A program made the translations under genes and the position numbers. Below are positions 1 through 43,047 of a stretch of 43,047 bases of DNA, piece after piece. Source of the DNA: Brasilonema bromeliae SPC951 (GTDB lineage: Bacteria; Cyanobacteriota; Cyanobacteriia; Cyanobacteriales; Nostocaceae); assembly GCF_012912135.1 (NCBI RefSeq), contig NZ_QMEB01000001.1:23560-66606 (forward strand), given 5' to 3'. Each line of letters opens with the position of its first letter. Position 1 is the first letter of the stretch. The notes under the pieces were generated by a model. It made no database searches, was not told the DNA's origin, and saw nothing but the letters and a program-made list of their open reading frames with translations.

Positions 1-93
1 GAATTTTGAGAGAAGTTTGAGCGGAGGTTTCCTCCGTTCGCGCAGCGTCTCCGAAGGAGATTCAAATCTTCGGTGATTTTGAATTTTGAATTG

Positions 94-1134
94 TTAAGGG
101 GCTGGATTGGGATAGCGTGTATGAACTGCATCTAACTCTGCTAAAATCTCTTGGTTGAGAATGACATTCACGCTGTCAATATTTTCTTGTAGTTGTTCTA
201 AGGATGTCGCACCAATAATTGTGCTACTCACAAACCACCGACTCCGGACGAAAGCCAAAGCTAATTGTGTAGGCTGCAAATTATATTTTCTGGCAATTGA
301 TACATAAGCTGCTACAGCCTCATTTACATTTGGTTTGAGATAGCGTTGTCCAAAACCTTGAAATAGAGACAATCGTGTATTTTCTGGTTTTTTCTCGTCT
401 GTGTACTTCCCAGATAACAAACCAAATCCTAAAGGACTATAAGCTAATAACCCAACATTTGTATAACGAGAAACTTCTGCTAAAGCTGAATCAAATACAC
501 GATTCAGCAAGTTATAAGCGTTTTGAATCGAGATCACTTTGGGCAATTCTAGCTGTTTGGCAATATGAACAAACTCACTCACACCCCAAGGTGTCTCATT
601 ACTCAAGCCCAGATAGCGAATTTTACCTGCTTTGATGACATCTGCAAATGCTTGTAATTGTTCGGCAATACTCACAGTTTCACGTTCCAAATCAGGTTTG
701 TACTCTGTCTGCCCAAAGGTGGGAACATAGCGTTCTGGCCAGTGAATTTGGTACAAATCTATATAATCTGTTTGTAATCGCTTCAGACTATCATCTACCG
801 CTTGCTTAATGTTGTTGTGGTTAATTTGGAGATTTCCTCCCCGCAACCATTTAAAAGGACGACCGGGACCTGCAATTTTTGTGGCAATGATGAGTTGGTT
901 CCGCTGCTGTTTTTTTAACCATTCGCCAATGTAAGCTTCGGTTTTTCCTTGAGTTTCTCCACGAGGCGGTACTGGATACATTTCCGCAGTATCAATAAAA
1001 TTTATCCCTTGAGCAATAGCATAATCTAACTGTTGATGCGCTTCCTCAATTGTATTCTGCTGTCCATAAGTCATGGTTCCCAGACAAATTTCAGAAACCT
1101 TGAGGTCACTCTCGCCAAGTTGGTTGTACTTCAT
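94..1134 (-). CDS. Aldo/keto reductase (Tas/YghZ-like)
   Basis: 346-aa ORF; MKYNQLGESDLKVSEICLGTMTYG N-terminus and AKR motifs (FIDTAEMY, DYIDLYQIHWP). Confidence 0.93.
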   Translation of the reverse strand: MKYNQLGESDLKVSEICLGTMTYGQQNTIEEAHQQLDYAIAQGINFIDTAEMYPVPPRGETQGKTEAYIGEWLKKQQRNQLIIATKIAGPGRPFKWLRGGNLQINHNNIKQAVDDSLKRLQTDYIDLYQIHWPERYVPTFGQTEYKPDLERETVSIAEQLQAFADVIKAGKIRYLGLSNETPWGVSEFVHIAKQLELPKVISIQNAYNLLNRVFDSALAEVSRYTNVGLLAYSPLGFGLLSGKYTDEKKPENTRLSLFQGFGQRYLKPNVNEAVAAYVSIARKYNLQPTQLALAFVRSRWFVSSTIIGATSLEQLQENIDSVNVILNQEILAELDAVHTRYPNPAP

Positions 1135-1804
1135 ATTCTTGAATGAATTATCTTGATTACTTTTAGCAAAAAAAACGTAACAAAACGAAACTTTAACTTA
1201 AAATACAGTAAATATACCGTTTAACCGGAGTTAATATCTCAAAAATGGATATTACCAGATATTTATTTCGGAAACAAGCTTAGATGACTAATTTTCAATT
1301 ATAGATCAAATGTAGCTAAAAATACTCACTATATACAGTTTTTCTCAAAGACTGCTATCTAGTAAGATAATCAACATTAATTCAACCAGGTAACCGTATT
1401 TTTTCAATAAGGTAATTTGGTTATTGCCATAGAGTTATTTTCTCTTACCTAGTTTTGTTACTAGGAGGGGAAAGTTTTGATGATTTTTTGAGGATTTTCC
1501 AGATACAAAGCTGGAGTCATTTTGTGGTGGGCTTACTTCAGGCATGCTACGCGAAGCCCGACAGGGCGCAGGCGGCTATGCCATCATTTTTTATGAGTAG
1601 CAAGCGTACAAGATAAATTCTGACTCCTAAATTTGCTTATTTAAGTGCTCATTGCTGGCTTTGTTCTTTTAAATTGATACCTCTCTAGCGAAGTTATTAC
1701 TAAGCCCTTTTGACTATTTAGCAGAAGCATTGTATCAAGTGATTCTGCCAATTTTGTCTATGAATTTAGAGCAAATTCATTCACTTTTTAGGTTGAGGAG
1801 TGTC

Positions 1805-3766
1805 ATGTCGAAATTTCGTTGGAATTCTAGATGGATACTATTTTTGGTTTCCCTGCTAGATATGCAGATCATCTTAGTTCTTAATCCTGCCAAAAGTTGG
1901 GCAGATACACCTGAATATTCTTCATCTACCGATTCATCAATTTCATCTGCCGTGAGGAGTACTGCGATTGTCCCAAGGGGATCCGCCCAAAGGGCGAACG
2001 CTCCTGAGCAATATAAAGCGTCTGTTCTCCAAAGCAGCAATTCCGTAATGGATCGCTTTACGCTGATCTCACAAGTACCCTCATCAGTGCCCTCACTGTC
2101 ACCTATTTCTGTCCCTCTTCACCCTTCACCAGGCGATGCAGGGGTAACTCCAAAGACTTCTGTCTCTGAACTATCGGATGGGAAGCGATCGCCTACTCCT
2201 GTCCCTGCTAACCCTACACTCAAGAATGATTCGTCCAAGCTACCAAACCGCGATGCAACAATAGGGCAGGTTAATTCTGTCTCCCAGCTCTCCGATGTGA
2301 AACCCACCGACTGGGCATTTGCTGCATTGCAATCGTTAGTAGAACGGTATGGTGTGATTGCGGGTTATCCTGACCAGACTTTTCGGGGTAATCGGGCAAT
2401 GAGCCGTTACGAGTTTGCCGCAGGGTTGAATGCAGCACTCAATCGAATTACTGAACTGCTTGCTGCAGGAACAAGCGATTTGGTCAGAAAAGAGGACTTA
2501 GTTACCCTGCAAACACTACAAAATCAATTTGGAGCAGAACTGGCACAACTACGCGGACGAGTAGATGCGCTAGAGGTACAGAATGCGAATCTTGAACAAC
2601 GTCAGTTTTCTACTACAACCAAATTAGTCGGTGAAGTTGAGACTGTTATTGGGGGAGTTCTGACGGGCAATAACGTCGTTACCAAGAGACCTGCACCTCA
2701 TGTCATCACATTTCAAGACCGGGTTCGCCTAATTTTAAACACCAGTTTTAGCGGCACCGATCAACTACGGATGACACTTCAAGCTGGAAATATTGCCTCT
2801 TTAGGAGGAACAAGAACTGGAATATTTGGAACCACTGACGGGAGAACTTCTGATAATGCCAGTCCTGTTTATCCAAACAATGACGTTTATATCTCTGGAC
2901 TTCGTTATCAGTTTAAACCTTTTAAAAGTACTCAAGTCAACATTTTTTCCCAGTCCGATGGAGCTTTTGAAATCGGCTTGAGTGGTCCTATCAACCCATA
3001 TTTTGAAGGGTCTGCGGCTAATGCGATCTCACGATTTGCACGGCGGAATATGGTCTATGATTATGGAGATACGGGTCCCGGAATTGCAATACTCCAGCAA
3101 TTCGGTAAACAGTGGCAATTAGGGTTAGCGTACACCGCAATTAATGGTGACAATCCTACACCTAACAATGGCTTATTTTCAGGCAGGTATGTAGCTCTGG
3201 GACAGTTATCATACTCCACCCCCAGTCAAGATTTTCGGGTGGCTTTAACTTACGCCAATACCTACAGCCCACCGAACACCATAGGTCAAACTGGGACAAA
3301 CTTCGGTCCAGTAATCGGGAGTAACCTGGCAAACAGTACCGTGGCTGGAAGGGGAACTGTAGGTAATCTTTACGGCATACAAGCTTTGTATAAAATTAGT
3401 CCCAAGTTTGCACTTAATGGGTGGGTAGGTTATTCAGCACACCGCTATCTGGGGGTCGGAGATGGTCAGGTCTGGGACTGGGCGGTAGGACTGGCATTCC
3501 CTGATCTTTTTCAAAAAGGTAGTTTAGGCGGTCTTTTCGTCGGTATGGAACCGAAACTGACTGCCTTGAGTAAGAATGTAGATTTGGGAGCAGGTCTTGG
3601 ACAAGTGGACAAGGATACGTCCCTGCACGTTGAGGCATTTTACCAATATCAACTCAACGATTATATTGCGATTACGCCAGGTTTCATCTGGATCACCGCA
3701 CCAAACTCTGATGCCGACAATCCTGGTAGTGTAGTTGGTTGGCTGCGTACCACATTCAAGTTTTAA
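1805..3766 (+). CDS. SLH-domain iron uptake porin / OprB-family carbohydrate-selective porin
   Basis: ORF 1730-3766; in-frame ATG at 1805 preceded by GAGGAG. SLH domain (SVSQLSDVKPTDWAFAALQSLVERYGVIAGYPDQTFRGNRAMSRYEFAAGLNAAL) followed by a beta-barrel ending in F. Confidence 0.9.
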   Translation: MSKFRWNSRWILFLVSLLDMQIILVLNPAKSWADTPEYSSSTDSSISSAVRSTAIVPRGSAQRANAPEQYKASVLQSSNSVMDRFTLISQVPSSVPSLSPISVPLHPSPGDAGVTPKTSVSELSDGKRSPTPVPANPTLKNDSSKLPNRDATIGQVNSVSQLSDVKPTDWAFAALQSLVERYGVIAGYPDQTFRGNRAMSRYEFAAGLNAALNRITELLAAGTSDLVRKEDLVTLQTLQNQFGAELAQLRGRVDALEVQNANLEQRQFSTTTKLVGEVETVIGGVLTGNNVVTKRPAPHVITFQDRVRLILNTSFSGTDQLRMTLQAGNIASLGGTRTGIFGTTDGRTSDNASPVYPNNDVYISGLRYQFKPFKSTQVNIFSQSDGAFEIGLSGPINPYFEGSAANAISRFARRNMVYDYGDTGPGIAILQQFGKQWQLGLAYTAINGDNPTPNNGLFSGRYVALGQLSYSTPSQDFRVALTYANTYSPPNTIGQTGTNFGPVIGSNLANSTVAGRGTVGNLYGIQALYKISPKFALNGWVGYSAHRYLGVGDGQVWDWAVGLAFPDLFQKGSLGGLFVGMEPKLTALSKNVDLGAGLGQVDKDTSLHVEAFYQYQLNDYIAITPGFIWITAPNSDADNPGSVVGWLRTTFKF

Positions 3767-4001
3767 CCTGAAGAGCGGTTTTCATATGAATAGACCACAA
3801 ATCTTAGGGTGGGCATTGCTCACTAATAGTTAGATTTTTGTGACCTTTGGGCTCGTTATTATTGAAAGTGATGCGAGCTACTTTTTAATCTACTTTAGAA
3901 GAGCTATTAATAGTTATCACTGGTTAATCTAAGTACTTTTTATTATTGAATATCTGATGAGTATTCCTAATTACAAGAAATTTGATAAGTCTAATGACTT
4001 A

Positions 4002-4325
4002 TCATTTTTTTGATAACACATATGATTTTGTTTTGCTATTATTGAAATAGATGAGAGGATGTTTGAAAAGGGTCTGCTTGAGCCTTAAGTGAGACTCAGG
4101 GGCGTGATCGCAAATCCCAAAACCCAGATTCTCTCGTAGTCGTTTCTCGGTAGTTAGGGTAGTGAAACACACGGTTTTAGACTTTTCAAACATCCTCTTA
4201 GGTTGCGTCCTGTTTACCAAAAAGGTAGTCACTTGTGTTTTTTTTACCTGTTCAAGTAAGCTCGATGGCAAGACTTCTTTGAGGAGTGGAAACCAGTAGT
4301 TAAATGTGTCGTTTGCAGTAGACAT
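4002..4325 (-). pseudogene. Small ORF whose C-terminal part is encoded by the MITE-like element; probably a truncated gene
   Basis: 107-aa ORF; residues after about 43 lie within 4055-4197. Confidence 0.3.
4055..4197. mobile_element. Candidate MITE, 143 bp, perfect 16-bp terminal inverted repeats GAGGATGTTTGAAAAG
   Basis: 4055-4070 gaggatgtttgaaaag and 4182-4197 cttttcaaacatcctc; no target-site duplication recognised. Confidence 0.6.
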
Positions 4326-4447
4326 CTCCGAAAACTAATTACAAGTACTTCAAAACTCTTTGTAAATGTACCCCGGTTGTTCGCCCTCACATCATTTCAG
4401 AAGATATCTATTGACGTTTTTTGTAAATATTAAGAAGACTTGTAACT

Positions 4448-4813
4448 ATGACTCATAATAATCCCGAAGACCAAATGCAGTCAAATTTGTTAGCTTTCGC
4501 CAGCGCAGGAATTTCCGTGTTGTTCGAGGTAATCAAAGATCCCTTTGATGAAATCCGAGGGCATTTGACCGGATCAATTCTTCGTTCCTGGATAACTGAG
4601 AACCGGAAAACTTCTGAACAATCTAGTGGTTGTGTCGTCTCTTACTATCCTGCCGAACAGAAAGTGGAAGCCTTTATAGTTGATGAGAAAAATGAAAGTC
4701 TCTTCACCGATAAAGGTCGGAAAATTGCTGTAGTTTTCAAAGCTAAATCTCTTGATCTAGAGTTACAGCAGTTATTTGCAAATCAAAAAATAGTTTTAAT
4801 TCCTTTTGATTAG
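4448..4813 (+). CDS. Hypothetical protein, first gene of AAA+ cassette
   Basis: 121-aa ORF; overlaps next ORF; C-terminus ..KAKSLDLELQQLFANQKIVLIPFD resembles that of the next protein. Confidence 0.7.
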   Translation: MTHNNPEDQMQSNLLAFASAGISVLFEVIKDPFDEIRGHLTGSILRSWITENRKTSEQSSGCVVSYYPAEQKVEAFIVDEKNESLFTDKGRKIAVVFKAKSLDLELQQLFANQKIVLIPFD

Positions 4814-4826
4814 AAGGAGAACAAAA

Positions 4827-5123
4827 ATGTTTGATCCACTAACGATCTCTCTTGCAATTGCTGCGTTGGCAGTAGCTTCAGTTGTCACTTATCTAACTGT
4901 AACAGTTATTCGTAATTATCTTCGGGAGCGTCGAACAAACCAGAATGTAAATGCTAAACCTGCTTTGATGGTGGACAGATTGAACAACGGAGACTATTCT
5001 GTTGTGACTGGCTTTTTTGACGGCAATACAAAGGTCTTAGATAGTAAAGTTTGGAACGCACAGAAATTGGATGAAGATCTCCAGAAGTTTCCTATTAGTA
5101 AACCTGTAATCATAGAGTCATGA
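4827..5123 (+). CDS. Hypothetical membrane-anchored small protein, second gene of AAA+ cassette
   Basis: ORF 4806-5123; in-frame ATG 4827 after AGAAGGAGAAC. N-terminal TM (ISLAIAALAVASVVTYLTVTVI), C-terminal YSVVTGFFDGNTKVLDSKVWNAQKLDEDLQKF. Confidence 0.7.
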   Translation: MFDPLTISLAIAALAVASVVTYLTVTVIRNYLRERRTNQNVNAKPALMVDRLNNGDYSVVTGFFDGNTKVLDSKVWNAQKLDEDLQKFPISKPVIIES

Positions 5124-6181
5124 AAGTAATAATTGAAGGGGTCGAGAACTCCTCCCAGAAGGAAAAACTTCGCGAAAATGTAGCGAAGAGGATTGCTGAG
5201 GTGTGGAATGTGTGCAGAGAAAACTCCAAGATTCGCGAAATAATCATCAACTGTAATCCTGGCTCATCAAACGCAGAACATAACAATGGTCAAGAAAAGT
5301 TGGCAACATTCGATCACCTATTACGAATGCCTAATAACAATGCCTCGATTCTTGTACTGCCCTCCAAACAGCAAGAACTTATTAATAGCCAACTTAAGCG
5401 TTGGGATTTAATTCAATTAGTTCAGAAAAAATGGGGAGTTGATAAGATTGACCCATTTCCGCGAGTGTCGCTGAACTTCGTTGGACCACCAGGAACAGGT
5501 AAAACGTTGACAGCGCACAATTTTGCGTCTAGGCTGAACAAAAAAATCATTGAGGTTTCATATGCTGACATTGTAAGTAAGTATTTTGGAGAGGCTGCTA
5601 AGAATCTTTCCGCACTTTTTGAATTTGCTAAGGCTAACGACGCTGTATTGTTTATTGATGAAGCCGAAACATTGCTGTCAAAGCGCAATGCAGCGGCGAG
5701 TGAAGGGGCTGATCATGCGGTTAACTCCATGCGTAGCCAGTTGCTATTACTTATCCAAAATACACCAATCATCTGTATTTTTGCATCAAACCTTGTAGAA
5801 GGATATGATCCGGCTTTTCTCTCTAGATTAACTAGAATCGATTTTCCACTGCCAGATGAAAATTTAAGTGAACGTATTTGGGAAACTCATCTCATACAAG
5901 AGTTACCGCTCGACTCTAGCATTACAGCAAATTATCTCGCCACAAAATTCAAGGGTTTAACAGGTCGTCAGATACGTCAAATCGTTATTGAAGCAGCTTA
6001 TCGGGCTGCTAGTCGCGAACATGCTGACCAAACTTTGTGTCCTGAGGATTTTTCCTGGGCTCATGATTTAGTTTGTAGCAACGAAACGGTAAGTTATTCT
6101 GTTGCAACGGGCTTTCTTGAGAACGATAAGAAAATCGTCAATAGTAAAGTTTCGGACGCTGAGAGATTAGATTGGGAATGA
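5120..6181 (+). CDS. AAA+ family ATPase
   Basis: Walker A GPPGTGKT, Walker B VLFIDEAETLL, arginine-finger region; ATGA overlap with upstream ORF. Confidence 0.9.
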   Translation: MKVIIEGVENSSQKEKLRENVAKRIAEVWNVCRENSKIREIIINCNPGSSNAEHNNGQEKLATFDHLLRMPNNNASILVLPSKQQELINSQLKRWDLIQLVQKKWGVDKIDPFPRVSLNFVGPPGTGKTLTAHNFASRLNKKIIEVSYADIVSKYFGEAAKNLSALFEFAKANDAVLFIDEAETLLSKRNAAASEGADHAVNSMRSQLLLLIQNTPIICIFASNLVEGYDPAFLSRLTRIDFPLPDENLSERIWETHLIQELPLDSSITANYLATKFKGLTGRQIRQIVIEAAYRAASREHADQTLCPEDFSWAHDLVCSNETVSYSVATGFLENDKKIVNSKVSDAERLDWE

Positions 6182-6929
6182 CTGTATCAGTTCTCTTTTA
6201 TCTCACCATTCGATTCGTGCTTACTTGCCTGACACTTTACCACCAGGAACTCTAGAAACGCTAGTCGCAGCGGCGCAGTCAGCGTCTACTTCCTCGAATC
6301 TCCAGACGTGGAGTGTAGTAGCGGTAGAAGATGCAAACCGCAAGCAAAAGCTATCACAATTAGCTAGTAATCAAGCGCATATTCGATCTTGTCCGCTATT
6401 TCTAGTGTGGTTGGCAGATTTAGCCAGACTCACCCACATCGCTGAAAGTCGCGGATTACCCCATGAGGGTTTAGATTATCTGGAAATGTTCCTGATGGCG
6501 GCGATTGATGCAGCGTTGGCGGCTCAAAATGCGGTGGTAGCGGCGGAGTCTCTTGGTTTGGGAACGGTGTATATTGGTGCGTTGCGTAACCATCCAGAAA
6601 GTGTTGCGGAGGTTTTGGACTTACCACCCCATGTGTTTGCAGTTTTTGGATTATGTGTCGGTTATGCTGACAGCACTGTAGAGACAGCGATTAAACCACG
6701 CTTACCTCAGCGGGCTGTTTTGCACAGAGAAACTTATAAATTAACAGAACAGGATGAGTCAATTACTTTTTATAACCAGGTGATGAAAGCCTTCTACAAT
6801 TCCCAGCAAATGAATGTTCCTGGTGATTGGACAGAACATTCTGCCAAACGAGTGGCGTTTGCTGAGTCTTTATCAGGACGCGATCGCTTGCGGGAAGCTT
6901 TAAAAAACTTGGGGTTTGAATTGCGATAA
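6178..6929 (+). pseudogene. NfsA-like nitroreductase / NADPH-dependent flavin oxidoreductase with probable 5' frameshift
   Basis: ORF 6225-6929 only has a TTG start; in-frame upstream translation SHHSIRAYLPDTLPPGTLETL matches the family N-terminus, but the ATG at 6178 (overlapping the AAA+ stop) is in another frame. Confidence 0.6.
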
Positions 6930-6952
6930 CAGCGTTTATCCAGACAAGCGCG

Positions 6953-6988
6953 AAATGCCAACATCAATCGTAGTTTGGCATTTTTTTA
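6953..6988 (+). terminator. Rho-independent terminator
   Basis: aaatgccaa...ttggcattttttt hairpin plus T tract directly after the nitroreductase. Confidence 0.7.
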
Positions 6989-7406
6989 TAAAAAGACACT
7001 TGCCTTTTTCGGCTGAGTGTGTGAGACTACTAGAAACAAAATACTGTTTGCTTACCTATTAACCGTACTTTAAAAGCAAACATCAATCAATAGACAATTA
7101 CTGGGCAGGTATCCCATGTAAGTGTCTTCTGTGAAAGAGTTTTGAGATTATAGACACTTAATCAAAAAAGGAGCGAAAACAATGTCAATAAGAAAGTGTT
7201 GTTGTGACCTTGGCTGATGACATTCTTTTTCGGATGGTTCACTCAAGTAAGTAGTCTTGATGAACGCATGTAGCGGATCAAAGCCAGAATGACTGCATTG
7301 AACAGACCATATAAATGTATTTTAGCTGGTATTTCTTTTCTGATACGAGGTTTCTCTAGCCAATAGAGGCAGTTCTGATACAGGGTCAAAAAAGGGAGGT
7401 TTTGCG

Positions 7407-8327
7407 ATGAAATCTGAAACACGTGGAATGCATTTAAAACTCGAAGGGCTACGAAAGTCCTTTGGGAAGAAAACAGTTTTGCAAGATATTGACTTAGATA
7501 TTCAGCCAGGGGAATTTGTCGCCATTGTCGGTCGGAGTGGATGTGGTAAAAGTACAATGCTGCGTCTGGTTGCTGGACTAGATAGTCCGAGTGGAGGTAG
7601 CGTGTTGTTAGATGACAAATATTCACATCATCGCATTAACCCAAGTATCCGGATGATGTTCCAAGATGCGCGGTTACTACCTTGGGATCGGGTATTAGCA
7701 AATGTGGAGTTAGGCTTAGTAGGTTTGAACTCGAAAGTGTATGCACGGCAAACGGCTTTGCAAGTCTTGCGTGCTGTCGGGCTGGAAGACAGAGCGAATG
7801 AATGGCCCGCCGTCCTTTCTGGTGGACAACGCCAACGGGTGGCATTAGCAAGAGCGTTGGCAAGTCAACCTGCTTTGTTACTGCTTGATGAACCCCTGGG
7901 AGCGTTGGATGCACTAACGCGGATTGAAATGCAGCAGTTACTTGAGAACTTATGGCAAGAGCAAGGATTTACTGCATTGCTGATTACCCATGATGTGGAA
8001 GAAGCCGTTGTGCTAGCAGACCGAGTGATATTGATTGAAAACGGTCAGATTGGCTTAGATTTAGAGATTAATCTTCCACGTCCACGAGTTAGGGGAGATG
8101 CGGTACTTGCTCTGACAGTGGAGAAGATTTTACGGCGGGTGATGGGTAAGCAAGAGCAGGAGGTTGCAGCAGGGAGATTCACTCAGGGCGATGCGGAAGC
8201 CGTCGCCAATGGCGTTAAGCATAGCTCTGCCGTAGGCAATCGCCTCCATGAGTTGGAACCACAACATTCATCTTTCTTGAATTCACCTACTACAGAAATT
8301 CCAAAACATTTGGAGAAAGTTTCGTAA
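7407..8327 (+). CDS. ssuB: Aliphatic sulfonate ABC transporter ATP-binding protein
   Basis: Walker [10 protein letters not shown], signature [27 protein letters not shown]; SsuB/TauB-like [22 protein letters not shown]. Confidence 0.88.
8188..8244. repeat. 57-bp dispersed-repeat-like insert in frame within ssuB 3' end
   Basis: ggcgatgcggaagccgtcgccaatggcgttaagcatagctctgccgtaggcaatcgcc: GC-rich, palindromic style, not transporter-like. Confidence 0.45.
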
Positions 8328-8447
8328 CTATCTCGCTTAGAACTTGCAGTTATACGCGAGATAGAAAGCTAATGCAAAATGTGGCTCAAGAAATATTAAT
8401 TGACAACTACCAACTCATCAAAAATCAAAAAAGGGGAAAATCTACCA

Positions 8448-9632
8448 ATGGTGCAACTATTAGTTAAAGAATCAAAAGATTGGATAGGAATTGCATCCTC
8501 TCTTTTACAAGAACTCTCCAGCACCGCAGTCGAACGTGATCTCAAAGCAGGAATTCCAGATTTAGAAATACAAAGACTTCGTGAAAGTGGTTTACTTCCC
8601 CTAGTCGTACCAAAAGCCTATGGTGGTGCTGACGGAACTTGGATAGAAGCTTTAAAAGTTGTCCAAGAACTATCTCAAGCTGATGGTTCCATTGGGCAAT
8701 TGTACGGCAATCATCTCAATTTAACTGCTTTGGGTCATGTTTCTGGAACCCCAGAACAAAAAGAGAGATATTATCGAGAAACTGCCCAGAATAACTTGTT
8801 TTGGGCAAACGCTATCAACACGCGAGATACAAGATTGAAAATTAGCCCAGAAGGTGAAGATTTCCGCGTTAATGGCGTTAAAAGCTTTGGTACTGGTATT
8901 GCTTCCGCCGATTTACGGGTATTCTCTGCCGTGCAAGATGGTGTAGAATTTCCTTTATTATTTGTCATTCCCAAAGACCGATCTGGTGTAGTTTCTAATC
9001 AGGATTGGGATAATATTGGGCAACGACGAACCGACAGCAACACGTTTACATTTCACAATGTTTTAGTGAAAAAAGATGAAATTTTGGGATATCCTCATCC
9101 TCCTGATAGTGCTTTTAGTACATTTCTGGGAATTATCGCTCAACTGACTAAAACTTATGTGTATTTAGGAATTGCCCAAGGAGCATTTACAGCCGCCAAA
9201 CAATACACTACAACTATTACTAAACCTTGGATTACATCAGGGGTAGACAGTGCAACAAAAGACCCCTACATTCAGCATCACTATGGTGAATTGTGGACAG
9301 AACTGCAAGCTGCTATACTGTTAGCTGACCAAACCGCTGTGAAAGTACAACAAGCTTGGGAAAAGGATGTTAAGCTGACTACTGAAGAAAGAGGAGAAGT
9401 GGCGATCGCTGTTTTCTCTGCCAAAGCTTTTGCCACCAAAGCCGGATTAAATATCACGAACCGCATTTTTGAAGTCATGGGTACTCGGTCAACTGGTACC
9501 AAATATGGCTTTGACCGTTATTGGCGAGATTTACGTACCTTCACACTTCACGACCCCATAGACTATAAATTCAAAGATATCGGAAATTGGGTACTTAACC
9601 AAGAATTCCCTCTTATAACCCAATACTCCTAA
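8448..9632 (+). CDS. Acyl-CoA dehydrogenase-fold flavoprotein, DszC/SfnB-like sulfur-acquisition monooxygenase
   Basis: ORF 8400-9632, likely ATG 8448; LPLVVPKAYGGADGTWIEALKVVQELSQADGSIGQLYGNHL; located between ssuB and ssuA. Confidence 0.85.
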   Translation: MVQLLVKESKDWIGIASSLLQELSSTAVERDLKAGIPDLEIQRLRESGLLPLVVPKAYGGADGTWIEALKVVQELSQADGSIGQLYGNHLNLTALGHVSGTPEQKERYYRETAQNNLFWANAINTRDTRLKISPEGEDFRVNGVKSFGTGIASADLRVFSAVQDGVEFPLLFVIPKDRSGVVSNQDWDNIGQRRTDSNTFTFHNVLVKKDEILGYPHPPDSAFSTFLGIIAQLTKTYVYLGIAQGAFTAAKQYTTTITKPWITSGVDSATKDPYIQHHYGELWTELQAAILLADQTAVKVQQAWEKDVKLTTEERGEVAIAVFSAKAFATKAGLNITNRIFEVMGTRSTGTKYGFDRYWRDLRTFTLHDPIDYKFKDIGNWVLNQEFPLITQYS

Positions 9633-9925
9633 TACTATTTTTGAACCAGAGATTTTGGATTTTGGATGTTGAAAGTAGTATCAACATAAGATTTTAAAAG
9701 TTTAGTTTTTTTCCTGAGAAATTTTCATGATAAAATCAAAATGATATAAATCAATACGATTCAGTTAAGACAATCGAATTTAGCGTTAACTTCTGTAGAG
9801 ACGCACTCATATAAAAGTCTTTACACGCCTAAAATTTTCACGCCCCAATCCTTAACTGAATTGTATTATGATACAAATCATAAGTGTTGCCTTGGTTCTC
9901 CTCTGAATCTGAGATGGCAAATTCC

Positions 9926-9948
9926 TAAGGTGGGTATTACCCACCTTA
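9926..9948 (+). terminator. Palindromic terminator-like hairpin
   Basis: taaggtgggta-t-tacccacctta, 11-bp perfect stem. Confidence 0.4.
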
Positions 9949-10134
9949 TTACCTCAATAATTAAGAAGATTAATACATTAATACTTGCCATTCAGGCGAT
10001 GGCGATCGCCAGTCAAAGACTTAGTAATTGTTTTTGAATATATTTGCTACACACCTCTGAATTATCAACAATCAGATACAAACAAGTAAGTTTCTAAACA
10101 TCCAGTTATTTGTCATTTTTGTAATCATCTACTA

Positions 10135-11250
10135 ATGCAAGCCTTAAAAGATAAGTTTGAATCATGGAAACGCGGACGAATCACTCGTCGTACCGCATTA
10201 TTTGCCCTTGGCTACAGCTTAGTATTATCTAGTACACTTTTTAGTTGGGGCACGCCACAGAATAATACTCAACAACAGGCAACTTCATCTACACCTGATG
10301 CAGCTAACGCAGCTACTAAACTTATATCTACTAGTGCTAATAAAGTAGTAAGAATTGTTCGTTCTAAACAACTTACTGCACTGGCAGTTTTAGAAAAGCA
10401 AGGCAATCTCGAAAAAAGATTACAATCTCTGGGATATAAAGTAGAATGGCCTGAATTCGCTGCTGGACCACAACAATTAGAAGCCCTAAATGCAAACGGG
10501 CTTGACATTGCCTTAACCGCTGAATCACCGCCTGTATTTGCCCAAGCAGCCGGAACTCCTCTTGTTTACTTGGCTGCTAATTCCGCTGATGGTAAATCAA
10601 TTTCGCTTTTAGTTCCTACCAACTCTAAAGTCAAAAGTGTCAAGGATTTGAAAGGTAAAAAAGTTGCTTTTCAAAAAGCATCTATCGGTCATTACCTTCT
10701 ACTCAGGGCGTTAGAAAAAGAAGGATTAAAACTCACTGATGTACAATCAGTTTATCTACCACCAGCTGATGCGAGTGCAGCATTCAGTCAAGGTAAAGTG
10801 GATGCTTGGTTTATCTGGGAACCATTTGTTACTAGAAATGAGCAAAATAAAATCGGTCGTGTTTTGATAGATGGTAGTAATGGTTTACGGGATACGAATA
10901 ATTTTTTCTCAACAACACGCAAATTTTATCAAGAAAATCCCGAAGTCATTAAAGTGTTTTTAGACGAACTACAAAAAGCACAAGTTTGGTCAAAAGAACA
11001 CCCGAAAGAAATAGCCCAACTACTTGCACCTGTGACACAACTTGATGTACCAACTCTGGAGAAAATGCACAAAAAGTATGATTTTTCATTGGTACCAATT
11101 ACCAATAAAATTATTACAAAACAACAGGAAGTAGCAGATAAATGGTATAGTTTAAAACTCATACCCAAAAAGGTGAATGTCAGAGACGGGTTTTTATCAC
11201 CTGAAGAATATGCCAAAATCACACCTAAAGAAGTCCTAGCTAAACAGTAG
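10135..11250 (+). CDS. ssuA: Aliphatic sulfonate ABC transporter substrate-binding protein
   Basis: Signal-like N-terminus; SsuA-family SVKDLKGKKVAFQKASIGHYLLLRALEKEGL and VDAWFIWEPF. Confidence 0.88.
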   Translation: MQALKDKFESWKRGRITRRTALFALGYSLVLSSTLFSWGTPQNNTQQQATSSTPDAANAATKLISTSANKVVRIVRSKQLTALAVLEKQGNLEKRLQSLGYKVEWPEFAAGPQQLEALNANGLDIALTAESPPVFAQAAGTPLVYLAANSADGKSISLLVPTNSKVKSVKDLKGKKVAFQKASIGHYLLLRALEKEGLKLTDVQSVYLPPADASAAFSQGKVDAWFIWEPFVTRNEQNKIGRVLIDGSNGLRDTNNFFSTTRKFYQENPEVIKVFLDELQKAQVWSKEHPKEIAQLLAPVTQLDVPTLEKMHKKYDFSLVPITNKIITKQQEVADKWYSLKLIPKKVNVRDGFLSPEEYAKITPKEVLAKQ

Positions 11251-11260
11251 CTATCTCTAG

Positions 11261-11461
11261 GAAGTCAAATATAAAAAATATTGGACAATTGATACCTACA
11301 TTGGCTATCTCTATTCTACAGCTTTCTGTCTCCCTTCTTTTGTTGGAGAAAACCGCCATAAATTTGAGGCTGATTTAAAAGAATCCCTTCTACAGGTAGA
11401 GCCTTCAGGAACATTTACAGAAGAGTTACCCATTACTGTCATTGCAACTTGGAAAAGTTAG
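11261..11461 (+). pseudogene. C-terminal remnant of a probable class I SAM methyltransferase
   Basis: No start codon; reading frame gives ..WTIDTYIGYLYSTAFCLPSFVGENRHKFEADLKESLLQVEPSGTFTEELPITVIATWKS*. Confidence 0.5.
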
Positions 11462-11521
11462 TTTATCAAAAAACATTCTACTAGCTTAGTCAAACTTTAT
11501 TAACAAAGACAACATTATCCT

Positions 11522-12370
11522 ATGAAAATTATCTCTTCCACTCATAATAATTTTCCATCAAGGCAGACAATGAAAAAATATAAATTCAAATCACACTTTT
11601 TAAAAAATCGCAAAATTCAGTCTTTGATTCCTTGGTTAGTACCTCTGTCGATAATTATTTTGTGGCAGTTCTTCTCTTCTATAGGCTTAATTCCAATCCG
11701 GATTTTACCTTCGCCTTTAAGTGTTGTCGGTGCTGCTATTAATTTAGCAAAGACAGGCGAACTATTTAGAAATATCGGCATTAGTGCCACAAGGGCAATT
11801 TCCGGATTTCTACTTGGTGGAAGTATTGGGTTTCTCTTGGGTTTACTCAATGGAATCTCTCCCACTGCGGAAAAGTTATTAGATACTTCTATTCAAATGC
11901 TACGTAATATTCCTAATTTAGCATTAATACCTTTGGTGATTTTGTGGTTTGGCATTGGCGATGAAGCCAGATTATTTCTTGTCTCTTTGGGTGTCATGTT
12001 TCCCATTTATTTAAATACTTTTCATGGAATTCGTAGTGTTGATCCAGGATTAATTGAGATGGGAAAAGTTTATGGTTTAAGTACCTGGGGTTTATTCTGG
12101 CGAATTATTCTTCCTGGGGCATTGTCCTCTATTTTGGTGGGTGTCCGTTTTTCTTTGGGTATCATGTGGTTGACACTGATTGTTGCTGAGACAATAGCCG
12201 CTGATTCTGGTATTGGTTACATGGCAATGAACGCCAGAGAATTTATGCAAACAGATGTTGTTGTATTGAGCATTTTGCTATACGCCTTGTTCGGTAAATT
12301 AGCAGATGTTATCGCCAGAGCCTTGGAAAATTACTGGTTGCAATGGAATCCCAATTATTCTAGATCTTAG
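11522..12370 (+). CDS. ssuC: Aliphatic sulfonate ABC transporter permease
   Basis: BPD transport permease motif EAxxxxxG-type region (EMGKVYGLSTWGLFWRIILPGALSSILVGVRFSLGIMWLTLIVAETIAADSGIGYM). Confidence 0.9.
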   Translation: MKIISSTHNNFPSRQTMKKYKFKSHFLKNRKIQSLIPWLVPLSIIILWQFFSSIGLIPIRILPSPLSVVGAAINLAKTGELFRNIGISATRAISGFLLGGSIGFLLGLLNGISPTAEKLLDTSIQMLRNIPNLALIPLVILWFGIGDEARLFLVSLGVMFPIYLNTFHGIRSVDPGLIEMGKVYGLSTWGLFWRIILPGALSSILVGVRFSLGIMWLTLIVAETIAADSGIGYMAMNAREFMQTDVVVLSILLYALFGKLADVIARALENYWLQWNPNYSRS

Positions 12371-12394
12371 ATATATCGATTTACAGTAATTTAA

Positions 12395-12805
12395 ATGATT
12401 CAAGGAATTAGTCATATTACATTCATCGTCAGGGACTTGGAGAAGATGACGAAATTCCTTGTATCTATATTTCATGCCAAGGAGATTTATTCTAGCGGTG
12501 AGCAAACTTTCTCCATCTCCAAGGAAAAATTCTTCCTTATAAACGGCTTATGGATTGCCATCATGGAAGGAGAGTCAATGCCCGAGAAAACTTATAACCA
12601 TGTGGCTTTTAAAATAACCGAAGAGGACTACGAATTCTATGCTGCTAGAGTTAGGAGTCTTGGGGTAGATGTTAAGGAAGGTCGAACTCGTGTAGAAGGA
12701 GAAGGACGTTCCTTATATTTTTACGACTACGACAATCATTTGTTTGAGTTACATACAGGAACTTTGAATCAACGATTGCAAACGTATCAAGACCTGAGTA
12801 TATAG
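12395..12805 (+). CDS. FosX-like fosfomycin resistance hydrolase (VOC/glyoxalase superfamily)
   Basis: MIQGISHITFIVRDL..IFHAKEIYSSGEQTFSISKEKFFLINGLWIAIMEG..TYNHVAF..EGEGRSLYFYDYDNHLFELHTGTL closely resembles the recalled FosX family. Confidence 0.85.
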   Translation: MIQGISHITFIVRDLEKMTKFLVSIFHAKEIYSSGEQTFSISKEKFFLINGLWIAIMEGESMPEKTYNHVAFKITEEDYEFYAARVRSLGVDVKEGRTRVEGEGRSLYFYDYDNHLFELHTGTLNQRLQTYQDLSI

Positions 12806-12864
12806 CAATCCTATATGAGTTGTGTTGGCATAGCCTGCGCGTAGCGCATAAATTGCTGGAGTCC

Positions 12865-12897
12865 AGAAACCCGGTTTCTGGCAGAAACCGGGTTTCT
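12865..12897. terminator. Perfect 15-bp hairpin between convergent genes; common cyanobacterial AGAAACCCGGTTTCT repeat
   Basis: agaaacccggtttct-ggc-agaaaccgggtttct followed by aattttt. Confidence 0.65.
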
Positions 12898-12956
12898 AAT
12901 TTTTCACAAATGATTTATGACTCACCCTACAGTCTACTTTTGATAAATCAATCATC

Positions 12957-14045
12957 CTACAACACTTTACACTGACCATGATGCCGCAACAGATGGTCAC
13001 AGAGCACCAACGCTACCATCGCCTCAACCATTGGCACTGCACGCGGTAACACACAAGGATCATGGCGTCCTTTTCCTGCTAGAGTTGTTTCTTCACCCTC
13101 ATTGGTAACTGTCTTCTGTTCTTTTCTAATCGTTGCCGTTGGCTTAAATGCAACACGCAAGATGATATTTTCACCGTTGGAAATACCGCCTTGAATTCCA
13201 CCAGAACGGTTGGTTACAGTGCGAGTTTCTCCATTTTCATCTACATAAAACTCGTCGTTATGCTCAATACCAGTGAGTAGTGTCCCCGCAAAACCGGAAC
13301 CAATTTCAAAGCCTTTACTAGCTGGGAGAGACATCACACCTTTAGCTATATCCGCTTCCAACTTATCAAAAACTGGCTCACCCAAACCTTTCGGCACGTT
13401 TCGCGCTACGCATTCCACCACGCCACCAATAGAATTACCTTGTCTGCCAGTTTGTTCAATCAATTCAATCATCCGTTCTGCACATTCCGCATCGGGACAG
13501 CGGACGATGTTGCTTTCAACTTGTTCTAAAGTAACAGTGTTGGGATCAACACCGCCTTCTAAATCTTTGATACGTTTGACGTAACCAATAACTTCGACAT
13601 TGGCGACTTGACGGAGGATTTTTTTGGCGATCGCCCCCGCCGCAACTCGTCCTATAGTCTCCCGCGCCGATGATCTCCCGCCACCCTGCCAGTTACGAAT
13701 ACCATATTTCGCGTCATATGTCGCATCCGCATGAGAGGGGCGATATTTAACCGCCATCTCATCATAATCCTGAGAGCGGGTGTCTTTATTCCGTACCAGA
13801 ATAGAAATTGGCGTTCCCAGGGTTTTCCCTTCAAAAACCCCAGAGAGAATTTCGCAAGTGTCCGTTTCCTTGCGAGGCGTCGTAATCTTACTTTGTCCGG
13901 GACGCCTTCTATCTAGTTCTACTTGAATTTCCTCAGCAGAAATTTCTAATTGCGGAGGACAACCATCAATGACAACCCCCACACCGCCGCCGTGGGATTC
14001 GCCGAAAGTGGTGATGCGAAACAGATGCCCAAAAGTGTTGCCCAT
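12957..14045 (-). CDS. aroC: Chorismate synthase
   Basis: [63 protein letters not shown]. Confidence 0.98.
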
Positions 14046-14245
14046 AATATTGAGGAAGTATCGTCAAGCGCCGTATTCTACCTATAGCATTTTCTCATCA
14101 CAAAGCGAAAAACCAGATGACTGTGATTTACCTATTTCTTTGACTTTTTTTTGCTTACTTAGCTCCCGTTTTTAGGCTACGGTGTACACAAGTCCTTAAA
14201 TTACTAACTCATTCCTGTAAAACCTCACCCTGCCCTGTCGGGCAT

Positions 14246-14268
14246 CCCTCTCCTTATTAAGGAGAGGG
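14246..14268. repeat. Palindromic repeat ccctctcctta-t-taaggagaggg
   Basis: Perfect palindrome in the aroC-cofG intergenic region. Confidence 0.6.
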
Positions 14269-14296
14269 AAAGGTTTTTACGCCAGTCAGCCCCCAT

Positions 14297-15277
14297 ATGC
14301 CAAATTCTCATTCCCAAAAAATTACCTACAGCCCTGCTTACACAGTCGTTCCGACTTACGAGTGCTTCAATCGCTGTGCTTATTGTAACTTTCGCACAGA
14401 ACCGGGTAAGAGCGAATGGCTAACAATTTCACAAGCTGAAAAACTTTTCAAACAACTTCACAACCAAGATGTTTGTGAAATCTTGATACTGAGTGGCGAG
14501 GTGCATCCTCTTTCCCCACGGCGTCAGGCGTGGTTTCAGCGGATTTATGATTTGTGTGAATTAGCTTTGGCTATGGGATTTTTACCACACACGAATGCTG
14601 GACCATTGAGTTTTGAGGAAATGCAACAATTAAAGAAAGTTAATGTTTCAATGGGGTTAATGTTGGAACAGTTAACGCCAGAGTTGTTGAATACAGTGCA
14701 TAAACATGCGCCGAGTAAGACACCAGAAGTGCGTTTACAACAATTACAGTGGGCGGGAGAATTAAAAATAGCTTTTACCACTGGCTTACTGTTAGGAATT
14801 GGGGAAACAGAACAAGATTGGTGGAAAACATTAGAAGCTATAGCTGAAATTCATCAACGTTACCATCATATTCAAGAAGTTATTCTGCAACCCCACAGTC
14901 CAGGACATCAGCAAACTTTTGATGCACCACCTTTTAACCCTCATCAATTGCCAAAAGTTATTTCTCAGGCACGTCAAATATTACCACCAGATATTAGCAT
15001 CCAAATTCCGCCGAATTTAATCAAAGATGACGAATGGTTACTCGCTTGTTTAGAAGCAGGTGCGAGAGATTTAGGGGGAATTGGACCAAAAGATGAAGTG
15101 AATCCTGATTATCCGCATCTTCCGGAGCAGGAATTGAGAGAAATATTACACCCTGCTGGCTGGGAGTTAGTACCAAGATTGCCCGTTTATCCACAGTATG
15201 ATCATTGGTTGTCAGTCCAATTGCAGACTAATATTAAGCGATGGCGAACCTTTTTTCGACAATTGACCGTCCTCTGA
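14297..15277 (+). CDS. cofG: 7,8-didemethyl-8-hydroxy-5-deazariboflavin synthase subunit CofG (radical SAM)
   Basis: CFNRCAYC radical SAM motif, YTVVPTYECFNRCAYCNFRTEPG, LILSGEVHP, GLGGIGPKDEVNPDYPHLPE-like region. Confidence 0.9.
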   Translation: MPNSHSQKITYSPAYTVVPTYECFNRCAYCNFRTEPGKSEWLTISQAEKLFKQLHNQDVCEILILSGEVHPLSPRRQAWFQRIYDLCELALAMGFLPHTNAGPLSFEEMQQLKKVNVSMGLMLEQLTPELLNTVHKHAPSKTPEVRLQQLQWAGELKIAFTTGLLLGIGETEQDWWKTLEAIAEIHQRYHHIQEVILQPHSPGHQQTFDAPPFNPHQLPKVISQARQILPPDISIQIPPNLIKDDEWLLACLEAGARDLGGIGPKDEVNPDYPHLPEQELREILHPAGWELVPRLPVYPQYDHWLSVQLQTNIKRWRTFFRQLTVL

Positions 15278-15304
15278 TAAAAATTGCAATATTTTTTACC
15301 ACTT

Positions 15305-16630
15305 ATGCTTGACACTCAAGAATTACTCACTAACCTCTACAACGCCTTTAACCCATTTGAACCCTTACCCGCAGGTGATCCAAAGTACGTTGATTGTCAG
15401 GATGTACGCGGTGATGTGGATATTTTACAAGAGTTCGGAAATCGCATACAACGAGCAGATAGAAAGACTTGCCAATTGTACTCTGGACATCGGGGGGCGG
15501 GGAAGTCTACAGAACTACTGAGATTAAAGCAATATCTGGAAAATCGCAAATTCTATGTTGTTTATTTTGCGGCTGATGAAGAAGATATCGACTCAGAAGA
15601 TGCTCAATATACAGATATTCTCCTCGCTTGTACCCGCCGATTGCTCAAAGATTTACAGCAATTTGGTGATGCTAGTCCGGTGCTAAACTGGCTCAAAGAA
15701 CGCTGGCAAGAATTGAAAGATTTGGCGCAGACTCCGATAGAGTTTGAGAACTTGAAATTAGAAGCACAAATCGCTCAATTTGCCAAGCTAACAGCAAATT
15801 TAAGAGCCGTTCCCGAATTACGCCAGCAGATTCGCCGAAAAATCGATCCCCACACTGTCACCTTAATTAAGGTGTTGAATGAATTCCTGGCAGATGCAAA
15901 AAGCAAGCTACCAAACGGCTATACTCAACTGGCGGTGATTGTCGATAACTTAGACCGGATGGTATTAGTTAAAGATGGGGAAAATACGAACCATGAAGAA
16001 ATTTTTTTAGACCGCAGTGAACAACTCAAAGCTTTGGATTGCCATTTGATTTATACTGCCCCTATTTCCATGCTGTATTCTAAACGGGCAACAGACATCA
16101 GAGATATCTATGGTGAATGCTTAATTTTGCCGATGATTATGGTCAAAACTCACAAAGGAGAAGTTTATGAACCAGGACTCAAGAAAGTAAAAGAAGTGAT
16201 TCGTAAGCGAGTCCGGCAAATTGAACAAGAACTCCCGTTGGAAAACGGAATTTTTGATAGTCAGCAAACTTTAGAAAGATTGTGTTTGATGAGTGGAGGT
16301 CATGTCAGAAATTTGCTATTGTTAACTCAAAACGCTATTGGACGGACTGAAGAGTTACCAATTTCTGAAAAAGCAGTGCGACGAGCAATCACTCAAGCCA
16401 GAGATGACTATCATCGGGCTGTGGAAAATCATCAATGGTGTCTGCTAGCGGAAGTCTCCCGTTCTAAACGCATCGTTAATGATGACCAGTATCGCAGTTT
16501 GATGTATAACCGCTGTCTTTTAGAATATCGCTACTTGGATGATGATGGAGAAATGCAGCGTTGGTATGATATTCACCCATTGATTCAAGGAATCTCAGAA
16601 TTTAAAGAAGCTGTGGCGAAACTTCCATGA
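15305..16630 (+). CDS. P-loop NTPase/AAA-type ATP-binding protein
   Basis: GHRGAGKST Walker A; VIVDNLDRM Walker B-like; ORF 15284-16630, likely ATG 15305; ATGA overlap with next gene. Confidence 0.8.
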   Translation: MLDTQELLTNLYNAFNPFEPLPAGDPKYVDCQDVRGDVDILQEFGNRIQRADRKTCQLYSGHRGAGKSTELLRLKQYLENRKFYVVYFAADEEDIDSEDAQYTDILLACTRRLLKDLQQFGDASPVLNWLKERWQELKDLAQTPIEFENLKLEAQIAQFAKLTANLRAVPELRQQIRRKIDPHTVTLIKVLNEFLADAKSKLPNGYTQLAVIVDNLDRMVLVKDGENTNHEEIFLDRSEQLKALDCHLIYTAPISMLYSKRATDIRDIYGECLILPMIMVKTHKGEVYEPGLKKVKEVIRKRVRQIEQELPLENGIFDSQQTLERLCLMSGGHVRNLLLLTQNAIGRTEELPISEKAVRRAITQARDDYHRAVENHQWCLLAEVSRSKRIVNDDQYRSLMYNRCLLEYRYLDDDGEMQRWYDIHPLIQGISEFKEAVAKLP

Positions 16631-18594
16631 ACCCAAATTTAAGTGATTGGGAAAGTGATTGGGATGATGATTTACCCCCCGAACCAGAAGAAGCTTATCA
16701 AGACTTAGTTCGCGCACTGAAGCGGAAATCAGGATTTGGCTTGTTTTTTGTGCAATGTACACCTGCCCAATCAGACCGTTTCATTGCCAAACTTCCGCAG
16801 GATATTCCCCAGAAAAAAATTGCAGCGTTGCGCTTAGTTGAACCGATTGATAACTTGTATCAGCCGGTAGCTGAGTTTGTTAAAAACAAGCAAGTTGATA
16901 TTTTATTGATTAAAGGGTTGGAATATTCTTTATATAAGTATGAGCAAAGAACTTTTGGCGAAATTACAGAGGGGCAATTTAGTAATTTAACTCGTGTTCC
17001 TCCAATTTTAAATCATTTAAACCAGCAGCGAGAAAGGTTTAGAGATGATTTTCCATTTTGCTTTGTTTTTCTATTGCGGTCATTTTCGATTAACTATTTG
17101 ATTCACCGCGCCCCAGATTTTTTTGATTGGCGTTCAGGGGTATTTGAATTACCAACAACACCAGAAGTGGTAGAACAAGAAACATCTCGTTTGCTGCTGG
17201 AAGGGGATTCTGAAAAATATTTTAAACTCAGCCTTGAAAAAAAGATAGAGAAAGTCCTTGAAATTCAAGACCTTCTAGCAGCAAAACATCAAACAGAGAA
17301 TAGTCAGGTAATTTTACTACTTGAACTTGGAAATTTATTAGTCGCTGCTAAGGAATATGAAGCAGCCATCACATCTTACAACCAAGCTGTGAAATGTCAA
17401 CTAGACTTACATGAGGCTTGGTACAACCGGGGGATTGCGCTGGATAATTTAGAACGATACGAAGAAGCAATAGCATCCTATGACCAAGCTGTGAAATTTC
17501 AACCAGACGACCACGAAGCTTGGAACAGCCGGGGCTATGCGCTGCGGAATTTAGAACAATACGAAGAAGCAATAGCATCTTACGACCAAGCACTGAAAAT
17601 TAAATCAGACTACCACGAAGCTTGGTACAATCGGGGCTATGCGCAAGGGAATTTAGAACGATACGAAGAAGCAATAGCATCTTACAAGCAAGCTGTGAAA
17701 TTTCAACCAGACTATCACGAAGCTTGGTACAGTCTTGCTACTGCGCTGGATGATTTAGGACGATACGAAGAAGCAATAGCATCTTACGATCAAGCACTGA
17801 AAATTAAACCAGACTACCATCAGGCTTGGTACAACCTTGTGACTGCGCTGTATGATTTAGGAAGATACGAAGAAGCGATGGCTGTTGACCGTCAAGTTTG
17901 GAACAACTGGGGTATTGCGCTGCGGGATATAGAATCCCACCAAGCAGCAATAGCATCTTATCAAGCTGTGAAAATTAAACCAGACTTACATGAGGCTTGG
18001 AACAATCGGGGTGTTGTGCTGGGGAATTTAGGACGCCACCAGGAAGCAATAGTATTCTACGACCAAGCTGTGAAAAGTAAACCAGATGATCACGAAGCTT
18101 GGAACAACCGGGGTTATGCGCTGCGGAATTTAGGACGGTACGCAGAAGCAATAGCATCTTATGACCAAGCACTGAAATTTAAACCAGATAAACATGAGGC
18201 TTGGAACAACCGAGGCATTGCCCTGCTGTCTTTGGGACGCAACGAAGAAGCAATAGCATCTTACGACCAAGCACTGAAATTTAAACCAGATAAACATGAA
18301 GCTTGGTACAACCGGGGGATTGCCCTGCGGCATTTAGGACGATACACCGAAGCGATCGCATCTTACGACCAAGCACTCAAAATTAAACCTGACAAACATG
18401 AGGCTTGGTACAACAAAGCTCGTTGTTATATCCTTCAAAGTAACATTGAACAAGCAATTGAAAACCTCGAAAAAGCAATTCATCTTAATCCTGATAAATG
18501 CCAGGATTGGGCAAAGAATGATTCCGATTTTGATAGTATTCGTGAAGATGAGCGCTTTTTGGTGTTGATTCAAGGACAGCAAACAGGCGATTAG
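16627..18594 (+). CDS. Tetratricopeptide repeat protein
   Basis: About ten 34-residue TPRs (HEAWYNRGIALDNLERYEEAIASYDQAVKFQPD) after a roughly 240-aa non-TPR N-terminal region. Confidence 0.9.
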   Translation: MNPNLSDWESDWDDDLPPEPEEAYQDLVRALKRKSGFGLFFVQCTPAQSDRFIAKLPQDIPQKKIAALRLVEPIDNLYQPVAEFVKNKQVDILLIKGLEYSLYKYEQRTFGEITEGQFSNLTRVPPILNHLNQQRERFRDDFPFCFVFLLRSFSINYLIHRAPDFFDWRSGVFELPTTPEVVEQETSRLLLEGDSEKYFKLSLEKKIEKVLEIQDLLAAKHQTENSQVILLLELGNLLVAAKEYEAAITSYNQAVKCQLDLHEAWYNRGIALDNLERYEEAIASYDQAVKFQPDDHEAWNSRGYALRNLEQYEEAIASYDQALKIKSDYHEAWYNRGYAQGNLERYEEAIASYKQAVKFQPDYHEAWYSLATALDDLGRYEEAIASYDQALKIKPDYHQAWYNLVTALYDLGRYEEAMAVDRQVWNNWGIALRDIESHQAAIASYQAVKIKPDLHEAWNNRGVVLGNLGRHQEAIVFYDQAVKSKPDDHEAWNNRGYALRNLGRYAEAIASYDQALKFKPDKHEAWNNRGIALLSLGRNEEAIASYDQALKFKPDKHEAWYNRGIALRHLGRYTEAIASYDQALKIKPDKHEAWYNKARCYILQSNIEQAIENLEKAIHLNPDKCQDWAKNDSDFDSIREDERFLVLIQGQQTGD

Positions 18595-18800
18595 TTAAAC
18601 TCAGATTTTGCACTTCACCGGTGAGTACGCCTTGAACTCAAGTTGAGGGCTGCATAGTCAAAGTCCGTTAAAACAGACTGAAATATTATGTCTCCAGTGA
18701 GCTTTAGCTTACTTGATCTTTGAGCCAAGAAATTTATTTCTTGGTGGACGAAAACGCAGACGCAAGATTTGAGAAAAGTTATTTTAGACGTGCGATTGCG

Positions 18801-19214
18801 TTACAAAAATGGATTGATAATTCTTACCTTGTTTTCTACTAACTGATTGTGCTGCATATCTTCTGAGTAAATCATGGAACAGTCACTTAGTAAAGCTGTA
18901 GCTATGATAAGGCTATCCCAATAAGAGTAGTTATATTTTCCATTTATTTCCAAAGCTTTTAAAACTTGTGGTGTATCAATTGCCTGAACAGGAAAAGTGC
19001 TGATGAGATTTGAAATAATATTTATCGCGTCTATTTTGGAAGTAAAGTTTTTTCTGGTTAAAACATGGAAGAATTCACCTAAAACTTGAGTGCTCACTTG
19101 GATTAATGGCAAATCCTCCTTGATAATTCGCTCAATTTTCTGATATTTTTCTGGTGGATTTTTGGCATAAAGATAAATCCAGAGATTAGTATCCAGAAAA
19201 ATTTTATCTATCAT
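18801..19214 (-). CDS. PIN-domain toxin (VapC family)
   Basis: MIDKIFLDTNLWIYLY..YWDSLIIATALLSDC; ORF 18801-19256, internal start proposed at 19214. Confidence 0.85.
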   Translation of the reverse strand: MIDKIFLDTNLWIYLYAKNPPEKYQKIERIIKEDLPLIQVSTQVLGEFFHVLTRKNFTSKIDAINIISNLISTFPVQAIDTPQVLKALEINGKYNYSYWDSLIIATALLSDCSMIYSEDMQHNQLVENKVRIINPFL

Positions 19215-19440
19215 AGATTTCTTCTCGATTGAATTTATAATCGGAAGGGATTTCAAAAGAATACTTATTAACTCGTGCTAAAAATTCCTGAATTTTGGTT
19301 TCCCTAGAATCTATTGTCTCACGAGACTCGCTTTGCTCAAAAATCATAATCTGTACGGTTTTACCTTCCAGTTCAGGATTTAGCTTTTCGCTAAGAACTA
19401 ATTCACCATTGGTGCAGGTTGCTTGCACAATTTTGACCAT
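19204..19440 (-). CDS. Cognate antitoxin-like small protein
   Basis: 78-aa ORF overlapping PIN toxin start; MVKIVQATCTNGELVLSEKLNPELEGKTVQIMIFE. Confidence 0.75.
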   Translation of the reverse strand: MVKIVQATCTNGELVLSEKLNPELEGKTVQIMIFEQSESRETIDSRETKIQEFLARVNKYSFEIPSDYKFNREEIYDR

Positions 19441-19522
19441 AGGACTTGCTTGGTGATTATGATTGCTTTCTTTAGTTTAACCCGAAGTTGAGCTACTTAA
19501 AACTAAACAATTGTTTGATTAC

Positions 19523-20152
19523 CTAAATCCTTTCCCTCACCCAATTCCGAAAATTCCGCGTCATTCCCATCACTCCAATTCTTTGACTTTCCTCTAAAAA
19601 TTGTGGAATTTCAATTAAAGACAATTGTGCAAAAGTAGGCGAATTATTGCACTCGACATATTCCCCTTGTTGCAGTTGGTAAATGTGCAGCACACCTTCG
19701 TCATAACGCCAAAGTTCAGGAACACCTAAAGAAGCATAAATCTGGAATCGATCCAGAGATGAGCTGGTCAAATCTACTTCTACCACTAAGTCGGGTGGCG
19801 GATCGTTATTTAAATTAATTTCTGTTTTGTTTCTCACCCGTGCTTCATTGCGGATGTAGTAGCTGCTATCGGGTTCAGCACCACGCCGCAAATCTTCGCG
19901 TTTCAAGGTTGTGGAACCTGTAGGAAGAATTTCTAAATTCAACTCTTCCCCAAGAACAAAAATCAGACGTTCTATTAATCTATTCCAATATTCATGGGGC
20001 AAGAGTGGCGTCATAATTTCCAGCGTACCTCTGTCATAAGTCAGTCGGGAGGCTCGGTCTTCTCCCATTTCTGCTAGCATGGTTTCAAAGGTCTGCCAGC
20101 TAATGTTTCTTAAAACAACCCTTGATTCTGAGGGGATGCGTGTTGTTACCAT
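19523..20152 (-). CDS. Uma2-family (DUF820) endonuclease-like protein
   Basis: GTLEIMTPLLPHEYWNRLIERLI..GAEPDSSYYI..PPDLVVEVDLTSSSLDRFQIYASLGVPELWRYD. Confidence 0.92.
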   Translation of the reverse strand: MVTTRIPSESRVVLRNISWQTFETMLAEMGEDRASRLTYDRGTLEIMTPLLPHEYWNRLIERLIFVLGEELNLEILPTGSTTLKREDLRRGAEPDSSYYIRNEARVRNKTEINLNNDPPPDLVVEVDLTSSSLDRFQIYASLGVPELWRYDEGVLHIYQLQQGEYVECNNSPTFAQLSLIEIPQFLEESQRIGVMGMTRNFRNWVRERI

Positions 20153-20309
20153 TGCTCTATCGGGTACAGGCTCATATCATACAACATAGCGTTTTATGAA
20201 TTTAAAGTAATCAAGTAAAAAGCATCCTCCTTAAGTAAGAGTTTTGACACAAAAACAGTGAGATAAAATAGAGGAAGTAGGATTCGGGGGACCATATTAC
20301 TGGTCATAG

Positions 20310-22106
20310 ATGCTTATCGAGACTATCTTTGGTAATCTCCAAGGTTTAAAGTCTAGTCAGCTGAAACAAATACAGCGACTGTACCACCAGCGCATATCGG
20401 GCGATCGCATCACAACGCCTGAGTTTTCCCAGCGACTGGCAGCAATTAGCACTGAAATCAATCAGCCTGTGTGTGCTTACCTCAACCGTCGCGGACAAGT
20501 CATCCGCGTAGGGGTAGGTACACCGCGCCAAACGCAAATTCCACCTTTGGAATTACCCCGTTATGGCGCAGAACGATTGAGCGGTATTCGTTGCATCGCC
20601 ACTCAGCTAAAGCCAGAACCGCCTAATGAAGCGGCGCTGACTGCTATGGCATTGCAACGATTGGATGCCTTAGTGATGCTAAACATTACCGGAACAGGAT
20701 TTCAACGACGCGGTGGCGGCGCGACGGGCTATGTCAAGGAAGCTTACTTAGCTCATTTGACACCCCAAGACGCTCGCGCCCTGATCAGCAGCTCAGCAAT
20801 GGAAAAAGTTTCTCATCTTCCACCTGCAGGCGGGGAGAATAAAGAGGGTAAAGAACAAAAGAACAACCTTCCATACACAAGTTGGAGCGTTTCGCCACCC
20901 ATGAGTGTGGATATGCTGACAAATCAGGACTTGATGGAGTTGGTGGAAGGACTCGAAGCAGAGTTCCGGCGGGAATTTGTCGCCCAAGATGTAGACACCG
21001 ATCATGATCGCGTCCTGATTGTTGGTGTTATGACTGATGATACGACAGCCCAACAATTCCAAGACACCTTGGAAGAATTGGCACGGTTGGTGGATACGGC
21101 TGGGGGAGAGGTGTTGCAGATGATGCGACAGAAGCGATCGCGCATTCATCCTCAAACAGTTGTTGGTGAAGGTAAAGTCCAAGAAATCGCCGTAGCTGCT
21201 CAAACCCTAGGAGCAAACCTCATCGTTTTCGACCGCGATCTCTCACCCACACAAGTTCGTAATTTAGAATTGCAAATTGGAGTTCGGGTAGTTGACCGCA
21301 CTGAAGTGATTTTGGATATCTTTGCTCAACGCGCTCAATCTCGTGCTGGTAAATTGCAAGTTGAACTCGCACAGTTAGAATATATGCTACCACGACTGGC
21401 TGGTCGAGGTCAAGCAATGTCCAGGCTGGGGGGTGGTATTGGGACTCGTGGTCCTGGTGAAACTAAACTAGAAACAGAACGCCGTGGCATTGGGCGGCGT
21501 ATTTCCAGACTACAACAAGAAGTGAATCAACTACAAGCACATCGGGAGCGGTTGCGCCAGCGGCGACAACATCAGGAGGTTCCGTCAGTGGCTATTGTTG
21601 GTTACACCAACGCTGGCAAATCTACCTTGCTCAATACTCTCACGAATGCTGAGGTTTACACAGCAGACCAGTTATTTGCCACTCTCGACCCCACCACACG
21701 CCGCTTGGTGATTCCCCATCCCGAAACGGATGAACCTCAAGAAATTCTGGTGACAGATACAGTAGGGTTTATTCACGAACTGCCCGCATCTTTAATGGAT
21801 GCGTTCCGCGCCACCCTAGAGGAAGTCACAGAAGCTGATGCTTTGTTGCATTTGGTAGATTTGTCTCATCCTGCTTGGTTGAGTCATATTCGCTCTGTCA
21901 GAGAAATTCTCTCACAAATGCCCATCACTCCGGGTCCCGCGCTAGTTGTTTTTAACAAGATTGATGAAGTAGATAGCAAAAACTTAGCATTAGCGCAGGA
22001 AGAGTTTCCCCTAGCGGTGTTTATTTCCGCGAGCGAGCGTTTAGGGTTAGAAACCTTACGTCAGCGTCTCGGTCAACTGGTTGAATATGCGGCTTCTTAT
22101 CATTAA
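20310..22106 (+). CDS. hflX: GTPase HflX
   Basis: G1 GYTNAGKSTLLN, DTVGFI, GGGIGTRGPGETKLE signature. Confidence 0.95.
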   Translation: MLIETIFGNLQGLKSSQLKQIQRLYHQRISGDRITTPEFSQRLAAISTEINQPVCAYLNRRGQVIRVGVGTPRQTQIPPLELPRYGAERLSGIRCIATQLKPEPPNEAALTAMALQRLDALVMLNITGTGFQRRGGGATGYVKEAYLAHLTPQDARALISSSAMEKVSHLPPAGGENKEGKEQKNNLPYTSWSVSPPMSVDMLTNQDLMELVEGLEAEFRREFVAQDVDTDHDRVLIVGVMTDDTTAQQFQDTLEELARLVDTAGGEVLQMMRQKRSRIHPQTVVGEGKVQEIAVAAQTLGANLIVFDRDLSPTQVRNLELQIGVRVVDRTEVILDIFAQRAQSRAGKLQVELAQLEYMLPRLAGRGQAMSRLGGGIGTRGPGETKLETERRGIGRRISRLQQEVNQLQAHRERLRQRRQHQEVPSVAIVGYTNAGKSTLLNTLTNAEVYTADQLFATLDPTTRRLVIPHPETDEPQEILVTDTVGFIHELPASLMDAFRATLEEVTEADALLHLVDLSHPAWLSHIRSVREILSQMPITPGPALVVFNKIDEVDSKNLALAQEEFPLAVFISASERLGLETLRQRLGQLVEYAASYH

Positions 22107-22313
22107 ATAAATTTTATTCTCTGTCAGTATAGGGGTGTGGGGTGTTAGTGCAGAATAAACGCAGCTCCTCCACCCCTAAATTCTGCCCTAAATTCTGACT
22201 GATATTAGGGGAAGCGATACCACCACATGACAAACTTAGTCATGAATAAAATTTGTGGTGTAAGTCCTACAAAGACGTATGATGAGGCATAATAAATTTT
22301 CCGCAACGCCTCC

Positions 22314-23177
22314 ATGCGTCGAGACTCAATTTTCTACAAACTATTTCAACAATCCCCAAGCCTATTATTTGAATTATTGGCAAATCCCCCAGCCAATGCT
22401 GACAATTACCGCTTTGATTCAGTGGCTGTTAAGGAACCGAAATTTGAAATTGACGGCGTGTTTCTTCCACCTGATACCACTGATGCAGGAATTGTGTATT
22501 TCAGTGAAGTCCAATTTCAAAAAGATGAAAGACTCTACGAAAGGCTATTTGCCGAGTCATTATTGTACTTCTATCGCAATCGCGTCAGATACAGTGATTG
22601 GCAAGCTGTAGTCATCTACCCGTCGCGTAGTACTGAACAAAGCGATACTCATCCCTATCGAGCACTATTGAATAGCGAACAAGTGCATCGTGTTTACTTG
22701 GATGAATTAGGAGATATTCGCCAATTACCTCTGTTGTTAGCCCTAATGGTACTAACTACGGTAGCAGAAGACCAAGCACCAGAACAAGCCAGGTATTTGC
22801 TCACCAGAACACGTCAAGAACAGTCCCAAGCATCAAGTCGCGCCATAATAGAAATGATAACGACGATAATGGTGTACAAATTTGAACAATTAAGCCGAGC
22901 CGAGGTGGAAGTTATGCTGGGAATAACTTTAGAGCAAACGAGAGTTTATCAAGAAATTAAGGAAGAAGGACGACAAGAAGGACGACAAGAAGGACAACAG
23001 GAAGCAACAGTTAAATTGATTGTTCGACTGTTGACTAAGCGCCTTGGGCAAGAACTTTCTGAGGAAATGCAAGCAACAATTTCTCATTTACCCTTAGGAG
23101 TGCTTGAGAATCTCAGCGTTGCCCTGTTGGATTTTACCAACTTGGCGGATTTACAAGCTTGGTTAGATGCACAGTAA
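22314..23177 (+). CDS. DUF2887 / Rpn-family recombination-promoting nuclease-like protein
   Basis: MRRDSIFYKLFQQSPSLLFELLANPP..YFSEVQFQKDERLYERLFAESLLYFYRNR; EGRQEGRQEGQQEA tail. Confidence 0.85.
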   Translation: MRRDSIFYKLFQQSPSLLFELLANPPANADNYRFDSVAVKEPKFEIDGVFLPPDTTDAGIVYFSEVQFQKDERLYERLFAESLLYFYRNRVRYSDWQAVVIYPSRSTEQSDTHPYRALLNSEQVHRVYLDELGDIRQLPLLLALMVLTTVAEDQAPEQARYLLTRTRQEQSQASSRAIIEMITTIMVYKFEQLSRAEVEVMLGITLEQTRVYQEIKEEGRQEGRQEGQQEATVKLIVRLLTKRLGQELSEEMQATISHLPLGVLENLSVALLDFTNLADLQAWLDAQ

Positions 23178-23228
23178 ATCATACAACTGAGCGAATAAGG
23201 CAAAAGCGCGTTGTAAGAGCGTGCATCC

Positions 23229-24398
23229 CTATCGTACTTCTCCTGTTGTCAGAGGTGTCACTGGCTGACCTGTGGGTAACCGTTCTTGAAGCTCTGCAAG
23301 TCTAATATTCGGTAGATGAGGTAACACAAGCTTGGCAAAATAGTGAGATTCCTCAATCAGGGGATAGCCAGAGAAAATAAATGCTCGAATTCCCATATCC
23401 AAGTAACGATGCAGTCGTTCAAGTATCTGAGATGGATTTCCCACGAGTGCTCCTCCACACCCAGAACGCGCTCGTCCTATTCCCATCCATAAGTTCCCCT
23501 CGATGTAGTCGTCAGAGTCAGCAACTGTTCGCAGGGTATCCTGTTTCAGGACGCCTACGGAGCGAGAATCTTGTGCGCGAGATTTCAACTGTACACCGCG
23601 AGCTGCATCGAGTTGCGATATTAAAGTTTTTGCCCATAAACGCGCCTCTTCCTCGGTTTCGCGTACAATCACATGAATGCGGAGTCCAAAATCGATACGC
23701 CGTCCATATGCAGCAGCCCTCTTTGAAAGGTCCTGCATACTTTCAAATAGACCTTCTTCAGTATCGGGCCACATCAGAAAAACATCGCAGTATTGAGCAC
23801 ACACATCGCGAGAACCTGGTGATAGACCGCCGAAGTAAAGCAGTGGTCCGCCATGTTGCTGATACGGTTTGACTGGGTAACTCGGTAAGCTGAAGCGATA
23901 AATCTCTCCTGAATGGTGTATTTTTTCTTGCGTCCACGCCTGTTGAAGAATTTGGATCACTTCTTTACACCGTTGATAGCGATATTCAGGGTCTTCAACA
24001 AGACCAGGGAGTTCAGAATTAATGATGTTTACGGTGAGCCGTCCCTGTAAAAGATGGTCTAACGTCGAGAGATGACGTGCGAGCATAGGAGGGTGGATCT
24101 CGCCTGTGCGTATTGCGGTGAGTAAACTGATTTGTTGGAGTTGGGATGCGATCGCCCCCGCAAAAGGTAACACCTCCTGACCCAACATATAGCTTGTAGG
24201 CAGTAGAATGTTCTTATAGCCCAACGCATCTGCTGTGAGCACAATATCACGGCAATGTTCGTAGTTGCTGCGCCGAGAGGGGTCAAGCTTTCCTAAACGA
24301 TCAGTGTCACCCCCGCATAGATCGGCAAACCAACCCACCTCAGATACCCTCTGATGCGTCCTAATAGTCGAAAGCCGAGGTACATCGCCTTTAAACAT
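23229..24398 (-). CDS. LLM-class flavin-dependent monooxygenase (SsuD-like)
   Basis: Luciferase-like fold motifs: GEIHPPMLARHLSTLDHLLQGRLTVNIINSE, GGPLLYFGGLSPGSRDVCAQYCDVFLMWPDTEE. Confidence 0.88.
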   Translation of the reverse strand: MFKGDVPRLSTIRTHQRVSEVGWFADLCGGDTDRLGKLDPSRRSNYEHCRDIVLTADALGYKNILLPTSYMLGQEVLPFAGAIASQLQQISLLTAIRTGEIHPPMLARHLSTLDHLLQGRLTVNIINSELPGLVEDPEYRYQRCKEVIQILQQAWTQEKIHHSGEIYRFSLPSYPVKPYQQHGGPLLYFGGLSPGSRDVCAQYCDVFLMWPDTEEGLFESMQDLSKRAAAYGRRIDFGLRIHVIVRETEEEARLWAKTLISQLDAARGVQLKSRAQDSRSVGVLKQDTLRTVADSDDYIEGNLWMGIGRARSGCGGALVGNPSQILERLHRYLDMGIRAFIFSGYPLIEESHYFAKLVLPHLPNIRLAELQERLPTGQPVTPLTTGEVR

Positions 24399-24508
24399 AT
24401 TTTTTTTCTCCTAAATAACTCTGTAAGTTGTACTCGACTTTAGTCATATTTAGATAAGACGGCTCATTGCCAGCAAAACTACAGAAAAACTAGGTAATAA
24501 TAATTTAT

Positions 24509-24589
24509 CAGTAATTATCCTGAATTATCCTGAACTTATAAAGAATAATTAAAACTGCCATGAAAACTTTTGCTAATCTGCTGATATCG
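24509..24589 (+). pseudogene. Truncated duplicate of the 5' region of the LapA-like gene at 42234-42509
   Basis: 81 bp matching the reverse complement of 42480-42560 with 3 mismatches by eye; reads MKTFANLLIS then stop. Confidence 0.85.
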
Positions 24590-24789
24590 TAGTCAACACC
24601 TAAGTCTCGTGAGTTTTAGCTATCGACCAGCTACACTCATGTGGACGTATGAAGAAGACAGGCACGGTAAGCGTAGAGAGTAGGGGGGGTCATCTACGGC
24701 TGAGACTCCCGACGAGTGTCGCTCAAGGCGCTGCTAGGTACATCTCCACGCGACTAGAGGACAATAAAATCTGAAACTTCTGTGACTAG

Positions 24790-24969
24790 CCGATTCTTTT
24801 AATCTTTGCCAGTTTTACTTGGACGGCTTTTTTGTTCGTCGAACTCACGTTGATTAACCCAAATCTCCGCATCCGCCAGATTATTAACTATCGCCGTCCA
24901 AGCGTTGGACAACCCCTACAAGAAGTGCTACTGGTGGGCTTTGGAGTTGAACAAAAAACAGTTCCTTAA
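24790..24969 (+). pseudogene. Startless 59-codon reading frame with a TM-like start; unidentified gene remnant
   Basis: PILLIFASFTWTAFLFVELTLINPNLRIRQIINYRRPSVGQPLQEVLLVGFGVEQKTVP*. Confidence 0.3.
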
Positions 24970-25308
24970 AATTCTCAGAAACTTGAAAAATGAATTAAGA
25001 AACGTTAATACTTCCTAAGCGCGATTGCCCAAAGGGCAGACGCCAGAGGCGTATCGCCTGCTTGCTGACTAAAGTCCTGGATGCCACAATAGTCCATGAA
25101 AATACAAAATCTCCTCCGTTATGACTATGGCGGCTTTCAGCAACAGCGATTGACTGCATTTTGATGATGTCTCAGTGATGTCAAACTGATGTAACTAATC
25201 TACACAATAAAACTTAACGATTCTTAATCTTTTTGGTTACAACGTTATATGAAGATTGAGGGTGTGCAAGGTGTAAAACCTTGGTATAAAGTTAAAAAAC
25301 TCACACGA

Positions 25309-25377
25309 TTGAGAGTTTTTCTAGCTCCTAGAGTCGATAATAACTCTCAACTCTAAATTTGTTGCTTGAAAAAGCAA
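25309..25377 (+). promoter_or_regulatory. cpeC 5' leader hairpins
   Basis: ttgagagtt(25309-25317)/aactctcaa(25342-25350), and ttgctt-gaaa-aagcaa (25362-25377), upstream of cpeC RBS. Confidence 0.5.
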
Positions 25378-25444
25378 TTCTTAATTTACTTAATCTTTTG
25401 AGATAATCACTTCTCATTATGTTGTTCACCAGGAGATTTGCTTA

Positions 25445-26293
25445 ATGCCTTTTGGACCAGCATCACGTTTAGGAGTTAGCCTATTTGAGGAAACCCCTCC
25501 ACTTGAGTGGGTTCCAGGTCTGTCTGAAGAAGAAGCACAAACCCTCATTAAAGCCGTCTACAGGCAAGTGCTGGGTAATGCGTACGTCATGGAAAGTGAG
25601 CGGCTGACAGTGCCAGAATCACAATTCAAACGTGGTGAACTCAGTGTTCGTGAGTTCGTTCGGGCTGTAGCAAAGTCCGATCTCTACTTCTCCCGTTTTG
25701 GTGACACTCCCCGCTATCGTTTTATCGAGCTAAACTTCCGGCATTTGCTCGGTCGTGCCCCCAACAGTTACGATGAAATGAAGGCTCACAGCGCCATCCT
25801 GGATGCGGGTGATTTTGAAGCTGAAATCGACTCCTACCTTGACAGTGACGAATATCAGAACACTTTCGGTGAAAACCTCGTGCCTTACATCAGAGGCTAC
25901 AAGACCGAAGCATTGAGCCACATGATAGGCTTTACCCATACCTTCCAGTTGGTGCGGGGTGCTTCCACTAGCTCTCTCAAGGCAGATTTGGCAGGTAAGT
26001 CTCCGAAACTCAACTCACTAGTCATTAATGCAACTCCAACCCCTGTGGTTCCACCTGGAACCACTTTCCGCAACCCGCCAGTCAGTTCACGTGTTCGTCT
26101 TGGTGTGGGAGCAAGCGAAGAAGGTAAAGTTTACCGCATCGAAGTCACTGGCTACCGAGCAAATGCGGTTAACCGAGTTTCCAAGTTCCGCCGCAGCAAT
26201 CAGGTTTACTTGGTACCGTTCGATAAGCTTTCGGAAGAGTATCAACGGATTCACAGACAGGGCGGTGTCATCGCTAGTATCACGCCTGTATAG
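25445..26293 (+). CDS. cpeC: Phycoerythrin-associated rod linker polypeptide CpeC
   Basis: PBS linker domain ([36 protein letters not shown]) plus C-terminal CpcD-like domain; first in cpeCDESTR order. Confidence 0.9.
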   Translation: MPFGPASRLGVSLFEETPPLEWVPGLSEEEAQTLIKAVYRQVLGNAYVMESERLTVPESQFKRGELSVREFVRAVAKSDLYFSRFGDTPRYRFIELNFRHLLGRAPNSYDEMKAHSAILDAGDFEAEIDSYLDSDEYQNTFGENLVPYIRGYKTEALSHMIGFTHTFQLVRGASTSSLKADLAGKSPKLNSLVINATPTPVVPPGTTFRNPPVSSRVRLGVGASEEGKVYRIEVTGYRANAVNRVSKFRRSNQVYLVPFDKLSEEYQRIHRQGGVIASITPV

Positions 26294-26367
26294 CAAAAAT
26301 GGCGATCAGCGATTAGCAGTTTGTTGATAACACCAGACTTAGAGAATAGGTAAGCCCGTTGAGCCAC

Positions 26368-26492
26368 GGCGATGCTCCTTTGGAGGAGCCCTATGCCCCA
26401 AATCGAAGACTTGGGGAGAGAGATTCTTTGCCGAATCCCTCTAGGCAAACAAGGGCGATTGCCCAAAGGGCAGACGCTGCTAGGCGTATCGC
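26368..26492 (+). repeat. Inverted repeat copy A, cpeC-cpeD intergenic region
   Basis: ggcgatgctcctttgg...ccaaatcgaagacttggggagagagattctttgcc...caaacaagggcgattgcccaaagggcagacgctgctaggcgtatcgc; aligns to the reverse complement of 27599-27722. Confidence 0.8.
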
Positions 26493-26761
26493 TCATGGGG
26501 AAAAGACGCGCTTGTACACTCGACACCCCCCTTGTTCGAGAGTTAGGGGCGCTTTCCCAAACCCCAGAATAAGGGAGCGACTTGTTCCCAAAGCTATCCT
26601 AAGCAGTTGAAACTGGAAGCCCTAACCTCTACGCAGCAATCATCGAGTGCGTACCGTAAGGCATCGCAAAGTAGGTTGGGGTACTTCAGTTGCTAATCGG
26701 TGAGTATAAAGTGAGTTTTGAATTCTGAGCAAAACAAGTGTTAGGAGTATTCGCGTAAATT

Positions 26762-27517
26762 ATGGCAACAATAGCACCAATAGAACTCTGGTCCACCCGC
26801 GACCTGGAGGATGTACAAGCAGTCATTCGGGCAGTCTACAAGCAGGTTTTAGGCAATCCCCACGTGATGGAAAGTGAGCGCTTGGTGACTGCAGAATCAC
26901 AATTGAAGGATAGCACTATCTCTGTACGGGACTTTGTCCGGGCAGTTGGTAAGTCGGATTTCTACCGCTCACGTTATTTTGAAGCGTGTGCTCCCTATCG
27001 TTTTATAGAATTGAATTTCAAGCACTTCCTCGGTCGTCCACCACAGTCACAAGCGGAGATTTCCGAGCACATCGTTCGTTGTGTGGAAAAGGGATACGAC
27101 GCTGAAATCGACTCCTACATCGATAGCGAAGAGTACCAGTCAGCATTTGGCGAAAATGTTGTACCCTACAATCGCGGGGTGAAAACGGAAGTTGGGCGCA
27201 GCCAGGTTACCTATAACCGTACGTTTGCTCTGGATCGTGGTCCTTCTCAAATTAGTAGCGCTGTTAAATCCTCTCAACTGGTTTATGCAGTCGCTACCAA
27301 CAGCCCGAACAAGATAAAACCAGCAGATGTTAACCTCGGTGGTTCGGGTGAAGCGAACAAAAAGAAATTCAAGATTTTAGTGCAGGGTTCCAAGTTTGAT
27401 AGCCCTCGTCGGGTCAGCACCACCGAATACATTGTTCCTGGTGACCGGATGACCCCTCAAATTCAGCGGATTAACCGCACCGGCGCTAAGATTGTCAGCA
27501 TCACTGAGATTGTCTAG
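26762..27517 (+). CDS. cpeD: Phycoerythrin-associated rod linker polypeptide CpeD
   Basis: [93 protein letters not shown]. Confidence 0.9.
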   Translation: MATIAPIELWSTRDLEDVQAVIRAVYKQVLGNPHVMESERLVTAESQLKDSTISVRDFVRAVGKSDFYRSRYFEACAPYRFIELNFKHFLGRPPQSQAEISEHIVRCVEKGYDAEIDSYIDSEEYQSAFGENVVPYNRGVKTEVGRSQVTYNRTFALDRGPSQISSAVKSSQLVYAVATNSPNKIKPADVNLGGSGEANKKKFKILVQGSKFDSPRRVSTTEYIVPGDRMTPQIQRINRTGAKIVSITEIV

Positions 27518-27598
27518 GCATCAACCTTCAAGAATTGCACAGGCATGTTCTTTGCAATTCTTGAGAGCTTTGCTCGTGCTGTGAGATGAGTATTTGCA

Positions 27599-27722
27599 GG
27601 CGATACGCCTAGCAGCGTCTGCCCAAAGGGCAGACGCCCTTGTTTGCCCAAAACAATTCTTTGCCCAATCTCCCTCCCCAAATTTTCGATTTGAGGAGAG
27701 GGTACGTCAAGGAAGCATCGCC
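27599..27722 (-). repeat. Inverted repeat copy B, cpeD-cpeE intergenic region
   Basis: Reverse complement aligns with 26368-26492. Confidence 0.8.
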
Positions 27723-28056
27723 CAAAAGTGCTCAGACAAAACAGTCTTAAAACGCCATCCTCGCACAAAAATCTGCCCAAGGGGCGATGCTCCTTTGGAA
27801 CTGTCTTAATAAAAGTGATCAAAAAAACCTTGAACCTCTGGTTTAATGAGTTGAAATTTCGATAAGATTATGCTAGCAACTATGTGCAATGACCAATTGA
27901 GCTGTTCCATTGGATGTCACTCATACTCATCATTCGCCATAGGAATTGAAAAATAGCTTTGAACCTATTGTCTAATCAGCTTACCGATTAAATCACGAGA
28001 ATGATTTCTCAACTTTATCAAACTGAACAATAAACACTTCATTAGGAGAAATTCCC

Positions 28057-28821
28057 ATGGCACTTTGGATTGCAGATGCAGAGTCTGTTGAACTACGCCC
28101 CAACACTTCAGAGGATGATCTACAGACGATCATTCGGGCAGTGTATCGGCAAGTGCTAGGCAATGCTCATGTTATGGAAAGTCAGCGCCTTACCAGTGCA
28201 GAATCCTTGCTGCGCAATGGTGATATTACCGTTCGAGGATTTGTGAGAGCCATTGCCCAATCCGAACTATACCGCTCGTTGTTTTTTGATACTTCATCCT
28301 CCTACCGTTTCATTGAATTGAACTTCAAGCATCTGTTAGGACGCGCTCCTGTTGATCAGACTGAGATTTCTAGACATGTTCTCATTTACAATGAGCAGGG
28401 CTACGAAGCGGAGATTAACTCCTACATTGACAGTGATGAGTATATCCAAAGTTTTGGCGAAAACGTAGTTCCTTCCTCACGCGGCAATCGTACTCAAACT
28501 GGCATTAAGAATGTCGGCTTTAATCGCACCTTCGCTCTAGATCGAGGATTTGCTGCCTATGATGCTGCTGGCAAAAACGCGAAATTGATTAGTGATGTCG
28601 GAGGTAACCTCCCAACAAAAATCAAATTCCCAGCAACTGGCTCTGGAGCTTACAGTAATACTGGCAAGCGTTTCCGGATTACTGTTACCAAGGGTAGTTC
28701 TAATCCCCGTATGAATCAGGGCAAAGTCACTTTTAAAGTTGGCTATAACCAAATGTCGCAGAAGATTCAGAACATCCAAAAGACTGGCGGCAAGATTCTC
28801 AGCATTACTGAAGTTGCTTAG
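28057..28821 (+). CDS. cpeE: Phycoerythrin-associated rod linker polypeptide CpeE
   Basis: [64 protein letters not shown]-terminal CpcD-like domain. Confidence 0.88.
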
Positions 28822-29136
28822 ACCATAATACAGTGATCAGTGAACAGTGAGACAGAGTGCTGCCTTTGGGTTTCCCTTATGCTGGCTCTCCCGTTGGGTT
28901 ATCACCTTGCTCACTGATAACTGTTCGCTGCGTCTTTGGTAATTACTCCCTTCGATGCTCTAAAATTACCTCTGCCAAAGCGTTGCGTATTTTCTCTGCG
29001 CTCTGGTGCGTTTTTAAAATTGGTAATGTTTTAGGTAGAAAGGGAGTAGTTACAGAACGTTTCAAAATCACCGGCGAAGTGGCAAACAAATATCCAAAAA
29101 GTTAGTGGTTGTTCTGTTGCTCTTAAAATTCATTGC

Positions 29137-29688
29137 ATGAAATCGATGGATATTACGCAGTTTGTTGAGCTTTCAATTGGGCGTTGGCGATCGCAACGTA
29201 GCGCCCACCATTTAGCATTTAGCCACTTTGAAGCTGTGCAATCGGTGATTGATATTATTGCACTCTCACCTGACGATCCGGATGTCATGACTCTGTGTAA
29301 GTCATACAATATTGACCAAAGCCAGATTGTGTCTCCCTTTGGGATGTCTTGGGAGGGACAGTCGGATTGGGATGAAGACGCACAGATGAAAGGGAGTAGT
29401 ATACTCGTACCAGTTCCCGATCCTAATGTCCCTAATCGGGGCAAATTACTTAGAGATCAGGGATACGCTGAAACCATCGCAGCGGCTGGTGACTATCACC
29501 TGACAGAAGATGGGACATTTGTCCTGCTGACGACATATGATCGAGCAGCGGCTGAAGAGAAAATTTGGTTTGCCAATCCAAACTTGCGATTTCGCGTGTC
29601 ACTCATCAAAACGAGTGGTGGAAGTGGAGTGGTGACTGCATCGTTTGCCTCAGAAATTCGTTCGTCGAGTAGTTCAGTAAACAGTTAA
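29137..29688 (+). CDS. cpeS: Phycobiliprotein lyase CpeS
   Basis: MDITQFVELSIGRWRSQRSAHHLAFSHFEAVQS..GTFVLLTTYDRAAAEEKIWFANPNLRFRVS. Confidence 0.93.
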   Translation: MKSMDITQFVELSIGRWRSQRSAHHLAFSHFEAVQSVIDIIALSPDDPDVMTLCKSYNIDQSQIVSPFGMSWEGQSDWDEDAQMKGSSILVPVPDPNVPNRGKLLRDQGYAETIAAAGDYHLTEDGTFVLLTTYDRAAAEEKIWFANPNLRFRVSLIKTSGGSGVVTASFASEIRSSSSSVNS

Positions 29689-29756
29689 CAGTAAACAGTG
29701 ATCAACTGACAACTGATAATTGATAACTGATAATTGATAACTGATAACTGATAGAT
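29677..29756. repeat. Short tandemly repeated repetitive (STRR) sequence between cpeS and cpeT
   Basis: cagtaaacagttaacagtaaacagtgatcaactgacaactgataattgataactgataattgataactgataactgatag. Confidence 0.85.
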
Positions 29757-29757
29757 C

Positions 29758-30363
29758 ATGACTTCAGCAAAAGCCAATGACTTAACGACGCTGGCTCAGT
29801 GGATGGCAGGCGATTTCAGCAATTACAAGCAATCCTACCACAAGCCTCAGCAATTTGCTCATATCCATATCTTTTTTCGTCCCTTACCCTTTGAGTTTTT
29901 CAATGCGATTGGTTTTTACTCAGAACAGGTTTACGATCACGACTTATGGAGTCCCTATCGTCAGGGAGTGCATCGATTAATTGACGAGGGAGAGCAAATT
30001 TATATAGAAAATTACAGTCTGAACGATCCATTGCTCTATGCAGGAGCAGCACGGGAATTAAGCATTCTCAGAACTATTACACCAGATTGTATCGAACGAC
30101 GATATCACTGCTCTATGATTTTCAAACGACAGGGCGAGATGTTTCAAGGCAGTGTCGAGCCAGGGAACAAATGCTTAATCGAGCGAAAGGGCTGTTTAAC
30201 GTATCTCATCAGTGATGTGGAGCTGACAGCAACAACGTGGGTTAGCCTGGATAAAGGTATGGATGTTAATACCCATCAACAAGTTTGGGGATCCACGTTT
30301 GGGGCGTTGGAGTTTGAAAAGCGGGAGAGTTTTGCACATGAACTTCCCGAGTATCGTCTTTGA
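29758..30363 (+). CDS. cpeT: Phycobiliprotein lyase CpeT
   Basis: LTTLAQWMAGDFSNYKQSYHKPQQFAHIHIFFRPLPFEFF..GFYSEQVYDHDLWSPYRQGVHRL. Confidence 0.95.
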   Translation: MTSAKANDLTTLAQWMAGDFSNYKQSYHKPQQFAHIHIFFRPLPFEFFNAIGFYSEQVYDHDLWSPYRQGVHRLIDEGEQIYIENYSLNDPLLYAGAARELSILRTITPDCIERRYHCSMIFKRQGEMFQGSVEPGNKCLIERKGCLTYLISDVELTATTWVSLDKGMDVNTHQQVWGSTFGALEFEKRESFAHELPEYRL

Positions 30364-30375
30364 AGCAACAGTTTT

Positions 30376-30726
30376 ATGAACGCCTTAGGTGAGCAAACGG
30401 AAGCTGGGGTAAAAATAGGGATGTTACCACCGGAAGCTGAAAAAAAAATGCAATGCTGGATCCGGAGCCGACATCTGATCTGTTCCGGAAATTTTTTTGT
30501 TTTTGAATCAGTGGATTACAGTGCAGTTGAACGATTTTCAGAGTGTATTGCAGCACTGGGAGGGGCGTTATTATCCATTGAACCCATTGGCAAAATCTGG
30601 ATGGGCGATCATCGTCAGGTGATTCTTTATCGGGCGAAGGCAAGTTTACATACGCCTCATCATACCTTAAAACAATACTGGCTAAAATACGGTGGTTTTC
30701 GCACAAGGTTTGATGAGCGTGTTTAG
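30376..30726 (+). CDS. cpeR: Phycoerythrin operon activator CpeR
   Basis: KKMQCWIRSRHLICSGNFFVFESVDYSAVERFSECIAALGGALLSIEPIGKIWMGDHRQVILYRAKASLHTPHH; position after cpeT. Confidence 0.9.
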   Translation: MNALGEQTEAGVKIGMLPPEAEKKMQCWIRSRHLICSGNFFVFESVDYSAVERFSECIAALGGALLSIEPIGKIWMGDHRQVILYRAKASLHTPHHTLKQYWLKYGGFRTRFDERV

Positions 30727-30733
30727 TAGAATA

Positions 30734-31069
30734 ATGGATAAAAGAATTCAAGATCGGGAAATTATCAAAAAATTAATTACTGATTACGTCAATGAAGCTT
30801 TAACCAGAAATGACGTGGAAAAATAAATAATTTTTGATACAGAACACGACCATTATCAATTAGTGAATGTTGGTTGGCGAAATCGCCATCGGGTTTACGG
30901 TTGTGTGCTGCATTTCGATATTAAGAATGATAAGATTTGGCTTCAATATAATGGTACAGAAATTGATTTTGCAGAGGAATTAATCAAACAGGGTGTACCA
31001 AAAGAGGATGTTGTTCTTGGGTTTCATTCGCCTTTTATGCGACAGTTTACAGAATACGCAGTTGGTTAA
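30734..31069 (+). pseudogene. xisI-like gene copy interrupted by TAA
   Basis: Near copy of 34222-34557; gaaaaataaataattttt replaces gaaagacaaatgattttt (E R Q M -> E K stop I). Confidence 0.9.
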
Positions 31070-31094
31070 GCAAGACAATCCATACAAACAATTC

Positions 31095-32060
31095 ATGAGC
31101 GATGTCAATGAACGTACCGATTTTGATAGTCCCTGGAAAGAAGTTTTAGAAGCTTACTTTCCTCAAGCAATGCAATTCTTCTTTCCCGAAACTGTTGCAT
31201 TGATTGATTGGGAACGTCCCTACGAGTTTCTGGATAAAGAATTTCAACAAATTGCCCGCGAAGCCGAACAAGGCAAACGATACGCTGATAAATTAGTTAA
31301 AGTTTGGCGTACCCAAGGACAAGAGCTTTGGTTATTGGTGCATGTCGAAATTCAAGCCCAACCGGAAGAAAACTTTGCAGAGCGGATGTTTACATACAGC
31401 TTTCGGATTTTTGACCGCTTCCACCAGCCTGCTGTTAGTTTAGCAATTTTGTGTGACGCTAACCGTCAATGGCGACCAAATAGCTACAGTTATAGTTATC
31501 CCGATACTCGGTTGAACTTTGAATTTGGAACTGTCAAGCTTTTGGACTACGAAAGCCGTTGGACAGAACTCGAAGTAAGTGAGAATCCTTTTGCAACCGT
31601 GGTGATGGCGCATTTGAAAACACAACAGACACGCCAACAACCCCAGGAACGCAAAACTTGGAAATTTAGCCTGATTCGCCGACTCTATGATTTAGGCTTG
31701 CAAGAGCAGGATATCCGTAACCTATATCGATTTATTGATTGGGTTATGATATTGCCAAAGGCGTTGGAAGCAGAGTTTTGGGAACAGTTCAAACAATTTG
31801 AACAGGAGCGTACTATGAGATACGTTACTACAGGTGAGCGCATTGGCTATGAGCGCGGTAAACAGGAAGGTAAACAGGAACAGACACAGACGCTCATTCT
31901 ACGACTATTACAAAGACGGGTGGGAGAATTATCATTAGAAGTGCGATCGCACATCCAATCTCTCACTCTTTCTCAGCTAGAAGAACTTGGTGAAGCCTTG
32001 TTAGATTTTACCGCGATGGAGGATTTGCTCAATTGGTTGCAAGCAAATCAAAGCGAGTAG
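31095..32060 (+). CDS. Rpn-family/DUF4351 putative nuclease-transposase-like protein
   Basis: MSDVNERTDFDSPWKEVLEAYFPQAMQFFFP..DWERPYEFLDKEFQQIAREAEQGKRYADKLVKVW..ELWLLVHVEIQAQ; ATG 31095 within ORF 30993-32060. Confidence 0.85.
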   Translation: MSDVNERTDFDSPWKEVLEAYFPQAMQFFFPETVALIDWERPYEFLDKEFQQIAREAEQGKRYADKLVKVWRTQGQELWLLVHVEIQAQPEENFAERMFTYSFRIFDRFHQPAVSLAILCDANRQWRPNSYSYSYPDTRLNFEFGTVKLLDYESRWTELEVSENPFATVVMAHLKTQQTRQQPQERKTWKFSLIRRLYDLGLQEQDIRNLYRFIDWVMILPKALEAEFWEQFKQFEQERTMRYVTTGERIGYERGKQEGKQEQTQTLILRLLQRRVGELSLEVRSHIQSLTLSQLEELGEALLDFTAMEDLLNWLQANQSE

Positions 32061-32180
32061 CACCTTACCATATAGGCTTCGCCACATCTTGAATCACAAA
32101 GAATGTTGTCAGGAAACATTTTTCCACGCCAGCGTATTAAGCTCAGTATATATATTGATCTCAAACCGCAAGCTGGAACA

Positions 32181-33008
32181 ATGATAATTTGGACACCCAA
32201 TCAACCACTGCAAAACGGACGCTTTATCATTCAAAAAGTCCTTGGTAGCGGTGGCTTTGGTATTACCTACAGTATCCTCGAACAGCGTACGGGTAAATTA
32301 TTTGTCCTGAAAACCCTCAACCACATTCAGCAAATAAGAAAAGACTTCTCGGAACGACAGGTAAAATTTGTCCAGGAGATGACGCGGTTAGCACGATGCA
32401 CTCACCCCCATATTGTGAAATTTGAGGATGTCATCCAAGAAGATGGACTGTGGGGGATGCTGATGGAATATATTGATGGCGTGGATTTAAAGACTTATGT
32501 TGATGAGGGTGGGCAATTGTCAGAGGATGAAGCCTTACGCTACATTAACCAAATTGGGCAAGCTTTAGAATATGTCCATCAACAAGGATTCTTACATCGG
32601 GATATCAAGCCTCATAATATTATCTTGCGCCGTGGCAAACAAGAAGCAGTATTGATTGATTTTGGTCTTGCCCGTCAGTTTAGCACTGGTGAAAAATCCA
32701 TCAGCATGACGAGTGATGGAACCGAGGGTTATGCACCCATTGAACAGTACAGAAGAAAGGGCAATTTTGGTGCGTATACTGATGTTTATGCTTTAGCCGC
32801 AACGTTGTATTTTTTGCTGACAGCTGATGCGCTCAAAGCTGCTGACGAAGAAATAGTTTCAGATCTTCGTCGCAAGTATGAGGATGAAGAATTACCACCG
32901 CCAAAGCAATTTAACCCCGAGATTAGCCATAGAGTAAACGAGGCGATTCTCAAAGGGATGGCATTGGAACCACAAGATAGAGTGCAGACGGTGCGGAAGT
33001 GGTTATAA
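32181..33008 (+). pseudogene. Ser/Thr protein kinase domain, N-terminal part of a split kinase-GUN4 gene
   Basis: GSGGFGITY, HRDIKPHNII, DFGLA; ends VQTVRKWL-TAA directly upstream of and in frame with the GUN4 ORF. Confidence 0.75.
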
Positions 33009-33662
33009 TTGGTGATGCCCAGAAAAGTAAATCCTCCAATTCCTCAAGTATCAATCTCCAATCCACAACCGAAAATACAAAATCAACAATCAATTTATAT
33101 TGCAACCCCAGTAGTAAGTTCAAAACAGTCTTCTCAAGGAATTTTGAAGTGGCTAGAAGGAATTATACCCAAAAATTCAAAATCAGATGATGAGATTAGG
33201 TTAATCACAGCGAAGATGGACTACACCCAACTGCGTGACTTACTCACAGCAGGAAATTGGAAACAAGCTGATGAAGAAACAAGGCGAGTTATGCTAGCGG
33301 TAGCGAGGAGAGAAAAAGAAGGTTGGCTTAATGGTGAAGATATTGATCACTTTCCCTGTGAAGACCTCCGCACAATTGACCAATTGTGGGTAAAATACAG
33401 CAATGGGCGCTTTGGCTTCTCTGTGCAAAAGGGCATTTATCAAAGTCTGGGTGGAACCAGAGAATACGACACGAAGATTTGGGAAGCTTTTGCCGACGCA
33501 GTCGGTTGGAGGTTGGTGTTTGGGGAGGAAGAGTGGTGGAGTGGCGATATTTTTTATGACTACAGGATCACACCCAAGGGACACCTCCCCGTTGGGGGTC
33601 TGTGGGGGTGGTTAGCACGGCACCCTGTTCTTTGTCTTCTTCTCTCACGTCGAGACTTGTAG
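33009..33662 (+). pseudogene. GUN4 domain, C-terminal part of the split kinase-GUN4 gene
   Basis: LRDLLTAGNWKQADEETRRVMLAVARREKEGWLNGEDIDHFPCEDLRTIDQLWVKYSNGRFGFSVQKGIYQSLGG. Confidence 0.75.
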
Positions 33663-33787
33663 AATTTAACATATAAGGCTTACAGATTTTTATTAAGATT
33701 TATATACGAGTCACTTTGGGTCGAAGTTTTGAGGGTTCTGGCTTTGGGGTGTTATTGATATCATATAGATAATGATTTTGCACAGCG

Positions 33788-34234
33788 TTGCAGGTCAATT
33801 TTCTACTAAATTTCACTATGCCTGCAAAAGATATCTTTCACAACGCAGTCAAACATGCACTTGAAAAAGATGGATGGTTGATTACAGACGATCCAATATA
33901 TTTGGATTTCGGCGGAGTTGAAATTTATATTGATTTAGGTGCAGAAAAAATAATTGCAGCAGAGAGAGAAGGAGAAAAAATTGCCGTTGAAGTCAAAAGT
34001 TTTATTGGAGGTTCAGCGATTTCTCAGTTTCACACAGCTTTGGGACAATTTATTAACTATCGAACTGCCTTGAATCAAGAGCAACCAGAACGAGAATTAT
34101 TTTTAGCTGTTCCCAACATCACTTATGAAACATTTTTTAAACTTGAGCTAGTTCAAATTGTTATCCAATCTCAAAACCTCAAGCTGCTGATTTACGAACC
34201 AGAACAGGAAGTGATTGAACGATGGATAAGATAG
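33788..34234 (+). CDS. xisH: XisH-like protein (fdxN element excision controlling factor family)
   Basis: MPAKDIFHNAVKHALEKDGWLITDDPIYLDFGGVEIYIDLGAEKIIAAEREGEKIAVEVKSFIGGSAISQFHTALGQFINYR. Confidence 0.93.
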   Translation: MQVNFLLNFTMPAKDIFHNAVKHALEKDGWLITDDPIYLDFGGVEIYIDLGAEKIIAAEREGEKIAVEVKSFIGGSAISQFHTALGQFINYRTALNQEQPERELFLAVPNITYETFFKLELVQIVIQSQNLKLLIYEPEQEVIERWIR

Positions 34235-34557
34235 TTCAATATCGGGAAATTATCAAACGATTGATTACTGATTACGTTAATGAAGCTTCAACCAGAGATG
34301 ACGTAGAAAGACAAATGATTTTTGATACGGAACATCACCATTATCAATTAGTGAATGTTGGTTGGCGAAATCGCCATCGAGTGTACGGTTGTGTGCTGCA
34401 TTTCGATATTAAGAATGATAAGATTTGGCTTCAATATAATGGTACAGAAATTGATTTTGCAGAGGAATTAATCAAACAGGGTGTACCAAAAGAGGATGTT
34501 GTTCTTGGGTTTCATTCGCCTTTTATGCGACAGTTTACAGAATACGCAGTTGGTTAA
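34222..34557 (+). CDS. xisI: XisI-like protein
   Basis: MDKIVQYREIIKRLITDYVNEASTRDDVERQMIFDTEHHHYQLVNVGWRNRHRVYGCVLHFDIKNDKIWLQYNGTE; overlaps xisH. Confidence 0.93.
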   Translation: MDKIVQYREIIKRLITDYVNEASTRDDVERQMIFDTEHHHYQLVNVGWRNRHRVYGCVLHFDIKNDKIWLQYNGTEIDFAEELIKQGVPKEDVVLGFHSPFMRQFTEYAVG

Positions 34558-34579
34558 GCAAGACACATCATATATCAAA

Positions 34580-34648
34580 ATGGAGAAGCCAGAGATTTAC
34601 TTTAAGAGTGCAAGGAAGTTTAAGCAGGCGTTGTTAGATGTGTTGTAA
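34580..34648 (+). pseudogene. 3'-end fragment of a Ser/Thr kinase gene
   Basis: MEKPEIYFKSARKFKQALLDVL* versus EKPEIYFKSATEFKQALLDVL* at 37555-37619. Confidence 0.7.
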
Positions 34649-34751
34649 CGAGTTTAAATTCCCTCACAATAGTGTGTTCCATAATTTGAACAGGAGCGCA
34701 ATATGAGCTACATTATTCCAAACTACATTCCAATGAGCGAGGTTAGTAGTA

Positions 34752-34988
34752 ATGTTGAAGTCAGTTGAAGGAGTTTTTAAAAACGGTGCGATTGAGTTAT
34801 CTGAAGTACCATCCGATGTAGTAGAAAGCCGCGTCATCGTTACTTTTTTAGAAGCAAAGCCAGTTCAATTCACTCCACAAATAATGTACTTCGGTATGTT
34901 CGCTGATTCCAATCAACAATCAACCGAAGAAGATTTCAAAATAGCAGAATTTCATGGTGATTTTGGCGATGAATTAGACTGGTCTTAG
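34752..34988 (+). CDS. Antitoxin-like small protein
   Basis: 78-aa ORF just upstream of PIN toxin; MLKSVEGVFKNGAIELSEVPSDVVESRVIVTFLE. Confidence 0.7.
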   Translation: MLKSVEGVFKNGAIELSEVPSDVVESRVIVTFLEAKPVQFTPQIMYFGMFADSNQQSTEEDFKIAEFHGDFGDELDWS

Positions 34989-34994
34989 ATAAAA

Positions 34995-35393
34995 ATGAAA
35001 TATGTTATTGATACTCATGCTCTGATTTGGTTCCTAGAAGGTAATCCCCGCTTGGGAAGTAACGCGAAAACAATTCTTTCCAATCCTGAGAGCCAATTAA
35101 TTATACCTGCTACAGCTTTAGCTGAGGCTGTTTGGATTGTAGAACGTGGACGAACATCGATTTCTTCAGCAATTGCTTTACTTTCAGCAGTCAATGCGGA
35201 CACTCGTATTGTAGTATATCCATTAGACACAAACGTCATTCAACAAACTATCAATTTATCTGCTATTGCAGAAATGCACGACCGACAAATTGTTGCAACT
35301 GCGATAGTTTTGGTCAATCAAGGAGAAACTGTTGTTTTGTTAACCTGTGACCAAAATATTACCGCATCAGGATTGGTAACTATTATTTGGTAA
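34995..35393 (+). CDS. PIN-domain toxin (VapC family)
   Basis: MKYVIDTHALIWFLEGNPRLG..IPATALAEAVWIVERGR..MHDRQIVATA. Confidence 0.88.
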   Translation: MKYVIDTHALIWFLEGNPRLGSNAKTILSNPESQLIIPATALAEAVWIVERGRTSISSAIALLSAVNADTRIVVYPLDTNVIQQTINLSAIAEMHDRQIVATAIVLVNQGETVVLLTCDQNITASGLVTIIW

Positions 35394-35559
35394 CTTCAAA
35401 TAATGATTTTTTCAATTATTCTTGATTTGCTTCAGACGAACTATTACCACCTTCTTTTTGAAACTCTTCTATAACTGACTTAATTTCCTCTGCTTCAACA
35501 TCTGCTTGTTCACTTTTGGAGTAGATTAGCAGGAGGATAATGCTTGTAGGTGATTCAAG

Positions 35560-35844
35560 CTAATAGATCAGGCGATAACCACCACTTTTACCTTTTTGGA
35601 TATCACTGTTACGAACTCGTACCTTGAAAACAGTGTTTCCTGTTCCAGATATTTGATCGCCAACAAAGTCTCCTGCTTGTAGTTGTGCAATTATCGGCTG
35701 AATATCAGATCGAATGTGGCGATACTTTTTAGATAGGGTGCGTAGTCGGCGCTGGAATTCATCTGTAAAATTAACTTGAACTGAGGGTGGTTCACTCTGC
35801 ATCAATTCCATCCCACAGTTCTGAAACAGGTTTAGTTTTTCCAA
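35560..35844 (-). CDS. RelE/HigB-like mRNA interferase toxin
   Basis: VNFTDEFQRRLRTLSKKYRHIRSDIQPIIAQLQAGD..GNTVFKVRVRNSDIQKGKSGGYRLIY. Confidence 0.78.
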   Translation of the reverse strand: MEKLNLFQNCGMELMQSEPPSVQVNFTDEFQRRLRTLSKKYRHIRSDIQPIIAQLQAGDFVGDQISGTGNTVFKVRVRNSDIQKGKSGGYRLIY

Positions 35845-36046
35845 CTTTTGCTTCTTGCAATGAAGTGCGAAGACTGTTTAACACAGATTCTTTTGGTTCA
35901 TCATCTTCATCCATCTCATCTTCCACAAATAGCACAATCACTTTAACGCGGCTATGCTTTTGAACTGTCAGCGGTTCATCCAAACACAGTGTACCGTTTT
36001 CGTCAACGCTTCCCATGACTTCTTGTGCTTTCATTTTTCCTCCCAA
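35792..36046 (-). CDS. Antitoxin partner of the RelE-like toxin
   Basis: 84-aa ORF overlapping the toxin start; GSVDENGTLCLDEPLTVQKHSRVKVIVLF. Confidence 0.72.
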   Translation of the reverse strand: MGGKMKAQEVMGSVDENGTLCLDEPLTVQKHSRVKVIVLFVEDEMDEDDEPKESVLNSLRTSLQEAKVGKTKPVSELWDGIDAE

Positions 36047-36184
36047 AGTCTGTCAGCTTATCTTCTTATAATATTTTGCACCAATCTCAAGAAAGTTATT
36101 ATTACTGTATATCGAGTCTAGGATGGAGCTAAGAATGACTATAATAAAAAATAAAAACCGTAAAAATACATATAAAAATTACCA

Positions 36185-36544
36185 ATGCCTGCCAAAGTCA
36201 CCCTCACAATTACTCAAGGGAAATCACCAGGACGGCAATATACTTTCGACTCTCGCACGACCTGTATAATTGGCAGAGCAAAAGACTGGAACCCGCAACT
36301 ACCAGATGATGATGATCATCTTACCATTTCCCGCTATCACTGCTTATTAGATATCAACCCGCCAGATATTCGCGTGCGGGATTTTGGTAGTAGAAATGGA
36401 ACTTACGTAAATGGTAAAAAAATTGGACAACGCCAATCAAAGCAAACTCCAGAAGAAGCTGCAAAGTTGGAATTAACAGAGTATGATTTGCAAGATGGAG
36501 ATGAAATTAAACTGGGTAATACGGTGTTTGTCGTTGGAGTTTAA
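36185..36544 (+). pseudogene. FHA domain, N-terminal part of a decayed FHA-Ser/Thr kinase gene
   Basis: CIIGRAKDWNPQLPDDDDHLTISRYHCLLDINPPDIRVRDFGSRNGTYVNGKKIG; stop TAA 36542-36544 is in frame with the kinase that follows. Confidence 0.7.
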
Positions 36545-37619
36545 GTTGAATTAGAATCACTTAAAATTCCTCCTTTCATCCCAGGTACAGTTAATATTCA
36601 TCATGTCAACCAACGCCCAACACAAGCACCATTCTTCTTAGAATTGATTAAACGCTTGTTGGGTTTAGCAGAGAAAGGTGACGAAAATCTCATAGCAATT
36701 CGTGGTTATAGCATTATCCAACTATTAGGAAAAGGTGGTTGTGGCGAAGTTTATTTAGCGCAGCATAATCAAACCAACAATTTTGTCGCCCTGAAAGTTA
36801 TGTTACCTGCAGTTGCTGCAAATGACAGGGCAATACAAATGTTTCTCCGGGAGACAGAAAATACGAAAGCGTTGCGACATCCTGATGTCGTGAAATTGCT
36901 TGATTATGGTTACTCCGAGAGCATTTTCTTTTTCACAATGGAGTATTGTGAAGGTGGTACTGTTACTGACTTAATGCAGCGACAGGGAGGAAAGTTATCA
37001 ATAGATATTGCTCTCCCAATTACTCTCCAAGTTTTAAACGGTTTAGAATACACCCACAACGCAGAAATTCCTAATGTCAAATTAGGTAATAGTGGATTTG
37101 GTAAAGGTAGGGGTTTGGTTCACCGCGATCTCAAACCAAGTAATATTTTTCTGGGCAATGTTGATGGTAAACTCACAGTAAAAATCGGAGACTACGGTTT
37201 ATCAAAGGCGTTTGATTTGGCAGGTTTAAGCGGTGAGACCAGCGCTGCGGGAGGGTTTCCCGACAGCCAGGCGACTGGCGAACCCGGAGGGTCAAACTTT
37301 AACAGGTTATAAAGCAGGTACTCCCGTTTTGATGTGTCGCCAGCAACTCTTAAATTATAAGCGTGTTCAACCAGAAGTCGATGTGTGGGCTGCTGCTGCT
37401 TGTCTCTACTATATGCTGACAGGATTTTTTCCTCGTAATTTCACTGACAGAGACCTCTTGAAAGCAGTATTAGAAAATGACTGCGTACCTATTAGCCAGC
37501 GTGATGCAAGTATACCTCAACGACTGGCAGAGGTGATTGATTTAGCTTTGGTGGAGAAGCCAGAAATTTACTTCAAGAGTGCGACGGAGTTCAAGCAGGC
37601 GTTGTTGGATGTGTTGTGA
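36545..37619 (+). pseudogene. Ser/Thr kinase domain, frameshifted by a 58-bp repeat insertion
   Basis: GKGGCGEVYLAQH, VHRDLKPSNIFLG; ORFs 36644-37312 and 37233-37619 rejoin (DLAGLSG-QTLTGYKAGTP) when 37235-37292 is removed. Confidence 0.88.
37235..37292 (+). repeat. 58-bp dispersed repeat inserted in kinase gene
   Basis: gagaccagcgctgcgggagggtttcccgacagccaggcgactggcgaacccggagggt; related copy on the - strand at about 42125-42182. Confidence 0.9.
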
Positions 37620-37626
37620 TATTAAC

Positions 37627-37682
37627 CACTGTTCACTGTTCACTGTTCACTGTTCACTGTTCACTGTTCACTGTTCACTGTT
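37627..37682. repeat. Heptamer STRR (CACTGTT)x8
   Basis: 56 bp of perfect 7-bp period; overlaps cpeZ stop codon. Confidence 0.97.
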
Positions 37683-38292
37683 GTCGCCTAGCATTCAAAT
37701 TAATAACTTGCTCCAACCGAGATAAAGCACTCACAGCCGACTCCCGTACATAAGAATCAGCAGACTCATCATTCGTCAAACCTTTCAAGACTTCTATTGC
37801 TCGATCATCTCCCGATGCTGCGAGTGCGTTGACGACTGACACCGCCACCGCTACATTATCTGTCGTTTTCAGCGCCTCATCCAAGATATCAAAAGCAGGA
37901 GAACCAACCTCACCCAACGCCATCACAGCTGCAATATGAACCACTGGATTGGGGTCATTGATGGCAGTTTGCAATCCTTGCAAACCTTCAGTTGGAAAGG
38001 GAACATCTGGATAGTTTACCGCAATTTGTGCCAGCGCCTTTGCACAGCTACCCCGGACAGTCACATTGTTGCTGTTGAGTAATGATTTTACCAGAGATGG
38101 TACGCTATCTACACCAATGACACCTAAAGTCTTGACTGCTGCTCGACGAAGGGTGACATCTTCATCATTGAGAACACTCATCAGACGAGGAATCGTATTT
38201 TCATCACGATTTTCAGCCAACTCGAACATCGCCCGTTCTCGCAGGTGGGGGTTGGGGTGTTTCAGTTGTTCAAATAGCGAATCTACTGTCAT
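37675..38292 (-). CDS. cpeZ: CpeZ, HEAT-repeat phycoerythrin lyase/chaperone-like protein
   Basis: HEAT repeats; LFEQLKHPNPHLRERAMFELAENRDENTIPRLMSVLNDEDVTLRRAAVKTLGVIG; overlaps cpeY end. Confidence 0.9.
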   Translation of the reverse strand: MTVDSLFEQLKHPNPHLRERAMFELAENRDENTIPRLMSVLNDEDVTLRRAAVKTLGVIGVDSVPSLVKSLLNSNNVTVRGSCAKALAQIAVNYPDVPFPTEGLQGLQTAINDPNPVVHIAAVMALGEVGSPAFDILDEALKTTDNVAVAVSVVNALAASGDDRAIEVLKGLTNDESADSYVRESAVSALSRLEQVINLNARRQQ

Positions 38293-39581
38293 GGGTTTAT
38301 TATGTTGCTGGATGCAGGAGTGTGAGTTGCTTTGGCTCGAATCAACCAGTTTTGGTCATTTGCTGCAATTGCGTGAGCGTTGGTATCGCCGAGTTTCTCC
38401 AGAGCCATTAATGCAGCATACTTCAGATCCCAGATTTTTGTCTCCAGAACGGCTTTCAAAAGTGGAATAGCACTCGTATCGCCGAATTCACCTAGAGCGA
38501 TCGCCGCCCCCGCCCGAGATTTCTGAAACTGAGGTTCGCGATTGTTCAAAGCTTCAACAAGCAAATCGTAACCCGGAGCATACTTGAGCCAACCCAAGAG
38601 TTTCATCACATGGTAATGTGCTCCGTAGTCATTGTAAGCTTCAGCGGCATAGGTTGCCATCAGGGCTTCACCAGCACTATCGGGATACGCCTCTAATATA
38701 GTCTTTGTCGCCAGATAACAACGCCCAAAATCAGTATCATAAAGTTCTCTAATCAAAAGTTCCAGTGTTGGAGTCTGCTCGTAAGCATGTACCAACTTCA
38801 AATCTCTTGGATGGTCAAAAATGACTTGCTCTAGTGAGGGTTGAATATCTGTAAAGGCGATCGCTCCCGCTGGAATACCAGCTTCTGCCAACAAACGAAT
38901 CCCGCGCAGACGAAACACAAGTGATACCGGACACTGGGCAATAGTCGGAATAGCAGCGTAATACCGAGCATCGATCAAATCTTGGATACACAACCGACGC
39001 GCATACACATTCGGGTGTTGGAGCAAGGCAAGCACTTTCTCAATGGGCGAGTAGTCCCCAGTGAAGCGACAAACGGCAGAGATAGCTGCACTTGCTGTGG
39101 GTTTGTCGGTAGCATCCACAAATTTACGGATGCGTTCTACTGCTGGCGGATAATCTAACTTTGCCAGGGTATGGATAATCACTCGATAGGTTTGTCCTGG
39201 CTTTTCCAGCAATTGAGCAATTTCTTCGAGGATATCTGAGTCTTGGGTGCCAATTTCACCAATTGCCCATACCGCATTTTCCACGGTATAGCAGTCTTCA
39301 TCTGCCAAGCAGGCGCGAATGGCTGACAAAGCAACCTTGGCTTGCAATTTCCCCAGCGACTCTACTGATTTCCGTCGCACGATGCGGTTATCCAGGGAGG
39401 GGTCGGTGTTTTGCACTGCCCGAATCAGCGCGTTGATTGAGCGCTCTGTCGCGAAGTTTACCAACTCGGAAGCAGCCACGTAGCGAGAGTCATCCTCCGC
39501 CAACTGGTCTAGAGGCGTATCCAAGAGGCTAATAGCTTGTTCTTCGGTTAATCCAAAAAGATTGGAAAAGCGCTTATCCAT
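38289..39581 (-). CDS. cpeY: CpeY, HEAT-repeat phycoerythrobilin lyase
   Basis: MDKRFSNLFGLTEEQAISLLDTPLDQLAEDDSRYVAASELVNFATERSINALIRAVQNTDPSLDNRIVRRKSVESLGKL; downstream of cpeBA. Confidence 0.92.
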   Translation of the reverse strand: MDKRFSNLFGLTEEQAISLLDTPLDQLAEDDSRYVAASELVNFATERSINALIRAVQNTDPSLDNRIVRRKSVESLGKLQAKVALSAIRACLADEDCYTVENAVWAIGEIGTQDSDILEEIAQLLEKPGQTYRVIIHTLAKLDYPPAVERIRKFVDATDKPTASAAISAVCRFTGDYSPIEKVLALLQHPNVYARRLCIQDLIDARYYAAIPTIAQCPVSLVFRLRGIRLLAEAGIPAGAIAFTDIQPSLEQVIFDHPRDLKLVHAYEQTPTLELLIRELYDTDFGRCYLATKTILEAYPDSAGEALMATYAAEAYNDYGAHYHVMKLLGWLKYAPGYDLLVEALNNREPQFQKSRAGAAIALGEFGDTSAIPLLKAVLETKIWDLKYAALMALEKLGDTNAHAIAANDQNWLIRAKATHTPASSNIINP

Positions 39582-39591
39582 GAGTTATTAG

Positions 39592-39626
39592 TTAACAGTT
39601 AACAGTTAACAGTTAACAGTTATCAA
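39592..39626. repeat. Heptamer STRR (GTTAACA)x4 plus variant, upstream of cpeY
   Basis: gttaacagttaacagttaacagttaacagttatca. Confidence 0.93.
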
Positions 39627-39735
39627 TTTGAAGAAGAATTCAGAATACAGAATTCAGTATTCAGAAGGAAGAAAGAAAGAATTTAGTTTTCCGACTTCCG
39701 ACTCCTTCACTGATAACTGATGACTGATAACTGAT

Positions 39736-39811
39736 AAAAAAGATGAACCTGGGGATTCTCAAACCAATACTTAACCTTTCTGGGCAAAGCACTAGATTAA
39801 GAATCCCCAGG
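39736..39811 (-). terminator. Rho-independent terminator/attenuator between cpeA and cpeY
   Basis: cctggggattct (39748-39759)/agaatccccagg (39800-39811); on the - strand followed by ttcatctttttt. Confidence 0.78.
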
Positions 39812-39853
39812 ACTGACGAACCTAAGTCCAATCAGCTATGAGAGATTATGAAC

Positions 39854-40387
<534 letters not shown>

Positions 40388-40421
40388 TCAATTCAGTTCG
40401 TTAAATTGCTTTGGCTATTGC

Positions 40422-40991
<570 letters not shown>

Positions 40992-41306
40992 TTAAAAATT
41001 CTTACCTTGTTTTGGACAAGACATCTCTGAAGATAGAAGAAGAGGTATGCGAGCGTCTCAGTTATGAGAAATAAAGTAATAATCTGTAACAATTGCTATA
41101 TTTTGAAGTCAAGTTTAAGCCAAGGAAAGTTGGCTCTTAGCCCTTTGATAGTTATCAGTTCCATCCCTTGGCTGACGTATTGTCTGAAAAGTTTAGGCAA
41201 GATATATTTTGTGATTTTGTAGAGGCGTAAGCGCCTTCATGCAGGATGCTTAGTCCTGATCTGGTTTGGTTATGGACTTTAGACTAAAAGCCCATGAACA
41301 TTTGAA

Positions 41307-41480
41307 CTACTCTATCTGGGCGATCAGGTGTTTAATCACATTCTCTTTAATCATTAACTGCCGCAGGACTTCCAAAAGCAGCCCTTGAGCCTGCTTCTCA
41401 TTCAGTCCTTGCACCTGTTGTTCGTATGTTTTCAGGCTAAACTCTTGCTCTAAGCTAAGTTCTATCGGAATTTCCCTCAT
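41307..41480 (-). CDS. nblA: NblA-like phycobilisome degradation protein
   Basis: MREIPIELSLEQEFSLKTYEQQVQGLNEKQAQGLLLEVLRQLMIKENVIKHLIAQIE; internal ATG at 41480 in ORF 41307-41525. Confidence 0.85.
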   Translation of the reverse strand: MREIPIELSLEQEFSLKTYEQQVQGLNEKQAQGLLLEVLRQLMIKENVIKHLIAQIE

Positions 41481-42124
41481 AATTGCCTCAAATCGCGTGA
41501 ATTTAATGAGATGTGAAAGAACCAATAAAATTCAAACTGGAATTGTCATTGTCTTAAATAAATCTTTTGGCAGTGACTTTTCTAAGTATTTAGAAATTTG
41601 TCCTCTTGTTAACTAATATAACAAAAAATTGACAATATAACCACTTTGGATACTTCTCTCAGATGGCAAAAAACATCAACCAATGCGGTGAAGGTTTGAT
41701 CGTATAAGCTGCCCCGCCTTGTGAAGAGTGTAGGTAATTCACTCCACATAAAGTTCAAGCCAAATTATCTAAAGTTTCGTTAAGTTTTTTAAACTTAGTC
41801 TAATGAAACTTGCATTGAGAACAGTAACGACTCACGTTGGTCATGGGATTTGCACGTTCAAACAAATCGCAGCGATGCCCCAGAGCAAGTGATAGGTGCG
41901 ATTCGCCTTGCGATAGCTTCGCTTCACGCTCAACAGATAACCGCCAGAAGAATACCTAATTTAAAGTTCGCCCAAGCCAAGTGCCGCAGGCATACGCTCA
42001 TGCTGAGCGCCAAGGGCGCATAGGAAGAAGATATAGGACTCCTCCAAAGATTTTTGCTCAGCTACCTACACCTCAAATAGCCTTCTTAAGAGTTCCCTGG
42101 TCCCTCCCTACGCAAGTCATTTCA

Positions 42125-42182
42125 CCCTTCGGGTTCGCCAGATGCCTACGGAGGGAAACCCTCCTGCAGCACTGGTCTCACC
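42125..42182 (-). repeat. Second copy of the dispersed repeat seen at 37235-37292
   Basis: Reverse complement ggtgagaccagtgctgcaggagggtttccctccgtaggcatctggcgaacccgaagggt. Confidence 0.88.
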
Positions 42183-42233
42183 AAATCAAACCAGATTCCC
42201 ATAGGTCATCTTAGACAGGAAACGAAGTAGTTC

Positions 42234-42509
42234 TCAAAACTCCTCATCGGCGAAAAATTCAGTTTCGTCTTCTAATCTCGAATTCCTTTGCTCGGAACCA
42301 GCAAGACCCCACAGGGGTTGCAGCAATGCTACACCAACTATCCCTATACCAGCACAAAAAGCTAGCACTATACCTACTGGAATTTGAATCGACTGAAAAG
42401 TCAGAAGTTTTAAAGAGACTGGTTCAGCGTTTTGTACTGAGAGGATAGCTACTCCCAGCACCCATGAAGCTATAACTATCGATATCAGGAGATTAGCAAA
42501 AGTTTTCAT
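42234..42509 (-). CDS. LapA-domain (DUF1049) small membrane protein
   Basis: MKTFANLLISIVIASWVLGVAILSVQNAEPVSLKLLTFQSIQIPVGIVLAFCAGIGIVGVALLQPLW: two TM helices, LapA-like. Confidence 0.8.
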   Translation of the reverse strand: MKTFANLLISIVIASWVLGVAILSVQNAEPVSLKLLTFQSIQIPVGIVLAFCAGIGIVGVALLQPLWGLAGSEQRNSRLEDETEFFADEEF

Positions 42510-42781
42510 GGCAGTTTTAATTATTCTTTATAACTACAGGATAATTCAGGATAATTACTGTTATGTCGTCTTGTGCTTATCTAAGAGCTTGTAGTCAGTA
42601 TCTCTTGTCTCGTAAGGCTTCTTACATTGTAGCTAATAGAACGTGAGTTCGACGAACTCAAAAAATGGCAGGAGGTAGGGCAGGTAAGTCTTTTGGTTAA
42701 ATATAAGCGTGATGGTTTTTGTGGTAAATAAGTATATGCAATGCTCAGTGAATAATTTTTGTGCGACAAACTTAGCAACTA

Positions 42782-42957
42782 TTAGACCGGTAATATTAAC
42801 GCCCCGATGCGTAACTTGACTAACCCACAAATTGTCAGAATTATCTGTTCATATTTCTCTTGATTAAGGCGAAATATGAACAGAGGCTACTCGAAATATC
42901 TTAACCAGACGAATGATATGCTCTACGAAAATGCGCTCGGTTGATAATTCTTTGTTT
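42782..42957 (-). pseudogene. C-terminal fragment of an IS5-like (DDE) transposase with frameshift
   Basis: - strand frames: KELSTERIFVEHIIRLVKIFRVA then, in another frame, RLNQEKYEQIILTICGLVKLRIGALILPV*. Confidence 0.75.
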
Positions 42958-42995
42958 GACAGATAGTTTTACCTTTCGACCTCCACCTGCCTAAT

Positions 42996-43030
42996 TGACA
43001 CTCCCCTGCCTAAAGGCGAGGGGATTCTAC
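42996..43030. mobile_element. IS200/IS605-like end hairpin
   Basis: attgacactcccctgcctaaaggcgaggggattct resembles recalled cyanobacterial IS605/TnpB element ends; window ends here. Confidence 0.35.
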
Positions 43031-43047
43031 ATTCATCGTCAGAACTT

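Follow-up and report, generated by a model that had tools for sequence, protein, structure and literature searches.

A short piece of a LapA-like gene lies, in opposite orientations, on both sides of the phycoerythrin (PE) genes of Brasilonema bromeliae SPC951. How did the 5' end of one gene come to bracket a pigment locus? We addressed this question in a stretch of 43,047 nucleotides (hereafter the window) and by comparing it with related genomes, of which the closest is Scytonema tolypothrichoides VB-61278 (G001; contig C9, NZ_JXCA02000030.1, 482,348 bases).

The repeat pair and the genes that it encloses

A repeat search of the window identified inverted arms at 24506-24589 (+) and 42480-42563 (-), which are 84 nt long, 95 per cent complementary (80 of 84 sites identical, that is, 4 mismatches) and 17,890 nt apart. 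An initial annotation of the window had described an 81-bp inverted duplication with about three mismatches, and this description is borne out: the core at 24509-24589 has 3 mismatches in 81, and the fourth comes from the three outer bases of the 84 nt. The pair is the strongest inverted repeat within the window, whose best ungapped inverted match scores 69 (+1/-3) versus 13-17 in ten order-1 Markov resamplings with the same dinucleotide make-up. Rather than the many unrelated genomic copies that the initial annotation had named as contrary evidence, the whole assembly (6.26 Mb, 447 contigs) holds two copies in all (E = 2e-32 for the second match). The pair and its immediate surroundings comprise the following features.

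23229-24398, reverse strand: LLM-class flavin monooxygenase (Bac_luciferase, PF00296, 2.7e-45), ancestral divergent neighbor of LapA and unmoved left anchor
24408-24508, forward strand: native intergenic and upstream region of LapA, kept at the left copy only and collinear with all six congeners
24509-24589, forward strand: left copy, a truncated remnant at the original site, with 51 bp of upstream DNA, the ATG and 10 LapA codons in all, then TAG
24845-41880: inverted PE block, with the cpeC, cpeD and cpeE linker genes, cpeS, cpeT, cpeR, an extra 5.7-kb segment, cpeZ, cpeY, cpeA, cpeB and nblA
42234-42509, reverse strand: intact LapA-domain gene (PF06305) of 91 amino acids, now at the end of the inverted block away from the monooxygenase, with 96 per cent amino-acid identity to its VB-61278 counterpart
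42480-42560, reverse strand: right copy of the 81-bp duplication, differing from VB-61278 wherever the two copies differ
42564-42639: new upstream DNA of the relocated LapA gene, for which no relative was found in the genus

The nearest NCBIfam profile to the monooxygenase is alkanesulfonate monooxygenase, with a score under the cut-off of that profile. The reading frame of the left copy gives MKTFANLLIS and then stops at TAG, and the open reading frame (ORF) of the right copy matches PF06305 at 29.5 bits (curated cut-off 28), in agreement with the earlier description of a left copy ending at TAG and an intact LapA-like gene on the right. Of its native upstream DNA, the relocated gene keeps about 50 bp (a leader of ~51 bp); promoter scans of the repeat gave scores near the chance level. 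Relative to VB-61278, it has eight synonymous and four replacement codon differences with the frame intact, a pattern that would fit continued use, with counts too few for a test.

The pair encloses 17.9 kb, and the gene content assigned to this interval by the initial annotation stands in large part: profile matches were obtained for three phycobilisome linkers, CpeS, CpeT, CpeY, CpeA, CpeB and NblA, but cpeR (ORF 30376-30726) has no specific profile match and cpeZ (ORF 37675-38292) matches HEAT repeats only, so that these two names come from the earlier reading of the sequence. An Rfam search of the window returned no matches. One part of the block, recognized from an alignment gap and from profiles, is missing at the matching place in VB-61278.

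31935-37667: extra segment of 5.7 kb between cpeR and cpeZ, encoding a serine/threonine kinase, a GUN4-like protein, XisH, XisI, a PIN-domain protein, an FHA protein and a second kinase

Integrase and invertase profiles matched none of the ORFs tested, and XisH and XisI match no recombinase family. Several further repeats occur in the window. The interval 30729-31028 duplicates 34217-34516, in the XisI region, at 93 per cent. Dispersed repeats of 28-30 bp of the GGTGAGACCAGCGCTGCGGGAGGGTTTCCC type are found in inverted orientation at 37232-37296 (near cpeZ) and 42120-42182 (3' of LapA). Units of 102 nt (34 codons) are repeated in tandem over 17281-18465; one congener (G003) has fewer units, and the extent of the array differs.

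Ancestral and derived arrangements

We searched for the LapA protein and the flavin monooxygenase in 40 genomes (that of SPC951 and 39 relatives). In all six congeners examined, LapA occurs once, is intact and lies roughly 150-270 bp from the monooxygenase gene, in divergent orientation, and the monooxygenase orthologs adjoining it are 91-96 per cent identical. No second copy of the 81-bp segment was found in the six congeners, as opposed to two in SPC951. Because every congener retains the monooxygenase-LapA arrangement, the order in the window is derived. In a multiple alignment with the six congeners, collinearity of the left copy with all of them begins at the monooxygenase start, spans the intergenic region and reaches LapA codon 10, whereas the right copy joins the alignment only from the repeat inward; LapA therefore originally stood at the left copy, and the right copy belongs to the moved gene. 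Additionally, a 10-bp tandem duplication in the LapA leader is present in both copies and in VB-61278 and absent from the other congeners, which fits a copying event after that branch.

In VB-61278, the order is monooxygenase, LapA, nblA, cpeBA, cpeYZ, cpeR, cpeT, cpeS and cpeEDC. On contig C9, window positions 23226-24410 align to 246614-245430 and 24408-24593 to 245329-245143, both on the minus strand, and positions 24845-41880 align to 235023-244723 and 42108-42560 to 244776-245228, both on the plus strand. The alignment thus switches strand where the repeat lies, and the two copies have a single counterpart in VB-61278 (C9, ~245143-245228), which indicates that the block flipped in place with LapA attached. 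The LapA-nblA-cpeBA adjacency has the same order in both genomes, so LapA moved together with the block. At all four sites where the arms differ, the left copy has the VB-61278 base and the right copy does not; the changes therefore occurred on the right copy, and the copies diverged after the event. Each of the four replaces a base by its complement (T>A, A>T, C>G and G>C), a pattern that is probably due to chance.

The proposal in the initial annotation that the region had been inserted or inverted as a unit can accordingly be narrowed: the strand switch relative to VB-61278 upholds inversion, but the remnant of the resident LapA gene at the left does not agree with insertion. Relatives with the left fragment and no cpe genes had been named there as counter-evidence. 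What the relatives carry at this site is the whole LapA gene, with cpe genes not beside it, and this speaks against insertion, not against inversion. At the level of genome comparison, the inversion relative to the relatives, the single-copy ancestral state of the segment and the flank kept by each copy are established.

The two neighbors had themselves been brought together earlier. VB-61278 is the only relative with the PE block beside LapA; in the other five congeners, the PE genes are located elsewhere. Specifically, cpeC of G003 lies at position 1,416,596 of contig C1 and LapA at 2,065,976, about 650 kb apart, and in G006 the PE block has the same internal order and does not adjoin LapA. 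The genes that follow LapA in G002-G004 occupy a different scaffold in VB-61278, and in SPC951 they lie at the beginning of contig C61. Beyond its PE block, VB-61278 still has genes in common with the PE locus of G006 (222256-225685), and this common stretch sits on contig C245 of SPC951. From these gene orders, it is probable that PE and LapA were joined in the common ancestor of SPC951 and VB-61278, through a break immediately 3' of LapA. As VB-61278 also has the PE-LapA adjacency, the PE genes were already beside LapA before the inversion, and the inversion, which broke at the LapA 5' end, probably came after the joining.

Origin of the inverted pair

We consider it very likely that a single derived inversion, in place, of a ~18-kb segment made up of the PE genes and the LapA body left the 81-bp inverted pair behind as its scar. 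The break at the LapA end would have been staggered, or copied during repair, so that the ~81 bp between two nicks (the 51-bp leader, the ATG and the first codons) would come to lie at either end of the inverted DNA. The original promoter-side flank would remain with the left copy, which would lose the gene body, and the right copy would keep the gene body, leaving LapA intact with its short native leader. That the native upstream DNA is found at the left and the gene body at the right is what a duplicated breakpoint segment predicts. Physically, such an event would involve staggered nicks followed by end joining, or else a replicative repair process to the same effect.

The main rival reverses the order of events: a copy of a short LapA piece would first have arisen upstream of cpeC, and the two inverted copies would then have recombined homologously and flipped the block. 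This route yields exactly the same end product, and the longest identical run between the arms exceeds 40 bp, a length of identity that suffices for occasional RecA exchange. However, with no second copy in any of the six congeners, it needs two events where one suffices (closer strains outside the sample could possibly carry one), and the arms have diverged by 5 per cent with no sign of ongoing exchange. We therefore regard the repeat-first route as unlikely.

A misjoined contig whose true order is that of VB-61278 is a good deal less probable still. The assembly is a draft of 447 contigs that is 89.8 per cent complete, and the contig ends 487 bp past the right copy, inside a repeat. Nevertheless, the copies differ at 4 of 84 sites and have different outer neighbors, both junctions lie within one contig, and the estimated contamination is 0.91 per cent.

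We also considered whether the 81-bp arms still recombine, such that flipping of the 18-kb PE block continues in some cells. If true, the locus would be a slow, reversible pigment switch in which LapA alternates between its native and its new upstream region and each flip turns the PE operons around and changes their context. Given the divergence of the arms and the lack of any recombinase found nearby, a reversible flip lacks support, and we judge it highly improbable.

A PE block inserted at LapA, with the repeat as an insertion-associated duplication, has next to no probability: PE adjoins LapA only in SPC951 and VB-61278 (as against ~650 kb in G003), but target-site duplications are direct repeats, those found here are inverted and made of resident gene sequence, the LapA body itself is inside the block, and VB-61278 has the adjacency without the repeat, so that its gene order and the orientation of the repeats rule this reading out.

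The staggered-break inversion, the preferred reading, leaves the DNA outside the two copies to be described.

24590-24761: junction filler, of which the opening TAGT (4 nt) may still belong to the LapA alignment
24762-24851, forward strand: low-copy dispersed repeat fragment ending in the palindromic motif GTTCGTCGAACTCACGTT, 91 per cent identical to two places in G004
42640-43047: transposon debris at the contig end, in three parts (42640-42740, 42746-42957 and 42993-43047)

The rest of the filler (24594-24761) has no convincing relative among the 24 genomes searched. In the debris, 42640-42740 is a low-copy repeat with the palindrome and 42746-42957 is the 3' remnant of a transposase gene. 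The last 55 bases (42993-43047) resemble the TnpB C-terminus and right end of an IS200/IS605-like element of the TnpB type, and copies of this element at the ends of many SPC951 contigs explain the contig break. A rare 24-bp palindromic motif, GTTCGTCGAACTC, occurs just beyond the repeat at both junctions (24828-24851 and 42640-42663) in inverted orientation, and each copy edges a different low-copy repeat fragment. A flip mediated by insertion sequences (IS) was considered and rejected: the transposon remnants lie ~77-240 bp from the repeat and differ beyond the 24-bp motif, which is rare. A contribution of the transposon remnants at the distal breakpoint is possible, and given the orphan filler and the transposon debris at the junctions, the rearrangement may have included a second, transposon-related step.

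Beyond cpeC, VB-61278 has a gene for a ~1900-amino-acid protein and a psbA-like gene (C9, 226664-234574). The part beyond psbA maps to contig C245 of SPC951, which stops just before psbA. The VB-61278 stretch adjoining cpeC was not found in the SPC951 assembly. With orphan DNA at both outer junctions and debris from there to the contig end, the distal breakpoint could not be traced.

Comparison with known inversions

The mechanism is an ordinary one of a known type, not a new mechanism. DNA duplication associated with inversion is a bacterial inversion class of Furuta et al. (2011, PNAS 108:1501), as presented in later papers (PMC3120642, PMC4671568 and PMC8963470); one of these also applies it to Thermus tengchongensis, in which an inversion breakpoint lies inside the first bases of a gene (PMC8963470). 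Three features of such inversions are found together at the PE locus: a strand flip, a formerly single-copy segment and flanks split between the copies. As in the bacterial cases described in those papers, a once single-copy segment is now inverted at both ends, and a breakpoint in or at a gene start can give one truncated and one intact copy. Unlike in those cases, the duplicated piece here has a length of just 81 bp, the organism is a heterocystous cyanobacterium, PE genes lie in the inverted segment, and the distal breakpoint is masked by transposon debris.

For filamentous cyanobacteria, the locus provides a well-polarized example of a breakpoint-duplicating inversion, for which the ancestral order, the derived order and both copies are available, and it illustrates how a gene can survive a break within its own start. 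It also indicates that the PE locus of this genus moves as gene blocks, having been relocated once and then inverted, with a breakpoint at LapA both times.

Near-identical inverted ends are also seen in inversions produced when inverted repeats or IS copies recombine homologously, and IS remnants are present near the right end here; in contrast to those inversions, however, the repeat is not an IS but a piece of a single-copy gene that is unpaired in relatives. In Drosophila, the accepted sign that an inversion arose through staggered breaks is that once single-copy DNA lies duplicated, in inverted orientation, at its two ends (PMC3355041). The PE locus resembles the Drosophila inversions 2h and 2q, in which single-copy DNA became flanking inverted duplications and one copy is degenerating, but the Drosophila duplications are kilobases long, compared to 81 bp here, and repair by NHEJ is the usual proposal for them (PMC3355041).
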